A DNA stretch of 64,000 nt, from positions 1 to 64,000 of the forward strand of contig CACDPP010000004.1 in the NCBI GenBank assembly GCA_902554705.1, in the 5' to 3' direction. Below the pieces are notes generated by a model that saw only the letters and a program-made list of their open reading frames with translations, searched no databases and was not told the DNA's origin. Shown here in pieces: positions 1 to 64,000 of this stretch. Position 1 is the stretch's first letter; each line of letters opens with the position of its first letter. The DNA is from Paracoccaceae bacterium. GTDB taxonomy: Bacteria; Pseudomonadota; Alphaproteobacteria; Rhodobacterales; Rhodobacteraceae. A program made the translations under genes and the position numbers.

Positions 1-1544
1 TTTATGTTTGGTAAGTTTGGACCAAGGGGCCTATTTATCCCAAAGTTTTCTGTTGAGCTTCCTGACCTAGGACCTACTACAGTTGGGCCATCCCTTTTTG
101 AAAGCCGCTCCTTTAAATCGTCACTCATGTATAGCAAACCTGGCGCAACAACTAACTTGTGCTTAGAAAAATCATCCTCAGTCGACAGAATGTCTACTGA
201 AAGACCAAGCCCTCTTAATGCCTTATAATTGTCGTAAACTAGATTAAAATATTCCAAACCTCGACCTTGTGGCAGAGTTTGCCACATCCAGTCAGACTGA
301 TAGTCAAATAGCAACGCCACCTCTGAAATACATTGTTCGACATCTGGAGCATCGGTGATTTCTTGAGCTACTCGAGTTGCCTCAATGATCGCTGGGGCAT
401 CGGCACTGTCTGGACGTAAAAGACCGGCATGCATCTGTTCTTGAGCGAAAGGAGCTTGTCGCCATCGAAAATAGCAGACAGCTTCAGCACCATGCGCAAA
501 AGCTTCCCAAGACCATAATCTTATCATACCTGGTAAAGGTGAGGGATTATACGGAGCCCAATTTACCGGCCCAGGCTGTTGTTCCATAACCCACCATCGA
601 CCCTTCCCAACTGTTCGATAAAGATCATGATGAAAAGCTTGAAAGTCAGGATCACCTTGTCTAGCAAAGGCCTGCTTAAATTCATCTGATGCCACAACAC
701 GATCTTCTAAAAATCCAAGAGGATAACTATCCCAACTTGCTATGTCTAAGTCCTCTCCCACTTTGAAATGATCGAACTCGGTCGTTTTCCCCATGAAGTT
801 ATGGGCGATGGGCGCATCAGAATATGACTTGATAATTTCTGTCTGAAGGCGGTTGAAAGAAACAACTTGATCAGAACTAAACCTCCAAAAGTCTAAGACA
901 TGAGATGGATTGGGTTGGTTTACCGTAAGATTTGGCAAATCAATTTGATCAAAGTTCTCATACTCCATCGACCAAAAAACATTGCCCCAGGCTTCATTGA
1001 GTGCCGATATATCGCCATCATTCCCACTTCCTGCATACCGAACCCTGAGCCAATTTTTAAATGCTGACCTAGCTGAATCACTATAAGAATGCGTTGTATC
1101 ATGACAGGAATACTCATTATCGGTCTGCCATGCTCCCAAATTAGGGTTTTTTCCATATCTTTCTGCCATGAGCGTGACAATTCGAACGCACTCGTCTCTA
1201 TAACCTTCGTGGCTGAAGCAATAATGACGCCTTGATCCAAATTTTCTTGGCCGACCCTCTTTATCGATCGCCAGCATATCTGGATGCTTTTCCAACATCC
1301 ATCTTGGAGGTGTTGCAGTAGGTGTCCCAAGCACCACACTCAATCCTGCAGTCCCCAGTATATCGATAATCTCGTCGAGCCACTCAAATTTTAGCTCGCC
1401 AGGTGATGGCTCCATCTTTGACCAAGCAAATTCGCCAATTCTTACCCAGGACAGACCCGCCTCGGTCATTCTTTTTGCATCCTCTTTCCAGAGATTTTTA
1501 GACCAATGTTCAGGATAATAGCAAACACCGAGAGTACGTTTCAT
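1..1544 (-). CDS. Beta-galactosidase, GH42 family (C-terminus cut by window edge)
   Basis: Glycoside hydrolase family 42 enzyme that would cleave terminal beta-D-galactosides in the cytoplasm. The frame is open from ATG at 1544 to the window start (about 514 codons), so the stop lies outside. The N-terminus (MKRTLGVCYYPEHW) is a typical GH42 opening. The TIM-barrel holds the acid/base Glu in WQTDNEY (about residue 144) and the nucleophile Glu in MEQQPG (about residue 321), after which the trimerisation domain begins. It lies 20 bp downstream of the MelA-type gene on the same strand, so the two are probably co-transcribed and work on sugars brought in by the adjacent ABC transporter. Family assignment is secure; the exact galactoside is not known. 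Confidence 0.9.
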   Translation of the reverse strand, partial: MKRTLGVCYYPEHWSKNLWKEDAKRMTEAGLSWVRIGEFAWSKMEPSPGELKFEWLDEIIDILGTAGLSVVLGTPTATPPRWMLEKHPDMLAIDKEGRPRKFGSRRHYCFSHEGYRDECVRIVTLMAERYGKNPNLGAWQTDNEYSCHDTTHSYSDSARSAFKNWLRVRYAGSGNDGDISALNEAWGNVFWSMEYENFDQIDLPNLTVNQPNPSHVLDFWRFSSDQVVSFNRLQTEIIKSYSDAPIAHNFMGKTTEFDHFKVGEDLDIASWDSYPLGFLEDRVVASDEFKQAFARQGDPDFQAFHHDLYRTVGKGRWWVMEQQPGPVNWAPYNPSPLPGMIRLWSWEAFAHGAEAVCYFRWRQAPFAQEQMHAGLLRPDSADAPAIIEATRVAQEITDAPDVEQCISEVALLFDYQSDWMWQTLPQGRGLEYFNLVYDNYKALRGLGLSVDILSTEDDFSKHKLVVAPGLLYMSDDLKERLSKRDGPTVVGPRSGSSTENFGINRPLGPNLPNI

Positions 1545-1564
1545 TTCAAATAATCCTTAAATAA

Positions 1565-2932
1565 TTACCCATATGATACAGTTGATTTCAAAAATTCTGG
1601 AAGCCAATCTTCATGTGCATCGAGAAGCTCGTCAACCATTTGCCAGATTTGCTCTAAATCTAATTCCGCACCAGTGTGGGGGTCCATCATTGCAGCGTGA
1701 TAAACATACTGCCTATCTTGCGCGACAAGTGCTTTCACCGTTAACTCTTGAACATTAATATTTGAGCGCATGATGGCAATTAATTGCGGAGGAATATCAG
1801 TTACGCGATTTGGATGAATGCCTTGTGCATCAATTATGCAGGGTACTTCAACTGCGCATCCTTCTGGAAGATCAGGAATGAAGCCTTTATTTGAAATATT
1901 TCCATAAATCGTACTGGGATTATCCGTCCATACAGAATTTATAATTTGAGATGCATACTCAATAGAATTTGGCACCTCTATTTTTTTTTCAGAAGTAAAT
2001 TCTTCAAGCTGATTTTTCCACTCTTCAATTTGTTCCATACAACGTTTTGGATATTCATCTAAAGGGATGCCAAATTTTTCAATAATATCCTCTCGCCCTG
2101 TTTTGATAAACCAGGGTACGTATTCAGCAAAGTGCTCTGAGCTCTCAGTCGCAAAATAACCAACGCGCCTCATCATTTCATAGCGAACTTTGTTGGGGCA
2201 ACGTGCATGCGTCATACTTTCTGGCCGCGGGAAAACACCCTCCTCATATCCTTTTTTTAATGCAGGATAGAGATCTTTATAGCTACCATCATCAAGAAGC
2301 TCTTCAAATTTAAGAAAGTAAGCAACATGATTTATACCTGCCGAAAGATAACGAATTTTACTGACTGGAATTTTTAAATCAGATGCTAATTCGTTAACTG
2401 TATGCTGAACTGAGTGACATAGCCCCACCTGTTTGATTTCTGGGTACTTCTTGGTAATCGCCCAAGTATTGATGGCCATAGGATTTACATATTGAAGCAT
2501 TATCGCATTCGGACAAAGCTCAAGTATGTCTTCACAGATTTTCCATAAGTGAGGAACGGTTCTCAATCCCCGCATAATTCCCCCTATGCCAATTGTATCG
2601 GCAATGGTCTGTCGCAAACCAAATTTTTTTGGTATTTCGAAGTCTGTAACGGTGCATGGCTCAAAGCCTCCAATTTGAAAAGCAACCACAACAAAATCTG
2701 CCTCTCTTAAGGCCTCTTTTTGATCAGTGTGAACGGAACATGTCGCTTGGACACCAAGAGAGCTCACAAGTTTTTTAAAAACCATTTCGCTTTCTAAGAG
2801 CCGCTGTTCATTTATATCCATCAAAGAAAAATGTGCTCCCTGAAGAGCTTCCCATTGCAAAACATCCCCAACAATATTTTTCATAAAAACAGTCGAACCA
2901 GCTCCGATGAAAGCTATTTTGGGAAAACTCAT
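1565..2932 (-). CDS. melA: Alpha-galactosidase/alpha-glucosidase, GH4 family (MelA-like)
   Basis: GH4 glycosidase of 455 residues, the usual family length. GH4 enzymes use NAD+ and a divalent metal in a redox-assisted hydrolysis. Visible motifs are the N-terminal dinucleotide fold (FIGAGST, residues 9-14), VNPM near residue 149 and the metal-binding GLCHSVQ (Cys172, His173), a form typical of the MelA alpha-galactosidase branch. The ATG at 2932 has a plausible ribosome site (AAGGTG) about 8 nt upstream. It diverges from the transporter ATPase gene with only about 95 bp between, and that gap carries an operator-like palindrome. Family is secure; alpha-galactoside specificity is inferred from the motif and from the neighbouring GH42 gene. 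Confidence 0.88.
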   Translation of the reverse strand: MSFPKIAFIGAGSTVFMKNIVGDVLQWEALQGAHFSLMDINEQRLLESEMVFKKLVSSLGVQATCSVHTDQKEALREADFVVVAFQIGGFEPCTVTDFEIPKKFGLRQTIADTIGIGGIMRGLRTVPHLWKICEDILELCPNAIMLQYVNPMAINTWAITKKYPEIKQVGLCHSVQHTVNELASDLKIPVSKIRYLSAGINHVAYFLKFEELLDDGSYKDLYPALKKGYEEGVFPRPESMTHARCPNKVRYEMMRRVGYFATESSEHFAEYVPWFIKTGREDIIEKFGIPLDEYPKRCMEQIEEWKNQLEEFTSEKKIEVPNSIEYASQIINSVWTDNPSTIYGNISNKGFIPDLPEGCAVEVPCIIDAQGIHPNRVTDIPPQLIAIMRSNINVQELTVKALVAQDRQYVYHAAMMDPHTGAELDLEQIWQMVDELLDAHEDWLPEFLKSTVSYG

Positions 2933-3000
2933 AATTAATGCACCTTTTGGACAAATTTAATGCCTTGAGACATTGACATATAGACAAAAAAAATCTCTTT

Positions 3001-3016
3001 ATTGTAGCGCTAACAT
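3001..3016. promoter_or_regulatory. Operator-like palindrome before sugar ABC operon (LacI-type)
   Basis: ATTGTAGCGCTAACAT is a 16-bp imperfect palindrome centred on AGCGCT. It lies between the divergent melA and transporter ATPase genes, just after a TTGACA hexamer at 2973-2978. It matches 12 of 16 positions of the site at 7255-7270 before the binding-protein gene. The CG-centred shape is typical of LacI-family repressor sites. No repressor gene is in the window. Confidence 0.5.
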
Positions 3017-3028
3017 TGGGGGGTGGAC

Positions 3029-4051
3029 ATGGCAACCGTTAGTCTTCAGGGCTTACATAAATCTTTTGGTAGCACTGAAGTTATCAAGAACGTCAACGTT
3101 GAAGTTGAAGACAGAGAATTTGTCGCTCTGGTTGGCCCATCTGGATGTGGAAAATCCACATTACTGCGAATGATAGCCGGGCTCGAAACCACTACTTCTG
3201 GCGATATTGCAATCGGTGACAAAGTTGTAAATGAGGTTATGCCATCCGATAGAAAAGTGGCAATGGTTTTCCAATCGTATGCGCTCTATCCACATATGAC
3301 TGTGAGGCAAAATATGTCATTTGGTCTGGAGGTAACAGGGCATCCAAAACAAGAGATTATTGGCAAAGTAGAAAAAGCTGCAAATATTTTGCAACTTGGT
3401 GATTTACTTGAGAGAAAACCTAAACAGTTATCAGGAGGCCAACGTCAACGCGTAGCCATCGGTCGCGCAATCGTGAGAGATCCAGAAGTTTTTTTGTTTG
3501 ATGAACCACTGTCAAACCTAGATGCGGAACTGCGTGTGCAAATGCGAGTTGAACTCGCGCTTCTGCATAAACAATTAAATGCAACCATGATCTATGTCAC
3601 GCATGACCAAATTGAGGCTATGACCTTAGCAGACAAAATAGTTGTTTTGAGGGATGGCGTTATAGAGCAAATTGGAGCGCCAATGGAGCTTTATAACAAA
3701 CCAGCAAATGAATTTGTTGCCGGTTTTATAGGCTCCCCGAGAATGAATATGGTTCCAGTCCAAACAGCTATAGATGCAGGCTGGAAAGGTGCAAAAATAG
3801 CTGAGGCCGTTAAAATTGGCATAAGACCAGAACACTTGGTTAGGAGCAAAACAGGACTAGAAGGTGTCATTTACTATGTAGAACATCTTGGAGGTCAGAC
3901 GCTTACACACATTAAATTGCTGGATGATACTGATATTACATTACTTGAACCTGGCGAGCATACTTACAACAGGGGAGACAAATTAAAAGTTGAACCTAAA
4001 TCTAAAACAATGCACGCCTTTGACAAAGGCGCAAAAGCTATTAGGAAGTAA
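3029..4051 (+). CDS. Sugar ABC transporter ATP-binding protein (MalK/UgpC family)
   Basis: ATPase subunit of a carbohydrate importer of the MalK/UgpC/MsmK type. Walker A GPSGCGKST (residues 36-44), signature LSGGQ (134-138), Walker B FLFDE (155-159) and a C-terminal regulatory TOBE region with GIRPEH are all visible. A GTG lies 6 nt upstream in frame, but the ATG at 3029 is better placed behind a G-rich ribosome site at 3018-3023. The two permease genes follow at 3 and 2 bp, so the three are one operon. Members of this family often energise several sugar permeases. Confidence 0.92.
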   Translation: MATVSLQGLHKSFGSTEVIKNVNVEVEDREFVALVGPSGCGKSTLLRMIAGLETTTSGDIAIGDKVVNEVMPSDRKVAMVFQSYALYPHMTVRQNMSFGLEVTGHPKQEIIGKVEKAANILQLGDLLERKPKQLSGGQRQRVAIGRAIVRDPEVFLFDEPLSNLDAELRVQMRVELALLHKQLNATMIYVTHDQIEAMTLADKIVVLRDGVIEQIGAPMELYNKPANEFVAGFIGSPRMNMVPVQTAIDAGWKGAKIAEAVKIGIRPEHLVRSKTGLEGVIYYVEHLGGQTLTHIKLLDDTDITLLEPGEHTYNRGDKLKVEPKSKTMHAFDKGAKAIRK

Positions 4052-4054
4052 ACG

Positions 4055-5062
4055 ATGGGAAATGTGAATCGTTTCGCTCCCTGGCTGTTTCTATTTCCAG
4101 CATTGGTTTATTTTTTCCTGTTAGTTATTTACCCAATCTTTGGATCTTTTTGGATTAGTTTCCATGATTGGAATGGAACAACATTTCAATGCTCCGATGG
4201 TCGAAGTTTGCTAGAATTGGAAGAAGATGAGTCATGCAGGCGCGTTCCAGTTATGACATGGGTTGGCTTAGACAATTACGAAAGATTTTTCGAAAAAACA
4301 CCCCGTGATCTAGAGCGCATAAAAAACTACTGGGTGGGCATCTTTACTGGTGAACCCGTCCGCTGGCCACGGATAAGCGTTGAGTCAAAAGTGCTACTAA
4401 ACAACATTAAGTGGCTGGTGCTATTTCCTGCCGCAATACCAATTGGCCTAGCCTTTGCTCTATTTCTAAACCAATCACCAACCTGGGTTAGAATAACCAA
4501 ATCAATGTTCTTTTTCCCATTCGTTTTAAGTCCAGCTGTCATCGCTTTCGTATTTCAATATTTTTATGATCCAGCAGGCCCACTTAAAGAAATTTATAAT
4601 GCCCTTGGTTGGTCTTCTGGTCTCATTGGTGATCAAAACAAGGCAACTTACGGGATAATTGCTGCTGGCTGGTACCCACAAATTGCATACTGTATGATCA
4701 TTTATCTTGCTGGATTAACAGCTATAGAACCAGAGCAAATTGAAGCTGCGCGTTTAGATGGTGCTAAAGGATGGAAGTTACTCAAGAGAGTAATACTCCC
4801 TCAGCTTTGGCCAGCCACATTTATAGCGCTAGTCGTAACAATGATTGGAGCATTACGATCTTTCGACCTGGTACAAGTGATGACTGGCGGAGGCCCCGGA
4901 CGAGGATCCACGGATGTGTTAGCCCGCTATATGTACCATAAGACAATTTTTGACCAGGACTATGGATATGGGGCAACTATTGCAGTTATCCTTTTTGTAA
5001 TCATGCTCGTTTTTATTGCTATTTTCATTCAACAAATGATCCACCATGACGAGGAGGCCTAA
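4055..5062 (+). CDS. Sugar ABC transporter permease (MalF-like)
   Basis: Inner-membrane subunit of the carbohydrate importer, 335 residues with six predicted helices. The EAA loop that docks with the ATPase reads EAARLDGAKGWKLLKRVILP near residues 230-250. Between the first helix (residues 8-30) and the second lies an extra hydrophilic stretch with two cysteines (residues 46-110), a feature seen in AglF-type alpha-glucoside permeases. It is in one operon with the ATPase upstream and the second permease downstream. Substrate is inferred from the adjacent glycosidases only. Confidence 0.88.
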   Translation: MGNVNRFAPWLFLFPALVYFFLLVIYPIFGSFWISFHDWNGTTFQCSDGRSLLELEEDESCRRVPVMTWVGLDNYERFFEKTPRDLERIKNYWVGIFTGEPVRWPRISVESKVLLNNIKWLVLFPAAIPIGLAFALFLNQSPTWVRITKSMFFFPFVLSPAVIAFVFQYFYDPAGPLKEIYNALGWSSGLIGDQNKATYGIIAAGWYPQIAYCMIIYLAGLTAIEPEQIEAARLDGAKGWKLLKRVILPQLWPATFIALVVTMIGALRSFDLVQVMTGGGPGRGSTDVLARYMYHKTIFDQDYGYGATIAVILFVIMLVFIAIFIQQMIHHDEEA

Positions 5063-5064
5063 AA

Positions 5065-5922
5065 ATGTTTCCTAGGCCAATAGAAACATGGAAGCCGTCA
5101 GTTCGGACACTGTATACGCTATCTGTCTTTATTGTTTTACTTGGTTGGTTGCTGCCTCTTATCATAATTTCAATAGCAAGTTTCATGACAGCTGACCAAC
5201 TAAATGCGGGTGGCCGTGGCTTTAATATGCCCAATCCGTTTTCTGTAGATGGTTGGAAAATTGCATTTCAGAATGATGATTTTAGAGGCTCTTTTATTAA
5301 CTCTTTCATGATTGTTTTGCCAGTCGTTGCAATTTCAGTCGGCTTGGCAACTATGGCCGGTTTTGCACTTTCTAAATATCGCTTTCGCGGACAGTTACTT
5401 ATTTTTGCGATATTTATTGGTGGAAATTTCGTGCCGTTTCAAATTCTCATGGTTCCAGTCCTAAGACTAACGCAAGACCTTGGTATTTATAATACAAAGT
5501 GGGCCTTAATCTTTTTCCATGGCGCGTTTCAAACGGGTTTTTGTGTCTTTTTCATGCGAAACTTCATTGCTCAGCTTCCATCAGAACTTTTAGAAGCAGC
5601 AAGAGTTGAAGGTGCTTCAGAGTGGAAAATATTTACTCGGATAGTACTTCCTCTGGTTAAGCCCGCCATTGCCGCTCTATCTGTCTTAATTTTTACTTTT
5701 GTTTGGAATGACTTTTTTTGGAGTCTCGTTTTAACCCCGGCAAGTCCTGATGGTATGCTCGCACCGGCTGGACTTAATAACATTATTAGGGGACGCTTCT
5801 ATAATGCTTGGAACGTCATGGCTGCTGGTTCAATGCTCGTTGCTCTACCGCCAGTAATTATGTTTTTTCTTTTACAAAAACAATTTATCGCAGGCCTCAC
5901 TTTGGGAGCGAGCAAGGGATAA
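5065..5922 (+). CDS. Sugar ABC transporter permease (MalG-like)
   Basis: Second membrane subunit of the carbohydrate importer, 285 residues with six hydrophobic segments. The EAA motif (EAARVEGASEWKIFTRIVLP, about residues 178-197) is intact. The start ATG at 5065 follows an AGGAGG-like ribosome site inside the end of the previous gene. It ends just before the strong hairpin at 5930-5951, which separates this operon from the convergent binding-protein gene. Confidence 0.9.
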   Translation: MFPRPIETWKPSVRTLYTLSVFIVLLGWLLPLIIISIASFMTADQLNAGGRGFNMPNPFSVDGWKIAFQNDDFRGSFINSFMIVLPVVAISVGLATMAGFALSKYRFRGQLLIFAIFIGGNFVPFQILMVPVLRLTQDLGIYNTKWALIFFHGAFQTGFCVFFMRNFIAQLPSELLEAARVEGASEWKIFTRIVLPLVKPAIAALSVLIFTFVWNDFFWSLVLTPASPDGMLAPAGLNNIIRGRFYNAWNVMAAGSMLVALPPVIMFFLLQKQFIAGLTLGASKG

Positions 5923-5929
5923 AAAAGTA

Positions 5930-5951
5930 AAGGCCCCTGTTCAGGGGCCTT
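5930..5951. terminator. Bidirectional terminator hairpin
   Basis: A perfect palindrome, AAGGCCCCTG-TT-CAGGGGCCTT, lies in the 58-bp gap between the convergent permease and binding-protein genes. It is A-rich on the left, so it could end transcription from either side. Confidence 0.8.
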
Positions 5952-5980
5952 GTAAATTAGCAATTAAGAAAGTTCAAACT

Positions 5981-7216
5981 TTAAAGCGCTCCAAAAATTC
6001 TAGTACGTTCTTCCTCTATCTCTTCCAAGATATCCATCATATCGTCTGGATTAAGCATAAAGTCTTGAAAACCTTGCATACCAGCCGAGGCCATCTCAGG
6101 TGTTGTGTCGCGATCATAGAATTGAGCAGTCTTTGATGCAGCTAAAACCTTAGCACCCTTTTTCAAGAAGCGATCATCCACAGTTGCCGCGTCTTTATGA
6201 GGCGGTAGGTTTTTCAACGCACCAGCGATTGCTTCTATATTCTCAGCTTGAGCAACAAACTCTAAAAACTTCTTAGCATTATCTTTGTTTTGAGCATTTG
6301 CAGGCATAAAAATTAGATCAGTAGGTGCATCTTCACCTCGGTCCATCCCAGGATTTATATCAGGAAATTGCCAGTAATCTAAATTATCCTGTGTCTCTTG
6401 GGGTAAATTTGGGACTAAGAAGTTACCCATGAGATACATTGCTGCCTCTCCATTTATGAGAGCCGGCTGCGCTTCTTGCCAAGAATAGTTTTGATGGTTA
6501 TCAATGAAGCAGCCCGCATCTAAGGCTTTTTTCCAGTTTTTCATAGTATTGACGACACCCTCATCAGTATACTTGATTTTACCAAGCATAAGATTGATGT
6601 GGTAATCCAAACCGTTTGTTCGCATATTGAGATAGTCGAACCAACCTGCAGCAGTCCATAGGTATTTGGTTCCAATTGTAACACCCTTTACTCCTTTTGA
6701 ACTTAAGGATGAACATGCTGCTAAAAGTTCATCATAAGTATTGAACTCACTGATACCGTTTGCTTTCATGATATCTGAACGGACATACAGCCCCCATTGA
6801 TAATATGCATAGGGTAAACCATATTGTTTACCTCCAAAGGTAATTGAGGGCATTGTTGAAGCCATACCAGACTCCAAGCCAGCATTTTTCCAGACACTTG
6901 AAATATCACCAAATAAACCGTCATTTACAAAGCCGGCCATTCTGTTGCCTGCAAACCAGAAACCAATATCTGGTCCGGTATCTGCAACGAGAAAATTTCT
7001 TATAGCTGTTTTGTAAGCTTCATGTTCAATTGTGTTTAATTCAACATTGATGTCAGGATTAGCTGCTTTAAATTTTTCAACCAAGTCTGCAACAGCAGCT
7101 GCAGGTGCGGCGTCAGACTGGTTAGAAGAAATTACAAGGTTTCCTCCTGCCAAGCTAAAGGTAGGCAAAGCTCCTAAAGCGACAGCCGTGACGGCCGTTT
7201 TTAAAAACGATTTCAT
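5981..7216 (-). CDS. Sugar ABC transporter substrate-binding protein (family 1)
   Basis: Periplasmic binding protein of the MalE-type family, 411 residues. The N-terminus MKSFLKTAVTAVALGALPTF followed by SLAGG is a Sec signal peptide. The ATG at 7216 is chosen over an in-frame ATG 33 nt upstream because AGGGAG sits about 8 nt before it and the signal peptide then starts correctly. It is transcribed separately from its permeases, from its own promoter region holding the second copy of the operator-like palindrome. This fits the usual excess of binding protein over membrane parts. The ligand is probably an oligosaccharide containing galactose, judged from the neighbouring GH42 and GH4 genes. 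Confidence 0.9.
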   Translation of the reverse strand: MKSFLKTAVTAVALGALPTFSLAGGNLVISSNQSDAAPAAAVADLVEKFKAANPDINVELNTIEHEAYKTAIRNFLVADTGPDIGFWFAGNRMAGFVNDGLFGDISSVWKNAGLESGMASTMPSITFGGKQYGLPYAYYQWGLYVRSDIMKANGISEFNTYDELLAACSSLSSKGVKGVTIGTKYLWTAAGWFDYLNMRTNGLDYHINLMLGKIKYTDEGVVNTMKNWKKALDAGCFIDNHQNYSWQEAQPALINGEAAMYLMGNFLVPNLPQETQDNLDYWQFPDINPGMDRGEDAPTDLIFMPANAQNKDNAKKFLEFVAQAENIEAIAGALKNLPPHKDAATVDDRFLKKGAKVLAASKTAQFYDRDTTPEMASAGMQGFQDFMLNPDDMMDILEEIEEERTRIFGAL

Positions 7217-7254
7217 TTTAATCTCCCTGTTCATTTTTATAGCGCACATCGTTT

Positions 7255-7270
7255 ACGTTAGCGCCAACAT
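7255..7270. promoter_or_regulatory. Operator-like palindrome before binding-protein gene (LacI-type)
   Basis: ACGTTAGCGCCAACAT, about 40 bp upstream of the binding-protein start. Twelve of 16 bases match the site at 3001-3016, including TAGCGC and AACAT. Two such sites bracketing one transport/hydrolase locus suggest one repressor controlling both transcripts. Confidence 0.5.
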
Positions 7271-7430
7271 GTCAAGGGTAAAATCATAAAAAGCTATATA
7301 ATTTGGTAGATTTGTTTCTTGGAAGTAATTTACAAAAATAGATTTTGGGTTCTCAATTTATATTCTTTTAATCTTACTAGACTTTAACAATAATTATTCA
7401 TATCAGAACCTGAGTAGAGGAACGTATAAA

Positions 7431-9044
7431 TTGACGACAAAAGTTTTAATTTTAGGTGGAGGGTTTTCTGGGTTTTTCACAGCTAGACATCTTAAAAAGC
7501 TTTTAAAAAATAAAGTCTCCATTGAACTCATAAACCGAGAGAATTATTTTGTTTTTCAGCCACTCCTACCCGAAGTGGCCGGAGGCTCTATATCAGCCCA
7601 AAACGCCGTGTCACCTCTAAGATTTCTAATTCGTGATATTAAAATTCGTAAAGCTGAAGTTGAAAGCATAGACAAAGAGGCTCAAACCGTAACCATATTT
7701 CAAGGTGTTCAACGACGCCCTACTCATCTCGCTTACGATCACCTGGTTATTGCTTTGGGCTCCGACAGTGATCTATCAAGAACTCCTGGATTACAAGAGC
7801 ATGCACTAACCATGAAAACTCTGGATGATGCGAGAAGATTGAGAGCTCACGTGATCGAAAGATTAGAGCACGCAGATATTACACAGTTACCTGAGGTAAA
7901 AGAAGGCGCCCTTACATTTACAATTATCGGCGGTGGCTTTTCAGGAATTGAAACCGTTGGAGAAATTAAAGATTTAATTGACCGATCTTTGAAATATTAT
8001 CCCAACATCAAAGCTTCTGAAATTCGCGTTGTGCTACTGGAATTTGCTGATCGTGTTCTTAACGAAATGCCTGCCTCGTTAGCTAGTTATGCAGTTGAGA
8101 AATTAAACAAACGAGGTGTGGAATTACAACTTGGAGTAGGCGTTTCTGAATGCACGGGAACCCAATTGGTTACCACAGAGGGAGAAGTAATAAATACCCG
8201 CACAATTATTGCAACAATAGGAAACTCCCCTTCACCAGTTATTAAAAAGTTTCCAGTCCCGCAAGAACAAGGTCGAATTCTTGTAGATCGAAACTTGAAG
8301 GTGCAAGAAACAAATAACATTTGGTCGATTGGCGACTGCGCAATTATTCCCCTGAGCGAAGAGCAAAAAAGTAGAGAAGATTTTGCTCCTCCAACTGCAC
8401 AATTTGCCGTCAGAGAGGCAAAAAGCCTAGCTCAGAATATTAAAGCTGAACTTGAAAATAAGCCGCTTAAACCTTTTCAATATAATTCGAAAGGAGCTCT
8501 CGCATCGCTAGGCGCCGGGCGAGGGGTTGCCGAAATATTTGGTATCAAACTAACAGGTCGGCTCGCATGGTTGATATGGCGCGCTTATTACATACTATTT
8601 TTACCAGGCATTCCTACGAAAATTTCAGTTCTATGGAATTGGATCATGGATAGTATGTCACCACGGTCTGTCGTCCAGCTATATTCAGAAAAAACGCCAG
8701 AAGCGCGCTATATTCACTATCGTGCTGGGGACCGAATTTATGAAACAGGTTCAAAATCTGACGGTTTCTACACAATAATTAGCGGTAAAATCAAAATTAC
8801 TGGAATTGATAGTGGAACAGGCAAAGAAAAAAGCCGAATTTTGATACCTGGAGACCATTTCGGAGAAAGGCTTTTGATAGGTGCAACAAGACGCGTTGCA
8901 ACGGCAGTTGCGGAAGAAGATACAAAAGTTTTGGTTTTCTCCCAACAAGAGTTTTTAAAATTTGCTGAAGGCCTTCCATTTTTCAAGAAGTATTTTGAAG
9001 ATCATATGAGAGCATCTGGTTTGGATAAAGATAAGGTCGTGTGA
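7431..9044 (+). CDS. NDH-2-like FAD/NAD oxidoreductase with C-terminal cyclic-nucleotide-binding domain
   Basis: The first ~420 residues are a type II NADH dehydrogenase-like flavoprotein: an FAD-binding Rossmann motif (LGGGFSGFF, residues 8-16), a second dinucleotide motif (IIGGGFSGIE, about 164-173) and a C-terminal FAD-contact region (WSIGDCA, about 298-304). Such enzymes oxidise NADH and pass electrons to quinone at the membrane face. Residues ~430-530 form a CRP-type cyclic-nucleotide-binding fold (YETGSKSDGFYTIISGKIKI and PGDHFGE). The start is TTG at 7431, with AGAGGA about 10 nt upstream; no better start exists. Monocistronic by spacing. Whether the extra domain binds cAMP is unknown. 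Confidence 0.85.
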   Translation: MTTKVLILGGGFSGFFTARHLKKLLKNKVSIELINRENYFVFQPLLPEVAGGSISAQNAVSPLRFLIRDIKIRKAEVESIDKEAQTVTIFQGVQRRPTHLAYDHLVIALGSDSDLSRTPGLQEHALTMKTLDDARRLRAHVIERLEHADITQLPEVKEGALTFTIIGGGFSGIETVGEIKDLIDRSLKYYPNIKASEIRVVLLEFADRVLNEMPASLASYAVEKLNKRGVELQLGVGVSECTGTQLVTTEGEVINTRTIIATIGNSPSPVIKKFPVPQEQGRILVDRNLKVQETNNIWSIGDCAIIPLSEEQKSREDFAPPTAQFAVREAKSLAQNIKAELENKPLKPFQYNSKGALASLGAGRGVAEIFGIKLTGRLAWLIWRAYYILFLPGIPTKISVLWNWIMDSMSPRSVVQLYSEKTPEARYIHYRAGDRIYETGSKSDGFYTIISGKIKITGIDSGTGKEKSRILIPGDHFGERLLIGATRRVATAVAEEDTKVLVFSQQEFLKFAEGLPFFKKYFEDHMRASGLDKDKVV

Positions 9045-9176
9045 GACTAAAGCTTAATCTGTTTCAGTGTTACCTTTAAATTAAAGCATTCACTACGATT
9101 GAAAGCATTTGCAAGGCTTGCTAACTAATTGTTTGCAGAGTAGATAACAATTTAAATTCCCGACTTGGAGTAAAAA

Positions 9177-10160
9177 ATGGCAAAGCTGGTGACAATCTTT
9201 GGTGGATCAGGTTTTATAGGACGATACATTGCCCGCAGAATGGCTAAACAGGGTTGGAGAGTTCGCGTGGCGGTGCGCCGACCGAATGAAGCACTTTTTG
9301 TAAAAACTTACGGTGTTGTTGGACAAGTAGAGCCTATTCTTTGCAATATCAGGGATGACGCATCAGTAGAGGAAGCTCTAAACGGTGCAGATGCGGCAGT
9401 GAATTGTGTTGGTATTCTTATCGAGGATAAAAAAAATACTTTTTCGGCAGTACAGCACAGTGGAGCAGAAAGAATAGGACGCTTATCTAAAGAACTTGGA
9501 TTAAAATCTCTTATTCATATTTCTGCGATTGGAGCTAATGAAACTTCAAATAGCATTTATTCTTCAACAAAAGCAAAAGGTGAAAATGCTATCCTTGCCA
9601 ATTTTCCAAATGCTGTAATTTTGAGGCCATCTATTGTTTTTGGCCAAGAAGATCAGTTCTTCAACAGATTTGCAAAAATGGCAACCATGGCTCCTATTTT
9701 GCCACTAGTGGGTGCTAACACACGTTTCCAACCCGTCTTTGTAGATGATGTTGCAAAAGCAGCAGAAGCTGCCTTGCTAGGATCAGTACCAAAAGGAATT
9801 TACGAATTAGGGGGACCAGAAATTAAAGACTTCCGAGAGTTAATGAGTGTAATGCTAAAAATAATTAAGCGTCGTAGATTAATTATTAACACCCCAAGAT
9901 TTATTGCCAAATTAATGGCGTTTGGATTATCTACGCTGCAAATTCTCACTCTAGGCTTATTCAAAAATTCAATAATAACCAAGGACCAAATAGAGAACTT
10001 GGGAATTGACAATATTGTTTCCGAGCAAGAAAAATGTTTGGGAAATTTAAACATAGATCCATTAGATATGGGATCTGTTTTGCCAGAATACCTTTGGCGC
10101 TACAGACCGTCGGGTCAATATGATGCGATAAAAGATTCAGCGAAAAACTTAAGATCGTAA
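9177..10160 (+). CDS. Complex I NDUFA9-like NAD(P)-binding protein
   Basis: Atypical short-chain dehydrogenase/epimerase family protein, 327 residues. The N-terminal NAD(P) motif is GGSGFIGRYIARRM (residues 9-22), typical of the NDUFA9-like group. Mitochondrial members are accessory subunits of complex I. Bacterial ones are common in Alphaproteobacteria, and their role is unclear (quinone or NADH-linked redox has been suggested for the family). The classical YxxxK is present as a YSSTK motif near residue 130. The MFS gene follows after 3 bp, so the two are likely co-transcribed. Confidence 0.82.
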   Translation: MAKLVTIFGGSGFIGRYIARRMAKQGWRVRVAVRRPNEALFVKTYGVVGQVEPILCNIRDDASVEEALNGADAAVNCVGILIEDKKNTFSAVQHSGAERIGRLSKELGLKSLIHISAIGANETSNSIYSSTKAKGENAILANFPNAVILRPSIVFGQEDQFFNRFAKMATMAPILPLVGANTRFQPVFVDDVAKAAEAALLGSVPKGIYELGGPEIKDFRELMSVMLKIIKRRRLIINTPRFIAKLMAFGLSTLQILTLGLFKNSIITKDQIENLGIDNIVSEQEKCLGNLNIDPLDMGSVLPEYLWRYRPSGQYDAIKDSAKNLRS

Positions 10161-10163
10161 AGT

Positions 10164-11339
10164 ATGCGTATTGGCATAATCTTACTTTGCTTAGCTTACG
10201 TAATTAGTCAATTCTTCCGTAATTTTTTAGCTGTTCTAAGCGAACAATTGCATCTCGATATAGGCGCCACATCAGATGACCTGGCTTTCGCTATGGGCTT
10301 TTGGTTTTTAACATTTTCATTAATGCAAATACCTGTTGGAACAGCCTTGGATAAAATTGGACCAAAACTGACTGGTAGCTTTATTTTCTTATTAGGTGGA
10401 GCGGGAGGAAGCGTAATTTTTGCCATGGCGACAACGCCTCTTCATATAACAATCTCAATGGGTTTAATTGGTGTGGGCTGTTCGCCGGTTTTAATGGGAT
10501 CCTATTATATTTTTGCTCGAATATATGAACCAAAAATCTTTGCTAGCCTCGCCGCAATAATGATCGGGGTCGGTTCATTTGGAAATCTAGCTGGGGCTGC
10601 ACCGCTAGCATTTACAGCAGATTTATTTGGCTGGCGCTCGACTATGCTTGCACTCGGTTTGGTAAGCGCCGCAATTTCTGTTGGCTTATTTTTATTCGTG
10701 AAAAATCCAGAAATATCCAAAGATATCAATAAAGGCAGTTTTCTAGATCTACTTAAAATCAAAAATCTATGGTTCATTTTCCCTTTAGTTTTAATACATT
10801 ACGCTCCAGTAGCTGGGATACGTGGATTATGGATAGGGCCTTATATTAATGATACCTTCGGTGGAGATGGCAACTTAGCATTTGCTACAACAGCTATGAG
10901 TTTATCGATGATTGCTGGTACTTTCGCCTACGGTCCGATGGATCGTATTTTTAGAACTAGAAAATGGATTATCTTTATAGGTTCATCAATCTGTTTGGCT
11001 GCAATAGTTGGCCTAGCTTTAGTGGAGCAAATAACATTTGGTATTTCAGTTTCTTTATTTTGCGTCCTTGGCTTTTTTGGAATGTCTTACCCGTTGATGA
11101 TTGCTCACGGCAGAAGTTTTTCACCTGAGCATTTAACCGGTAGATGCGTAACCTTGTTGAATATGTTTGCAATCGGTGGGGCTGGTCTTTTCCAATTTTT
11201 AAGTGGTAAAATCTTTCGTTTTACCCTTGAAAGCGAAGCTTCAACAAGTGCAGCTTACACAGCTATCTTCTTATTTTATGCCTCAAGCTTGTTTATTGGC
11301 TTAGTTTTATATTTAAAGGCTAAAGACCGTCTGGATTAA
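10164..11339 (+). CDS. MFS transporter
   Basis: Major facilitator superfamily carrier of 391 residues with about 12 hydrophobic segments. A motif-A-like loop GTALDKIGPKL lies between helices 2 and 3 (about residues 60-70), and a central hydrophilic loop sits near 175-195. It starts 3 bp after the NDUFA9-like gene. The substrate cannot be read from the sequence. Confidence 0.85.
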   Translation: MRIGIILLCLAYVISQFFRNFLAVLSEQLHLDIGATSDDLAFAMGFWFLTFSLMQIPVGTALDKIGPKLTGSFIFLLGGAGGSVIFAMATTPLHITISMGLIGVGCSPVLMGSYYIFARIYEPKIFASLAAIMIGVGSFGNLAGAAPLAFTADLFGWRSTMLALGLVSAAISVGLFLFVKNPEISKDINKGSFLDLLKIKNLWFIFPLVLIHYAPVAGIRGLWIGPYINDTFGGDGNLAFATTAMSLSMIAGTFAYGPMDRIFRTRKWIIFIGSSICLAAIVGLALVEQITFGISVSLFCVLGFFGMSYPLMIAHGRSFSPEHLTGRCVTLLNMFAIGGAGLFQFLSGKIFRFTLESEASTSAAYTAIFLFYASSLFIGLVLYLKAKDRLD

Positions 11340-11426
11340 AAGTCTTCCACTATTTTAAAACGTGGTGTAAGCACTGCCCGTCAGCTCAGTTTACTGACTA
11401 AATAGAAATTAAGAGGAGCCCACCCA

Positions 11427-12449
11427 ATGGGGTACAAAGTTGTAGTTGTTGGAGCGACGGGAAATGTGGGCCGCGAAATGCTAACCATTTTATCGGAACG
11501 TCAATTTCCAGTGGATGAAATAGCGGCTCTCGCAAGTAGACGATCTCTGGGTACTGAAGTAAGTTTTGGAGATCAAACAATTATTACCAAAGACCTAGAA
11601 ACATTTGATTTCGAAGGTTGGGACATAGCTCTCTTTGCCATAGGTTCTGATGCGACAAAAGCATTTGCTCCGAAAGCTGCAGCTAAAGGATGTATTGTTA
11701 TAGATAACAGCTCCCTATACAGGTACGATCCAAATGTGCCGTTGATTGTACCGGAGGTAAATGCCGAAGCAATAACCGAGTATTCGAAAAAGAATATTAT
11801 TGCCAACCCAAATTGCTCCACAGCACAAATGGTTGTCGCATTAAAGCCCCTTCACGATCGTGCCCGCATTAAGCGTGTTGTTGTCAGTACTTATCAATCT
11901 GTTTCCGGTGCTGGAAAAGAAGGTATGGACGAGCTCTGGGATCAAACAAAGTCTATATACAATCCTGTAACCGATGTACCTCCCACCAAATTTACGAAGC
12001 AAATTGCATTCAATGTTATCCCACATATCGATAAATTCTTGGATGACGGCAGCACAAAAGAAGAATGGAAAATGGTCGCTGAAACAAAAAAAATAATAGA
12101 TACTTCTATCAAAGTCACAGCAACATGTGTGAGGGTTCCAGTCTTTGTTGGCCATTCTGAAGCAATAAATATTGAATTTGAAGATTTTTTAGATGAGGAC
12201 GAAGCGCGCGACATTCTTCGCGAGGCTCCTGGCGTCATGGTGATCGATAAGCGTGATGATGGGGGATACGTGACGCCTATCGAATGTGCTGGAGACTACG
12301 CAACTTTTATTAGTCGGCTACGTCAAGATAGTACAATTGAAAATGGTTTAAACCTATGGTGTGTGTCAGATAATCTACGTAAAGGCGCCGCACTTAATGC
12401 TGTCCAGATAGCTGAGACACTTGGTCAAAGAGTTCTCAAAAAGGGTTAA
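11427..12449 (+). CDS. asd: Aspartate-semialdehyde dehydrogenase
   Basis: Catalyses NADPH-dependent reduction of aspartyl phosphate to aspartate semialdehyde, the branch point to lysine/diaminopimelate, threonine and methionine. 340 residues, the usual length. N-terminal GATGNVGREML (residues 9-19) binds NADP, and the catalytic Cys sits in NPNCSTAQM (about residue 132). A strong ribosome site (AGAGGAG) precedes ATG at 11427. The gene stands alone and is followed by a hairpin at 12519-12547. Confidence 0.95.
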   Translation: MGYKVVVVGATGNVGREMLTILSERQFPVDEIAALASRRSLGTEVSFGDQTIITKDLETFDFEGWDIALFAIGSDATKAFAPKAAAKGCIVIDNSSLYRYDPNVPLIVPEVNAEAITEYSKKNIIANPNCSTAQMVVALKPLHDRARIKRVVVSTYQSVSGAGKEGMDELWDQTKSIYNPVTDVPPTKFTKQIAFNVIPHIDKFLDDGSTKEEWKMVAETKKIIDTSIKVTATCVRVPVFVGHSEAINIEFEDFLDEDEARDILREAPGVMVIDKRDDGGYVTPIECAGDYATFISRLRQDSTIENGLNLWCVSDNLRKGAALNAVQIAETLGQRVLKKG

Positions 12450-12518
12450 TATTAAACTACCTTCTTGATATTCTTCATACTATTGCAGAGAGCTTATTTG
12501 GTAGGTGAATTAAAGAAG

Positions 12519-12547
12519 TACTAGCCATTGCAAAACAATGGCTAGTA
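12519..12547 (+). terminator. Intergenic hairpin after asd
   Basis: A perfect 12-bp stem (TACTAGCCATTG / CAATGGCTAGTA) with a CAAAA loop lies in the gap between asd and the aminopeptidase gene. No clear T-run follows, so it may be a weak terminator or an mRNA-stabilising hairpin. Confidence 0.5.
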
Positions 12548-12590
12548 TAAGACAATTTCATTAACGCTCGAAAAAATAAGGCAAAATAAA

Positions 12591-13967
12591 ATGAAATTTG
12601 CTGATACCAGAGATAAGGCAATACCAGCATACTGTGTTGAACAAGATAGAATTTTTGAAAAATCCAAATCCTTTGACGCAGTAACTAAAGACTGGATTAA
12701 CCAAAATAACTTTTCAGGCTCTTTCGGTCAGTCTGTTTTATGTCCGACCGAAAAAGGTGACGCGATTGCGCTTTTGGGCTTGGGCAATAAAAATTCAAGA
12801 AGGCGATCACGCTTTTCCTTAGCTGCTAATGCAAAATCGCTTCCAGCAGGAAGTTATGAAATTGTGAACCCTGAAGCAGTGGAAAATCTAGAAATTGAGG
12901 TGCTTGGGTGGCTCATAAATAACTATGTTTTTGACAAATATAAAAACAAAAAAGACAGCCAAGCCTATTTGGTTAAACCTAAAATAATTGATGCTAATCG
13001 CGTTTTGCAATTTGCTGAGGCGGAAGCGTTAGCCAGAAATCTTATAAACACACCCACTTCCGATATGGGCCCAGAAGATTTAGCATCTGCCACAAGAAAT
13101 TTTGCTAATAAATTCGGTGCTGATTATTCCGAAATTGTTGGAGAAAATTTAATAGCGAAAAATTTTCCACTCATCCACACTGTTGGACGTGCGTCTTCTC
13201 AAGAGCCAAGATTAATAGAAATTAAAAGTGGAAATGTAGGACCAAAAGTAACTTTGGTGGGTAAAGGGGTTTGTTTCGATACGGGCGGATTAAATATTAA
13301 GCCTGGCCGCTCAATGAGCCTAATGAAAAAAGATATGGGTGGAGCAGCTAATGTTTTAGCCCTTGCTTCCATGATCCTATCAACCAGTATGAATATCCAA
13401 TTACGGGTAATTATACCGGCAGTCGAAAATTCTATTTCCGAAAATTCATTTCGGCCAGGCGATATCCTAACTGCCAGAAATGGATCAACTGTTGAAATCA
13501 ATAATACAGACGCAGAAGGCCGCCTTGTGCTAGCTGATGCATTGTCTTTCGCAAGCGAGGATGACCCTGATCTAATAATATCAATGGCGACACTGACAGG
13601 CGCAGCGCGTGTTGCCGTTGGAGCAGATATTGCTCCGTTTTTTTCAGAAAGAAACGAAGTCAGTGATATATTAAAAGCTTCAGGTGCTCAGCAAAATGAT
13701 CCTGTTTGGCCTTTGCCGTTTTGGGACCCTTACGAAAAAATGATCGAGCCCGATACAGCTGATTTAGATAATTCGCCCAGCGGTGGTTATGGCGGAGCGA
13801 TTACGGCTGCATTATTTTTACGCCGCTTTGTTACAAAGCCAAACTCGTACATACACTTTGATATATATTCGTGGTCAGACACAAATAAACCAGGTCTGCC
13901 AAAAGGCGGAATAACTCAAGGGCCTAGAGCCATATTTGATGCACTTCCAAAAATCTTAGATATTTAA
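12591..13967 (+). CDS. M17 family leucyl aminopeptidase-like protein
   Basis: Cytosolic metallopeptidase that removes N-terminal residues from short peptides. The two-metal catalytic core is plain: GKGVCFDTGGLNIKPG (about 224-239), MKKDMGGAA (about 246-254) and NTDAEGRLVLADAL (about 304-317). At 458 residues it is a little shorter than classical PepA (about 500). The start ATG at 12591 is weakly supported by upstream purines. The NlpC/P60 gene begins 1 bp after its stop, so the two are a translational pair, suggesting joint peptide processing. Confidence 0.9.
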   Translation: MKFADTRDKAIPAYCVEQDRIFEKSKSFDAVTKDWINQNNFSGSFGQSVLCPTEKGDAIALLGLGNKNSRRRSRFSLAANAKSLPAGSYEIVNPEAVENLEIEVLGWLINNYVFDKYKNKKDSQAYLVKPKIIDANRVLQFAEAEALARNLINTPTSDMGPEDLASATRNFANKFGADYSEIVGENLIAKNFPLIHTVGRASSQEPRLIEIKSGNVGPKVTLVGKGVCFDTGGLNIKPGRSMSLMKKDMGGAANVLALASMILSTSMNIQLRVIIPAVENSISENSFRPGDILTARNGSTVEINNTDAEGRLVLADALSFASEDDPDLIISMATLTGAARVAVGADIAPFFSERNEVSDILKASGAQQNDPVWPLPFWDPYEKMIEPDTADLDNSPSGGYGGAITAALFLRRFVTKPNSYIHFDIYSWSDTNKPGLPKGGITQGPRAIFDALPKILDI

Positions 13968-13968
13968 A

Positions 13969-14808
13969 ATGGATCCCCGTCTGACACCTGCTAATGAGAT
14001 CGTTGCCTGCTCCTCACTAAGAGGTAAAATAAAACATTCAAATTTTATTGAAGGTAAGAATTATCAAATCAATGTGCCATTTGTAGACCTGCTTAGCACG
14101 CCAGATGGTAAGAGAAATAGACAGCTCATTTATGGTTCAAAAGTGAAATACTTTGGTGAAAACGGTGGTTGGGCATTTATCCAAAATATTTACGATAGTT
14201 ACGTGGGATACGTTCCTCAAAATTCAATTGTTTTAGAAACAGAGAAGACGCATATCGTAAAAGTTCCGCTTTCCCATGTTTTTCTTGAGCCAAACATTAA
14301 GTCCAGAAATATTGAAATACTGCCGTTAGCAGCAAAAGTTTCTGGGCAAATAGTTAAAAATGGTTTTTTGGAGACAGAGCTTGGCTGGATTTCACTTTCA
14401 CAATTAAAGCAAAAAACAGAATTATCTAAAGATCCCGTTGAAGTGTCCAAGCTGTTACAGCATGCGCCGTATTTATGGGGAGGCAATACATCTTTAGGTA
14501 TAGATTGTTCCGGTCTTATTCAGATTTCATTGTTGCTTTGCGGTGTAGACTGTCCAGGCGATAGCGACCAGCAAATGAATACTTTAGGTCATAACCTTGA
14601 TGTTGGTTCACCCAGAAAGAAAGGCGATATTCTTTTCTGGAAAGGGCACGTGGCGTGGGCCGTAAATGAAAGGCAAATTTTACATGCAAACGCTTATCAT
14701 ATGGCGACAGTAATAGAAGAAGCAAACGAGGCTATTGAAAGAATAAAAAAACAAGACAAGAATAGCGTAATTGCCCACAAAAGACTTAAAGGAGAATTAT
14801 ATGAGTGA
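13969..14808 (+). CDS. NlpC/P60 family peptidase with SH3-like domains, no signal peptide
   Basis: A 279-residue protein with two SH3b-like segments (about 20-90 and 95-150) followed by an NlpC/P60 cysteine peptidase domain. The catalytic Cys is in GIDCSGLIQ (about residue 179), the His in KGHVAWAV (about 226) and a further His in HANAYH. There is no signal peptide or membrane segment, so it probably acts in the cytosol. The closest known roles are YkfC-like enzymes that cut murein peptides. Placement directly behind an M17 aminopeptidase and overlapping the next gene by 8 bp fits murein-peptide recycling, which is inference. Confidence 0.85.
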   Translation: MDPRLTPANEIVACSSLRGKIKHSNFIEGKNYQINVPFVDLLSTPDGKRNRQLIYGSKVKYFGENGGWAFIQNIYDSYVGYVPQNSIVLETEKTHIVKVPLSHVFLEPNIKSRNIEILPLAAKVSGQIVKNGFLETELGWISLSQLKQKTELSKDPVEVSKLLQHAPYLWGGNTSLGIDCSGLIQISLLLCGVDCPGDSDQQMNTLGHNLDVGSPRKKGDILFWKGHVAWAVNERQILHANAYHMATVIEEANEAIERIKKQDKNSVIAHKRLKGELYE

Positions 14809-15751
14809 TCCATTTTTTAAACCAGTTTCAGGTTTTGATCTGCCTAGGTTTGCGGGTGTCCCTACTTTCATGCGGCTTCCACATGTTTCACTCGAGGCGG
14901 CAAAAATCAAAGATGTAGATATCGGTATCATCGGCGTTCCATGGGATAGTGGGACAACAAATAGACCAGGCCCCCGTCATGGCCCTCGTCAATTACGTGA
15001 CGCATCAACCATGATAAGGGCTCAGCATCCAGTATCAGGAATAAGGCCCTATGAGAAAATTAATTGTGCTGACCTTGGCGATGTTTCAATAAATCCTGCT
15101 GATATCGAAGACAGTATGAATAGGATTACGTCCTTCTATAAAAAGGTAATTGAAAAGGGAATTAAGCCACTGACTGCTGGTGGCGACCATTTAACTTCAC
15201 TACCAGTTTTGAGAGCGATTGCGGATAAAGGTCCGCTGGGAATGATACATTTTGATAGTCACACAGATCTTTTCCACAGTTACTTTGATGGAACAATGTT
15301 TACTCATGGAACACCATTTCGTCGTGCAGTTGAGGAAAACCTTCTTGATCCAAAGAGAGTGATCCAAATTGGGATACGAGGAACTCAATATGATCGCGAA
15401 GATTTAGACTTCGCAGACTCAGTAGGAATTAGGGTCGTCAAAATTGAGGAGTTTTTTGATCGAGGAATTGAAGACGTAATGGCTGAGGCTAGAGAAATAG
15501 TTGGTGAAAGGGAAACTTATATTTCTTATGACATCGATTTTATTGACCCAGCATTTGCACCAGGAACAGGCACTCCAGAAGTTGGTGGTCCTAATAGTTA
15601 TGAGGCCCTAAGGGTTGTCCGTGAACTCAATGGAGTTAAAATAGTCGGTGCCGATATGGTTGAAGTATCTCCTCCCTTTGACCTTAGTAGCAATACAGCT
15701 TTTTTAGGTGTTTCAGTAATGTTTGAGTTACTTTGCCAGATGGTAGATTAA
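14801..15751 (+). CDS. speB: Agmatinase/ureohydrolase family protein
   Basis: Manganese ureohydrolase of 316 residues. Agmatinases release urea from agmatine to give putrescine; relatives act on guanidinobutyrate or other guanidino compounds. Metal ligands are visible in GGDHLTSLP (about 136-144), HFDSHTDLF (about 159-167, Ser in place of the common Ala of DAHxD) and SYDIDFIDPAFAPGTGTPE (about 242-260). The ATG at 14801 has AAGGAGA ahead of it and overlaps the end of the NlpC gene by 8 bp; an upstream in-frame start at 14771 would overlap further and lacks such a site. Family is secure; agmatine itself is the likeliest but unproven substrate. Confidence 0.85.
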   Translation: MSDPFFKPVSGFDLPRFAGVPTFMRLPHVSLEAAKIKDVDIGIIGVPWDSGTTNRPGPRHGPRQLRDASTMIRAQHPVSGIRPYEKINCADLGDVSINPADIEDSMNRITSFYKKVIEKGIKPLTAGGDHLTSLPVLRAIADKGPLGMIHFDSHTDLFHSYFDGTMFTHGTPFRRAVEENLLDPKRVIQIGIRGTQYDREDLDFADSVGIRVVKIEEFFDRGIEDVMAEAREIVGERETYISYDIDFIDPAFAPGTGTPEVGGPNSYEALRVVRELNGVKIVGADMVEVSPPFDLSSNTAFLGVSVMFELLCQMVD

Positions 15752-15807
15752 GCAAAAATTATTTGGTTGACCTATAGGCCTAAAGATTTTAGACGATTTC
15801 TGTTAAT

Positions 15808-15884
15808 GGCGGAGTAGCTCAGGTGGTTAGAGCAGCGGAATCATAATCCGCGTGTCGGGGGTTCAAGTCCCTCCTCCGCTACCA
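15808..15884 (+). tRNA. tRNA-Met(CAT)
   Basis: A 77-nt cloverleaf with encoded CCA. Acceptor arms GGCGGAG and CTCCGCT pair with a G-U at the end. The D arm is TAGCTCAGGTGGTTAGAGCA. The anticodon stem GCGGA/TCCGC frames the loop ATCATAA with CAT at 15842-15844, and the T arm contains GGTTCAAGTCC. The form resembles elongator Met; Ile2 (lysidine-modified CAT) cannot be ruled out by eye. Its 3' half is repeated at 21702-21746. Confidence 0.93.
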
Positions 15885-15949
15885 AAATAACTTCAATGAA
15901 ATAGACCAAATTGATCGTTTCTATTCAGGACGTTTTTAGAGGTAAATAA

Positions 15950-16657
15950 ATGAGTTCGCAAACGAATTGGGGTTGCGTGACTTGGAATATTTGTTATCTG
16001 TACCGCATATTTACCCCCGATGAAGTAAGAAAAAACAATATGTATGATTCAAGCACAATAAAAATACATGAAGGAGTCTCATGTCAGGATGATATTAAGT
16101 TAGACGAGTTTTGTATCTTAGGTTACCCGTCAAAAAATGCTTCAGGAAATTTGGTGATTGGCTTTAATGCGCATATCAGGTCTAGTGCGGTTGTCTACGC
16201 CGGTACAAAAATTGGTGATAATTTCCATTTGGGTCATGGATCTCTTGTTCGGGAAAATTGCAAGATCTGTTCGAACGTAAGTATAGGCTCACACTCTATA
16301 TTAGAGCACCAAGTAGTAATAGGAGATAATGTTAGATTGCATTCGAGAGTTTATATTCCTGAATTCAGCATCGTCGAAGACAGTGTCTGGATTGGCCCTG
16401 GATGCGTGCTAACAAATGCCCCTTACCCCAACTCGCCAGATGCTAAGCTTAACCTAAAGGGAGTGCATTTGTTAGAGGGAGCAATTGTGGGCGCAGGCGC
16501 TATCATCCTTCCTGGCGTAAGAATTGGCAGGAAAGCTCTAATTGGCGCTGGCTCTGTAGTAACTGATGATGTGGAGGATGGTGCCGTGGTTGTCGGTTCA
16601 CCCGCGAAAAAGACAAAACACATAGCTGAAATTCAAGCATACAGCAACTCAAAATGA
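15950..16657 (+). CDS. Hexapeptide-repeat N-acetyltransferase (WbpD-like)
   Basis: Left-handed beta-helix acyltransferase of 235 residues with many imperfect hexapeptide turns (for example IGDNFH, IGDNVR, VGAGAI, IGAGSV) and the C-terminal VVVGSPAKK found in sugar O- or N-acetyltransferases. Its neighbours resemble WbpE and WbpB, so it may acetylate the 3-amino group of a UDP-2-acetamido-3-amino-glucuronate. Two starts are possible: ATG 15950, with AGAGG at a good distance, adds about 30 residues that are not helix-like; ATG 16040 begins at the helix but has a weak ribosome site. It overlaps the next gene by 4 bp. Confidence 0.82.
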   Translation: MSSQTNWGCVTWNICYLYRIFTPDEVRKNNMYDSSTIKIHEGVSCQDDIKLDEFCILGYPSKNASGNLVIGFNAHIRSSAVVYAGTKIGDNFHLGHGSLVRENCKICSNVSIGSHSILEHQVVIGDNVRLHSRVYIPEFSIVEDSVWIGPGCVLTNAPYPNSPDAKLNLKGVHLLEGAIVGAGAIILPGVRIGRKALIGAGSVVTDDVEDGAVVVGSPAKKTKHIAEIQAYSNSK

Positions 16658-17778
16658 TTAACTCTTCAATCAAAATCCCTCTTGTCGACTTAAAGGCTCA
16701 ATACCAGTCGATACGGCAGGAAGTTAATGAGTCTATTGAAAGAGTTTTGGAAAACACCTCTTTTATTATGGGAGAAGAAGTAAAAAAATTTGAAGCCTCG
16801 TTTGCCAATTACATTAATACCGATGAAAGCCTTGGAGTTGCATCTGGAACGGCGGCTTTGCTTCTGGCTCTCAAGGCATGCGATGTAGGTCCTAGTGATG
16901 AAGTGATTACAACAGCGCACACATTTTTTGCTACTGCAGAACCAATTTCAATACTAGGTGCGACTCCAATCTTCGTGGACATTGACCCTTTGACCTACAA
17001 CATCAATCCGGATCTAATCGAAGCTAAAATCACAGAGCGAACCAAGGCAATTATTCCTGTACACCTATACGGGCAACCCGCTGATATGCGTAAGATCATG
17101 AAAATTGCAAATAAGCACAATCTATATGTGATTGAAGATGTAGCGCAGGGACACGGTGCGGAAATTGATGGCCAACGATGCGGCAGTATTGGCCATCTAT
17201 CCTGCTTCAGCTTTTATCCAGGCAAAAACTTAGGCGCCTATGGTGATGGCGGTGGTGTGTCTGGAACCAACACCGAGCTTCTAGCCACTGTTCGTAAGTT
17301 ACGGGACCATGGTCGGGTTTCAAAATATGAGCATGATATTATTGGGCTCGGTGAACGACTGGATGGTCTTCAAGCCGCAATTCTAGATGTTAAATTGAAG
17401 TATCTGGAAGAGTGGACTGAGGCTCGTCGTGCGGCGGCCGATAAGTATGTAGAACGCCTCACGGGTGTTGATGGAGTATTACTGCCGCACGTGACGCAGA
17501 ATGTCCGGCATGTTTATCATCTGTTTGTCATTCAGGTTGAAAACAGAGACGCTACTCTGAAATACTTAAATGAAAACGCGATAGGGGCGGGTATTCACTA
17601 TCCTATTCCGCTGCACAAACAGCCAGCCTATGCAAAATTAGGATACAATAAACAGTCTTTGCCGCACACTGAGACTGCAGCTGATAAAATTGTAAGCCTG
17701 CCGATGTTCCCAGAAATCACGGATCAGCAAATAGACCGAGTTGTCCAAACTTTAAAAGAGGCACTTGATAAATGCTAA
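16654..17778 (+). CDS. DegT/DnrJ/EryC1 sugar aminotransferase (WbpE-like)
   Basis: PLP-dependent aminotransferase acting on keto-sugar nucleotides, 374 residues. The N-terminal IPLVDLKAQYQSI is typical of the WbpE/WlbC branch. EDVAQGHGAEIDG (about 164-176) contacts PLP and the Schiff-base Lys is in FSFYPGKNLGAYGDGG (about 186-201). It overlaps its upstream and downstream neighbours by 4 and 7 bp, so the three genes are tightly coupled. The likely step is amino transfer to the C3 ketone of a UDP-2-acetamido-glucuronate derivative, inferred from the gene trio. Confidence 0.88.
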   Translation: MINSSIKIPLVDLKAQYQSIRQEVNESIERVLENTSFIMGEEVKKFEASFANYINTDESLGVASGTAALLLALKACDVGPSDEVITTAHTFFATAEPISILGATPIFVDIDPLTYNINPDLIEAKITERTKAIIPVHLYGQPADMRKIMKIANKHNLYVIEDVAQGHGAEIDGQRCGSIGHLSCFSFYPGKNLGAYGDGGGVSGTNTELLATVRKLRDHGRVSKYEHDIIGLGERLDGLQAAILDVKLKYLEEWTEARRAAADKYVERLTGVDGVLLPHVTQNVRHVYHLFVIQVENRDATLKYLNENAIGAGIHYPIPLHKQPAYAKLGYNKQSLPHTETAADKIVSLPMFPEITDQQIDRVVQTLKEALDKC

Positions 17779-18797
17779 ATGCAGCTCTCATTGGTTTAGG
17801 TTATTGGGGTAAGAACCTTGCGCGCAATCTTGCTGCAGACAAGGATATCAATCTTCACACTATTTGCGACATGAACATTGAACTCACGAAGAAAAATGCT
17901 GAAAAATATGCCACAGTGGCACGGGTTACAGATGACTATGATGCTGTAATTCGTGATCCGTCAATTGATGCAATCGTAATAGCAACACCAATTGCAACGC
18001 ATTTTGATCTTGCAAAAAAAGCACTGGAAGCAAAAAAGCATGTTTTTGTTGAGAAGCCCTTGGCTTCTAGTGCTTTGGAATGCGATGCGCTTATAGAAAT
18101 TTCGGACAGAAACAAACTTGTCCTCATGGTTGGCCACGTATTTGAATTCAATAGCGCCGTCATAAAGGTAAAAGAACTGATTGATTCTGGTGAAATTGGG
18201 GAAGTTCTTTACATCAATGGGCAACGCTTAAACTTGGGTCGCGTTCAGACAAATTTGAACGCCCTCTGGAGTTTAGCTCCCCACGATATTTCAATAACAA
18301 ACCTTTGGCTTCAAGCTGAACCAAATGCGGTTTCTGCGCGAGGGTTTTCTTATCTTACCAATGGGGTTGAGGATGTTGTTTTTGTTACCTTGGAGTATCC
18401 TGGAAATATTTCAGTAAGCCTTACATTAAGTTGGCTAGACCCAAGAAAGTCTCGCCTTATGACCGTCGTCGGAACTGACAAAATGGTTGTTTATGATGAC
18501 GTGAGCTTAGACGGCAAGATTAGCATTCACGACAAGGGTATTGAAAACTTATCAAAATTTCTAAAGGAGCCTGAATCATTTTCTGAATTTCACCATAAAA
18601 TTCGAAATGGAGATGTTCTTTTTCCTAACTTTAATTTTATTGAACCACTTGCTGTGGAATGCGCACATTTTGCTGAATGCATTCTAAACAATAGAACGCC
18701 TCGAACAGATGGTCGGAATGGCCGGAATGTCGTAAAGGTGCTCGAGGCGGCACAGAAATCTTTGAAAAACCAAGGAGAGCGAATTACGCTGGCTTAA
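17772..18797 (+). CDS. Gfo/Idh/MocA family sugar-nucleotide dehydrogenase (WbpB-like)
   Basis: NAD-dependent oxidoreductase of 341 residues. The N-terminal fold IGLGYWGKNLARNL (residues 7-20) binds the dinucleotide, and EKPLASSALECD (about 95-106) holds the conserved EKP Lys. C-terminal residues form the Gfo/Idh dimer domain. In the WbpB-WbpE-WbpD pathway such an enzyme oxidises C3 of UDP-GlcNAc uronate before amination. It overlaps the aminotransferase gene by 7 bp. A UDP-GlcNAc 6-dehydrogenase (WbpA type) is not in this window. Confidence 0.86.
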   Translation: MLNAALIGLGYWGKNLARNLAADKDINLHTICDMNIELTKKNAEKYATVARVTDDYDAVIRDPSIDAIVIATPIATHFDLAKKALEAKKHVFVEKPLASSALECDALIEISDRNKLVLMVGHVFEFNSAVIKVKELIDSGEIGEVLYINGQRLNLGRVQTNLNALWSLAPHDISITNLWLQAEPNAVSARGFSYLTNGVEDVVFVTLEYPGNISVSLTLSWLDPRKSRLMTVVGTDKMVVYDDVSLDGKISIHDKGIENLSKFLKEPESFSEFHHKIRNGDVLFPNFNFIEPLAVECAHFAECILNNRTPRTDGRNGRNVVKVLEAAQKSLKNQGERITLA

Positions 18798-18844
18798 AGC
18801 GCCGTTATTTCAATACGGTAACTCAATCAGAGGAGACTGAGATT

Positions 18845-19801
18845 ATGGACTTAAAAGGATCGCGAGTGTTGGTCACTGGCGGCGCTGGGTTGGTTGGTTC
18901 TCACATCGTAGACCGCTTGGTGAAAGCCGGTGCGGATGTTGTGGTTTATGACAGCTTGATAAGGGGCCGTGAAAAGCATATTGAGCGCGCCTCAAGCGAA
19001 GGCCGTGTTGAAATGGTTAAAGCTGACCTGCGCGATACGGATGCCCTAGCAAAAGCCGTGGATGGGACGGACTACGTATTCCATCAGGCTTCAGCTTGGT
19101 TGCGGCAATGTCAGGAAAACCCAAGACTATCCTTAGATGTAACAATCACGGGCACCTTCAATCTCTTGGAGGCGTGTGTTAAATACAATGTTAAGAAGGT
19201 GATCGCAGCATCTTCATCATCCGTCTATGGTGAAGGCATTTATTTGCCGACAGATGAGATGCACCCCCTAAATAATGATTTGTTTTATGGTGCTGCAAAG
19301 GTTGCCAACGAGCAACATTATAGAGCATTCTATAAGAAATATGGCCTGGACTATGTTGCTTTTCGATACCTAAATGTGTTCGGGCCACGCCAACCATATC
19401 AGGCTGCATACATGGACGTGGTCATGCACTTCCTCAATAAAATTGATGCCGACGAATCGCCTATTGTTCGCGGTGACGGCAATGCAACAGTGGACTTAGT
19501 GTATGTTGATGATGTAGCCCATGCGAATTTACTTGCCGTTGAAAAGCCAGTTACGAATGAAGTTTTCAACATTTGCTCAGGCGTAGAAACAACAATCAAA
19601 GAGCTTGCAGAAATTCTAATCCGTTTACGTGGCAAAGAAGGCAAGCTGACACCTGCTTTTGAAGCCATGGATGCCGGCTTAGTGTCGAGACGCCAGGGAT
19701 CCCCGGATAAAGCCAAAGAACTTCTTGGCTTTGAAGCGACAACAAGCGTTGAAGAAGGTATGATGAATGTCATCAAATGGCGCGCAGAATCAGATAGTTA
19801 G
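18845..19801 (+). CDS. NAD-dependent sugar-nucleotide epimerase/dehydratase
   Basis: Extended short-chain dehydrogenase of 318 residues, UDP-glucose 4-epimerase-like. It shows NAD motif GGAGLVGSHIVDRL (about 12-25), the Ser/Thr region SSSSVYGEG (about 119-127) and the catalytic pair in YGAAKVANEQHY (Tyr about 147, Lys about 151). The start ATG at 18845 has GAGGAGA upstream. G+C is visibly higher than in flanking genes (sampled lines 52-57%), suggesting a different origin. It probably supplies a modified sugar nucleotide for the surface polysaccharide; the exact conversion is unknown. Confidence 0.85.
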   Translation: MDLKGSRVLVTGGAGLVGSHIVDRLVKAGADVVVYDSLIRGREKHIERASSEGRVEMVKADLRDTDALAKAVDGTDYVFHQASAWLRQCQENPRLSLDVTITGTFNLLEACVKYNVKKVIAASSSSVYGEGIYLPTDEMHPLNNDLFYGAAKVANEQHYRAFYKKYGLDYVAFRYLNVFGPRQPYQAAYMDVVMHFLNKIDADESPIVRGDGNATVDLVYVDDVAHANLLAVEKPVTNEVFNICSGVETTIKELAEILIRLRGKEGKLTPAFEAMDAGLVSRRQGSPDKAKELLGFEATTSVEEGMMNVIKWRAESDS

Positions 19802-19846
19802 CTTTTATCTGTATCGCATTTCAAACCTAAAATTGTGATTTAAAAA

Positions 19847-21661
19847 ATGTGTGGAATTTCTGGACTATATACACAAATTCGAGGTTCCATCGACCCCGAA
19901 CTTGTTGTTTCTATGAACAAACTGATAGAGCACCGGGGGCCTGATGATGAGGGTTTGTGGCATGATGAAAATGTTGCCTTGGGACATCGTCGTCTCAGCA
20001 TCATTGACCTGTCTGTCAACGGTCACAATCCAATGCCTAGTCAGAATAGACGCTACTGGATCGTTTTTAATGGTGAAGTTTTTAACTTCAATGAGCTTAA
20101 AAATGGGCTGATTGAGGACGGATATTCCTTCCGAAACAAAACCGACACTGAGGTCGTCGTAAATCTTTACGATAGATACGGAATTGATTTCTTACCCATG
20201 CTTGACGGTATGTTCAGCTTGGCTATTTGGGATACAGTACAAAAAAAACTGCTAATCGCCCGCGACCGCTGTGGCGTCAAACCTGTTTACACAGCCAAAA
20301 TAGGTGATTACTTCGCATTCAGCTCCGAAATCAAAGCTTTTATGGCTATTCCAGGGTTTAAAGCGTCACCCGATCCAGTTGGTCTATCGCAATACATGTC
20401 TTTCCAAAACATGCTTGGCAAACAAACTCTATTCTCAGGTGTGGAGCTCCTTGAAGCGGGTCACTTTATGGTAATCAATGCGAGAGGTGTCCAAAAGTCA
20501 CGGTATTGGGATCTTGAAGTTGACCCTGACTATTCTTCGAACAAGGCAGATCGTACAAAAGAATTGTTAAATGTTTTTAAAGAGTCCGTATATAGTCAAC
20601 TAATGAGTGATCGTCCAGTCGGTAGTTACCTCAGTGGAGGAATGGATACGGGCTCTATTACAAGTGTCGCCTCGAGGCACATCAATCGGCTGCATACCTT
20701 CACATGTGGTTTTGAACTGCCGCACAACGCTTCTGATTTGGAAAAATATTTTGACGAACGTAAAGTTTCACATCAATTGGCTCAAGAACTTGGAACAGAA
20801 CACCATGTGTTAACTTTAGACTCGCTCGCCATGGCACCAGTATTACCCAAGGTGACCTGGCATCTCGATGAGCCACGAGTAGGTATCAGCTATCAGGTGT
20901 ATCATACAGCTAAGATGGTTGCCGAGTATGTGCCTGTTGTGATGTCGGGGGTTGGCGGGGACGAGTTATTTGCAGGGTATCCTTGGCGATATGAAACGGC
21001 AAAAAACCTCATTGGTCCCACATTTGATGATGCCTATTATCAAGATTATTGTCGCCTGTTAAAAGATGATCGTAAACCTGATTTGTTTTTGGCTGAGTTT
21101 ATGAAAACATTAAATGGCTATACTCCCCGTGAAGACTTCCAGAATGTTCTCAATGATTCTCAACTAACCACTTCTGCCGAAAAAGCTCTATATACTGATT
21201 TTAAAGTGTTTATGAATGGCCTGCTTCTTGTGGATGATAAACTGTCCATGGCCCATTCCGTTGAAGCTAGAGTTCCATTTTTGAGTAACGCGATGGTGGA
21301 AATTGCAAGAAAAATTCCAACAGAATGGAAATTACGCGACGGGAAAGGCAAAGTCGTTCTTCGGGATGCCATGAATAGTCTTTTGCCTCACGAAGTCATT
21401 CATCGCCGCAAACAAGGCTTCACACCACCCGATTCGACTTGGTATAAGAACGAGTCCTTCGCCCGTATTGAGGAACTGATTTTGAGCGATCGTGCCTTGG
21501 ACCGACGGTTGTTCGACAGAGCCACGGTCAGAAATATATTAACGGAACATGTTGCGGCGACGCATAATCATCGTTTCCTAATCTGGTCCCTTATCTCGCT
21601 GGAATGGTGGCATAGGTTGTACGTTGATGGTGAGTGGACTAAATTCAACCATACCCCTTAG
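19847..21661 (+). CDS. asnB: Asparagine synthase (glutamine-hydrolysing)-like amidotransferase
   Basis: A 604-residue, two-domain enzyme. The N-terminal glutaminase begins MCGISGLY with the nucleophile Cys2, and residues about 45-55 hold HRRLSIIDLS. The C-terminal synthetase has an ATP-binding loop SYLSGGMDTGS near residues 255-265, where most AsnB proteins read SGGLDSS, and a second motif MSGVGGDELFAGYP (about 366-379). Sited last in a surface-sugar islet, it may amidate a uronic-acid sugar, as WbpS-type proteins do, rather than make free asparagine. It is followed by a hairpin and the tRNA remnant. Confidence 0.85.
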   Translation: MCGISGLYTQIRGSIDPELVVSMNKLIEHRGPDDEGLWHDENVALGHRRLSIIDLSVNGHNPMPSQNRRYWIVFNGEVFNFNELKNGLIEDGYSFRNKTDTEVVVNLYDRYGIDFLPMLDGMFSLAIWDTVQKKLLIARDRCGVKPVYTAKIGDYFAFSSEIKAFMAIPGFKASPDPVGLSQYMSFQNMLGKQTLFSGVELLEAGHFMVINARGVQKSRYWDLEVDPDYSSNKADRTKELLNVFKESVYSQLMSDRPVGSYLSGGMDTGSITSVASRHINRLHTFTCGFELPHNASDLEKYFDERKVSHQLAQELGTEHHVLTLDSLAMAPVLPKVTWHLDEPRVGISYQVYHTAKMVAEYVPVVMSGVGGDELFAGYPWRYETAKNLIGPTFDDAYYQDYCRLLKDDRKPDLFLAEFMKTLNGYTPREDFQNVLNDSQLTTSAEKALYTDFKVFMNGLLLVDDKLSMAHSVEARVPFLSNAMVEIARKIPTEWKLRDGKGKVVLRDAMNSLLPHEVIHRRKQGFTPPDSTWYKNESFARIEELILSDRALDRRLFDRATVRNILTEHVAATHNHRFLIWSLISLEWWHRLYVDGEWTKFNHTP

Positions 21662-21663
21662 AC

Positions 21664-21683
21664 CTTTTCTGAGAGCAGAAAAG
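21664..21683 (+). terminator. Hairpin after the asnB-like gene
   Basis: CTTTTCTG-AGAG-CAGAAAAG is a perfect 8-bp stem three bases after the stop codon. There is no T-run after it, so termination strength is uncertain. Confidence 0.45.
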
Positions 21684-21701
21684 AAAAGTTGAAGCAGTTT
21701 T

Positions 21702-21746
21702 ATCATAATCCGCGTGTCGGGGTTTCAAGCCCCTCCTCCGCTACCA
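21702..21746 (+). repeat. Partial tRNA-Met 3' half, att-like direct repeat
   Basis: A 45-bp copy of tRNA positions 15840-15884, from the anticodon loop through CCA, with two substitutions. One is G to T at the last T-stem base (breaking the invariant 53-61 pair); the other is T to C at the end of the T loop. The 5' half of the tRNA is absent, so this is a remnant and not a gene. It marks the distal edge of the islet. Confidence 0.85.
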
Positions 21747-21874
21747 AAAAACTTTAGACTTTTCCCTTGGTTTAAACTGTTCATCTAATGATGTTACTTG
21801 TGTTCCGCCTCATGTCGTGGCTAGTGTAAATTATCTAAAAAGTTTTCTTATAAAACCAACTTGTGAGGATCATA

Positions 21875-23332
21875 ATGTTTCTTTGGGACCAAACTGCCGA
21901 TAAGTTACGTGAAGAGTGCGGTGTTTTTGGTATTTCCAGTCATGAAGAAGCAGCAGCCGTAACTGCGCTGGGGTTGCACGCTTTGCAGCATCGCGGCCAG
22001 GAAGCAGCGGGTATTGTCAGCTATGATGGAAAACGTTTTCATTCGGAGAGGCGTATAGGGCTTGTAAGTGACCATTTCACAAAAAAGCCAATAATAGAAA
22101 GAATGCAGGGCCAAATGGCTATGGGCCACGTAAGGTATTCGACAACAGGTGAGCCAGCTTTGAGAAACGTCCAGCCACTATTTGCAGATCTTTCTGTAGG
22201 CGGATTTGCAATTGCCCATAATGGAAATTTAACAAACGCATTGAAGTTAAGAAATGAATTGGTACAGAGCGGGGCAATTTTTCAATCCACTTCCGACACA
22301 GAAGTACTTCTTCAATTGATAGCTCGTTCAAAAAGTAACGGTGTAATCAATCGGTTTGTTGATGCGCTAAAAGAAATTGATGGTGCTTATGCATTGGTTG
22401 CATTAACCGATGATAAATTAATAGGTGCCAGAGATCCTCTAGGTATAAGACCATTAATTTTAGGTAAACTTGAAAATCGGTTCATTTTATCTTCTGAAAC
22501 GTGTGCATTAGATATCATTGGCGCAAAATTTGTTAGAGAAATCGAAAATGGAGAGGTGGTTGTGATTTCTGGTGAAAAAATAGAAAGTATCAGGCCTTTC
22601 CCAGAAATAAAAAAACGGCCTTGCATATTTGAGTACATTTACTTCGCACGACCAGATAGTGTTTTCGGAGGAAAGAGTATTTATGAATGCCGCAAGAACT
22701 TTGGTCATGAGCTTGCCGCTGAAGCTCCCTGTTCTGCTGATGTAGTTATTCCAGTACCCGACAGCGGAGTTCCAGCCGCTTTAGGTTATGCTGAGGCAGC
22801 GGGTTTATCTTTTGAGCTAGGAATAATCAGAAATCATTACGTTGGTCGAACATTTATTGAGCCACAGCAATCCACCCGTGATTTTGGCGTCAAGCTAAAG
22901 CATAATATCAACCGAAATGCTGTAAAAGGTAAAAAAGTTGTGCTCATTGACGACTCGATTGTTCGTGGCACGACATCAGTAAAAATAGTAGAATTGATGC
23001 GGCAAGCGGGCGCTCAGGAGGTTCATATGAAAATAGCATCTCCCCCAATAAAATATCCAGACTTTTATGGTATCGATACGCCAGAAAAAGCACAACTGTT
23101 AGCATCACTAAAGTCAGAGGAAGAAATGGCTTCATACATTGGGGCAGATAGTTTGTCGTTCCTTTCGGTTGATGGTCTTTATAGAGCGATGGGGTATAAA
23201 AACGGCAGAGATGATACCAATCCAGCATTTACTGATCATTGTTTTACAGGCGATTATCCCACGCCACTGGAAGATAATAATATTGCTTGGTTATTTGAAA
23301 CATCTCAGCTTTCCGTCCGCAACGAAAACTAA
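21875..23332 (+). CDS. purF: Amidophosphoribosyltransferase
   Basis: First committed enzyme of purine synthesis: PRPP plus glutamine gives phosphoribosylamine. 485 residues. The N-terminal nucleophile hydrolase domain starts at Cys in REECGVFGIS after a short propeptide that must be removed. HRGQEAAGIV lies near residue 45-55, and the PRPP loop is VVLIDDSIVRGTTS (about 354-367). ATG 21875 is preferred to GTG 21863 because the GTGAGGAT ribosome site lies between them. It stands alone just outside the tRNA islet. Confidence 0.95.
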   Translation: MFLWDQTADKLREECGVFGISSHEEAAAVTALGLHALQHRGQEAAGIVSYDGKRFHSERRIGLVSDHFTKKPIIERMQGQMAMGHVRYSTTGEPALRNVQPLFADLSVGGFAIAHNGNLTNALKLRNELVQSGAIFQSTSDTEVLLQLIARSKSNGVINRFVDALKEIDGAYALVALTDDKLIGARDPLGIRPLILGKLENRFILSSETCALDIIGAKFVREIENGEVVVISGEKIESIRPFPEIKKRPCIFEYIYFARPDSVFGGKSIYECRKNFGHELAAEAPCSADVVIPVPDSGVPAALGYAEAAGLSFELGIIRNHYVGRTFIEPQQSTRDFGVKLKHNINRNAVKGKKVVLIDDSIVRGTTSVKIVELMRQAGAQEVHMKIASPPIKYPDFYGIDTPEKAQLLASLKSEEEMASYIGADSLSFLSVDGLYRAMGYKNGRDDTNPAFTDHCFTGDYPTPLEDNNIAWLFETSQLSVRNEN

Positions 23333-23347
23333 AATTTTAAATTTTTG

Positions 23348-23644
23348 TTAGAGTTTTGACATTTGAGCAATCACCGGACCCATAATTTCTTCGACCATCT
23401 TTATTGAATATTCATTTGAACTTTTTTTACGAAATTCTTCCAGCTCTGCTCTATGCTTCTTTGCCGCATCCTCTGAAGAGTAAATGGTAATGGATTGGTG
23501 ATGGTTGTCATCCATCTTCCACCAAAAAACATCTTCTGCTGGAGAAAGTGGTTTTACATTTTTACGCATCCCATCTTGCATCTCTTCTGCAGGTCTCAAA
23601 CCCTTTTCATGATACCATTTGGTATACACTATATATTTTGCCAT
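23348..23644 (-). CDS. Conserved hypothetical protein, about 98 residues
   Basis: A small cytosolic protein without signal peptide or membrane segment. The mix of short strands (KYIVYTKWYH, HQSITIYSS) and amphipathic helices (AAKKHRAELEEFRKKS) could suit a dimeric alpha-beta barrel (antibiotic-monooxygenase-like fold), but no motif proves it. The ATG at 23644 (MAKYIVYTKW) is chosen because AGG lies about 9 nt upstream; a start at 23662 would add six residues. It converges on purF. Function is not known. Confidence 0.6.
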   Translation of the reverse strand: MAKYIVYTKWYHEKGLRPAEEMQDGMRKNVKPLSPAEDVFWWKMDDNHHQSITIYSSEDAAKKHRAELEEFRKKSSNEYSIKMVEEIMGPVIAQMSKL

Positions 23645-23740
23645 TGCATTCATACCTATCATTTCTAAATATGGAGTCCCATTTCCAATTCATATTTATT
23701 ATTCTACTGTAAATGATTATTTAAAAATAAGGTCAACGCA

Positions 23741-24148
23741 ATGCAAATAATTAAATCCAATTCGCGACCCACAAGAAAAGCATCATCTGAGTACTTTACA
23801 GGCACTGTGTGGCAAGACCCCATTATCGAGGCAGCTAAGCCTGCCAGAGTACGGGCTTTAAAAGTTGCTTTTGAACCAGGAGCACGAACAGCATGGCACA
23901 CACACCCTCTTGGCCAGACACTATATATAATAAGTGGTACAGGCCTAATAGGCTTAAGAAACGAGGCTCCACAGCTAATTAAGGCTGGCGATACCGTATG
24001 GATACCACCTGGCGAAGAGCACTGGCACGGTGCCTCTGCTGCTAATTCAATGACGCATATAGCTATTCAAGAAGCATTAAATGGAAGCGTTGCTACCTGG
24101 TTAGAAAAAGTATCTGATGGACAGTATGTATTCACAGAAGATGTTTAA
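23741..24148 (+). CDS. Cupin protein resembling manganese-dependent (R)-mandelonitrile lyases
   Basis: A single-domain cupin of 135 residues. The run FEPGARTAWHTHPLGQTLYI (about 47-66) and the second motif PGEEHWHGAS (about 90-99) supply the His metal ligands. These motifs, the SSEYFTGTVWQDP opening and the AIQEALNG segment closely follow the small cupin hydroxynitrile lyases such as the Granulicella enzyme. Many relatives have no known natural substrate, so lyase activity is possible but the physiological role is open. The gene is monocistronic and converges on a lipoprotein gene. Confidence 0.82.
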   Translation: MQIIKSNSRPTRKASSEYFTGTVWQDPIIEAAKPARVRALKVAFEPGARTAWHTHPLGQTLYIISGTGLIGLRNEAPQLIKAGDTVWIPPGEEHWHGASAANSMTHIAIQEALNGSVATWLEKVSDGQYVFTEDV

Positions 24149-24149
24149 C

Positions 24150-24545
24150 TCAATTAGAAAGGCTTTTGCTAAGCGCATCAGAACTTTCACAAGTCCGACT
24201 CAAGCCAAAAAGTGTATTTTCTTTAATCTTGCAATTTTGAAATGATTTTTGATCACTCTTTCTGGTCACGGCATCAGTTGAACTATCTATTTTGTCCGCA
24301 GCGAGAACGTTGCTAAATAAAGAGCCAGATGTTTTGCAAGTTCGACTAAACCCAAAGAGGCTACCCTTTTTAGGCACACAATCCACACTTGAATTTAGCA
24401 CAGCATCTACCACTTCAGTTTTCTCAACTAAATCTGTAGAATAGGTAGTTTCCCACCTGTTTGATATTGAATCTTTGTTTAAAGATTCACATCCAGAGGT
24501 AATAAATAAAAAAGCTAGAAGACTTAAGATTTTGTGTGTTGTCAT
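24150..24545 (-). CDS. Lipoprotein with duplicated LFGxSRTC motif
   Basis: A 131-residue predicted lipoprotein. The signal MTTHKILSLLAFLFITSGC ends in lipobox ITSGC, so Cys19 would be lipidated. The mature part carries two copies of a short motif, CVPKKGSLFGFSRTCKTS and CKIKENTLFGLSRTCESS, about 40 residues apart, each with a pair of cysteines that could form a disulphide. ATG 24545 is chosen over an in-frame GTG 15 nt upstream, which would spoil the signal peptide. Function unknown. Confidence 0.65.
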   Translation of the reverse strand: MTTHKILSLLAFLFITSGCESLNKDSISNRWETTYSTDLVEKTEVVDAVLNSSVDCVPKKGSLFGFSRTCKTSGSLFSNVLAADKIDSSTDAVTRKSDQKSFQNCKIKENTLFGLSRTCESSDALSKSLSN

Positions 24546-24570
24546 TAATCGTAATCTCACTTTTTAAATT

Positions 24571-25044
24571 CTATGGTGAATATGGCAAAGAAGAATGATG
24601 CAATATTATCCTTATAATGCCGTCATCATCAAGTTTATAACCCCAACTTTTATCCACCTTGGTTATTTTACCATTAATGTCAAAAAAAGTAACCCAGCCC
24701 ATCCACATTGCAATATCACTATCAATAAAAATCGCTGAAGTATCTGACTTCACTTCTCGCCAAGGTTTAATCCCAAAGCCACTATCATTTGGGTAAACGG
24801 AATTGTGCCCTACAAAATAAGAAAGAGCACCTTCCTTAGTTGGACGAAAAGTTTGACTTCCACCACTCAATGTTGGCTTGAAAAGAACTTTGCCTGAATT
24901 AAACCCGTAAAGATTATTGATCATATCACTTGCTACCGAGGTTGCCATTTCAATACCTTCAGTTTCAAAGGTTTTAGAAATTTCAAGAAGACCATTACCC
25001 CAAGCTGTCCTTGCATCAAAAAGATCTTTTTCTGAAATTGGCAT
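24571..25044 (-). CDS. Hypothetical protein, possible NTF2/SnoaL-like fold
   Basis: 157 residues, no signal peptide. The N-terminal helix region (DLFDARTAWGNGLLEISKTF) is followed by alternating strands with Trp-rich turns (DIAMWMGWVTFFDINGKITK) and a closing strand IIRIILHHSSLPY. This layout and the terminal HHSSxPY recall SnoaL/NTF2-like proteins, which act as small-molecule binding or isomerase modules. No catalytic motif can be assigned. It may be co-transcribed with the lipoprotein gene 25 bp downstream. Confidence 0.6.
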   Translation of the reverse strand: MPISEKDLFDARTAWGNGLLEISKTFETEGIEMATSVASDMINNLYGFNSGKVLFKPTLSGGSQTFRPTKEGALSYFVGHNSVYPNDSGFGIKPWREVKSDTSAIFIDSDIAMWMGWVTFFDINGKITKVDKSWGYKLDDDGIIRIILHHSSLPYSP

Positions 25045-25164
25045 AGCTATATCACAATCTTGCTAATTATTAGTTTATTAGTCGATCAATTATCCTGCTA
25101 AAACTAAACATTCAATATGCAGAATGACTGTACAATCATAAGTTCGGTATATTAAAAATCAATC

Positions 25165-26250
25165 ATGAGTAAATCAGTTATAGTAATAGGAGCAGGCGTA
25201 GTTGGGTTAGCTTGCGGTAAAAAGCTGTCTAACAAAGGCTACGAAGTTTTTATAGCAGAACAAGAGCAATATATTGCTACTGGAACAAGTGCCAGAAATT
25301 CCGGAGTCATTCATGCTGGTATTTACTATCCCACTGATAGTCTAAAAGCCAAGCTTTGCGTTCGCGGCAAAAATTTACTGTACGAATATTGTGAAAAATT
25401 TAATGTTCCTCATTCAAATACCAAGAAAATGATAGTTGCAACAACAAGCGAAGAGACTCAAATTTTATTGAAGTTAAGAGATACGGCGGCAAAAAATGGG
25501 GTGAAATTGGGTTTGATAAGTGGTCATGATGCAGTTGAAAGAGAGCCAAATTTGTTTGCTATCTCTGCCCTCGTTTCACCAACGACAGGAATTGTCGATA
25601 GCGCGGGGTTAGCAGCGTCTTTTCAGCATCAAGCCGAACTTAATGGCGCCAGCTTGGCTTTAGAAACAAAAATCACAAAAATAACTCAAAATTCAAAGAT
25701 ATTGGTCAGCGGAACAAGTGGGGGAGAGGAATTTGAGGCTGAGTTTGACTTTCTTATAAACGCTGCCGGACATGGAGCACATAAGCTCACAAAATCGTAC
25801 TGGCCTGAGGCACCACCTTTACCCAAAAATTTTGCGAAAGGAAATTATTTTTCAATTGCTGGTAAAGCACCATTTCAAACACTTATCTATCCAGTACCTG
25901 GCACAGAAAGTCTCGGTATACATTATACGATTGATACAGACAGGAGAGGGCAGCTTGGCCCTAATGTTCAGTGGGTTAATCAACCAACTTATGAAGTAGA
26001 TAAAAACCTTGAAGCCGAATTTCGAAATGCCGCAAGGACATATTGGCCTGGCGTAGAAGATCGTGAGCTCATACCAGGATATTCAGGTATTCGTCCTAGA
26101 GTAGAAGCAAAGGATTTTGTGATACACGCAAAGGATAACATTATAACCCTTCTAGGTATTGAGTCACCTGGACTAACATCTTCTCTTGCTATTGCTGAGT
26201 TGGTAGCTAAAAACTTTGACTCCAACAAAATAAATTTTTCAGTTAACTGA
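25165..26250 (+). CDS. lhgO: FAD-dependent oxidoreductase, L-2-hydroxyglutarate oxidase-like
   Basis: D-amino-acid-oxidase-superfamily flavoprotein of 361 residues. The FAD motif VIGAGVVGLACGKKL (residues 6-20) and the family signature GTSARNSGVIHAGIYYP (about 40-56) match L-2-hydroxyglutarate dehydrogenases/oxidases. The C-terminal GYSGIRPRV is also typical. Such enzymes return L-2-hydroxyglutarate, a by-product of malate dehydrogenase and other enzymes, to 2-oxoglutarate. It lies 44 bp upstream of cobT but has no functional tie to B12. A related glycine/hydroxyacid oxidase function cannot be excluded. Confidence 0.8.
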   Translation: MSKSVIVIGAGVVGLACGKKLSNKGYEVFIAEQEQYIATGTSARNSGVIHAGIYYPTDSLKAKLCVRGKNLLYEYCEKFNVPHSNTKKMIVATTSEETQILLKLRDTAAKNGVKLGLISGHDAVEREPNLFAISALVSPTTGIVDSAGLAASFQHQAELNGASLALETKITKITQNSKILVSGTSGGEEFEAEFDFLINAAGHGAHKLTKSYWPEAPPLPKNFAKGNYFSIAGKAPFQTLIYPVPGTESLGIHYTIDTDRRGQLGPNVQWVNQPTYEVDKNLEAEFRNAARTYWPGVEDRELIPGYSGIRPRVEAKDFVIHAKDNIITLLGIESPGLTSSLAIAELVAKNFDSNKINFSVN

Positions 26251-26294
26251 AAACCAACGATCGCATTGTTTGAACCTTAAAGTTAAGTAAATTT

Positions 26295-27353
26295 ATGAAG
26301 AACTCTGAATTTTACACTCTTCCAGATGTGCCACCTTTATTGAATAGCAATTTAGGCAAAAAGCTTCGAAACAAGCTAGATAATAAAACCAAACCAATTG
26401 GTGCTCTCGGTCGACTTGAAGATCTAGCTCTTCGTATTGGCCTTATACTGGGTAATGAAAACCCTGAATTAATAAAGCCACAGATGCTTGTTTGCGCGGC
26501 TGACCACGGCCTAACCGCTGAAGGCATCTCCGCCTATCCAAGTAATGTAACCTGGCAGATGGTCGAAAACTTTCTAGCTGGTGGGGCGGCCGTTAGTGTT
26601 CTCTCAAAACAAAACAATATTTCATTAAATGTAGTAGACTGTGGTGTACGGCATGACTTTGAACCTCGAGAGGGCCTTCTTATCCAAAAAGTATCAAAGG
26701 GTACTAAAAACGCTCTACAAGGACCAGCGATGAGTAATGAGGAATGCCAGCAGGCTATAAATAATGGTATGAGTATTGTTAGTGAGCTTGAAGGAAATGC
26801 TGTGCTTATTGGAGAGATGGGGATTGGAAATAGCTCAGCAGCTGCGATGCTGCTTGCAAGACTCACAGACAACGATATTTCTTCCTGCACTGGTTCTGGA
26901 ACTGGTATGTTTGGTTCTAATCTAAAGAAAAAAACATCAATTTTAGAAAAAGTCTTGGAAAAACATAAAGACGCCAAAAATCCCCTTGCTGCGCTGGCCG
27001 CCTTTGGTGGTTATGAAATAGCGACAATGGCAGGCGCTGTAATTCAGTCCGCATCAGAAGGAAAGGTTATTGTGGTTGATGGATTTATAGCTTCAAGCGC
27101 CGTTTTAGTGGCAAGCCGAATACGTTCCAAAGTTCTGGATTATTGTATTTTTTCTCACCGCTCAGATGAACAAGGTCATTCCCTTATGTTAGATGCGATG
27201 AACGCTGAACCTCTTTTGGATTTAAAATTGCGTCTTGGTGAGGGCTCAGGAGCTGCATTAGCCTGGCCTCTTCTAATGTCAGCCTGTACAATTTTGCGAG
27301 AGATGGCGAGTTTTGAAGCTGCCGGCGTTTCTCGTGATGATGAAAGCAAATGA
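26295..27353 (+). CDS. cobT: Nicotinate-nucleotide:dimethylbenzimidazole phosphoribosyltransferase
   Basis: Activates the lower ligand of B12 by making alpha-ribazole 5'-phosphate from dimethylbenzimidazole and nicotinate mononucleotide. 352 residues, normal length. Visible family segments include KTKPIGALGRLEDLA (about 32-46), CAADHGLTAEGISAYP (about 68-83), GEMGIGNSSAAA (about 174-185) and the C-terminal LRLGEGSGAALAWPL. It leads the cobT-cobS-cobC run on the plus strand. Confidence 0.95.
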   Translation: MKNSEFYTLPDVPPLLNSNLGKKLRNKLDNKTKPIGALGRLEDLALRIGLILGNENPELIKPQMLVCAADHGLTAEGISAYPSNVTWQMVENFLAGGAAVSVLSKQNNISLNVVDCGVRHDFEPREGLLIQKVSKGTKNALQGPAMSNEECQQAINNGMSIVSELEGNAVLIGEMGIGNSSAAAMLLARLTDNDISSCTGSGTGMFGSNLKKKTSILEKVLEKHKDAKNPLAALAAFGGYEIATMAGAVIQSASEGKVIVVDGFIASSAVLVASRIRSKVLDYCIFSHRSDEQGHSLMLDAMNAEPLLDLKLRLGEGSGAALAWPLLMSACTILREMASFEAAGVSRDDESK

Positions 27354-27377
27354 ATAACACAGTTTTGGATATTAAAG

Positions 27378-28193
27378 ATGAAGCGCTTAATTAAATCCAT
27401 TCGTTATTTTCTATTAGCGCTTCAGTTTTTTACCCGGATTCCCATAAAGGGACGTTTGGGGGAGTGGGTCGATTATAGTCCTGAGGCCCTACGTAAAAGT
27501 GCTGCATATTTCCCTGCCGTTGGCTGGATTGTGGGCGTTATCACGGCCCTAAGTTATTGGTTGATAGCTTCTAAATTACCCGATCTGCCTGCAACTCCCT
27601 TGGTTGCAGCCTTTGCATCAACATTTGTTGGCTTAATGCTCACTGGCGCCTTCCATGAAGATGGGCTAGCAGACTTAACTGACGGCCTTGGTGGAAGCAT
27701 GAAGCGTGAAAAAGCCTTGGAAATTATGAAGGATTCTAGAATTGGATCATTTGGTACTTTATCTTTAATCATTGCATTGGGGGGAAAAATATCACTGCTG
27801 ACCTTGCTAGGACAACAAGATATCATATTGGCTTGCTTGGCACTTTTTGGTGCCCACATAAGTTCCCGTTTTACTCCACTATTTTTAATTCGTTTTCAGT
27901 CTCATGTAGGCGATGAAGCTGGATCTAAATCCAAACCTTTATCAGATGCAATATCCTGGCCCACTTTTTCTGTAGGCACAATTTGGTGGTTAGCATCTCT
28001 TATTCTTTTACATTTTCTATATCCTGATGTCCCGTGGTGGGGTGCCGTGGTCGGAGCAGTCATAGCTTTAATTTGGATGTTCAGACTCCTCGCTAGACGA
28101 TTAGAGGGGTTCACTGGAGATGGATTAGGCGCAACACAGCAAATATGTGAAATTGGTTTTTACCTTGGCTTACTACTGGTCATGCAGGCATGA
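27378..28193 (+). CDS. cobS: Adenosylcobinamide-GDP ribazoletransferase
   Basis: Integral membrane enzyme that joins alpha-ribazole (phosphate) to adenosylcobinamide-GDP, closing the nucleotide loop of cobalamin. 271 residues with several hydrophobic segments. The family hallmark FHEDGLADLTDGLGGS (about 93-108) with acidic metal-binding residues is intact, as are the preceding AAYFPAVGWIVG and the later GDGLGATQQICEIG. It overlaps cobC by 4 bp, so the two are translationally coupled. Confidence 0.94.
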   Translation: MKRLIKSIRYFLLALQFFTRIPIKGRLGEWVDYSPEALRKSAAYFPAVGWIVGVITALSYWLIASKLPDLPATPLVAAFASTFVGLMLTGAFHEDGLADLTDGLGGSMKREKALEIMKDSRIGSFGTLSLIIALGGKISLLTLLGQQDIILACLALFGAHISSRFTPLFLIRFQSHVGDEAGSKSKPLSDAISWPTFSVGTIWWLASLILLHFLYPDVPWWGAVVGAVIALIWMFRLLARRLEGFTGDGLGATQQICEIGFYLGLLLVMQA

Positions 28194-28750
28194 AGCTATG
28201 GCTTGTCAGACACGCAAAGCCTTTAGTTGAAAAAGGTTTATGCTATGGACGGCTCGATGTCAGTGCCGATCAATCTCTTACTGAAATGGCCACAGATAAA
28301 TTAATAACTGCTTTGTCTGAAAACTCTGGGGTGAAAGTTCTATTAACATCACCTCGTCAACGCACAAAGCAGCTCGCTAACTTACTGGCCAAGCGACTTA
28401 ATCTCAATCTCTTAGAAGAAGAACGATTAGCTGAGATGGACTTCGGTGAGTGGGAAGGCAATCTGTGGGACGATGTGCCAAAATCTGCCATTGATTTATG
28501 GACGGAAGACTTTAACGACCACGCCTTTGGTGGGGGTGAAAGCACTGGACAACTTCTTGATAGAGTTTGGCAATTGATGAAAAACGCAAAAAATAGGAAT
28601 GAAGACCAAATCTGGGTAACCCATGCTGGAGTCATTAAAGCCGTTCGATTCCTCATAGACACTGGAGAGCCTTACATTAAATCAGCTGCAGACTGGCCCC
28701 TCGAAACAACAAATTTCGGCGACTGGATCACTGTAGACATCACGACTTAA
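28190..28750 (+). CDS. cobC: Alpha-ribazole phosphatase-like histidine phosphatase
   Basis: Histidine-phosphatase-superfamily protein of 186 residues. The phosphoacceptor His lies in LVRHAKP (residues 4-10); the partner Arg is in TSPRQRTKQLA and the second His in WVTHAGVIKAVRF (about 142-154). By position after cobT and cobS it should remove phosphate from alpha-ribazole phosphate or adenosylcobalamin phosphate. The stop codon is only 8 bp from the convergent tonB-like gene, leaving no room for a separate terminator. Confidence 0.87.
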   Translation: MKLWLVRHAKPLVEKGLCYGRLDVSADQSLTEMATDKLITALSENSGVKVLLTSPRQRTKQLANLLAKRLNLNLLEEERLAEMDFGEWEGNLWDDVPKSAIDLWTEDFNDHAFGGGESTGQLLDRVWQLMKNAKNRNEDQIWVTHAGVIKAVRFLIDTGEPYIKSAADWPLETTNFGDWITVDITT

Positions 28751-28757
28751 TTATCTA

Positions 28758-29729
28758 TCAATCTCGAGACATTTTTATAGGTACTTGAAAGCGATATTTA
28801 TCTTCGAAAAGACCTTCTGGTGCTACAGGATACTGAGCACGTTTAACAGCGGTAAGAGCAGCATTATCAAGCAAAACCGCACCCGAAGATTTAGCAATCT
28901 CTGTTTTAACCAGACGACCACTAGAGTGAACAGTGATATTTAGAATGACCCGACCTTGAGCTCGTGTTCCGCTTGGATAGAATTTCTTACGTTCTATAGC
29001 GCTGTGAATTTTTGAGCCCCAAGAGTATAGTTTTTCTCTTGTTCCTTCAGCCTCATCAGAAGATGACTGTGATTGCTTATCTATTTGCTTTGGTAGCCTT
29101 TTTTGAGATTTTTCTACTTCTGATGCTGATTGCTCTGGTCGACTAGCCAGCTCATTTTTTGCCTGCAATTTATTAAATTGATCGGCAGGCGCTACACTAT
29201 TTATGTCAATTTGCGGTTTGAATGTCGCCAAATTAGGGTTTTTTTTGCTAATGGTATAGTTTTCTTTGATTGGGCTGGTATCTTTCGTATCAGGCAAATC
29301 TAGAAGAATATTATCATTATTTTGCATAATCGCCTGATCAACGCTAACCGTAGAATAGGCTCTATTTGCGAATGCTGCAGGAATTATGGGTCTCGAAACA
29401 CTAAGATCATTTTGAAGCAGTTTTAGATCGCTTATAGATCCAATTTCTTTATCAAGATCTGTAACACCTTTTGTAAATGGTAGATTAACAGAAAGAGATT
29501 GAGGAGTGCCCAATAAAGCTGGAACTAATGATTTTATTTCTGGTGAAGTTTCCCAAGCTTTAACTAAATCTGAGGCGCTGAAAGATAAAGAACTCAAAGT
29601 TATAATCTCTTGCTCTCCATCCTCTCCATTTTGATTAGAGCCAAGTGTTTCCGGCAAAAAAAACGAAACCACTATGATATGCAAACTTATTGCAATCGCA
29701 CCAAAACTTATTGCCTCAAAAATCTTCAT
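28758..29729 (-). CDS. tonB: TonB-family energy-transducing protein
   Basis: Links the proton-motive force to outer-membrane receptors. 323 residues: a short cytoplasmic N-terminus, one membrane helix (about residues 8-27), a long Ser/Gln/Lys-rich periplasmic linker, and a C-terminal TonB domain (about 235-320) with GRVILNITVHSSGRLVKTEI and the YPVAPEG region. The linker is not strongly proline-rich, unlike E. coli TonB. It overlaps exbD by 4 bp and is the last gene of the btu operon, so it is probably dedicated to the BtuB receptor. Confidence 0.87.
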   Translation of the reverse strand: MKIFEAISFGAIAISLHIIVVSFFLPETLGSNQNGEDGEQEIITLSSLSFSASDLVKAWETSPEIKSLVPALLGTPQSLSVNLPFTKGVTDLDKEIGSISDLKLLQNDLSVSRPIIPAAFANRAYSTVSVDQAIMQNNDNILLDLPDTKDTSPIKENYTISKKNPNLATFKPQIDINSVAPADQFNKLQAKNELASRPEQSASEVEKSQKRLPKQIDKQSQSSSDEAEGTREKLYSWGSKIHSAIERKKFYPSGTRAQGRVILNITVHSSGRLVKTEIAKSSGAVLLDNAALTAVKRAQYPVAPEGLFEDKYRFQVPIKMSRD

Positions 29730-30121
29730 TTGTGGGACTCATTGGTGTGATCACTAACAATTATCTCTAAATGAGGAATATTCATGTCATTGAGCTTACT
29801 CAAAAGTGAAATTAACTTGTTGGCTGCCAAATTCCGATCTGCTTCTATAGTCAGCGTAGTTGGTTCACTTTTTTTAATTAAATCCAAAGCAATTTCTCCA
29901 GTTTGACCGAGATACATAACTTCAGAACTGCCAGTAATAAATAGATAATTTGGGTCCCCTACATTTGAATCACTCAAACCAAAAGGTCGTTCAATTTTTT
30001 CTACAGGCCGAGGAACTAAAGAAGATGTAATAAGGAAAAAAATCAAAAGCAGAAAAACTATATTGATCATTGGAACAATATTTTCTTTTTCACTGCCATA
30101 TGAAGTTTTTCTAAAATTCAT
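29726..30121 (-). CDS. exbD: ExbD/TolR-family protein (second copy)
   Basis: 131 residues: short cytoplasmic N-terminus, one membrane helix with the conserved acidic-type position in NIVPMINIVFLLLIFFLIT, then a periplasmic domain. Canonical ExbD has Asp in the helix (PMIDV); this copy has Asn (PMINI), which would remove the proton-carrying acid. The start at 30121 (MNFRKTSYG) lies just ahead of the helix and overlaps the first exbD by 11 bp; longer in-frame starts run deep into that gene. Confidence 0.82.
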   Translation of the reverse strand: MNFRKTSYGSEKENIVPMINIVFLLLIFFLITSSLVPRPVEKIERPFGLSDSNVGDPNYLFITGSSEVMYLGQTGEIALDLIKKSEPTTLTIEADRNLAANKLISLLSKLNDMNIPHLEIIVSDHTNESHK

Positions 30122-30515
30122 TTTCAGGCTCAAGAACTGACACATTCGTAATTTTCTCGGATTTAAGATATAACAAGACATCAAGTAAATCCTGAGTATT
30201 TGCTTCTGCACTGCTTCGTAAAATTACCAGTGCATTTGGAGATGGCATTAATTCACTTAAATTATTTGAAAGCTGATCGAGAGGGATTTCAGACCCATTC
30301 AATGATACAATATTACCCGGTTTTATCTCAACTAAACGTGGTGCACCTTCATACTGAGCATTTTGGCCAAGGGCTGAAGGCAAGTTGATATCAATAACTT
30401 TATCAACACCAAAACGCGCAACTAGCATAAAGAAGATAAGAAGCAAAAAGACTACATCAATCATGGGAGTTAGACTTGGGCGCCTTCTTCTACTGATTGT
30501 GTTGAGCTGTATCAT
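30111..30515 (-). CDS. exbD: ExbD/TolR-family proton channel protein (first copy)
   Basis: 134 residues with the canonical motif LTPMIDVVFLLLIFFML (about 16-32), whose Asp takes part in proton flow through the ExbB/ExbD motor. The rest is a periplasmic domain. It follows exbB directly (stop of exbB and start of exbD abut) and overlaps the second exbD-like gene by 11 bp. Paired with the Asn-bearing second copy it may form a mixed dimer. Confidence 0.9.
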   Translation of the reverse strand: MIQLNTISRRRRPSLTPMIDVVFLLLIFFMLVARFGVDKVIDINLPSALGQNAQYEGAPRLVEIKPGNIVSLNGSEIPLDQLSNNLSELMPSPNALVILRSSAEANTQDLLDVLLYLKSEKITNVSVLEPENEF

Positions 30516-31127
30516 CTAACTTGTCCTCAATATGGCCTGTGTCGCTAAATTTTCTATATCTGCCTGAACATTGTCGACTACGCTATCGTACCAACTCAGT
30601 AAAATTGATGCTGGAATAGCAATTCCCATACCTGCTGCAGTTGTTAATAAAGCTTCCCAAATGCCACCTGCTAAAGCTGAAGGGTCCGCCTGAGCTCCAC
30701 TATCCTGAAGAGCTTGGAAGGCTTCAATCATTCCTAATACGGTTCCTAGCAAACCGACTAATGGCGCAATGGTAATTATTAAATCAATGACCCTTAAACC
30801 ACGCCTTGCTTCCTTTAGATCATTATTAGCCAGCCGCACACATTCTTCTCTGACCATTTCGTTGGTATAACTCCTGTCAGAAATCGCCAAAATGGTTTGG
30901 CCCAAAATTTTAGCCCTTATATTTTGCTGATTAGCATCAACTGGCTCAACTTTTTTTTCCAACCAAAGCTTTAGAATTTCATCGGCTTGCTTTTTATTCC
31001 ACGCTCCTAATTTAATGAGATGCCAAAACTTCCAAAGCCCAACAGTTACTAATACAATTGATATTCCAAAAATTACCCATAATGCTGGCCCTCCAACACT
31101 CAGTGCATCTTGTAAGTGTGTTATCAT
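30516..31127 (-). CDS. exbB: ExbB/TolQ/MotA-family proton channel protein
   Basis: 203 residues with three hydrophobic segments (about 15-35, 110-135, 155-180). The family signature is clear in IAPLVGLLGTVLGMIEAFQ and ALLTTAAGMGIAIPA. It forms the inner-membrane motor with the ExbD proteins and drives TonB. The start overlaps the btuD stop by 4 bp. Confidence 0.92.
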   Translation of the reverse strand: MITHLQDALSVGGPALWVIFGISIVLVTVGLWKFWHLIKLGAWNKKQADEILKLWLEKKVEPVDANQQNIRAKILGQTILAISDRSYTNEMVREECVRLANNDLKEARRGLRVIDLIITIAPLVGLLGTVLGMIEAFQALQDSGAQADPSALAGGIWEALLTTAAGMGIAIPASILLSWYDSVVDNVQADIENLATQAILRTS

Positions 31128-31906
31128 TTCAAGGTATCTCCCTGAGCAGAATTTTTATTACTTTTTTTAAGAACAGACAAAGGCTGAAAAATTATGCCTT
31201 CCTTGGTTTTTTCATAATGTGCTTCGATAGAAAAAACAGTTCGCAAATTATCTGGTGTTAACACTGCATCAGCAGGCCCAAAAGCTACTAATTTTCCTCG
31301 ATCAAGCAATGCCAATTTTGTACAGTAGCGCGCAGCTAGACCTAGATCATGAATTGAAGCAATTATTCCTTTGCCAGCCTCCGCCAGCTCTGAAAAGGTT
31401 TTCAGCGTGCTAATTTGATTTGCTGGATCAAGGCTTGCTGTTGGCTCATCGGCCATCAAAATTGGAGTGTCTTGCGCCAAAGCGCGGGCAATTAATGCTC
31501 GTGCCTGCTCACCACCCGAAAGTTGCGTAGCAATACGATCGGAAAAAGCATTGAGCTCCATTTTAATTATTGCTGCCTCCACATGCATATCATTTTTTTG
31601 AATTGGTCCAAATGGTAAGCGCCCCAAACCTATCAAATCACGAACACTCAGCCCCCAAGCAATTTCTCTAACTTGTGGTAGCCATGCTGCTTGCTTTGCT
31701 CGATCTGATTGTGGCATCACTGATAAAGAAGAAGATCCAGTATGTTCTAAAATACCAAGAGCAGCGCGCATTAAAGTTGTCTTTCCAGCACCATTTGGAC
31801 CTATTAGTCCAACAAAATCGCCAGGCTCAAGTACCAGAGAGACAGTATCCACGACTGGACAGTCCCCACGAAAAACCGAAAGCTTATCCAAATTCATAAG
31901 GCTCAC
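31124..31906 (-). CDS. btuD: Cobalamin ABC transporter ATP-binding protein
   Basis: 260-residue FecE/BtuD-type ATPase. Walker A GPNGAGKTTL (about 37-46), signature LSGGEQARA (about 128-136) and Walker B PILMADEPTASLD (about 148-160) are intact. It overlaps btuC upstream and exbB downstream by 4 bp each. The position behind a B12 riboswitch, btuB, btuF and btuC fixes the substrate as cobalamin or a corrinoid with good confidence. Confidence 0.9.
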   Translation of the reverse strand: MSLMNLDKLSVFRGDCPVVDTVSLVLEPGDFVGLIGPNGAGKTTLMRAALGILEHTGSSSLSVMPQSDRAKQAAWLPQVREIAWGLSVRDLIGLGRLPFGPIQKNDMHVEAAIIKMELNAFSDRIATQLSGGEQARALIARALAQDTPILMADEPTASLDPANQISTLKTFSELAEAGKGIIASIHDLGLAARYCTKLALLDRGKLVAFGPADAVLTPDNLRTVFSIEAHYEKTKEGIIFQPLSVLKKSNKNSAQGDTLK

Positions 31907-32880
31907 GATAATTCAGCTCGCGTTTTATAAATAAGATGTAAAAATAGCGGTGCTCCTAGAATGGCCATGACTACTCCAAGTTTTAAATCACGATCAGGTA
32001 ATACCAAGCGAACTAATATATCAGCTGCTAAAACTAAGGCAGCGCCACCTAACATTGATGCCCACATTAAACTAGATGGTTGTGACTTAACCCAGCGTCT
32101 TAGAATATGTGGAACTACTAATCCAACAAATCCAACAGCACCAGCAACGGCGGTTGTTGCCCCAATCATTGCTGCCACACCGATTACCAATGCATAGCGT
32201 GTTTTGACTAGGTTAATACCCATAGTTTGTGCTGTATCTTCACCTAAAGTCAGAGCATTGAGTGCAGGGCCAAGTGATAAAATCATCATTGCCCCCAAAA
32301 CGCTAAATGGCAAAGCAATCCATACGTGATCAAAAGATCTATCTGCCAAAGACCCCATCATCCAAAAGACGATTTCGGCAGTTGCGTATGGGTTCGGTGA
32401 TAAGTTCAAAACTAATGATGTCATGGCACCAGCAAGCGCACTGATTGCTATACCCGCCAAAATCAAAGTCAATGAGCGTCCTTGCTTACCAGAAAGTAAT
32501 ATAATTAAGAACACAGCGAAGATTGACATTCCCAAGGCTGATAAGGGTAAGGCCAGCCAAAACATTGAAGCAAAACCTGTTTGCAAGGATAGTACAGCCC
32601 CCAATGAAGCTGACCCAGAGATCCCAATTAGCCCAGGTTCTGCTAGAGGATTGCGCAGATAACCCTGCATTGCCGCACCACTTAAACCCAAAGATCCCCC
32701 AACTAAAACTGCTAAAATGGCCCGTGGAAGCCTAATTTCTTGCATAACTGTTCCAAGAGAACCTTGCCCAGAAATCAGTGCCTTTAAACTAGTGGATAGA
32801 GGCGCCTGTGTATGTCCAATCAATAGAGAACAAAGAAAAAGTAATGTTACTAAAAATATCAAAAATAACCCTAGCCGCAT
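31903..32880 (-). CDS. btuC: Cobalamin ABC transporter permease
   Basis: FecCD/BtuC-family permease, 325 residues and about ten hydrophobic segments. Hallmarks are LPRAILAVLVGGSLGLSGA (about 60-78), the loop GIS(G)SASLGAVL and the late GFVGLVVPHILRRW. The start ATG at 32880 overlaps the btuF stop (TGATG), showing translational coupling; a longer in-frame start lies within btuF and is not preferred. Confidence 0.9.
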   Translation of the reverse strand: MRLGLFLIFLVTLLFLCSLLIGHTQAPLSTSLKALISGQGSLGTVMQEIRLPRAILAVLVGGSLGLSGAAMQGYLRNPLAEPGLIGISGSASLGAVLSLQTGFASMFWLALPLSALGMSIFAVFLIILLSGKQGRSLTLILAGIAISALAGAMTSLVLNLSPNPYATAEIVFWMMGSLADRSFDHVWIALPFSVLGAMMILSLGPALNALTLGEDTAQTMGINLVKTRYALVIGVAAMIGATTAVAGAVGFVGLVVPHILRRWVKSQPSSLMWASMLGGAALVLAADILVRLVLPDRDLKLGVVMAILGAPLFLHLIYKTRAELS

Positions 32881-33725
32881 CACCTTAAGCCTTTTTCTGG
32901 ATGAGCACGTTGCAGCTCTGCCACTGCATCCAAGACCGCTGGTGTGCCGCAGATCCATTTAGCATCAGTTTGAGTTATAGACTTAAAAGGGCGCAACGCT
33001 GGATGCTTTAAAATTTCCTCAGATCTAGAATGCCCCGGATATGCTTTACCAGTTATCACTAAATCTGGCTGCAACATAACTAAAGTTTCCAATGGTAGTG
33101 TTCCACCAAATGACATTCCTACCTCTTCTGTTATATTACGGAAGCCTGCTATTTTTAAAATTTGTCCAGACATTGTATCTGTACCAGTGGTATAACCATT
33201 AGCAGAATATATAGCGGCGCGTGGTCTTTCAGTAATTCCAGATTTCAGTTCTTCTAAACGAATATTAAAGTCATCGATCATTCTTTCTGAACGCTCTGAA
33301 TGCCCAACGAGTAGACCCATTTTTCTTATATTTTGAATAATATCGTCAAAATTTTGTTCGATAGGAAAAATTTCGACCCGAACACCCAAAGATTGCAAAA
33401 TTTGAACTGTAGCTTTTTCTGTATACACTCCAGCCACTACAAGATCTGGATTATCTATAAAAATTTCCTCAGCATCGCCTCGATTTTTTTTAAATTCTGT
33501 CGATTTTTCTGCTAAAAATGATACATTTGGATCGTGCACAATTTTTGATAAAGATGCTATTTGATTTGGATCCGCAAGCAACATTAAAAGCTGATCAGTA
33601 CATAAATTGAGCGACACAATTTTTTGAGGCGCTGCATAGGTAAAAGTGGCCCAGAAAAGAAGGGCCACATTGCCTAATATATTTTTAAAAAGTTGCAAGA
33701 ATACCAGCAAAGATCTGCCGCCCAC
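32880..33725 (-). CDS. btuF: Cobalamin-binding periplasmic protein
   Basis: Helical-backbone-type binding protein (BtuF/FhuD class), up to 281 residues. The N-terminus contains a Sec signal (NILGNVALLFWATFTYA) and mature PQKIVSLNLCTDQLLMLL is typical of corrinoid or iron-chelate binding proteins. The farthest start, GTG 33725, overlaps btuB by 41 bp. A TTG about 27 nt downstream gives a more normal signal peptide. The true start is uncertain. Operon context points to cobalamin. Confidence 0.87.
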   Translation of the reverse strand: MGGRSLLVFLQLFKNILGNVALLFWATFTYAAPQKIVSLNLCTDQLLMLLADPNQIASLSKIVHDPNVSFLAEKSTEFKKNRGDAEEIFIDNPDLVVAGVYTEKATVQILQSLGVRVEIFPIEQNFDDIIQNIRKMGLLVGHSERSERMIDDFNIRLEELKSGITERPRAAIYSANGYTTGTDTMSGQILKIAGFRNITEEVGMSFGGTLPLETLVMLQPDLVITGKAYPGHSRSEEILKHPALRPFKSITQTDAKWICGTPAVLDAVAELQRAHPEKGLR

Positions 33726-35478
33726 CTGTGTTAAAATCTTTTACTGTTTCATAATCAGCATCCATTAAATTTTGGATGCGCAAATATCCTTCGAGTTTTT
33801 CATTAAAAGAATATTTAGAGGAGGCATTTACAACAGTATAATCAGGCATATCACCTATTGTATCTTTGTAATCGACTATATAATTTACGCTTAAACTTGA
33901 AGTTATTTCGGGTGATAGATCAACAGAAATAGATCCCGAATAATCATACTTTGGAACTCTAACAGCTTGAGTTGTTCCTTCTTTTGCATCTGTATAAGTG
34001 TAGCTTCCTTTAAGGAAAATATTATCACTCATTTTCCAAATTCCTTCTACTTCTAATCCCTGCGATTTTAAAACGGAATTACTTTGTCCGTAGTCTCCCC
34101 AAGGAGTTGAGCCGGTAACTAGCGACGTGTCAAATTCGATAAGATTTTCAATCTTTGTATTGAAAACTGTAACGCGCGCGGATGAACCATCTTCGTATAT
34201 CTTTTCAAGTCCTAATTCCTGAGTTTGGCTTTCTTCCGGTTTTAAGTCGATAGCATTACCGGAGTAGCGCTCGTAAAGAGAAGGTGCACGAAAACCAGTA
34301 CTGCCCATTGCACGCAACCTGATACCACTTTCTAAATTGTAAATTCCTGCAAGCCTGTAGGATGTATTTGAGCTAAAGTCATCGGATTCTGTTTGCCTTA
34401 TAGTTGCTGAAACATCCATTGAGTTGGAAATTTTTCTGAGCAGATCAACAAAAACAGCTTTTTCTGTATCACTTCCTTCATCGCCCCAAGTAGAAACCAT
34501 CGCCTCTTTTGAACTTGCTGCACCAAATATTAATTTAGTTTCACCAATTGAGGTTTGCCCCTTATATTCAATATCCTGACGATCACTGTCATAGGTCGAA
34601 CCCGTATATTTCCTGGTTAGATCACCTTCTGTTATTGAAATTTCATTAGTAATTCCCGCAAAATTCAAAACTAGACCAATTTTTACAGATTGCGTATCGC
34701 GATCTAATTTATCAGTTAAAGGAGAGAATTGATCGTAATCACTGGTTTCAGATGAGCTAAGTGCTGCTAAATTAAAACCTAGATATTCATTGGCCATGTG
34801 TTCAAACGCGAACCTTAAATGATTGCTAGAATATGGATCAGCTTCGTTTGCTCCAGCTCCAGTTTTTTTAGCAGAAAATCCCTTTGTTTGTACTCTAGAA
34901 AGAGAAAGTGCCGCAAAACCGTTATCACCAACTCTTTCATATGATAGGCCGGCTGCATATGTGTCATAGGAACCTACCTCAGAAGTAACTTTTCCTCTTG
35001 ACCCTTTCTCGTCTGAAGACAGCGTTTTCAAGTTAATAACCCCACCAACGGCCTCTGACCCGAACACTGCTGATTGTGAACCTTTAATAAATTCTACTTG
35101 ACCTAAACCCATTCCTGGCAGGGCTCCAAAATCATAAGATGTCTGTGTCCCTGCAGGGTCAGTAACATCCATCCCATCGATGCGGACATTTATATATTTT
35201 GGCCGCAACCCACGCACTGAAATTCCTGTGGTTGTTCCTAAACCACCGTTTGTATCCATGGAAACGCCAGGAACACTTTCAAATGCTTGCGAAATTCCTA
35301 GAGTTGCATTTTGCAATTCTAGCTCACTTATGACGGAAACACTCGCGCCAGTTTCATCAATTCCAGTGTCTGTGTAACCTGCTGTCACAGTAATTTCATC
35401 TAATACAATTAATTCTTCGGCAAAAACAGGTGCTGTAGTCAGTAGTAAAACAGTTGATAATTTAATAGAAGATTTCAT
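33685..35478 (-). CDS. btuB: TonB-dependent cobalamin receptor
   Basis: Outer-membrane 22-strand receptor of 597 residues. A signal peptide (MKSSIKLSTVLLLTTAPVFA) is followed by a TonB-box-like ELIVLDEITVTAG, a plug domain (about 35-150, with VRGLRPKYINVRIDGMDV) and a beta-barrel ending in IFAGILATF with terminal Phe. ATG 35478 has AGGGTAGG upstream and starts the signal peptide; the in-frame ATG at 35505 is rejected. The cobalamin riboswitch in its leader makes B12 the confident ligand. Confidence 0.92.
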   Translation of the reverse strand: MKSSIKLSTVLLLTTAPVFAEELIVLDEITVTAGYTDTGIDETGASVSVISELELQNATLGISQAFESVPGVSMDTNGGLGTTTGISVRGLRPKYINVRIDGMDVTDPAGTQTSYDFGALPGMGLGQVEFIKGSQSAVFGSEAVGGVINLKTLSSDEKGSRGKVTSEVGSYDTYAAGLSYERVGDNGFAALSLSRVQTKGFSAKKTGAGANEADPYSSNHLRFAFEHMANEYLGFNLAALSSSETSDYDQFSPLTDKLDRDTQSVKIGLVLNFAGITNEISITEGDLTRKYTGSTYDSDRQDIEYKGQTSIGETKLIFGAASSKEAMVSTWGDEGSDTEKAVFVDLLRKISNSMDVSATIRQTESDDFSSNTSYRLAGIYNLESGIRLRAMGSTGFRAPSLYERYSGNAIDLKPEESQTQELGLEKIYEDGSSARVTVFNTKIENLIEFDTSLVTGSTPWGDYGQSNSVLKSQGLEVEGIWKMSDNIFLKGSYTYTDAKEGTTQAVRVPKYDYSGSISVDLSPEITSSLSVNYIVDYKDTIGDMPDYTVVNASSKYSFNEKLEGYLRIQNLMDADYETVKDFNTGGRQIFAGILATF

Positions 35479-35540
35479 CCTACCTACCCTATAAGGTTGA
35501 TGCACACTCTAAAGTGCATAAAGTTACTTTTTATCATTGG

Positions 35541-35615
35541 AAGGATTATCCCTCCCTTGACGGTTTTCTTTGTCACCGCGACGGAAGGTCCGTAATCCTT
35601 GCAGCGCCCCGCTGC
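35541..35615 (-). promoter_or_regulatory. Riboswitch expression platform, putative
   Basis: Between the aptamer and btuB are a tight GC hairpin (GCAGCG-CCC-CGCTGC on the plus strand, 35601-35615) and long-range complementary arms AAGGATTA (35541-35548) and TAATCCTT (35593-35600). These could switch between folds. There is no U-run, so control is more likely at translation or by antiterminator-free refolding. A further small repeat, TGCAC...GTGCA, sits at 35501-35518 just before the ribosome site. Confidence 0.55.
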
Positions 35616-35626
35616 CAGATAGGGTG

Positions 35627-35807
35627 ATCAATGGCAGGTCTCCTGACTTGCGGGTTTTCGCTTTTCTGGGCCTTCCCGTTGTTAAACAGTGGCGTTATCC
35701 AGCGTCGCTATCCGCTTACAGTTGCGGGGGCAGTCGCAGATTTAGCTTTCGCCGCACTGCGTTCCCTTTTAACTCTCTCCCCAGGTTCGGTTTGAGAGAC
35801 CATCGAT
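35627..35807 (-). promoter_or_regulatory. Cobalamin riboswitch aptamer
   Basis: Read on the minus strand this leader has the class's core signatures: GCGACTGCCCCCGCAACTGT, then GCCACTG, then GGGAAGGC, and the B12 box AGTCAGGAGACCTGCC (plus-strand 35633-35650). A closing P1 stem pairs ATCGATGG (35800-35807) with CCATTGAT (35627-35634) with one G-U. It precedes btuB and the whole btuB-F-C-D-exbB-exbD-exbD-tonB transcript, so high adenosylcobalamin should shut down uptake. Confidence 0.93.
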
Positions 35808-35929
35808 TCCTTCCTATAAGCTATGTGAAAAAAATCAAGACAAATTAGAGCAAGCAATCATTTCTTGGCAAATGGCTCTAGTTATGGTTTGCTCAGATTC
35901 TATAAAAATTTGAATAGGGGGGGTAAATA

Positions 35930-37072
35930 ATGAAAAAGGTGTTCAAATTTCCAATAATAATATCCGCATTGCTTTCAGTTGTTGCAGGAACTGCAATAGC
36001 CGAAACAAAAATCGGAATGATAACAACACTTTCTGGCGGTGGCGCCGGCTTAGGTGTTGATGTTAGAGATGGCTTTATGCTCGCAATCAATCAATCAGGA
36101 CGATCCGATATAAAGGTAATTATTGAAGACGACCAACGAAAGCCAGATATAGCGGTCAAACTAGCCGATAAAATGGTTCAGTCTGAAAAAGTAGACATAC
36201 TGACCGGGATCATATGGTCAAATTTAGCCATGGCTGTTGTACCGTCAGTAACGGCTCAGGGTAAGTTTTACCTATCGCCAAACGCTGGTCCATCAGCACT
36301 TGCTGGCAAGGGTTGCCACGAAAATTATTTCAACGTCGCCTGGCAAAATGATAATCTTTACGAGGCAGCTGGTGCATATGCAAACTCTGCTGGTGTTGGG
36401 AATTCTTTCGTTTTGGCACCGAATTATCCAGCTGGTAAAGATGCAATTGTTGGATATAAACGTACCTTTAAGGGAGATATCGCAGGAGAGCTTTATACTA
36501 AACTCGGCCAAACGGATTATGCAGCAGAGATTGCTCAAATACGTGCCTCGGGTGCCGAAAATGTTTTCTTCTTTCTGCCTGGCGGTATGGGTATTTCATT
36601 CCTGAAGCAATATGCAGCCTCAGGCGTTGATATTCCTTTAACTGGTCCAGCATTTTCTTTTGATCAAGGAATTCTACAAGCTGTTGGTGCTGCTGCCCTC
36701 GGTGTTGTGAACACATCTCAGTGGAATAAAGATCTAGATAACGCGACAAATAAAGCCTTCGTTAAAAGTTTTCAGGATGCCTATGGACGTCTTCCATCAC
36801 TTTATGCCAGCCAAGGCTTTGATACAGCTAATCTGGTGATTTCTGCATTGGAAAAGGCAGATGTCAAAAATGCTGGAGCATTTCGCGACGCATTACGTGC
36901 TGCAGACTTTGAAAGTACCCGTGGCGATTTTAGTTTTGCCAGCAATCAACATCCAATCCAATCTATCTACGCACGCCAAGTTATCCAGGAAGGTGATGTC
37001 TTCACAAATAAGGTGTTGTCTATGGTATTGGAAAATCACTCCAACGCTTACGTAGATGATTGCAAAATGTAG
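35930..37072 (+). CDS. ABC transporter substrate-binding protein (LivK-like)
   Basis: Periplasmic binding protein of the leucine/amide/aromatic class, 380 residues. A signal peptide (MKKVFKFPIIISALLSVVAG ending in AIAE) precedes mature TKIGMITTLSGGGAGLGVDV. The sequence style resembles members that bind aromatic acids or amides as much as those for branched-chain amino acids. The ATG follows a very strong G-rich ribosome site. A hairpin at 37079-37107 lies between it and the permease genes, so binding protein is probably made in excess. Confidence 0.88.
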   Translation: MKKVFKFPIIISALLSVVAGTAIAETKIGMITTLSGGGAGLGVDVRDGFMLAINQSGRSDIKVIIEDDQRKPDIAVKLADKMVQSEKVDILTGIIWSNLAMAVVPSVTAQGKFYLSPNAGPSALAGKGCHENYFNVAWQNDNLYEAAGAYANSAGVGNSFVLAPNYPAGKDAIVGYKRTFKGDIAGELYTKLGQTDYAAEIAQIRASGAENVFFFLPGGMGISFLKQYAASGVDIPLTGPAFSFDQGILQAVGAAALGVVNTSQWNKDLDNATNKAFVKSFQDAYGRLPSLYASQGFDTANLVISALEKADVKNAGAFRDALRAADFESTRGDFSFASNQHPIQSIYARQVIQEGDVFTNKVLSMVLENHSNAYVDDCKM

Positions 37073-37078
37073 TAAGAC

Positions 37079-37107
37079 TGTTGGGCCATTTTTAAAATGG
37101 CCCAACA
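37079..37107 (+). terminator. Hairpin between binding-protein and permease genes (attenuator)
   Basis: A perfect inverted repeat, TGTTGGGCCATTTT and AAAATGGCCCAACA, with a one-base centre. It lies 6 bp after the binding-protein stop and is followed by ATATTTAG. It could be a partial terminator or a 3'-end stabiliser. Confidence 0.7.
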
Positions 37108-37138
37108 TATTTAGCATTTGTTAGTTACCAATAACTAG

Positions 37139-38059
37139 ATGTCTTTCGTTTTAATAGCTGAACAAATCTTAAACGGCCTACAGTTTGGGATAATGTTATT
37201 TTTGATGTCAGCAGGTCTTACACTTATTTTTGGGGTAATGGGCCTAATTAACCTAGCCCACGGTTCTCTTTATATGATTGGGGCGTTTTTAGCCGCTACA
37301 GTAGCCAGTGCAACTGGTTCGTTCATCTTGGCACTAGCAGCAGCCCTATCTGGCGCAGCGCTGGCGGGTGCTATTGTCGAAATGACAATAATACGAAAGC
37401 TATACAACAGGGATCATCTAGATCAGGTTTTGGCAACATTTGCCTTAATTCTGATATTTTCAGAAGGTACGCGCTGGGTTTTTGGATCCTTTCCACTTTA
37501 CTTGGATGTTCCTTCATATCTGCAAGGTGCAGTGAAACTACCTGGGGGTATTCAGTATCCATTGTATAGAATTACTCTCATTGTCTTTGGCCTGATTATA
37601 GGTGCAGGTCTCAGTCTCTTAATAACGAAAACACGCCTTGGCATACAAATCCGTGCGGGTGAAAACGACCGGGAAATGGTATCTGCACTGGGCGTTAATA
37701 TTTCAAAACTTTATACCTTTGTATTTGCTCTTGGTGCTGCCTTAGCGGGCCTTGCTGGTGCATTAGTAGGAGCAATTCAGTCTGTCGAAGTTGGAATGGG
37801 AGAACCCGTTCTTATTCTAGCTTTTGTCGTAATTGTAATTGGTGGCATAGGTTCTATCAAAGGGGCTCTTATTGGGAGTACCTTAGTTGGTCTGACGGAT
37901 ACTCTAGGGGGAATATTTTTACCCAAGTTTTTTAGCCTTTTTATGGACCTAGCTACGGCAACAAATGTCGGATCATCAATTGCGTCAATGTCAATCTACA
38001 TTCTTATGAGCATTGTTTTAGTATGGCGACCAACAGGTCTATTCGGACAAAAAGTATGA
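37139..38059 (+). CDS. livH: Branched-chain-amino-acid-type ABC permease (LivH-like)
   Basis: 306-residue membrane protein with about eight hydrophobic segments. The opening QILNGLQFGIMLFLMSAGLTLIFG and the INLAHGSLYMIGAF segment are LivH hallmarks; ENDREMVSALGVNISKLY (about 174-191) is the ATPase-contact region. It overlaps livM by 4 bp. Gene symbol denotes family, not proven substrate. Confidence 0.9.
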   Translation: MSFVLIAEQILNGLQFGIMLFLMSAGLTLIFGVMGLINLAHGSLYMIGAFLAATVASATGSFILALAAALSGAALAGAIVEMTIIRKLYNRDHLDQVLATFALILIFSEGTRWVFGSFPLYLDVPSYLQGAVKLPGGIQYPLYRITLIVFGLIIGAGLSLLITKTRLGIQIRAGENDREMVSALGVNISKLYTFVFALGAALAGLAGALVGAIQSVEVGMGEPVLILAFVVIVIGGIGSIKGALIGSTLVGLTDTLGGIFLPKFFSLFMDLATATNVGSSIASMSIYILMSIVLVWRPTGLFGQKV

Positions 38060-39039
38060 TAAAAGAACGCCATCTAAATATCTTTGTTTTGGGTTTACTT
38101 ATATTCGTTCCTATCTTCGCATATTGGAATGATCAGCCCTTTACTATTACTTTAATGACTAGAGCTGTAATATTTGCAATTGCTGCAGTTGGACTAAATC
38201 TTGCGCTTGGAACAGGCGGTTTTATAAGTTTTGGGCATGCTGCTTTTTTCGGTTTAGGTGGCTACGTTATGGGTATATTAGCCTGGCATTCCCAAAATTA
38301 TGTGACGCTGGTTGAGTGGCCTATTTTAATTGAAGGCACCAAGTCTATGCCCATAATCTGGATCATCACTATAGCAGCCTCAGCATTGTTGGCTGCTATT
38401 ATTGGAATGATATCCCTCAAAACAACTGGCGTTTATTTCATAATGATCACCTTGGCATTTGCTCAAATGATGTATTACTTCTCAACATCTTGGAGCGCTT
38501 ATGGGGGAGAAGATGGCCTTTCTATCTATGTAAGAAATAACTTCCCAGGCTTGAATACGTTGGATCCAATACAATTCTTTAGCATTTGCTGTGTTATCCT
38601 TTTGATTGTACTTTTCTTTATGGGAAGACTGATTAAGTCTCCCTTCGGACTTGCGCTAAATGCATCAAGACAGTCTAGACAACGTATTGAAGCTGTGGGT
38701 TTTGATTTCCATAAACTACAGTTAACAGCATTTATATTGTCAGGAGCTATCACTGGGCTCTCTGGTGCTTTATTTGCAGATCTAAATCGTTTTGTAAGCC
38801 CAAGCATGTTTAGTTGGCAACTTAGCGGCGAGTTCATTGTATTTATAATAATTGGAGGCGTAGGCCGTTTATTTGGACCAGTTATAGGAGCATTAATTTT
38901 TGTTTGGCTTGAGCACTTAATAGGAGGAGTAAGTGACTACTGGCACATATTTCTAGGGTTTATCCTTCTAGCAATTGTGCTGTTTGGAAAGGGTGGGATT
39001 ATTGGCCTTCTATGCCAAGAGGATGCGCAGCATGAATAA
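38056..39039 (+). CDS. livM: Branched-chain-amino-acid-type ABC permease (LivM-like)
   Basis: 327-residue partner permease. Typical segments are LNLALGTGGFISFGHAAFFGLGGY (about 48-71) and the NASRQSRQRIEAVGFD contact loop (about 203-218). The ATG at 38056 overlaps the livH stop (ATGA), and the end overlaps livG by 8 bp, so all three are coupled. Confidence 0.9.
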   Translation: MIKERHLNIFVLGLLIFVPIFAYWNDQPFTITLMTRAVIFAIAAVGLNLALGTGGFISFGHAAFFGLGGYVMGILAWHSQNYVTLVEWPILIEGTKSMPIIWIITIAASALLAAIIGMISLKTTGVYFIMITLAFAQMMYYFSTSWSAYGGEDGLSIYVRNNFPGLNTLDPIQFFSICCVILLIVLFFMGRLIKSPFGLALNASRQSRQRIEAVGFDFHKLQLTAFILSGAITGLSGALFADLNRFVSPSMFSWQLSGEFIVFIIIGGVGRLFGPVIGALIFVWLEHLIGGVSDYWHIFLGFILLAIVLFGKGGIIGLLCQEDAQHE

Positions 39040-39778
39040 CCCTGTCCTTGAAGCTAGTAAACTGTGTAAGACATTTGGATCATTGGTTGCAGTTCAAGAT
39101 GTTTCAATCGATATTCATAAGGATGAAATTCATGCGGTCATCGGACCCAATGGAGCGGGAAAATCCACTTTAATTTCTCAAATATGCGGATCCCTATCTT
39201 CAGATAAAGGATCGGTTTTTTTGCTTGGTAAAGATATAACCAATCTTCCTACCGAGAAGCGTGCATTCTTGGGAATTGGTCGGACTTTTCAAATATCTGC
39301 TTTGGCAAAAGAAGACACCGTTTTAGAAAATGCTATTCTAGGGTCTGTTGGCGCATCGGGAAAACATTGGAGATTTTTTAATCCAGTCCTAAAAAATTCC
39401 ATCCTTAGAGACGAAGCAGAATGTTGCCTCGAGCTTGTTGGGTTAAAAGATCTTATAAACCTGAAAACTGCTACCCTCAGCCATGGGCAGCTTAGACTTC
39501 TAGAAGTTGCAATTGCTCTAACCCTTAAACCAAAAGTATTCATTATGGATGAACCGATGGCTGGACTTGGCAGTGATGGAACAAAGCAGCTAACCGAATT
39601 CCTTGATAAACTGAGAGAGCGCGCTCCGATATTATTGGTTGAACATGATATGGACGCTGTTTTTGCTCTCGCGAATAGAATAACCGTTTTAGATTATGGT
39701 CGCGTCATTGCCTCAGATAAAGCCAGCTCAATAAAAAAAGATCCAGAAGTACAGAAAGCATATTTGGGGGAGGGATAA
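39032..39778 (+). CDS. livG: Branched-chain-amino-acid-type ABC ATPase (LivG-like)
   Basis: 248-residue ATPase. Walker A GPNGAGKST (about 38-46), signature LSHGQLRLLE (about 147-156; SHGQ replaces SGGQ, common in LivG) and Walker B VFIMDEPMAGLG are visible. Start ATG 39032 (MNNPVLEASKL) lies inside the end of livM; the upstream in-frame start at 38975 is rejected as it only reads through livM. Confidence 0.9.
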   Translation: MNNPVLEASKLCKTFGSLVAVQDVSIDIHKDEIHAVIGPNGAGKSTLISQICGSLSSDKGSVFLLGKDITNLPTEKRAFLGIGRTFQISALAKEDTVLENAILGSVGASGKHWRFFNPVLKNSILRDEAECCLELVGLKDLINLKTATLSHGQLRLLEVAIALTLKPKVFIMDEPMAGLGSDGTKQLTEFLDKLRERAPILLVEHDMDAVFALANRITVLDYGRVIASDKASSIKKDPEVQKAYLGEG

Positions 39779-39779
39779 T

Positions 39780-40466
39780 ATGGGCCTTTTATCTTTATCA
39801 TCACTAAAAGCCTATTATGGAGAGAGCCAGGCCTTATTTGATGTAAATCTAGAGGTCAATGAAGGCGAAATTGTAGCTTTAATGGGGCGCAACGGCACCG
39901 GTAAGAGCACAACAGTGAAATCAATTTTTCAAATGATACCAACAAAGGGCGAGTTATTATTTTCAGGTAAAAATCTTAGTAAACTGAAGAGTTTTCAAAT
40001 ATCTCGACTTGGAGCTGGACTTGTGCCTGAAGGCCGAAGAATTTTTGGCCAACTATCAGTTAAAGAAAACCTTATTGCCGCATCTAGAGAAGGAAGATGG
40101 AACCTAGAAGAAATAAATAACTTGTTTCCAAAACTAAAAGAAAGAAGTGGCCAAGTAGCATCATCTCTTTCGGGTGGAGAACAGCAGATGCTTGCCATAG
40201 CTCGCGCTTTAATGACTAACCCTCGCCTACTGATCTTGGATGAAGCGACTGAAGGATTAGCTCCAATTATTCGCCAAGAAATTTGGTCTGCTATAAAAAC
40301 TTTAAGAAATGATACTGGTTTAGCGATTTTAATCATTGATAAATCTATTAAGGAGCTTCGCCAGATTTGTGACAAAGTTGTTATTCTTGAAAAAGGCAGA
40401 ACTGTATGGCGGGGAAATATAGATCAGTTATCAAATGAGGTTACCCAAGAATTTATTGGTGTTTAA
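39780..40466 (+). CDS. livF: Branched-chain-amino-acid-type ABC ATPase (LivF-like)
   Basis: 228-residue second ATPase. Walker A GRNGTGKST (about 36-44), signature LSGGEQQML (about 129-137) and Walker B LLILDEATEGLAP (about 150-162) are intact. It starts one base after livG with GGGAGGG upstream, and it completes the five-part importer. Confidence 0.9.
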   Translation: MGLLSLSSLKAYYGESQALFDVNLEVNEGEIVALMGRNGTGKSTTVKSIFQMIPTKGELLFSGKNLSKLKSFQISRLGAGLVPEGRRIFGQLSVKENLIAASREGRWNLEEINNLFPKLKERSGQVASSLSGGEQQMLAIARALMTNPRLLILDEATEGLAPIIRQEIWSAIKTLRNDTGLAILIIDKSIKELRQICDKVVILEKGRTVWRGNIDQLSNEVTQEFIGV

Positions 40467-40488
40467 ACCCTACGGAGAATTTTTAATA

Positions 40489-41301
40489 ATGTGGAAATTA
40501 GATTGGGATGATGCGTTCAATAATTTTGTAAATGTCGACAACCCAAACTCTCTCATCGAAGAGTGGAGGGAAAGATCATCATCATTCAAAAGTAATTCTA
40601 CAACAATAGGGAAAATTGAATTGGGTATCCCATATGGCGATCATCCTAGAGAAAAGTACGATATGTTTTTACCGAAGAAACAAAGCAGAGGGACTATAAT
40701 TTTCTTGCATGGCGGTTTCTGGTTTAGAACTGGGCGTGAACATTGGTCGTTTACCGCTCAGGGCATGCTGTCTCAAAGCTGGAGCGTCATAATTCCAAGC
40801 TATCCTCAAGCTCCCGATGTCAAAATCACACAAATAACTCATTCTATATCTAAACTGGTTTATAAAATTCTTGAAGATTGTAAAGGATCGGTCCGTATGA
40901 TTGGCCACTCAGCAGGCGGGCACTTAGCATCCAGAATGATTTGTAAAAATTTTCTTAAAAAGAATATAGGTAAGCATATAGATAAGGTAATTTCAGTCTC
41001 AGGTCTTTACGATTTGCGGCCGTTATTAATGACGAGATTAAACGACATACTTAGACTGGACGATGAAGAAGCAGTGCACGAAAGTTGTTTTTTATATGAT
41101 CCTATAGATACAAAACTAACTTGTTGGGTAGGAGCGAATGAACGACCGGAATTCTTAAGGCAAAATAGGATACTCACTGAAGCTTGGTCAAAAAAATCAA
41201 AAAATATTGAAAGTTATTATGATCCAGGAAAGGATCACTTTACTGTCATTGACCAATTAGAAGAAAAAGAAAGTTTATTAACCCAAAGTATAACAAAATA
41301 A
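40489..41301 (+). CDS. Alpha/beta hydrolase, kynurenine-formamidase-like
   Basis: 270-residue serine hydrolase. The oxyanion motif HGGFW (about 73-77), nucleophile elbow GHSAGG (about 140-145) and late His in KDHFTVIDQL (about 246-255) give a likely catalytic triad. The motif set and the ERPEFLRQN segment resemble bacterial kynurenine formamidases and related amide/ester hydrolases. It is 22 bp behind livF, so it is probably co-transcribed and may act on the imported compound, for example an N-formyl or aryl amide. The start ATG 40489 follows GGAG; an upstream frame extension overlaps livF. Confidence 0.78.
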   Translation: MWKLDWDDAFNNFVNVDNPNSLIEEWRERSSSFKSNSTTIGKIELGIPYGDHPREKYDMFLPKKQSRGTIIFLHGGFWFRTGREHWSFTAQGMLSQSWSVIIPSYPQAPDVKITQITHSISKLVYKILEDCKGSVRMIGHSAGGHLASRMICKNFLKKNIGKHIDKVISVSGLYDLRPLLMTRLNDILRLDDEEAVHESCFLYDPIDTKLTCWVGANERPEFLRQNRILTEAWSKKSKNIESYYDPGKDHFTVIDQLEEKESLLTQSITK

Positions 41302-41323
41302 TGCAGAAATAAACTACGTAATC

Positions 41324-42469
41324 TTACAATAAGTCCTTGATTAGCTTAGTTACATTTTCACTATTGAGTGTAACTGGATTGCCACCACAACTTGGGTCTT
41401 TTAGAGTTGCTTCGGTCAGTTTTTCTACATCGACGTTTACTACGCCAAGATCACTTAAGTTCATTGGAATTTTCAAAAATGCATTGAACTCTCTAACAAA
41501 AGTACAGAACCCCTTAAAACCATTTTGTATGCCAATATAACCTGCAACCTGATCAAATCGCTGACTTATTTTAGAAGCATTCAAATCTAAAACAGCCGGC
41601 ATGCACACAGCATTTGTGGTTCCATGGTGCGTGTTATACATGGCGCCAATGGGATGGCTTAGCGCGTGTATCGCCCCCAGACCCTTCTGAAAGGCTGTAG
41701 CCCCCATCATTGCAGCAGACATCATGTGCGATCTGGCCTCAATATCTTTAGGATTACTATAAACTTTTGGTAGGTTCTCAATAACCAACCTCATTCCCTC
41801 AACAGCTATACCCTGGCTCATCGGATGATAATGAGGTGAACTGAAAGCTTCGACACAATGAGCAAAAGCATCAAGCCCTGTTCCCGCTGTTACAAATGGT
41901 GGCATGCCTACAGTCAATTCAGGATCACAAATCACAACACTGGGCAAAACTTTTGGGTGAAAAATAATCTTTTTTTCGTGTGAATTTGAATTTGTTATTA
42001 CACTTGCTCTGCCAACTTCTGATCCTGTTCCAGCAGTGGTCGGAACTGCAACAATGGGAGCTATGGCTGCGCTGTCGGCACGTGTCCACCAGTCTCCGAC
42101 GTCCTCAAAATCCCAAATGGGCCTCTTCTGACCCGCCATGAAAGCAACCATTTTTCCGAGATCTATGCCTGAACCTCCACCAAAAGCGACAACACCATCG
42201 TGGTTTCCTTTTCTGTAAGCACTTAGACCAGCTTCAAGGTTGACCTCGTTGGGGTTAGGGTCAACTTCACAAAAGATTGGGCTTTCAAAGCCTGAGGACT
42301 TCAATATAGCCAGCGCAGTTTGGGTAATATCAAGTTGAGCTAATATTTTATCCGTCACAAGCAACGGGTTTTTTATACCCAAAGACAAACAAGCTTCACC
42401 CAGTTCTTTGATGCGGCCTGGACCAAATTTTACATTGGTTGGATAAGACCAATTAGCTTGAAGCGTCAT
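41324..42469 (-). CDS. Iron-type (group III) alcohol dehydrogenase
   Basis: 381 residues. The nucleotide motif GGGSGIDLGK (about 97-106) and PTTAGTGSEV (about 143-152) lie in the N-terminal half. Metal ligands are in GLDAFAHCVEAF (Asp and His, about 197-208), HALSHPIGAMYNTHHG (His residues about 265-280). These enzymes oxidise primary alcohols or reduce aldehydes with NAD(P). It overlaps the ligase gene by 4 bp at the end of the polyamine-type transport operon. The substrate is therefore probably derived from an imported amine or amino-alcohol. Confidence 0.87.
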   Translation of the reverse strand: MTLQANWSYPTNVKFGPGRIKELGEACLSLGIKNPLLVTDKILAQLDITQTALAILKSSGFESPIFCEVDPNPNEVNLEAGLSAYRKGNHDGVVAFGGGSGIDLGKMVAFMAGQKRPIWDFEDVGDWWTRADSAAIAPIVAVPTTAGTGSEVGRASVITNSNSHEKKIIFHPKVLPSVVICDPELTVGMPPFVTAGTGLDAFAHCVEAFSSPHYHPMSQGIAVEGMRLVIENLPKVYSNPKDIEARSHMMSAAMMGATAFQKGLGAIHALSHPIGAMYNTHHGTTNAVCMPAVLDLNASKISQRFDQVAGYIGIQNGFKGFCTFVREFNAFLKIPMNLSDLGVVNVDVEKLTEATLKDPSCGGNPVTLNSENVTKLIKDLL

Positions 42470-43818
42470 GCTTTTTCGAATCCTCGCATAATCTCGTAAT
42501 CCGTAACGACACTATCAAATTCTTCCAATTCCCACTCGGCTGCCCGAGCATAGTGATTTATCGTCTCTACTCCAAAAGCCTCTTTTAGCATCTTCGATGA
42601 TAAAAGTTGATCTCTCGCATCTCTCAATGTCTTAGGGATCTGGTTTTTTTCATTATCCGAGTAAGCATCGCCATCATATGGAGACGGAAGCTTAAGTTCT
42701 TCCTCTATTCCCTTAAGTCCTGCAGCCAGCATTGCAGCAGTTGCTAGATACGGGTTCATATCAGAACCAGGAGTGCGGCACTCTATTCGAATGGACTTAC
42801 TTCGGTCACCAACAACACGAAATGCCGCTGTACGATTATCAACAGACCAAACAGTATGGGTGGGAGCAAATGTACCTTTTGCAAATCGTTTATAACTATT
42901 TACATATGGAGCTAAGAAAATCGTTATCTCCGAGGCATACTTGAGTAAACCCGCTAAATAATGATCCATTATTTTAGATTTACACATTGGCGCTTTAGCG
43001 TCATAGAAAACATTTGAACCATTTCTAAACAAAGATTGATGCACGTGTGACGCAGAGCCAACGCGATTTTTATTCCATTTTGGCAAAAAAGTAGCAGCGT
43101 AACCCTGTTGGTGCGCAATTTCTTTAACGCCATGTTTTGCGAGAGTATGGTGATCCGCTGTAGAAAGAACATCAGCATATTTGATATTAAGTTCTTCTTG
43201 TCCGGCCTCGGCCTCTCCTTTTGTTCCTTCTACTGGAATACCCATATCCCGAAGAAAGTTACGGATTGGCCTCATAACATGCTCTTCTTTTGAGGTCTGA
43301 AAAATATGATAGTCCTCATTGTAATTGGAAATTGGCTTCAATTCACGGAAGCCATTTGCTGCTATTTCATCGTGTGTCCCTTGGAAAAGGAAAAACTCAA
43401 GCTCCGTAGCCATGATCGAGCTAAACCCCATATCCTCAGCTTTTGAGATCTGAGTTTTTAAAACTTCTCTAGGAGAGAACGGGATTGGCTTATGTGTGTT
43501 GTGATCCAATACATCACATAGGCAAATGGCGGTTCCCTCAATCCAAGGCACAGGGCGAAGCGTCCCTAAATCAGGTTTCATCACGTAATCACCGTATCCC
43601 GTGGACCAACTTGTTGATGCATATCCATCAGGAGTTGCCATCTCTAAATCTGTTGCCAATAGATAATTACAACAATGAGTTTCATCTTCTGCCATTTCCA
43701 GAAAAGCTTCTGAATGGAAGCGCTTCCCCATCAAACGGCCCTGCATGTCTACCATACAGACTAAAACTGTATCGATTTCTTGCTTTGAGATTTTCAATTT
43801 TATTTCTTCGAAAGTCAT
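42466..43818 (-). CDS. Glutamine-synthetase-like gamma-glutamyl-amine ligase (PuuA-like)
   Basis: 450-residue member of the glutamine synthetase superfamily. The metal and substrate residues appear in MATELEFFLF (about 136-145), GEAEAGQEELNI (about 200-211), GSASHVHQSLF (about 256-266) and RIECRTPGSDMNPY (about 344-357). It is most like PuuA/GlnA3-type ligases that join glutamate to amines rather than ammonia, consistent with the polyamine-type transporter upstream. ATG 43818 (MTFEEIKLK) has GAGGAAAA ahead; an upstream ATG at 43845 lacks such a site. A true housekeeping glutamine synthetase is unlikely in this setting. Confidence 0.85.
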   Translation of the reverse strand: MTFEEIKLKISKQEIDTVLVCMVDMQGRLMGKRFHSEAFLEMAEDETHCCNYLLATDLEMATPDGYASTSWSTGYGDYVMKPDLGTLRPVPWIEGTAICLCDVLDHNTHKPIPFSPREVLKTQISKAEDMGFSSIMATELEFFLFQGTHDEIAANGFRELKPISNYNEDYHIFQTSKEEHVMRPIRNFLRDMGIPVEGTKGEAEAGQEELNIKYADVLSTADHHTLAKHGVKEIAHQQGYAATFLPKWNKNRVGSASHVHQSLFRNGSNVFYDAKAPMCKSKIMDHYLAGLLKYASEITIFLAPYVNSYKRFAKGTFAPTHTVWSVDNRTAAFRVVGDRSKSIRIECRTPGSDMNPYLATAAMLAAGLKGIEEELKLPSPYDGDAYSDNEKNQIPKTLRDARDQLLSSKMLKEAFGVETINHYARAAEWELEEFDSVVTDYEIMRGFEKA

Positions 43819-43869
43819 AAAATTTTCCTCGCTGATATTAGACACAAGCGGAAGCCCTGAAAAAAATAA

Positions 43870-45195
43870 CTACTCTTTGTTATCAAAGCCACCAAAATTT
43901 TTGAACAAATTTGGATCACTAAAAATATCGTTATATTCATTGGACCGAGTAGCTCCATTTTCACTTTCTTCTTTTTTGTCAGAATCAAAACCACCAAAAT
44001 CTTTAAATAAGTTTTGATCACCAAAAATATCATTGTAACCTTTTGACCTGCTGGCATTCCCTTCGCTTTCGTCAGTCGTTTCAACACCCTCTGCATTCTG
44101 CTGCAAAAGTTTCAATTGATCAGCAAAGTTGGATTTCTTAGAGGCTTCTGCTTTTTCAATGCACTCAGCACCATACATATTATTTTTTATTAGCTGCTGC
44201 CACGTAAGAACAGCTAAAATTAAAAGCAGCAGAAATACAAAAATAGATTTAGGGATTTTAAAAAATTTAGGCCGCTCTTCAACAAGCCTGTTTCCACTTA
44301 TTTCACTAAACATTTTAACTTTATTTTCACGGTCCTTTTTTCTTTGGTTAGACCTTCGTGAAATTTCGTATAAAAAAGCGCCTATCAATGTGAGACATAT
44401 GATTACAAGTGCAAGAGCACTAATAGCAGGACTTATTCCTAATCTAACTTTTGAGGCTATCACTGTAGTCAGAGTCTGCTCTGATAAAATACTAAAAACC
44501 GTTGTATTATAATTTTCGAATGATGCTAAAAAAGCAATTACTGCCGAGGAACCTATAGCAGGCATCAGATATGGAACTAAAATTTTCATAAAAACCTGGG
44601 ATTGGCTTGCACCCAGATCGAGCGCTGCTTCTTCCTGAGTGGTATCAAACCTCTGCAAACGCGCTACAAATATCAAAAAACAGTATGTTGAAATAAAACA
44701 CGTTTGCCCCAGAATCGTTAAAAATATTCCATTTCTTCCTAACTCTGAAATAAATCCATCGCCTCCCAACGTGGCAATACGATCCCATAATACAACTGTT
44801 GAGATGCCAATAATAACACCAGGAAACAAAACTGGCATAATAGACATAGAGTAGAAGAGAGTGCGCAGTCTGCTGTTCACTTGGGTCAATACGATGGCAG
44901 CAGCCATTCCAATCGGAACAGACAAAGTCACCACACCGGCGGCGATAATTAAACTCGTTATGATCCCTTCATGTAAAGGTCGGTCTGTAACCAAACCGGC
45001 AAGGCGCTGCCCATCATAAGCGATCTTACCCTCATTAAACCATCTAAAACTAAAACATTCCCACGGCGTGATCGCTGGAAATTCTGCTGAATTAAAAGCC
45101 GTAACACTCATGATGACCAATGGCCCAAAGAGATACACAAAGAAAATGAGTATATACAAACCTAAAAAAGCTTGAATTGCGAGACTGGGCTTCAT
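43870..45195 (-). CDS. potC: Polyamine-type ABC permease (PotC-like) with long repetitive C-terminal tail
   Basis: The first ~275 residues are a normal PotC-like permease with six helices and an EAA loop (EEAALDLGASQSQVFMKILVPYL, quoted in part). PotC is usually about 260-290 residues; this protein has 441. The extra part contains a basic loop, a seventh hydrophobic helix (IFVFLLLLILAVLTW, about 318-332), a coil, and two copies of a 22-residue motif (YNDIFGDQNLFKDFGGFD and YNDIFSDPNLFKNFGGFD) spaced 34 residues apart. No frameshift is needed to read through. It overlaps potB by 4 bp. Six of six helices in the core look intact, so transport should still work. Confidence 0.85.
   Translation of the reverse strand: MKPSLAIQAFLGLYILIFFVYLFGPLVIMSVTAFNSAEFPAITPWECFSFRWFNEGKIAYDGQRLAGLVTDRPLHEGIITSLIIAAGVVTLSVPIGMAAAIVLTQVNSRLRTLFYSMSIMPVLFPGVIIGISTVVLWDRIATLGGDGFISELGRNGIFLTILGQTCFISTYCFLIFVARLQRFDTTQEEAALDLGASQSQVFMKILVPYLMPAIGSSAVIAFLASFENYNTTVFSILSEQTLTTVIASKVRLGISPAISALALVIICLTLIGAFLYEISRRSNQRKKDRENKVKMFSEISGNRLVEERPKFFKIPKSIFVFLLLLILAVLTWQQLIKNNMYGAECIEKAEASKKSNFADQLKLLQQNAEGVETTDESEGNASRSKGYNDIFGDQNLFKDFGGFDSDKKEESENGATRSNEYNDIFSDPNLFKNFGGFDNKE
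43882..44049 (-). repeat. Tandem coding repeat, 102-bp period, in PotC-like tail
   Basis: Two copies, 43882-43947 and 43984-44049, encode residues 417-438 and 383-404 of the permease. The DNA copies are diverged mainly at third positions while the residues are kept (R-S-x-x-Y-N-D-I-F-x-D-x-N-L-F-K-x-F-G-G-F-D), which suggests selection on the peptide. Confidence 0.8.
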
Positions 45196-46103
45196 CTAAC
45201 AACCTCACCAATTGTAACTTTAAACAATCGCATCATCAAAAGCACAAATGTAACGGAAACGACAAGCAGTATAATTGAATAGGCTGAACCTCGGGACCAA
45301 TTATCATTCATATTAAACCACTGATAAATCAGTTGCGTAAACCAATACGTATTCGGACTACTTAAAACTACTGGCGTAGCCAATGCCCCAGCCGTCAACA
45401 TAAAAACCATAGTGCTGCCAGAGGCTATACCCGCTTTTGCATGCGGAATTACTATGCGCCAGTGTGTTCTTACTGTAGAGGAGCCCAGGTCCTTAGCCGC
45501 CTCAAGTTGATTTGTATCAAGTGTCTCTAATGCATTATAAAGAGGAAAAATCATCAAAAGTATGTAAGCGTAAGTTAAACCAGTATAGAGCGCTATATCT
45601 AAAGCGATGAAATTTACTGCAGTACTGATTAAACCCAATTCGAGTAAGATATTGTTAATAACACCCTCACCTGCAAACAAAATTCTGATAGCAAAAGAAC
45701 GCAGCAGCTCGTTTATCCAAAATGGTATAACCAAAGCTAAAACTAATAAGCGAGCTGTATTTGGCGTTGCTAACTTTGCTATGTAAAACGCTATTGGATA
45801 ACAAAAGCACAGATTAATAATTGTAACGAGAACAGCTGTGATAATCGTATCAAGAAAAACGCCAATATCTACATAGTTATATGCATCCTTGCTTGTTTCT
45901 GACCCATATAAAAAGTGCTTGTAGTGCGTTAAAGTATAGACATCATCTGGACCACCTCTTAGCAACGGCGGCAAATTTGGCCTAAACGACAAATCAAGCA
46001 TGTATAACTGAGGTATTACGATTAAAAAAACTAACCAAAATATTATCGCAACAAGAAAAAATGTAGCTATAACGGGGCCATTTTTCTTATAAAAACTATT
46101 CAT
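45192..46103 (-). CDS. potB: Polyamine-type ABC permease (PotB-like)
   Basis: 303-residue membrane subunit with six hydrophobic segments. The EAA loop EAAKDLGSSTVRTHWRIVIP (about 203-222) is intact. It lies 12 bp after potA and overlaps potC by 4 bp. Its long first periplasmic loop (LSFRPNLPPLLRGGPDDVYT) is typical of the PotB group. Confidence 0.9.
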   Translation of the reverse strand: MNSFYKKNGPVIATFFLVAIIFWLVFLIVIPQLYMLDLSFRPNLPPLLRGGPDDVYTLTHYKHFLYGSETSKDAYNYVDIGVFLDTIITAVLVTIINLCFCYPIAFYIAKLATPNTARLLVLALVIPFWINELLRSFAIRILFAGEGVINNILLELGLISTAVNFIALDIALYTGLTYAYILLMIFPLYNALETLDTNQLEAAKDLGSSTVRTHWRIVIPHAKAGIASGSTMVFMLTAGALATPVVLSSPNTYWFTQLIYQWFNMNDNWSRGSAYSIILLVVSVTFVLLMMRLFKVTIGEVVR

Positions 46104-46115
46104 CGTTTAACCTGT

Positions 46116-47228
46116 TTAATCGAGAGCAAGGGCACCGGTTGGAAGTACAACAGCGTTATCCTGAGAAAAGGAAAGGGAGACATTTTTAGATGGCTCCATT
46201 CCAGAAGTATCAGAACTGCTGGGAACACTAAATCTGATATCAACGTCTTCTGCAGATCTTAGAAATATATTCTTAAGGTTTCCCTCAAACTCGATAGTTT
46301 TTACCTCTGCCGAAAACGAGTTCTGGGTCTTCTTAGAATTGCCTTTCAAGCTTATAGCTTCAGGCCTTACAAACATTATAACCTCATCTCCAGCTTTGAA
46401 TTTATAATTTTTTTTGTCTAATCCTAAGCCAGCTTGACCTATGAAGGATGACCCACCCGTTTGCACTTTAACCTTAACACCTTCAACTTTTTCTACTTTT
46501 CCGTAAAAGGCATTATTTTCTCCAACAAATGTCGCAACAAATGGTGTGCAAGGCGCTTCATAAACGTCATAACAAGATCCAACTTGCTCTAGCTCCCCAT
46601 CGTTCATCACGCCAACTCTATCTGACATAGTGAGAGCTTCTCCCTGATCATGCGTTATATAAATAAAAGTAATGCCAACTCTTTGTTGAATGGCTCTCAA
46701 CTCAGTTCGCATTTTTTGCCTTAATTTTAGATCTAACGCAGATAACGGTTCATCTAGTAACAAGACTTTTGGCTCCACGGCCAAAGCCCTAGCTATTGCA
46801 ACTCGTTGCTTTTGACCACCGGATAACTCATGAACTTTCTTATCGCCCTGTCCATTCAGAGCTACTAAGTCCAGAAGTTCGTCAGCTCTTTTACGCCTTT
46901 GGACTTTATCGTGACCTCTGACCTCAAGTGAAAAAGCTATATTGTCAGCAACTGACATTAACGGAAATAGTGCCAGGTTCTGAAATATTAGAGAGGTAGG
47001 TCTTTTGTTGGGGCCAATTCCAGACATATCTTGACCGTCTATCAATACTTTGCCCTGCGATGGCTCAAGAAAACCTGAAACCGCTCGCAATAGAGTTGTT
47101 TTTCCACAACCTGAGGGACCAAGAAAACTAAAGAATTCCCCTGCACCTATTTTCACATTCACATTTTTTGCGGCGTAAAAATTTCCAAAAGCTATGGAAA
47201 CATTTTGCAACTCAACTTCAGCGCTCAT
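46116..47228 (-). CDS. potA: Polyamine-type ABC ATPase (PotA-like)
   Basis: 370-residue ATPase with C-terminal TOBE domain. Walker A GPSGCGKTTL (about 37-46), signature LSGGQKQRV (about 133-141) and Walker B VLLLDEPLSALD (about 153-164) are present, and VRPEAI marks the TOBE region. It energises the PotB/PotC-like pair. The binding-protein gene lies 95 bp upstream, with a hairpin between. Confidence 0.92.
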   Translation of the reverse strand: MSAEVELQNVSIAFGNFYAAKNVNVKIGAGEFFSFLGPSGCGKTTLLRAVSGFLEPSQGKVLIDGQDMSGIGPNKRPTSLIFQNLALFPLMSVADNIAFSLEVRGHDKVQRRKRADELLDLVALNGQGDKKVHELSGGQKQRVAIARALAVEPKVLLLDEPLSALDLKLRQKMRTELRAIQQRVGITFIYITHDQGEALTMSDRVGVMNDGELEQVGSCYDVYEAPCTPFVATFVGENNAFYGKVEKVEGVKVKVQTGGSSFIGQAGLGLDKKNYKFKAGDEVIMFVRPEAISLKGNSKKTQNSFSAEVKTIEFEGNLKNIFLRSAEDVDIRFSVPSSSDTSGMEPSKNVSLSFSQDNAVVLPTGALALD

Positions 47229-47276
47229 ATGTCTTACCTCAAAAGTGTGAAGATTATTTCAGTTGAAATTAAATGC

Positions 47277-47310
47277 AAACGAGCGCCAAAGGTACCTTAA
47301 GCGCTCGTTT
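47277..47310 (-). terminator. Hairpin between binding-protein gene and potA-like gene
   Basis: A perfect 10-bp stem (AAACGAGCGC / GCGCTCGTTT) with a 14-nt loop that itself holds the palindrome AAGGTACCTT. It is placed like an attenuator or mRNA stabiliser that lifts binding-protein output over the membrane parts. Confidence 0.65.
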
Positions 47311-47323
47311 TTAATATTACTTA

Positions 47324-48493
47324 TTATGCAGTTTCAAACTTATTAGCATACTCAGCACGAGCGTCTGCAAACCACGGTGGCTCAGGTGGCCAAGCATTAA
47401 GCTTAGATGCTGTATCACCAGGATAGATCGCCTGTGAAATCGCCTTTGTCTCATCTGTGTAGTGATCAGAGGCACCAATCACTGCTGAGTTGTAGCCAAT
47501 TTCATTAATAGTCTTTCCGCCAACTTCTGGAGTAAAGCTATAATTGATTAGCTCATATGCTTCATCAATATTCGCAGCTTTCGCTGATAAAGTGATGCCA
47601 TCAACCCAAGCTAATGCACCTTCATCAGTCGTTTGGTAAGCAACAGGCTCACCTGCTTTCATCATTGAAACAATTGGACCATCCCAAGTTTGACCAACGA
47701 CTACACCGTCAGAAGTAAAGCCTTGCTTTTGTGGGTCTGCACCTGACCAAAACTTAACAAGATTGCCTTTTTTAGAAATACAATACTCTGTTATAGTTTC
47801 CCAGTTCTTGCGCATCGTATCTTCATCTTTATAAGAGGACCAGAAATCCATCTTGCCTTGATGATGCATCCAGATACCACAACCAGTCATCATAGAGTAC
47901 GTACGGCCCATCATGAAAGCGCCGCTTATACCAGGATTAGGCTCCCAAAGATCACCAAAGCTAGGTAGGCCATCTGGTGTCCACTTGTCAGTACGCCAAG
48001 AAACTGATTCCGTTCCCCAAAGCTGAGGCACCCAGTGAGAACCTTTTCCACCAAAGTTCCAATCTCTTTCGCCAACAGCTACCATACCTGGGTTAACATT
48101 TCCGATATTAGTAATTTTATTCATATCAAAAGGCGCCAACACACCGAGATTTTCCCACTGTAAGGCCCTCATGTTGGTTGGACTGGCCAAATCAAAACCT
48201 GCACCGCCGCCTGCTTTCATTTTGGCTATAATTTCACCATTATCACCGATTTTTGTATGATTTACGGTAATACCAGTTTTTGCCTTAAAATCTGCAAGTA
48301 TTGAGTCAGGTAGATATTCACCCCACATCAACACGTTTACTTCGCCACTCGTCGCAGCGAATGCATTCTTAACAAACATAGGAGCCGTAGGCGTCAAAGC
48401 AGCTAGCGCTGCACCTCTTTTCAGTAAAGCCCTACGGTTGAAGTTTTTTGCAGCCATTCCAACTGACTGCGTTGAGTTTTTCTTTTCTTTCAT
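47324..48493 (-). CDS. potD: Polyamine-type ABC substrate-binding protein, Tat signal
   Basis: 389 residues. The N-terminus has a twin-arginine leader, NFNRRALLKRGAALAAL, followed by an Ala-x-Ala site near residue 45 (KNAFAAT), so it is probably exported folded by Tat. The mature protein has PotD-like stretches such as VNVLMWGEYLPDSILADFKAKTG (quoted in part) and VVGQTWDGPIVSMM. ATG 48493 is chosen because AAGGGGGAA precedes it; the longer frame to 48580 has no ribosome site. Ligand is likely a polyamine or amino-alcohol, by family and neighbours. Confidence 0.88.
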   Translation of the reverse strand: MKEKKNSTQSVGMAAKNFNRRALLKRGAALAALTPTAPMFVKNAFAATSGEVNVLMWGEYLPDSILADFKAKTGITVNHTKIGDNGEIIAKMKAGGGAGFDLASPTNMRALQWENLGVLAPFDMNKITNIGNVNPGMVAVGERDWNFGGKGSHWVPQLWGTESVSWRTDKWTPDGLPSFGDLWEPNPGISGAFMMGRTYSMMTGCGIWMHHQGKMDFWSSYKDEDTMRKNWETITEYCISKKGNLVKFWSGADPQKQGFTSDGVVVGQTWDGPIVSMMKAGEPVAYQTTDEGALAWVDGITLSAKAANIDEAYELINYSFTPEVGGKTINEIGYNSAVIGASDHYTDETKAISQAIYPGDTASKLNAWPPEPPWFADARAEYANKFETA

Positions 48494-48522
48494 AGTTTCC
48501 CCCTTGGAATTGAATAAACGAG

Positions 48523-48536
48523 ACTCTCCCGAGAGT
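48523..48536. promoter_or_regulatory. Short inverted repeat upstream of the PotD-like gene
   Basis: ACTCTC-CC-GAGAGT, 30 bp upstream of the start codon, in the divergent region shared with the MetE-like gene. It may be an operator or a leader hairpin; nothing else supports either reading. Confidence 0.3.
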
Positions 48537-48665
48537 GTGCGGCTGAATGTATTAAAAATCAATAAAAATATAGAAAGCACATATTTTGTTAATTATTGCT
48601 CATCAAATGTTGATATGAATTAAAATCTAGATAATCCTTAGTTATTATATTCAGGCGAAAAAATA

Positions 48666-49736
48666 ATGGCTCATTCACTTTTAACGACAGTAATCGGATC
48701 ATTTCCTAAACCAGCTTATCTCCCAATTGAAGACTGGTTTGATGCTGCCAGAAATGAGGGCGCGATGAATTCTGAGCGCGTCACAGAAAACTTCACTAAA
48801 TATCAAGAGAATACAAAAGAAAGTGACGAACATCTTTTCATCAAAGCCGCTGAAGAAGTGATCAGTTTACAAATTAACTCTGGAATAGATATACCCACAG
48901 ATGGTGAAGTGCGTCGCGAAAATTATGTGCACTATCATTGTAGATACCTAAGTGGTTTTGATTTTAAAAATCTTGAGCGTCGGGTCTTCAGGGATGGTGC
49001 ATATGACTCACACCTGCCGGCTATTAGAAAAAAAATAGAGCACACCAATGTGGGCTATGCGGCCCTTGATTACGTTAGTAGTCAAAAAGTTTCTCCAGTT
49101 CCCATAAAATTTACCCTACCGGGACCACTTACTATTATGGATACAACGGCCGACTGTTATTACGATGACCGCCCAAAACTCAATAGAGACCTGGCCGATA
49201 CAATCAACAAAGAAATACTAAGGCTAGTGGACGCAGGTTGCCGATATATTCAGGTTGATGAGCCTCTGTTTGCGCGGCAAGTTAATGACGCATCATCCTT
49301 TGGTATGGAAGGTATTGAGAGATGTTTTCACGGTGTACCAAGCGATGTTAAAAAAATTATGCATATGTGTTGTGGTTATCCAGATCATTTGGATGACAAA
49401 GATTACAAGAAGGCTGACCCTGGTAGTTACCATCAGTTAGCTAGCGAGGTTGATGCGTTAAATATCGATGAGGTATCAATTGAGGACGCTCATTGCCAAA
49501 ACAATCTGGATTTGTTGGAAAAGTTTGAAAAAAAATCTGTTGTCTTTGGATCGGTTGCTATCGCTTCAAGCCGTATTGAAACAGAGGATGAAATCATAAA
49601 CAGAATTAATTCAGCGCTTAATCATATTGATAGAAATAGACTAGTCATTGCACCCGATTGTGGCCTCGGATTACTCACTCCAGATCTAGCAGTGGCAAAA
49701 TTACGTGTGATGTGCTCTGCGGTTAAAAAAGTTTAA
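48666..49736 (+). CDS. Core MetE-like (cobalamin-independent methionine synthase family) protein
   Basis: 356-residue protein matching only the C-terminal catalytic half of MetE. The opening TTVIGSFPKP, FTLPGPLTI (about 147-155), DEPLFAR (about 198-204) and the zinc ligands His/Cys in HMCCGYPDH (about 236-244) with Cys in PDCGLG (about 335-340) are visible. Family members transfer a methyl or alkyl group to or from a thiol. Some short ones take methyl from corrinoid proteins, others handle epoxyalkane-coenzyme M. The role here is undetermined. It diverges from the PotD-like gene. Confidence 0.82.
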   Translation: MAHSLLTTVIGSFPKPAYLPIEDWFDAARNEGAMNSERVTENFTKYQENTKESDEHLFIKAAEEVISLQINSGIDIPTDGEVRRENYVHYHCRYLSGFDFKNLERRVFRDGAYDSHLPAIRKKIEHTNVGYAALDYVSSQKVSPVPIKFTLPGPLTIMDTTADCYYDDRPKLNRDLADTINKEILRLVDAGCRYIQVDEPLFARQVNDASSFGMEGIERCFHGVPSDVKKIMHMCCGYPDHLDDKDYKKADPGSYHQLASEVDALNIDEVSIEDAHCQNNLDLLEKFEKKSVVFGSVAIASSRIETEDEIINRINSALNHIDRNRLVIAPDCGLGLLTPDLAVAKLRVMCSAVKKV

Positions 49737-49836
49737 AAAATTAGATTTCACAAAGTGAACCAATAAATCATTAAGATTCATTTGGTACTAATTAATATTT
49801 GTGTTTAATTCATCGCAGCAGAACCAGAGAAAATTC

Positions 49837-50796
49837 ATGACAACAAAAAATTCAATACTTCTAGGAACTCTTGGAAAATACTCTGACCGGTTTCATACTT
49901 ACCAACCCGAAAAGAGCTTTAGTGATCGCTTGGAAGTCGCAAAGTCCATTCCCAGAACTGATGGCGTCGAGCCCGTTTATCCACAAGATCTAGGGCACAA
50001 CGGAGAAAATGTACAAATTTTGAAGGATAGTGGCCATGAGGTTTCAGCTATTAATGTCAATTTAAAAGGCGAAGATCTATTCAGGGCCGGCTCGTTTACG
50101 AACCCGGACGCTTCAGTAAGAAAAAAATCGGTTGATTACATGAAAAAGGCCATCGATATTTCTACTGAATTTGACGCAAATATGATTTCAGTTTGTCCAT
50201 TAATAGATGGAAGTGATCATCCATTCCACGTCGATCACATGAAGCAATGGCACTGGGCCATCGAAGCCTTTCAAGAAGTATCAAACTATAATAGTGATGT
50301 GAAGATTTCTATTGAGTACAAGGCCTACGAAGTTCGGAATAGAATTATTTTACCATCAATGGGCAAAACACTGCACTTTTGTGATCGAGTGGGATCAAAA
50401 AATCTTGGTGTAACTATGGATTTAGGTCACGCATTGATTGAGCAGGAAAGCCCAGCCGCAGAAATGGCGGCGGCACATGATGCAGGACGTCTTTTCTATA
50501 TTCACTTTAACGACAACAATCGACAAGCTGATTGGGATATGCCCGTTGGATCTGTAAATCTATGGGAAACTTTGGAAGCAATATATTTCATGGATAAAAT
50601 TGGCTATGATGGCTGGATTGCATATGATGTCTTCACAAGGGCAGGAAAAGGAAGCGACGCAATATCTCATACTTTTGAAACCATGGAAGATTTAAGGTCT
50701 CTAATTGCAAAAATTGGAAATACCAAAATTCAAGAACTCTCAGAAAGTGGCGATAGCGCATATGTCGCGAAAGAGCTAATTAAGCACCTATTATGA
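49837..50796 (+). CDS. Sugar phosphate isomerase/epimerase-like TIM barrel protein
   Basis: 319-residue xylose-isomerase-like TIM barrel. Metal-binding Glu/Asp residues of the family are suggested by VKISIEYKAYEVRN (Glu), GVTMDLGHALIEQ (Asp, His), and IHFNDNNRQADWD (His, Asp). ATG 49837 is chosen; the GTG at 49801 has no ribosome site. It overlaps the next TIM-barrel gene by 4 bp. The substrate is unknown; such pairs often act in catabolism of sugars, sugar acids or polyols. Confidence 0.8.
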   Translation: MTTKNSILLGTLGKYSDRFHTYQPEKSFSDRLEVAKSIPRTDGVEPVYPQDLGHNGENVQILKDSGHEVSAINVNLKGEDLFRAGSFTNPDASVRKKSVDYMKKAIDISTEFDANMISVCPLIDGSDHPFHVDHMKQWHWAIEAFQEVSNYNSDVKISIEYKAYEVRNRIILPSMGKTLHFCDRVGSKNLGVTMDLGHALIEQESPAAEMAAAHDAGRLFYIHFNDNNRQADWDMPVGSVNLWETLEAIYFMDKIGYDGWIAYDVFTRAGKGSDAISHTFETMEDLRSLIAKIGNTKIQELSESGDSAYVAKELIKHLL

Positions 50797-51614
50797 AGTT
50801 GGGGCTGGGATCATATTCTTATCGCTGGTCAATCGGCCATAAAGACCGGGTACCGCCAAAACCTTTAAGCTGTCTAGAATTGCTGGAGATAACATCTAAA
50901 CTTGGCTTGGATGTTTTGCAGATTGCAGATAATATGCCTATCCACACTATAGCAAGCGAAACTCTTAAAGAACTTTCTAAGTCAGCAAATATCCTTGGGA
51001 TTAATCTTGAAATAGGTTTGCAATCTTTTTCACCAGAAACCACTAAAGAATATTTACAAATTGCTGAACGCCTAGACGCAAGAATATTAAGAATAGCTTT
51101 AGACGGCAATGATGTTCAGACTTCAGATGATGACATCGCGAAAGAGTTTAAAAAAATTCTTCCGATAGCCGAAAAAATAAAATGTAAGATCGCCATAGAA
51201 AATCATTTCGCTTTCCCCTCAACACGAATGGCAAAAATAATCAAACTTGTTGATCATGAATATCTTGGAGCCTGCCTAGATGTCGCTAACTCTATCTGTG
51301 CTGGGGAATGGCCAGATGAAACGATAGACTGCCTGGCAGAACATACCGTCAACTTACACATTAAAGACTATCAGTTTAAGTTAGATCCATATGGTGTAGG
51401 TTTTTGCATCGAAGGCGCGCCCATGGGTAATGGCCTCACAAATATTCAAAGTCTTTTGTCAAAGTTTATAAATACAGAAATAAGCGCGATTTATGAACAC
51501 TGGTTACCATGGACTGGGAGCTTTGAGGATGCCAGAGAAAATGAAGATAAATGGACGGCTGAAAGCATAGTTTATTTAAAACGCCTAACTTCTGAATTAA
51601 TCCAAAATCAATAA
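50793..51614 (+). CDS. Second sugar phosphate isomerase/epimerase-like TIM barrel protein
   Basis: 273 residues of the same superfamily but clearly different from its neighbour. It shows CKIAIENHFAFPS (Glu, about 129-141), GACLDVANSICAGEW (Asp, about 156-170) and VNLHIKDYQF (His, about 184-193), the usual metal and substrate positions. It is coupled by a 4-bp overlap to the previous gene, and a GFA gene follows after 14 bp. Function beyond the family is not known. Confidence 0.78.
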   Translation: MKLGLGSYSYRWSIGHKDRVPPKPLSCLELLEITSKLGLDVLQIADNMPIHTIASETLKELSKSANILGINLEIGLQSFSPETTKEYLQIAERLDARILRIALDGNDVQTSDDDIAKEFKKILPIAEKIKCKIAIENHFAFPSTRMAKIIKLVDHEYLGACLDVANSICAGEWPDETIDCLAEHTVNLHIKDYQFKLDPYGVGFCIEGAPMGNGLTNIQSLLSKFINTEISAIYEHWLPWTGSFEDARENEDKWTAESIVYLKRLTSELIQNQ

Positions 51615-51628
51615 TCTGAGGAGCCCAT

Positions 51629-52036
51629 ATGTCTTATACTGGTAGATGCTACTGCGGTGATTTAAAATATGAATTTGATAAACCAATACACTCCCAACTT
51701 TTATGTTATTGCAGAGAATGTAGGTATTTATCCGGAGGAGAAGCTAACGCCTCTATCGTGATATCTGAAAACAGTTTTCGCTTCACAAAAGGTACGCCCA
51801 AAACTTTTAAGCGCGGCGATTTAGAAAAGCCGCGTATACGTTTTTTCTGTGGCAATTGTGGCACTCATATTTGCGTTAAAAGCCCTCCTCGTCCAGGAAT
51901 GTTAGTCTTGAAAATTGGAACATTGGACGATCATTCATGGTTTAGTCCACAGTCGGCAATTTATTGCATAGACAAACAGTCTTATCAGCACATACCAAAA
52001 GAGATCTCAAGTTTTGAGCGCGTGCCAAAAGCATAG
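51629..52036 (+). CDS. GFA/CENP-V domain zinc protein
   Basis: 135-residue glutathione-dependent-formaldehyde-activating-like fold. Zinc ligands come from CYCGDLKYEF (residues 7-16), CYCRECRYLSGG (about 31-42) and FCGNCGTHI (about 77-85). The founding family was named for formaldehyde activation, but many members have no proven activity. The ribosome site GAGGAG precedes the ATG. The MFS gene follows 7 bp downstream. Confidence 0.85.
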   Translation: MSYTGRCYCGDLKYEFDKPIHSQLLCYCRECRYLSGGEANASIVISENSFRFTKGTPKTFKRGDLEKPRIRFFCGNCGTHICVKSPPRPGMLVLKIGTLDDHSWFSPQSAIYCIDKQSYQHIPKEISSFERVPKA

Positions 52037-52043
52037 CCCTAGA

Positions 52044-53252
52044 ATGAATTCCCAGAGCTCAATATTTCAACCAAAAAGTGTCAGTGACATATACATAAAT
52101 ATAAGTCATTTCTTAGATCATTTTATGATGCTGATATTCGCCAAGGCAGCATATGACGCTGGAAAATACTTTGGGTTTACTTACGATGAAATAATCGCCT
52201 ATGGCGCTGCTGGATTTTTATTTTTCGGGGCTTTTGCCCCACTGGCAGCTCATTTATCAGACAAAATCTCAAGATCATTTTTAATGATTGTTTATCACTT
52301 TGGAATTGGAATTTCTTCGATACTAGCTGCCCTTTCGGCAAATATTTGGTTATTTGCATTAAGCTTATCTTTAATTGGCATCTTTGCTGCAATTTACCAC
52401 CCAGTTGGCGTTGCAATGCTTTTAGCAAAAAACGAAAATAACGGTCTTCGAATTGGGATAAATGGCGTTTTTGGCAACATGGGCGTTGCTGCAGCTCCAC
52501 TGATTACGGGTTTTATATTATTTTATGGAAACTGGAGACTGTGTTTTTTGTTACCAGGCGTTTTCTGCATCTTATACGGACTTAAGTTTTTATATGCGTT
52601 AAAGATGGAGCGGGGCAGTAAAACAGCTACCAAAGAAAACTTGGATCAGCCCTTCGCTAAAAACTGGCTGAGAGCGTTAAGTTCAATCGGCTTATCAACT
52701 TTGAGCGCTGGATTTATTTTTGGAACAATGACTTTTATTATTCCAAGATATTTTGAAACTTCTCTATCAAGTATTTCAACATCAGTGGCAATTACAGGTT
52801 TACTTGCTGGGATTGTGTACGCCATTGCGTCATTTTCGCAAATTTTTGTAGGTAAAATGACTGATAAATTTTCACCAAAACTAATCCTGCTGGTGATTTC
52901 TGTTGGGCAGATTTTATTTATTTATTCCTCATCTATCTTTGAAAATTGGTCGCTATTTTTTATGTCACTTTTTGCGATGGTGTTTGTATTCGGGCAGGTA
53001 CCCATTAATGATATTATTTTATCTCGATACGTTCCCGACAGAAAACGTGCAAAAATTTTAAGTATTAAGTATGTCCTCAATCTTTCTGCTGGTGCTAGCG
53101 TTTTGCCAATCTGTAGCCTTATGATGCAGAATGGTTTTGAGATGAGACAAATATTTGCCTTGATGAGTTTTTTCGCAGTTTTTATTTTTTTAGCTGCAAT
53201 GCTCTTGCCCAATCAGGCTGCATCTGAAAGATTAGATCTAACAACTAGCTGA
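52044..53252 (+). CDS. MFS transporter
   Basis: 402-residue major facilitator protein with about 12 hydrophobic segments. A motif-A-like AHLSDKISRSFLM (about 69-81) follows helix 2, and a second one, GKMTDKFSPKL, lies in the other half. It closes the plus-strand run begun by the MetE-like gene and may import or export its substrate. ATG 52044 is chosen because the upstream in-frame start lies inside the GFA gene. Confidence 0.84.
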   Translation: MNSQSSIFQPKSVSDIYINISHFLDHFMMLIFAKAAYDAGKYFGFTYDEIIAYGAAGFLFFGAFAPLAAHLSDKISRSFLMIVYHFGIGISSILAALSANIWLFALSLSLIGIFAAIYHPVGVAMLLAKNENNGLRIGINGVFGNMGVAAAPLITGFILFYGNWRLCFLLPGVFCILYGLKFLYALKMERGSKTATKENLDQPFAKNWLRALSSIGLSTLSAGFIFGTMTFIIPRYFETSLSSISTSVAITGLLAGIVYAIASFSQIFVGKMTDKFSPKLILLVISVGQILFIYSSSIFENWSLFFMSLFAMVFVFGQVPINDIILSRYVPDRKRAKILSIKYVLNLSAGASVLPICSLMMQNGFEMRQIFALMSFFAVFIFLAAMLLPNQAASERLDLTTS

Positions 53253-53253
53253 T

Positions 53254-54384
53254 CTAATTAACATTATATCTGTGTAGTATTAAAACTTGTTCTACTAGAT
53301 TGCGAACCTCCATTCTTAACTGACCTTCCAATGGAATATCTCGAACAGAAGTCAGGAGACTTTCTTTGGGCACTGTTTTCCTTTGCCACGATAGTGATTT
53401 CAAAAGATCTATAGCCGTTGCAGGCAAACTTTCAGGAATAGAGCGTCCACTTAGTAAGGCCCAAAACCCAGTCCATAACCTAGAAACTGTCCAGGGATTA
53501 TATCCGCCACCGCCTGTCAGAATTACTCGGTGGGAAAGTCCCAAAAGTACACCCAGTACTTTGTACAAAACTTGGTTAGAAAGGGATAGCCGTGACATGG
53601 GATCATCTTTCAGTGCATCTGCACCACCTTGAATGACTAATGCTTCCGGCTGAAACCTTTCCAGCAAAGGAAATACTAAATTTTCGAATACAAACATATA
53701 TTCTGTATCATTGCACTGACTGGGAAGGGGTACATTAAGAAATCTATCAACTAGGTTTTCTTCTATACCTCCAGTAAACGGCCATCTTTTTTCTTCGTGA
53801 GCCGAAACTATGAATAGGTTTTCGTCTTCTGGAAATGCAGCTGTTACGCCATCGCAATGATGCGCATCTAAATCGATGTAAGCCACTCTTTGTATTCCAA
53901 GCTCACGAAGGCGGTGAATTGCAAAAGCCAAATCATTTAGAAAACAAAACCCATTTGCATAGCCTGCCATGCCGTGGTGCAGCCCACCACCTAATGAATA
54001 GGCACGACCTCCATCAATAACTAGATCAGCCGCCAATAATGAACTTCCCACAGAAGTCGCAGGTCTCTTAAACATCTCAGGAAAAACTGGGTTCGAGAGC
54101 GAACCAATGTTATAGGTCTTCGCGTCTATTTCAGAAATTTCTTGAGACGCCTCAGTTTTTTTTAAAACGGAAATATATTCTGGGGTGTGAAATCTCTGAA
54201 GCAACTCGGGCTTAGCACAGGGTCCGGTCTGATATTCTTCTTTATCACAGATACCAATAGCTCTTATTAAATCCAAAACTGCAGATACCCGCGGAATAGA
54301 AAGCGGATGCTTCCCTCCAAATTGAGAGTTACGGTAAATTTCTGAACCTATGAGAACAGCTTTTGACAAATTTAATACTTCCAA
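53254..54384 (-). CDS. Histone-deacetylase-family protein (AcuC-like)
   Basis: Zinc amidohydrolase of 376 residues related to acetoin-utilisation AcuC and acetylpolyamine amidohydrolases. Visible catalytic segments: LGGGLHHGMAGYANGFCFLN (about 131-150), YIDLDAHHCDGV (about 168-179) with Asp-His zinc ligands, and LTGGGGYNPW (about 290-299) with the conserved Tyr. It removes acetyl groups from lysine side chains or small amines. The start is TTG at 54384 with GAG upstream; a second TTG 15 nt later is possible. It converges on the MFS gene with 1 bp between. Confidence 0.87.
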   Translation of the reverse strand: MEVLNLSKAVLIGSEIYRNSQFGGKHPLSIPRVSAVLDLIRAIGICDKEEYQTGPCAKPELLQRFHTPEYISVLKKTEASQEISEIDAKTYNIGSLSNPVFPEMFKRPATSVGSSLLAADLVIDGGRAYSLGGGLHHGMAGYANGFCFLNDLAFAIHRLRELGIQRVAYIDLDAHHCDGVTAAFPEDENLFIVSAHEEKRWPFTGGIEENLVDRFLNVPLPSQCNDTEYMFVFENLVFPLLERFQPEALVIQGGADALKDDPMSRLSLSNQVLYKVLGVLLGLSHRVILTGGGGYNPWTVSRLWTGFWALLSGRSIPESLPATAIDLLKSLSWQRKTVPKESLLTSVRDIPLEGQLRMEVRNLVEQVLILHRYNVN

Positions 54385-54416
54385 TGGCTCTATATTGTAG
54401 ATTTAGAAGCACATGG

Positions 54417-55082
54417 TCATTTTTCAAAAATAGTCTTCATTAAATACATATAAGCCACAATTGCTGGACCTATCATAATTGCAAAGATCAGCGTGCCTAC
54501 ACCAGCTGTTCCGCCCAAAGACCACCCTATAATTACGACCGAAATTTCTAGTGCGTTCCTTACGTAGGCCATCGGAATTTTAGTTTTTTTACTGATGCCA
54601 GTCATAAGCCCATCGCGCGGCCCCGGACCAAGATTGGCGATAAGGTAGATACTTCCCCCTATACCTATAATCAAAATTCCCAAAAAGACTTGGAAAAGTT
54701 TAAGGGGAATATCTGTTTGATATGGTATGTATGGCAAAGTCATTTCGATAACTGCAGCCACGACAAAGAAGTTTATAAAAGTTCCGATACCTGGTTTTTC
54801 TTTAAGTGGTATCCAAAAAAGTAAAACACCAAAACTTACAACTATAATTGACAGACCTATTCCTATTTCAAATTGAATTGCTAACCCTTGAGCTAAAACC
54901 ATCCACGGGCTAACACCAAAATTTGAGCCGAATAATATCGCGTGACCAAAACCAAAAATCGATAAGCCAATAAATAGAAATAAAACCGATAATAAAGGTG
55001 GCTTAATCGATAACGGGGTTGGAGCACTCCAAAATAAATTTGGAACACTTGTTAATGAAAATATTCTTTTGATGGATTTCAC
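54417..55082 (-). CDS. YczE/YyaS-family membrane protein
   Basis: 221-residue integral membrane protein with about five or six hydrophobic segments. The GSNFGVSPWMVLAQGLA (about 50-66) and NLGPGPRDGLMTGIS (about 150-164) segments are typical of the YczE family, whose biochemical role is unknown. It sits upstream of the deacetylase-like gene and diverges from the dehydratase gene. Confidence 0.78.
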   Translation of the reverse strand: MKSIKRIFSLTSVPNLFWSAPTPLSIKPPLLSVLFLFIGLSIFGFGHAILFGSNFGVSPWMVLAQGLAIQFEIGIGLSIIVVSFGVLLFWIPLKEKPGIGTFINFFVVAAVIEMTLPYIPYQTDIPLKLFQVFLGILIIGIGGSIYLIANLGPGPRDGLMTGISKKTKIPMAYVRNALEISVVIIGWSLGGTAGVGTLIFAIMIGPAIVAYMYLMKTIFEK

Positions 55083-55204
55083 CTGCGCAAGCTAGAAGTC
55101 TTTGAAGACTTTTGCAATGTAGATTTCAGAGTAAGATATTGTGCCAGATCAAAAAATTTAAAACCTATCCTCCCTGAGAAAAGCTATCTATAAACTAAAA
55201 TATA

Positions 55205-56935
55205 ATGGCTAAGAAAAAAGATGAGTTAAGATCCGCACGTTGGTTTGCCCCAGATGACTTAAGATCCATGGGGCATAGATCACGTGCCATGCAGATGGGG
55301 CTAGAACAAGAGGATTGGGACGGAAAACCTATAATTGCCATTATTAATACTTGGTCGGATTTATCTCCATGCCATCATCATTTGAGAGACCGGGCCGAGT
55401 TTGTTAAAAAAGGTGTTTACCAGGCTGGCGGGATGCCTGTGGAAATGCCAGTTCATTCCTTCTCTGAGCAATTTCTTAAGCCTACATCAATGCTATATCG
55501 AAACATGGGCGCTTTAGAGGTTGAAGAGACCCTGCGCGCTCACCCCATTGATGGAGTAGTCCTCATGGGAGGCTGTGACAAATCAACACCTGCCCTAATC
55601 ATGGGCGCAACAAGCATGGGCTTACCTTTTATCTACATGCCTGCGGGAGCAATGTTGCGAGGCAACTATGCTGGTGAAAAGCTAGGGTCTGGTACTGATG
55701 TATGGAAATACTGGGATGAACGAAGAGCTGGCAATATTTCAAAAGAGCAATGGGAAGGGGTACAGGGTGGAATTGCTCGAAGCTATGGCACATGTATGAC
55801 AATGGGAACCGCTTCTACCATGATGAGCATTGCCGACGGTTGGGGCCTAACATTACCCGGGGCTTCTTCAATACCAGCGCCTGACGCAGGCCATAAACGT
55901 ATGGCAGCGGAATGTGGTCGTCGAATTGTTGATATGGTCTGGGAAGACCTCACTCCTGATCAAATAATAAACGAAGCAAGCACAAGAAACGCAGTCACCG
56001 TAGCAATGGCAACAGGTTGCTCAACTAATGCGATAATTCACCTTATCGCAATGGCCCGCCGTGCTGGCGTTAATCTGACGTTAGATCAGCTCGACGAGAT
56101 TGGCAGAACGACACCTGTCATCGCTAATATCAGACCATCAGGAAAAAACTATTTGATGGAAGACTTTTTCTACGCAGGAGGTTTGCGTGCCCTTATGGTT
56201 GAACTGGGCAACAAGCTCGACCTGAATGTCAAAACAGTTACAGGGCAAACACTTAAGGAATGTATTAGCGGCTCCAGGAACTATAATAGTGATGTGATCC
56301 GAACTCTTAAAAATCCAGTTTATCATGAGGGATCATTAGCTGTTTTGAAAGGTAATCTCGCACCTGATGGCGCCGTCATAAAACCAGCGGCTATGGACCC
56401 CAAATTTCAAAAACATAACGGACCAGCAATAGTTGCTGATAGCTATGATGAATTAAAAGAAATTATAAATGACGAAGATTATCCCATAACAGCAGATCAT
56501 ATTTTAGTTTTAAGAAATGCCGGCCCAAAAGGCGGGCCAGGTATGCCAGAGTGGGGCATGATCCCTATGCCCAAGGCATTACTCAAGCAAGGACATAGAG
56601 ATATGATAAGGCTGTCAGATGCGCGCATGTCAGGAACTTCCTATGGTGCATGCATTTTACATGTAGCACCTGAAGCTTTTATTGGTGGGCCCCTAGCATT
56701 AATTAAAACTGGAGATATTATTCAGGTAGATATCCCCAACCGTAAACTTGACGTTGATATTTCCAAAAGTGAAATGAAGAAGCGTAAGGAGGATTGGGTT
56801 GCACCTAAACCTCGATACGAACGTGGGTACGGGTATATATATTCAAAACATATTGAACAGGCTGACAAGGGTTGCGATTTCGACTTTCTAAGTACTGACT
56901 TTGGGGCTGCAGTTGAAGAACCAGAAATAAACTAG
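55205..56935 (+). CDS. IlvD/Edd-family sugar-acid dehydratase (L-arabinonate dehydratase-like)
   Basis: Iron-sulfur dehydratase of 576 residues. Cluster-binding cysteines are seen in NTWSDLSPCHHH (about 48-59), MGGCDKSTPA (about 118-127) and YGTCMTMGTASTM (about 194-206). The opening KKKDELRSARWFAPDDLRS (quoted in part) and the RMGxRS-like GHRSRAMQMG follow the L-arabinonate/galactonate dehydratase branch, not IlvD. Such enzymes dehydrate aldonic acids to 2-keto-3-deoxy acids. Partner genes for arabinose oxidation are not in the window. It converges on the cupin gene with a 4-bp overlap. Confidence 0.85.
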   Translation: MAKKKDELRSARWFAPDDLRSMGHRSRAMQMGLEQEDWDGKPIIAIINTWSDLSPCHHHLRDRAEFVKKGVYQAGGMPVEMPVHSFSEQFLKPTSMLYRNMGALEVEETLRAHPIDGVVLMGGCDKSTPALIMGATSMGLPFIYMPAGAMLRGNYAGEKLGSGTDVWKYWDERRAGNISKEQWEGVQGGIARSYGTCMTMGTASTMMSIADGWGLTLPGASSIPAPDAGHKRMAAECGRRIVDMVWEDLTPDQIINEASTRNAVTVAMATGCSTNAIIHLIAMARRAGVNLTLDQLDEIGRTTPVIANIRPSGKNYLMEDFFYAGGLRALMVELGNKLDLNVKTVTGQTLKECISGSRNYNSDVIRTLKNPVYHEGSLAVLKGNLAPDGAVIKPAAMDPKFQKHNGPAIVADSYDELKEIINDEDYPITADHILVLRNAGPKGGPGMPEWGMIPMPKALLKQGHRDMIRLSDARMSGTSYGACILHVAPEAFIGGPLALIKTGDIIQVDIPNRKLDVDISKSEMKKRKEDWVAPKPRYERGYGYIYSKHIEQADKGCDFDFLSTDFGAAVEEPEIN

Positions 56936-57306
56936 TTACTGTTTGTTTCTAAATTTTCATAAGCTTCTGGTTTAAACCTGGGAGAACAGTGACAATAAAA
57001 CTCTAGGTCTTCAGATTTACTCAAATTGGTAATTCTTTGAGGGGTATTAGCGGGGATAATAACACTGTCGCCAACGGAAACCTCAATTTCTTTTTCCCCC
57101 ACAAGAACCAAACCTGTACCCTTTCGGATAATATAAATTTCTTTCGTATTTCTAAGGCAATGCAATTGTGTTGTTATGGAAGGTTTAACTCGCGCGATAG
57201 CCAACGAAAACTCCTCAACCTTCTCGCTATTTAGGCACTCAGTTATAAAACATCTCTCGTCAGTCCAAAATTCTGGGGAGCTGATATCATCTCTAGGTAA
57301 CTTCAC
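56932..57306 (-). CDS. Cupin domain protein
   Basis: 124-residue single cupin barrel. The motif VKPSITTQLHCLRNTKEIYI (about 41-60) has the first His/Glu metal set, somewhat degenerate, and PANTPQRITNLS (about 84-95) lacks the usual second His. This suggests altered or absent metal binding. It begins at GTG with AAGGAA upstream, and is the last gene of the minus-strand run from the SDR gene 24 bp away. Its role is not known. Confidence 0.7.
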   Translation of the reverse strand: MKLPRDDISSPEFWTDERCFITECLNSEKVEEFSLAIARVKPSITTQLHCLRNTKEIYIIRKGTGLVLVGEKEIEVSVGDSVIIPANTPQRITNLSKSEDLEFYCHCSPRFKPEAYENLETNSN

Positions 57307-57330
57307 TTGATTATTCCTTATTCATTTGCC

Positions 57331-58086
57331 CTACCAGCTGGGCACACATTCCATACCGCCATCTACAATCAGGTTTGCACCCGTAATAAAACTTGCAGCG
57401 TCACTAACCAAAAACAAGGTAGCATTTGCAATATCTTCACCAGTTCCTAATCGTTTTAGAGGGACATTTTCTAACCAGTTTTGGACACCTTGGGGCCAGT
57501 CTTTGTCTAAATTTTGTCTATCAGTCAATCCGGGACAAATAGAATTTACACGGATATTTTTAGATCCAAGCTCAAGAGCAGATGCTTTAGTAAAATTAAT
57601 AAGACCTGCTTTTGAAGCTGCGTAGTGACTATGGTTTATGGCGGGCGTGAGTCCCTCTATCGAACAGATATTTACAATCGATCCACCATTTTCAGAATAT
57701 TCAGCAAAATATCGTGTCATCATAATCGGCACCTGTAAATTAGTTTCTAACATTTGACTAATCTCAGAAGGCCCCAATTCCGCTAATGCACATACAGGTT
57801 GAATGGCTGCATTGTTTACCAGAATATCGATTGGTTTAGAATCTTTATTTATGGATTCAAACAGTGAGCAGTAGGAATTTGGATCTGAGAAATCCCCAAA
57901 CACCGTCGATACTTCTTCGTTTGCAAGTTTTGCTAATTTTATTTTAGCTGCTTCTACTTCAGAACTATCGTTCCTAGCGTGCAGAATAATTTCTGCCCCA
58001 GCTTGCACTAGTCTTTTTGCGATAGCAAATCCAATACCACTTTTTGAGCCCGTAACCAGAGCCCGCTTTCCTATCAGCTCAGTCAA
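57331..58086 (-). CDS. Short-chain dehydrogenase/reductase
   Basis: 251-residue classical SDR. NAD(P)-binding TGSKSGIGFAIAKRL (about 12-26), NNAAI (about 89-93), catalytic Ser in CSIEG and YAASKAGLI with Tyr/Lys (about 157-165) and IVDGGMECV at the end are intact. It starts at TTG (58086) with AGGAG about 10 nt ahead. The PNP gene ends 46 bp upstream of it on the same strand, so it may share that transcript and oxidise or reduce a sugar or small aldehyde product. Confidence 0.82.
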   Translation of the reverse strand: MTELIGKRALVTGSKSGIGFAIAKRLVQAGAEIILHARNDSSEVEAAKIKLAKLANEEVSTVFGDFSDPNSYCSLFESINKDSKPIDILVNNAAIQPVCALAELGPSEISQMLETNLQVPIMMTRYFAEYSENGGSIVNICSIEGLTPAINHSHYAASKAGLINFTKASALELGSKNIRVNSICPGLTDRQNLDKDWPQGVQNWLENVPLKRLGTGEDIANATLFLVSDAASFITGANLIVDGGMECVPSW

Positions 58087-58131
58087 TCAAACAAAACTCC
58101 TCAAATGTATTAAAATTTTCATTCAATATTA

Positions 58132-58962
58132 TTAAGTCCATGCCTGTAAAAGTCCTGGTAAAATAGATTTAATCTTTTTTCCCGCTACACTGGCATACTC
58201 TAACACCTCTTCGATTGTATCGGGCTGCTGTTCTGGTCCACCATCAGCCTTGTTGGTAATTGCTGATAGACCAACAATCTCAAAGCCAGCCTGTTTTGCT
58301 GCAATCACTTCCATTATTGTAGACATCCCAACCGCATCTGCACCACTCTCCTTTAGAAAACGTCGCTCCGCCGAAGTCTCCAAAGAAGGGCCTGTTATAC
58401 CAGCATAAATTCCTTTGCTCAGTTTAATACCAGCATTTTTAAAGCAATTAGATACTATCCCCCGTATCTTCTTATCATAGACGTCGGACATATCAGGAAA
58501 GCGTAATCCTAATTCATCGTCATGTGGGCCAATAAGTGGATTGTGGCCAGTAAAATTTATATGGTCAGTAAGCATCATAACACTTCCAGGTTCAAAACTT
58601 GTATTCAAAGCACCAGCAGCGTTAGTTACAACCATCTTTCTTACACCCAGGTTTTTAGCAACCCTGATTGGAAATGCTATCTCGGTAGCTTTCCACCCCT
58701 CATATAGATGCAACCTGCCCTGCATAACCAGTACGGGCCTTCCATTGAAACTCCCCGAAATTAAATTTCCTGCATGAGACGGCGCAGTAGAAAAAGGAAA
58801 TTCTGGGATCTCTTTATAAGAGATTTCAGCTTCTTTTGAAATTTCATTCGTTACATCACCCAAACCAGATCCTAAAATTAGTAGAAGTTCTGGACTCTGA
58901 CTTATTCGTCGACCAATATATTCAGCTGCAAGTTCTATTTTTTTTACAAAATTGTTTTCCAT
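58132..58962 (-). CDS. Trimeric purine nucleoside phosphorylase, likely 5'-methylthio/5'-deoxyinosine type
   Basis: 276-residue PNP-I trimer-type enzyme. Phosphate-binding LGSGLGD (about 31-37), AGNLISG and QGRLHLYEGW segments, the base-binding ITGPSLETSAE and AITNKADGG with Asn237 (6-oxopurine recognition, as in inosine/guanosine PNPs) are all present. The family His that contacts the ribose 5'-hydroxyl, in a TH(D/E)EV motif near the C-terminus, is Ile250 here (QPDTIEEVLEYA). That change removes the 5'-OH contact and would suit a 5'-deoxy or 5'-methylthio nucleoside. It follows the deaminase-like gene by 13 bp. Substrate is inference; the residues are seen directly. Confidence 0.87.
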   Translation of the reverse strand: MENNFVKKIELAAEYIGRRISQSPELLLILGSGLGDVTNEISKEAEISYKEIPEFPFSTAPSHAGNLISGSFNGRPVLVMQGRLHLYEGWKATEIAFPIRVAKNLGVRKMVVTNAAGALNTSFEPGSVMMLTDHINFTGHNPLIGPHDDELGLRFPDMSDVYDKKIRGIVSNCFKNAGIKLSKGIYAGITGPSLETSAERRFLKESGADAVGMSTIMEVIAAKQAGFEIVGLSAITNKADGGPEQQPDTIEEVLEYASVAGKKIKSILPGLLQAWT

Positions 58963-58975
58963 TGTAGGCTCTTTC

Positions 58976-60292
58976 CTACTCGAGACTAGCTTTGATAGAT
59001 GGAGCTAATTCACGAACCTTTGCGTGGATATTTTCGATATCAAGACCCCCAATTTTTTTATTTTCTACAACATGTTTTCCAGAAACAAATACATCTGTAA
59101 CGTCCGAACGTCCTGCACCAAAAACAAGATGCGTAATTGGATCAAAAAGAGGAATAGAATGAGAATTGTTTATATCTACCAAAATAAAATCTGCATTTTT
59201 ACCTACTTCTAGACTGCCAAGTGAATCGGTGCGCCCTAGAGCCCTCGCACCACTAATGGTTGCCATGTGAAGTACCTGCTCAGCATTTAAAGCATCAGCT
59301 TCCATATTTAAGCCTTTTGCTAAACCGCAGGTTAATCGCATTGCCAACCACATATCTAAGTCATTTCCGCTGATTGCTCCATCTGTACCAATTGTAAGAT
59401 TTATTCCTGCTCTATACATTTCTTTAACTGGAGCGATGCCTGACCCTAACTTAAGGTTTGACATTGGGTTAAGAACAACATTTGTCTTACTCTGGGCTAA
59501 GAGTGAAATTTCTGTTTCGTCTAGATGTACACAATGAGCAAGTACTGAAGTTTCACCCAACAATTTATACTTATCTAAATGCCGTATGACCGAGTTACCA
59601 TAACGTGTCTTTATATCATTCTGCTCGGCTTGAGTTTCTGCAGCATGAGTACAAAATAATATCCCATATTGATCTGCAATGCTTTTGGCCTCACTCAAAT
59701 TTTGTGGGGAAACAGTGTAACTACCATGCGGCAAAATAGCGGGAATTACACTGTCATCGGATGAGTGGCTTTTATAAAAGTTTTGGGCCTCTGAGACATA
59801 ATTTTCATGGGAGCGTCCACCTATTCCTGGCAAATCAAAAAAGATACCACCAGTGGATATTCGCATGCCTAAATCTTTTGCAGCTCTAACAGTTTCGTCT
59901 GGATACCAAAACATATCCATGACAGTTGTAGATCCGCTCAAAAGATTTTCCGCCAAACCTAATACAGAACCAAGGTAAGTAGTTTCAGGAGTAAGTATGG
60001 CTTTTTCAGCTATCCAAACACGTCCTAACCATTCTTCAAGAGGAAGGTTCTCAACCAGCCCTCTGAACAAACTATCGGCAGCATGACAGTGCATGTTTAT
60101 TAAACCCGGCATCACTATATTGCCATTTGCTCCAATTATTTTTTTTGCAGTAAGTTTTTTTGCAGCTGATGTGTTAGAGCGTTCTAAAGCTGTGATCTTG
60201 CCGTTATTAACAGCCATGACACCATTTTCGATAATAGAATGATTGCTGTCACACGTGACAATTAAGGCGTCTGTAATTAAAATATCATCCAT
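58976..60292 (-). CDS. mtaD: TRZ/ATZ-family amidohydrolase, 5'-methylthioadenosine/SAH deaminase-like
   Basis: 438-residue metal-dependent amidohydrolase. Metal His residues are in MPGLINMHCHAADSLFRGL near residue 70, HAAETQAEQ near 220, and Asp in GTDGAISGNDLDM near 315. The GLINxHxHA, NLPLEEWL and NLKLGSG segments fit the MTA/SAH deaminase (MtaD) group, which turns the 6-amino group of MTA, SAH or 5'-deoxyadenosine into a ketone. The neighbouring PNP is of the 6-oxopurine kind and would accept that product. ATG 60292 has AGAGGA 7 nt upstream; ATG 60298 is too close to it. Confidence 0.83.
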   Translation of the reverse strand: MDDILITDALIVTCDSNHSIIENGVMAVNNGKITALERSNTSAAKKLTAKKIIGANGNIVMPGLINMHCHAADSLFRGLVENLPLEEWLGRVWIAEKAILTPETTYLGSVLGLAENLLSGSTTVMDMFWYPDETVRAAKDLGMRISTGGIFFDLPGIGGRSHENYVSEAQNFYKSHSSDDSVIPAILPHGSYTVSPQNLSEAKSIADQYGILFCTHAAETQAEQNDIKTRYGNSVIRHLDKYKLLGETSVLAHCVHLDETEISLLAQSKTNVVLNPMSNLKLGSGIAPVKEMYRAGINLTIGTDGAISGNDLDMWLAMRLTCGLAKGLNMEADALNAEQVLHMATISGARALGRTDSLGSLEVGKNADFILVDINNSHSIPLFDPITHLVFGAGRSDVTDVFVSGKHVVENKKIGGLDIENIHAKVRELAPSIKASLE

Positions 60293-60446
60293 TATCATAT
60301 CCTCTCATACCTAGTAGATCTTTAATCCACCTAATTAATAAAAAAGAGCTATTTGGTGTAAAAAATTCTCATCTTTTATAGAGCATGTTACTCTAACTTC
60401 AGTTTCGTTATGGCTCTTTCGCAGCATAGAGTTTTATTATCTCTGA

Positions 60447-62480
60447 TTAACGCAAGGACGCTTCAATATTACCACCATCTACCGTCATTACATGTCCAGT
60501 TGTTCGCTCGGCTTGGGCGAGTGAAACAAAAGCTTCTGCTACATGACTTGCTTTGACTTCTGCATTTAGTAAGTTACCAGCCATATACTTATCTTCAGAA
60601 ATACCTCGGGCATTTGCACGTTCAGCAATAAAGTTATCTGTGAGCAAACCTGACCTTATTCTGTCAGCATTAACTCCATTGACGCGAATTCCGTCACCCC
60701 CTAACTCCAACGCAAGCTGTCGCATCATAAAAAAAGTTGTTGCCTTTGGCATCCCGTATGCACCAAAATTTTTACCAGGGTTTACAGCTTGTTTCGATAT
60801 ATTAAATAAGATCTGGCCACCTCTGGATTGCAATTTTATCAGGTTTGCTGCTTCTTTTGCAAACTCGTAATGAGAAAAGAAGTTCAACTCAAAAGCTTTC
60901 CTAACGGAAGAGCTAGTCATATCTATCATTGAGCCCGACTGCGCTGATCCTGCGTTAGAGACTAGTATGTCAAGACCTCCGTATGTCTCTATAACAGATG
61001 TAATTGCCTCTTTTGCTGCCTTTGGATCTGTTACATCCAGCGCTTTTCCAAAATGGCCTTTGCCAAGTTTTTCTAGAGCGGCGCCCAAATTTTCTTGGTT
61101 TAGATCAATCAAAAAACATTGTGCGCCTAATGACGCAAATGCATTTGCCGTTTCAAACCCAATTGTTCCTGATCCTCCAGTTACCATTACCACTTTTCCT
61201 TGAAACGCCGGCGCTTTCCCTTTGCCAAGTTTGGCTTGTTCTAATGACCAATATTCACAATCAAATAAATCTTTTTCGGAAATAGGATAAAAACCACCTG
61301 CATCTTCACCAACTGACCTCACACGAGCATTCTGAACAACAAGATCACCCGCTATACTGGCTGCTTTAAAATTTGAGCCAAGACCTAAAAGACCCACACC
61401 TTCCATCCATATTGTTTTAGGATCTGGTGGAAGAATAGTTTTAGGTTGGGCCGCTTTGGCAGCCTGGCGCTCAAACATTGCCTTATATTCGTTCTCATAG
61501 TCCTTAAGCGCGCCTTTAATCGCAGAACTTCCCTGCTCCCATATTGACTTTCGTAAAACTAGTGGGCGACCCTTAATCCTTATAACATGATCTGGAGATG
61601 CAGTTCCTCGCTCAGATAAACTGTCCAAATCAGCTCTCTTTAGAAACTCCATTTCTTCTGGACCATTTCTTACGTCGATAATTGGCATAGCAGCATTAGG
61701 CCCAATCATTTCAGCTATCAGACCCCTTATCACTGGTAAGACTTCATGAGATTTATGGCTGGATTTGACATTAAGAGCAGTCGGCTTTTTCAAGTTAAAA
61801 TAGTCTGCAACAGTTTGTGTATGTGATATTATTTGATTGTAGCTTTCTTCAGCTGTCTCACCAAAAGCAAAATGTCCATGACCCAACAACATTAAACCTT
61901 CGACGCTAGGATCTTGATCATAAACTTCAGCCGCTTTTTTTGCCAGAGCGAAGCCAGGCATTATATATGGAACTACTCCCAACCTTGAGCCAAAAATTTC
62001 TTTACACACTTCTTCAGCGTTCGGAAGGTTTGCAAGGATTAAAAATGGAGTAGCATGGGTATGATCGACAAATTTATGCGGAAGAAAAGCATGTAATAAC
62101 GTTTCGACCGAAGGATTTGGTGCTGAACTGTCAAGCAAATTAGCCCTCTGAACATTTACCATATCTTCATCAGATAGCTTATCTAGATTTCGTAGCTCTC
62201 TCAACGGGTCCAACCAAAGACCAGGTAGTCCAGGTGCTTGTATCGTATCTAAGTCCCAGCCTGATCCTTTAACATGTATTACTTGTTTAGTATTTCCAAA
62301 AAGATCTTTTCGTTCAACTTTAATAGAGGTATTACCACCACCATGCATAACAAGATCAGGATTTTGTCCAATTATTCTTGATGTGTAAACTCGAAGCGCG
62401 AGCTCTTGATCAGCAACATCTTTGCCTACTTGTTCAACATAAGATTTAGCTTCACTAGGTTTATAATTATTTTTGATCAT
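60447..62480 (-). CDS. Fused class II aldolase / short-chain dehydrogenase (RhaD-like/SDR)
   Basis: 677-residue bifunctional protein. The N-terminal part is a class II aldolase/adducin domain with HGGGNTS (46-52), a zinc HTH pair in FVDHTHATP (His140, His142) and GHGHFAFG (about 200-207). The C-terminal part (about 425-677) is an SDR with TGGSGTIG (434-441), Ser562, Tyr575 and Lys579. Known members include rhamnulose-1-phosphate aldolase/lactaldehyde dehydrogenase fusions. Here it is 4 bp after mtnA and mtnK and no rhamnose gene is in sight. A methylthioribulose-1-phosphate or deoxyribulose-1-phosphate aldolase, with the aldehyde passed to the SDR part, is the better guess. A 154-bp gap separates it from the deaminase gene. 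Confidence 0.85.
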   Translation of the reverse strand: MIKNNYKPSEAKSYVEQVGKDVADQELALRVYTSRIIGQNPDLVMHGGGNTSIKVERKDLFGNTKQVIHVKGSGWDLDTIQAPGLPGLWLDPLRELRNLDKLSDEDMVNVQRANLLDSSAPNPSVETLLHAFLPHKFVDHTHATPFLILANLPNAEEVCKEIFGSRLGVVPYIMPGFALAKKAAEVYDQDPSVEGLMLLGHGHFAFGETAEESYNQIISHTQTVADYFNLKKPTALNVKSSHKSHEVLPVIRGLIAEMIGPNAAMPIIDVRNGPEEMEFLKRADLDSLSERGTASPDHVIRIKGRPLVLRKSIWEQGSSAIKGALKDYENEYKAMFERQAAKAAQPKTILPPDPKTIWMEGVGLLGLGSNFKAASIAGDLVVQNARVRSVGEDAGGFYPISEKDLFDCEYWSLEQAKLGKGKAPAFQGKVVMVTGGSGTIGFETANAFASLGAQCFLIDLNQENLGAALEKLGKGHFGKALDVTDPKAAKEAITSVIETYGGLDILVSNAGSAQSGSMIDMTSSSVRKAFELNFFSHYEFAKEAANLIKLQSRGGQILFNISKQAVNPGKNFGAYGMPKATTFFMMRQLALELGGDGIRVNGVNADRIRSGLLTDNFIAERANARGISEDKYMAGNLLNAEVKASHVAEAFVSLAQAERTTGHVMTVDGGNIEASLR

Positions 62481-62484
62481 ATTT

Positions 62485-63582
62485 TCAAAATCCTGCTAAA
62501 TCTGGGAACATTTTGGCTAAAGCTTTTTCAGAAGCATCAGAAACACCTCGCTCAGTTATTAATCCTGTAACCAATCTGTTTGGGGTAACGTCAAAAGCTG
62601 GATTTCCTCCAGAAACACCCTCTGAAGTAACCCTTATTTCTTCAATACTATTTTTTTCGTGGTGCCCAAAAATATGGGTTACCTCCCGAGCGGCTCGCTC
62701 TTCAATTGGGATATCTGCTAAGCCATCACTTATTGTCCAATCTATTGTGGGTGAAGGCAAAGCTACATAAAATGGAACATTATTATCACGAGCTGCTAGA
62801 GCCTTGAGATACGTACCAATTTTGTTACAAACATCACCTTGGGCAGTAGTTCGATCAGTGCCCACAATAACCATGTCAACAAGGCCCTTTTGCATAAGGT
62901 GCCCACCAGCGTTATCTGTGATGTAAGTATTACTAATGCCATGGCTCTCAAGCTCCCAGGCAGTCATTGCGCCTTGATTTCTTGGCCTTGTTTCATCAAC
63001 CCAAACATGAATAGGAATGCCTGCCTCGTGCGCATGATACATTGGTGAAGTAGCTGTGCCCCAGTCTACTGTTGCCGGCCATCCCGCATTGCAATGTGTT
63101 AACATCCTAACGGGTTCCCCTGCCGGTTTATTAGATGCTATTTTTTTTACAATCTCTAATCCGTGCTCACCTATCTTTTTATTTATACCAACATCTTCTT
63201 CTGCCACCAGATGGGCAAGCTTCAATGCTTTTGAAGCACGTTCTTCCTGAGACACTTGACCCAGTGCTCTTAGAAGTCGATCCAGAGCCCACTTAAGGTT
63301 GATTGCTGTTGGACGAGTCTCTATCAAAGTATCATATGTGTTTTTCAAACCGGAATCTGAAGCGTCGCTATTTAGAGATATTGCTACACCATAGGCAGCA
63401 GTAGCACCTATGAGAGGTGCGCCCCTTACCCACATATCGCGAATTGCTACAGCAAATTCATCTAAATTTGTCAGAGCGACTATTCTAAAATCATGAGGTA
63501 GCCATCTTTGATCTATAATTTTTACCTGACAATCCTTATGATCATACCAGATTGATCGATAGTGAGTTCCTTGAACCTTCAT
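62485..63582 (-). CDS. mtnA: S-methyl-5-thioribose-1-phosphate isomerase
   Basis: Turns methylthioribose-1-phosphate (or 5-deoxyribose-1-phosphate) into the ribulose form. 365 residues, normal length. [13 protein letters not shown] (about 53-65), the catalytic Cys164 in LTHCNAGW and Asp243 in [13 protein letters not shown], and the C-terminal [12 protein letters not shown] are all present. It overlaps mtnK by 4 bp (ATGA) and is followed at 4 bp by the aldolase/SDR gene, a strong sign of one pathway. Confidence 0.94.
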
Positions 63583-64000
63583 AGGTAATTCTCCGAATTG
63601 AACTTTTTTGCCAAGCTAGTAAGCTCACTAGCATTTTTTATCGATTTATTATTTAAGATTAACTCGCGTCCCATCATTAAGTTTCTAGCTTCGAGCTGGG
63701 ACCTTTTCTTAGTATCATTGATCTCCTCAAAATCCGCATTGTGTGCAAGTGACAAGACACGCCTATGCATTTCAATACCACATACAGCAACAGCATCTTG
63801 CCATATGTATTCAAGCATCTCATTAAGCGCAAAGTCTGAGCTATCTCCCTGATCTTCAAACATTGAACTTGGGAACAAAATGCCTGTTCTTTCAAAATTC
63901 CATAGTTTTTTAAACTCCTGCTGAAATGTCTCAAAAGTCTCTTCGATAACTTTCAAAATCCAATTTTGATATTCTGACAATTTTTCGCTATCGCGATGCC
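63579..64000 (-). CDS. mtnK: S-methyl-5-thioribose kinase, C-terminal part (continues past window edge)
   Basis: The open frame runs to the window end with no start of its own (the TTG at 63980 lies inside it). The last ~140 residues include [20 protein letters not shown] and [12 protein letters not shown], which match the end of MtnK-family kinases that phosphorylate free methylthioribose or 5-deoxyribose. The catalytic part lies outside the window. The overlap with mtnA fixes its role as the kinase entry to the same route. Confidence 0.85.

Follow-up and report, generated by a model that had tools for sequence, protein, structure and literature searches.

The window analyzed here, a stretch of 64,000 nucleotides, carries a minus-strand gene cluster in the order mtnK, mtnA, a class II aldolase fused to a short-chain dehydrogenase (SDR), an MtaD-like deaminase, a purine nucleoside phosphorylase (PNP), a separate SDR and a cupin. 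The first two genes overlap by 4 bp, 4 bp separate mtnA from the fusion, and a gap of 148 bp lies between the fusion and the MtaD-like gene. Further downstream, the spacings are 13 bp (MtaD-like to PNP, as an earlier sequence-only reading of this DNA had also counted), 45 bp (PNP to SDR) and 24 bp (SDR to cupin). The 5-methylthioribose kinase gene mtnK is represented in the window by its C-terminal part (63579-64000), and this fragment, the part covered by the NCBIfam scan, scores 106.5 bits against TIGR01767 (cut-off 275); the full protein has 425 residues and its gene extends past the window to about position 64856 of contig C4. The 5-methylthioribose-1-phosphate isomerase gene mtnA (62485-63582) reaches 405.6 bits against TIGR00512 (cut-off 279). 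The aldolase/SDR fusion (60447-62480, 677 residues), assigned by family matches, lies above the cut-off of the generic bifunctional model PRK08324.1-6 (811, cut-off 639) and below that of the rhamnulose model TIGR02632 (423, cut-off 568). A rhamnose operon, considered in view of the fusion's resemblance to RhaD/ADH, was rejected on the latter score and on the lack of a rhamnose kinase or isomerase among the ten proteins scanned.

The deaminase (58976-60298) is an amidohydrolase of the methylthioadenosine (MTA)/5'-deoxyadenosine/SAH deaminase type. Specifically, its best PDB match is 4f0r, a 5-methylthioadenosine/SAH deaminase (E 3.8e-77), while its best NCBIfam scores are 387.6 against PRK09045 (cut-off 540) and 316.5 against PRK07228 (cut-off 522), and no curated cut-off is reached among the 25 families shown of 45 matched. 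Family matches likewise define the downstream SDR (57331-58086), which is conserved beside the MtaD-PNP pair, and the small cupin (56932-57306), which is conserved there in the close relatives L004-L019. A methylsulfurylase role for the cupin, as in the MTA-isoprenoid shunt, was considered and rejected, since its PDB matches are weak (best E 0.00018, to plu4264) and a methylsulfurylase is not named among its 23 PDB rows. Convergent with the cluster, and overlapping the end of the cupin gene by 4 bp, is an IlvD/Edd protein of the L-arabinonate dehydratase type (55205-56935, plus strand; PRK13016, above cut-off). On the other side, a ribose/arabinose-type ABC ATPase, a permease and a Peripla_BP_4 binding protein diverge from mtnK (L167 4968-8595). 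The gene order is conserved in close kin; in L006 and L008, MtaD lies about 5 kb from the aldolase fusion. In L011, a DeoR/LsrR-type regulator gene (5667-6632, below cut-offs) lies between the same two genes and is a candidate pathway regulator.

The PNP itself is encoded by an intact open reading frame of 276 residues (58132-58962, minus strand). It scores 332.7 against PRK08202 (cut-off 218) and 307.4 against TIGR01700, "purine nucleoside phosphorylase I, inosine and guanosine-specific" (cut-off 293.35), both above the NCBIfam cut-offs. By contrast, it reaches 71.1 against the 5'-methylthioinosine (MTI) phosphorylase model PRK09136 (cut-off 223) and 83.4 against the MTAP model TIGR01694 (cut-off 274.85); these scores, far under the cut-offs, rule out membership of the known MTIP or MTAP families. 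An AlphaFold2 model built from 26 sequences has a pLDDT of 93.8 and a pTM of 0.92, and its best structural matches are PNP-I enzymes, led by 4m1e (VIA Z 43.7, rmsd 1.0, 273 aligned residues) and followed by 6tk9 (Z 42.4) and bovine 1b8o (Z 40.7), with Foldseek TMq values of 0.94-0.97 for the top four rows. By family scores and predicted fold, then, the product of this frame is a trimeric-type PNP (PNP-I).

Its active site departs from the PNP-I pattern at the sugar end of the pocket. The sequence-only reading had claimed that the histidine contacting the ribose 5'-OH is replaced by isoleucine and that the asparagine binding 6-oxopurines is retained, and both statements agree with a phmmer alignment to bovine PNP (1a9q). 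Ile250, encoded by ATC at 58213-58215, stands opposite His257 of human and bovine PNP, so that the histidine expected to contact the 5'-OH is missing from the window protein, and Asn237 (58252-58254) stands opposite Asn243, the residue for 6-oxopurine binding. The same alignment, counted from its printed form, reveals a second change in the pocket that the earlier reading had not mentioned, namely Leu194 (58381-58383) in place of Phe200, next to Glu195 opposite Glu201; the coordinates of the Leu194 and Asn237 codons, which like that of Ile250 lie on the minus strand, were counted from the start of the frame. The remaining ligands match those of the bovine enzyme. Specifically, the phosphate ligands S33, R84, H86 and S220 correspond to S32, R83, H85 and S214, the purine ligands E201 and N243 to E195 and N237, and Y88, F159 and M219 to Y87, F155 and M213 of the window PNP. 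The C-terminal helix of the AlphaFold2 model begins with Ile250, and in human PNP His257 likewise starts the helix 257-284 (PMC4308819). In the human enzyme, Phe200 and His257 share a single pocket with Phe159' from the adjacent subunit (PMC10226123). The His257 site is well known, because the PDB contains human PNP structures with H257G, H257F, H257D and H257W, the last with other changes.

The hydrophobic replacement fits the residues found in MTA phosphorylases, as the earlier reading had stated. The MTAP of genome G534 has Val at the Ile250 position in a profile alignment, and five MTAP-family structures with printed alignments have Ala there, read by eye. In a ranking of all 276 positions by the sharpness of the difference between the variant clade described below and His-type PNPs, the top is a tie of positions 250, 247, 248, 197 and 200, where the place of position 250 is by construction because the comparison rows were chosen as His-type; position 194 ranks 23rd. 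The difference is zero at H64, R84, H86, Y88, F159, Y192, E201, M219 and S220. Judged from these alignments, the combination of a hydrophobic residue at 250 throughout the clade with otherwise unchanged ligands is more than chance.

The relation between residue 257 and the neighbouring genes was followed across 146 PNP-I rows, which comprise the query, 80 loci from a GTDB contig scan, 61 loci from family, class and order searches (best 30 matches each, so that further His-type matches lie outside the set) and four added rows, namely the canonical paralogues L155, L156 and L241, plus L166; L001 and L084, which are copies of the window itself, were excluded. Residue 257 is His in 106 rows, Ile in 26, Leu in 4, Asn in 4, Ala in 2, and Gln, Tyr and Val in one each, with one row lacking the position. 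His257 is thus the commonest residue and is not invariant (106/145 rows), so that PNP-I membership of the window protein stands and only the claim about its specificity changes. A distance of 1.4 kb or less separates 28 of the 146 PNPs from an MtaD homologue (above 60 bits), and none of these 28 has His257. By residue, this neighbour accompanies 24 of the 31 PNPs with Ile, Leu or Val, all four with Asn, none of the 106 with His and none of the remaining five. Two of the Asn rows, L046 and L047, show Gly in another alignment and His in neither. As a control, ADA-type deaminases, searched with two query proteins, lie within 1.4 kb of three His-type PNPs and one Val-type PNP, too few to compare. 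Gene places in GC-rich loci were taken from tblastn or genome-search coordinates. MtnA proximity is not comparable between the 146 rows, because the loci from genome searches have flanks of about 1.5 kb.

Loss of the histidine is not confined to this context. Eight His-less PNPs have neither MtaD nor MtnA nearby (L025, L028-L030, L033, L034, L115 and L119), four of them Bacteroidota-type proteins with Leu200, Ile or Leu257 and Asp243. These four (L028, L029, L030 and L034), beside which no mtn or MtaD gene was found, are possibly 6-aminopurine 5'-deoxynucleoside phosphorylases. Besides the MtaD-linked Ile/Leu/Val group, some other PNPs deviate from His at position 257, with Ala, Gln, Tyr, Asn or Gly, or Ile or Leu paired with Asp243, and Thermus PNP 6tk9 has Glu. 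Loss of His257 alone was rejected as a specificity marker.

In a quick LG+G4 tree that excludes columns 200, 243 and 257 and comes with long-branch warnings, 27 rows form the main variant clade, a single starred group with an SH-aLRT of 99 that is set apart from the canonical Rhodobacteraceae PNPs. Position 257 is hydrophobic in all 27 (Ile 23, Leu 3, Val 1), and position 200 is Leu in 25 and Phe in 2. The variant looks separately acquired and not a local duplicate, because it is set apart in the tree and because variant and canonical PNPs occur together in G130, G111 and G601. It is also rare, being strongly matched in 4 of the 149 family genomes (G000, G130, G111 and G069) and, in an order sample of 196 genomes, in G534 and G601 besides G000. 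Three clade members lack an MtaD neighbour: L024, which is at a contig edge, L026, a long row whose placement in the tree is unsure, and L144. The last carries Val257 and lies beside an ADA-type deaminase, an SDR and a cupin; its ADA-type neighbour could mean a plain inosine substrate. At the gammaproteobacterial locus L026, a phosphoribosyltransferase-mtnA pair is divergent from the Ile257 PNP (6190-8801).

Two further MtaD-linked lineages lack the histidine, namely L088/L145 (from G002 and G617) and the Bacteroidales loci L046/L047. In G002, the locus L151 (G002:C4:10000-28000) holds at 8500-17035 a PNP with Asn257, MtaD and MtnA, followed by transketolase/DXS-like halves and a RuBisCO-like gene. 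All three of these last genes are below curated cut-offs, the RuBisCO-like one matching MtnW models, and the cluster may feed an MTA-isoprenoid-like salvage by way of deamination. L046 (6704-8816) and L047 each hold an amidohydrolase gene paired with that of a PNP without His257. Fisher tests give 2.5e-21 for the MtaD linkage and 8.7e-8 and 0.004 for MtnA, values that take no account of kinship or sampling and serve as description only. When independent pairs are drawn from starred branches, loss of His accompanies MtaD linkage in an average of 1.6 of 4 pairs, with 0 against, which is not significant because the independent changes are too few; for Ile, Leu or Val alone, the averages are 0.0 with and 0.2 against MtaD linkage, which gives no support. 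In a family scan of L237, L238, L242, L243, L230 and L236, L243 and L236 matched no family at the threshold used and L230 matched none above cut-off.

The isomerase that would take up the product of such a phosphorylase is frequent in the same genomes. Of 29 variant-PNP genomes, 25 have a match to MtnA (23 of them above cut-off) and four have none, compared to 48 of the 149 genomes of the family sample, which itself includes five variant-PNP genomes. For the main clade alone, the counts are 23/27 versus 43/144, and among family genomes at least 90% complete they are 5/5 versus 40/127, where two of the five matches are below cut-off (G069, a contig-edge fragment, and G130, at 171 bits). The aldolase fusion adjoins MtnA at 14 of 25 loci, and none lies within about 1.4 kb at the other 11. 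RuBisCO-like matches occur about 10 kb or less from MtnA in three variant-PNP genomes (G111:C50, G601:C5 and G1054:C32).

Further information comes from the phosphorylases encoded elsewhere in the lineage, surveyed in the window genome (1.85 Mb, 69% complete) and its seven nearest relatives (G1035-G1041; the completeness figure is for the window genome only). The window genome has three PNP_UDP_1 proteins, which are the variant PNP, a DeoD-type PNP and an AMP nucleosidase. Across the eight genomes, the 18 PNP_UDP_1 matches comprise eight variant PNPs, four DeoD proteins (all scanned; from the window genome and three of the seven close kin) and six AMP-nucleosidase-sized proteins, one of which was scanned and five of which were assigned by open-frame length and profile range. 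No MTAP or MTAN is found among these matches, with the window genome at 69% completeness, and the deaminase and variant PNP are therefore the sole visible route from MTA or 5'-deoxyadenosine to MtnA. Ordinary nucleosides are covered in the genomes where DeoD was found. RuBisCO-like proteins were not found in seven of the eight genomes, with one match in G1039, and no ARD (MtnD) above cut-off occurs in the 29 variant-PNP genomes, with one weak match in G002; the usual methionine salvage is thus unlikely here. Outside this lineage, G111 and G534 also encode a true MTAP (PRK08931, above cut-off), so that these two have a second route besides the variant PNP.

The available data are compatible with a model in which the window PNP is a PNP-I member that has switched from inosine and guanosine to MTI and/or 5'-deoxyinosine. 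This predicted function, which the sequence-only reading had proposed, is backed by the gene context, the absence of MTAP and MTAN, the link between MtaD and loss of His257, and the change of Phe200 to Leu, and we consider it probable. MTA and 5'-deoxyadenosine, made inside the cell or imported, would be deaminated by the MtaD-like enzyme. With phosphate, the PNP would cleave the product to hypoxanthine and 5-methylthioribose-1-phosphate or 5-deoxyribose-1-phosphate. Ile250 and Leu194, replacing His and Phe, may remove the contact to the 5'-OH and render the pocket hydrophobic around the 5' end of the sugar; the choice of a 6-oxopurine would be preserved by Asn237 and Glu195. MtnA would then isomerize the sugar phosphate, to which MtnK, judged by its family, could add free 5-methylthioribose or 5-deoxyribose brought in through the divergent ABC transporter. 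Cleavage by the fusion's aldolase domain would yield DHAP and 2-(methylthio)acetaldehyde or acetaldehyde, an aldehyde that the dehydrogenase domain may handle. As such, the cluster would constitute a deaminating entry to a pathway like the DHAP shunt.

The PNP might instead be a broad or ordinary enzyme that still uses inosine and guanosine well, perhaps along with MTI, and has lost the histidine with little effect. Such tolerance has precedents, as other PNP-I proteins lack His without any mtn context (those with Ala, Gln and Tyr, and the Glu of Thermus 6tk9), Plasmodium PfPNP accepts both inosine and MTI in one enzyme (PMC3885546), and simulations of human PNP show that the bond between a bound inhibitor's 5'-OH and His257 is not persistent (PMC4308819). 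We nevertheless regard this explanation as unlikely, because an ordinary PNP, DeoD, is already encoded in the window genome and three of seven kin, because all 27 clade rows keep a hydrophobic residue in place of the histidine and 25 of them carry a further substitution in that pocket, and because the variant is linked to MtaD and MtnA. A different doubt concerns the substrate, which could be some other 5'-modified or altered nucleoside whose sugar is then oxidized by the adjoining SDR and cupin, the mtn genes being mere neighbours in some species. MtaD and the SDR are indeed the most widely kept neighbours, both within 1.4 kb in 23 of 27 clade rows, and of the 23 main-clade genomes with MtnA, 12 encode it at a distance from the PNP. 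In those 12 genomes, however, mtnA is still present, and in seven it stands beside mtnK, which leaves this alternative quite improbable and the switch to MTI and/or 5'-deoxyinosine as the preferred reading.

Deamination followed by phosphorolysis is already known chemistry, established in Plasmodium, Pseudomonas and Methanocaldococcus with phosphorylases of other subfamilies. MTIP belongs to the MTAP-like family, PfPNP to the other, hexameric PNP family, and Methanocaldococcus jannaschii MtiP to another phosphorylase subfamily. The window PNP shares family, fold and the phosphate, base and most ribose ligands with the human, bovine and bacterial trimeric PNPs, from which it differs by Ile for His257, Leu for Phe200 and its mtn gene neighbours; human PNP does not use MTI (PMC3885546). 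Pseudomonas aeruginosa MTA deaminase and MTIP carry out the same chemistry as that proposed here (PMC6302742), whereas the window protein is far below the MTIP and MTAP cut-offs. Plasmodium likewise feeds a PNP with MTI activity from a deaminase, converting MTA via MTI to hypoxanthine, but the deaminase there is ADA and PfPNP has dual specificity (PMC3885546). M. jannaschii combines a 5'-deoxyadenosine deaminase with MtiP, which acts on MTI and 5'-deoxyinosine (PMC6302742), yet that system is archaeal.

The DHAP shunt (MtnK-MtnA-Ald2 or DrdK-DrdI-DrdA) similarly clusters a kinase, an isomerase and a class II aldolase, in some known clusters with a sugar transporter nearby, as here (PMC10986504; PMC6079011). 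At the window locus, mtnK and mtnA are clustered and an Aldolase_II domain is present, fused to an SDR. The entries described for the shunt are a nucleosidase with a kinase, or MtnP (PMC10986504; PMC6079011); neither Pfs/MtnN nor MtnP has a counterpart among the PNP_UDP_1 matches of the eight genomes, and the window operon differs in having a deaminase and a PNP as its entry and an aldolase fused to an SDR. Judged by titles and abstract starts, none of the papers listed concerns a bacterial trimeric PNP that acts on MTI, and prime spelling may let some escape such a search. Relative to the literature examined, the new elements are thus the predicted role of a trimeric PNP in the second step, and a putative cluster resembling the DHAP shunt whose entry is deaminating and whose aldolase is fused to an SDR.

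A broader proposal, to which we give about an even chance, is that a clade of trimeric PNPs was recruited separately from the MTIP and Plasmodium enzymes and, together with MtaD, starts a deaminating DHAP shunt by which small-genome marine Rhodobacteraceae would take up and consume MTA, 5'-deoxyadenosine or the sugars of either. His257 would have been lost in at least three MtaD-linked lineages, so that the pair of residue and neighbour would predict 5'-deoxynucleoside specificity. The nearest kin bear AG-/AH-type Rhodobacteraceae isolate names, which we take to be those of ocean single-cell genomes. MTA and 5'-deoxyadenosine are universal waste products of SAM, and Prochlorococcus excretes MTA under phosphate limitation (PMC11698098). 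If the proposal is true, an extra lineage of phosphorylases acting on deaminated MTA would open a further route for carbon, and perhaps sulfur, in these bacteria. It would also mean that "inosine/guanosine-specific" annotations need correcting, given that the window PNP lies above the TIGR01700 cut-off, and it would offer a natural test of the roles of His257 and Phe200. Elsewhere in the window, an open frame at 48666-49736 (plus strand) resembles by eye the C-terminal (core) domain of MetE and could bear on methylthio or methyl recycling.
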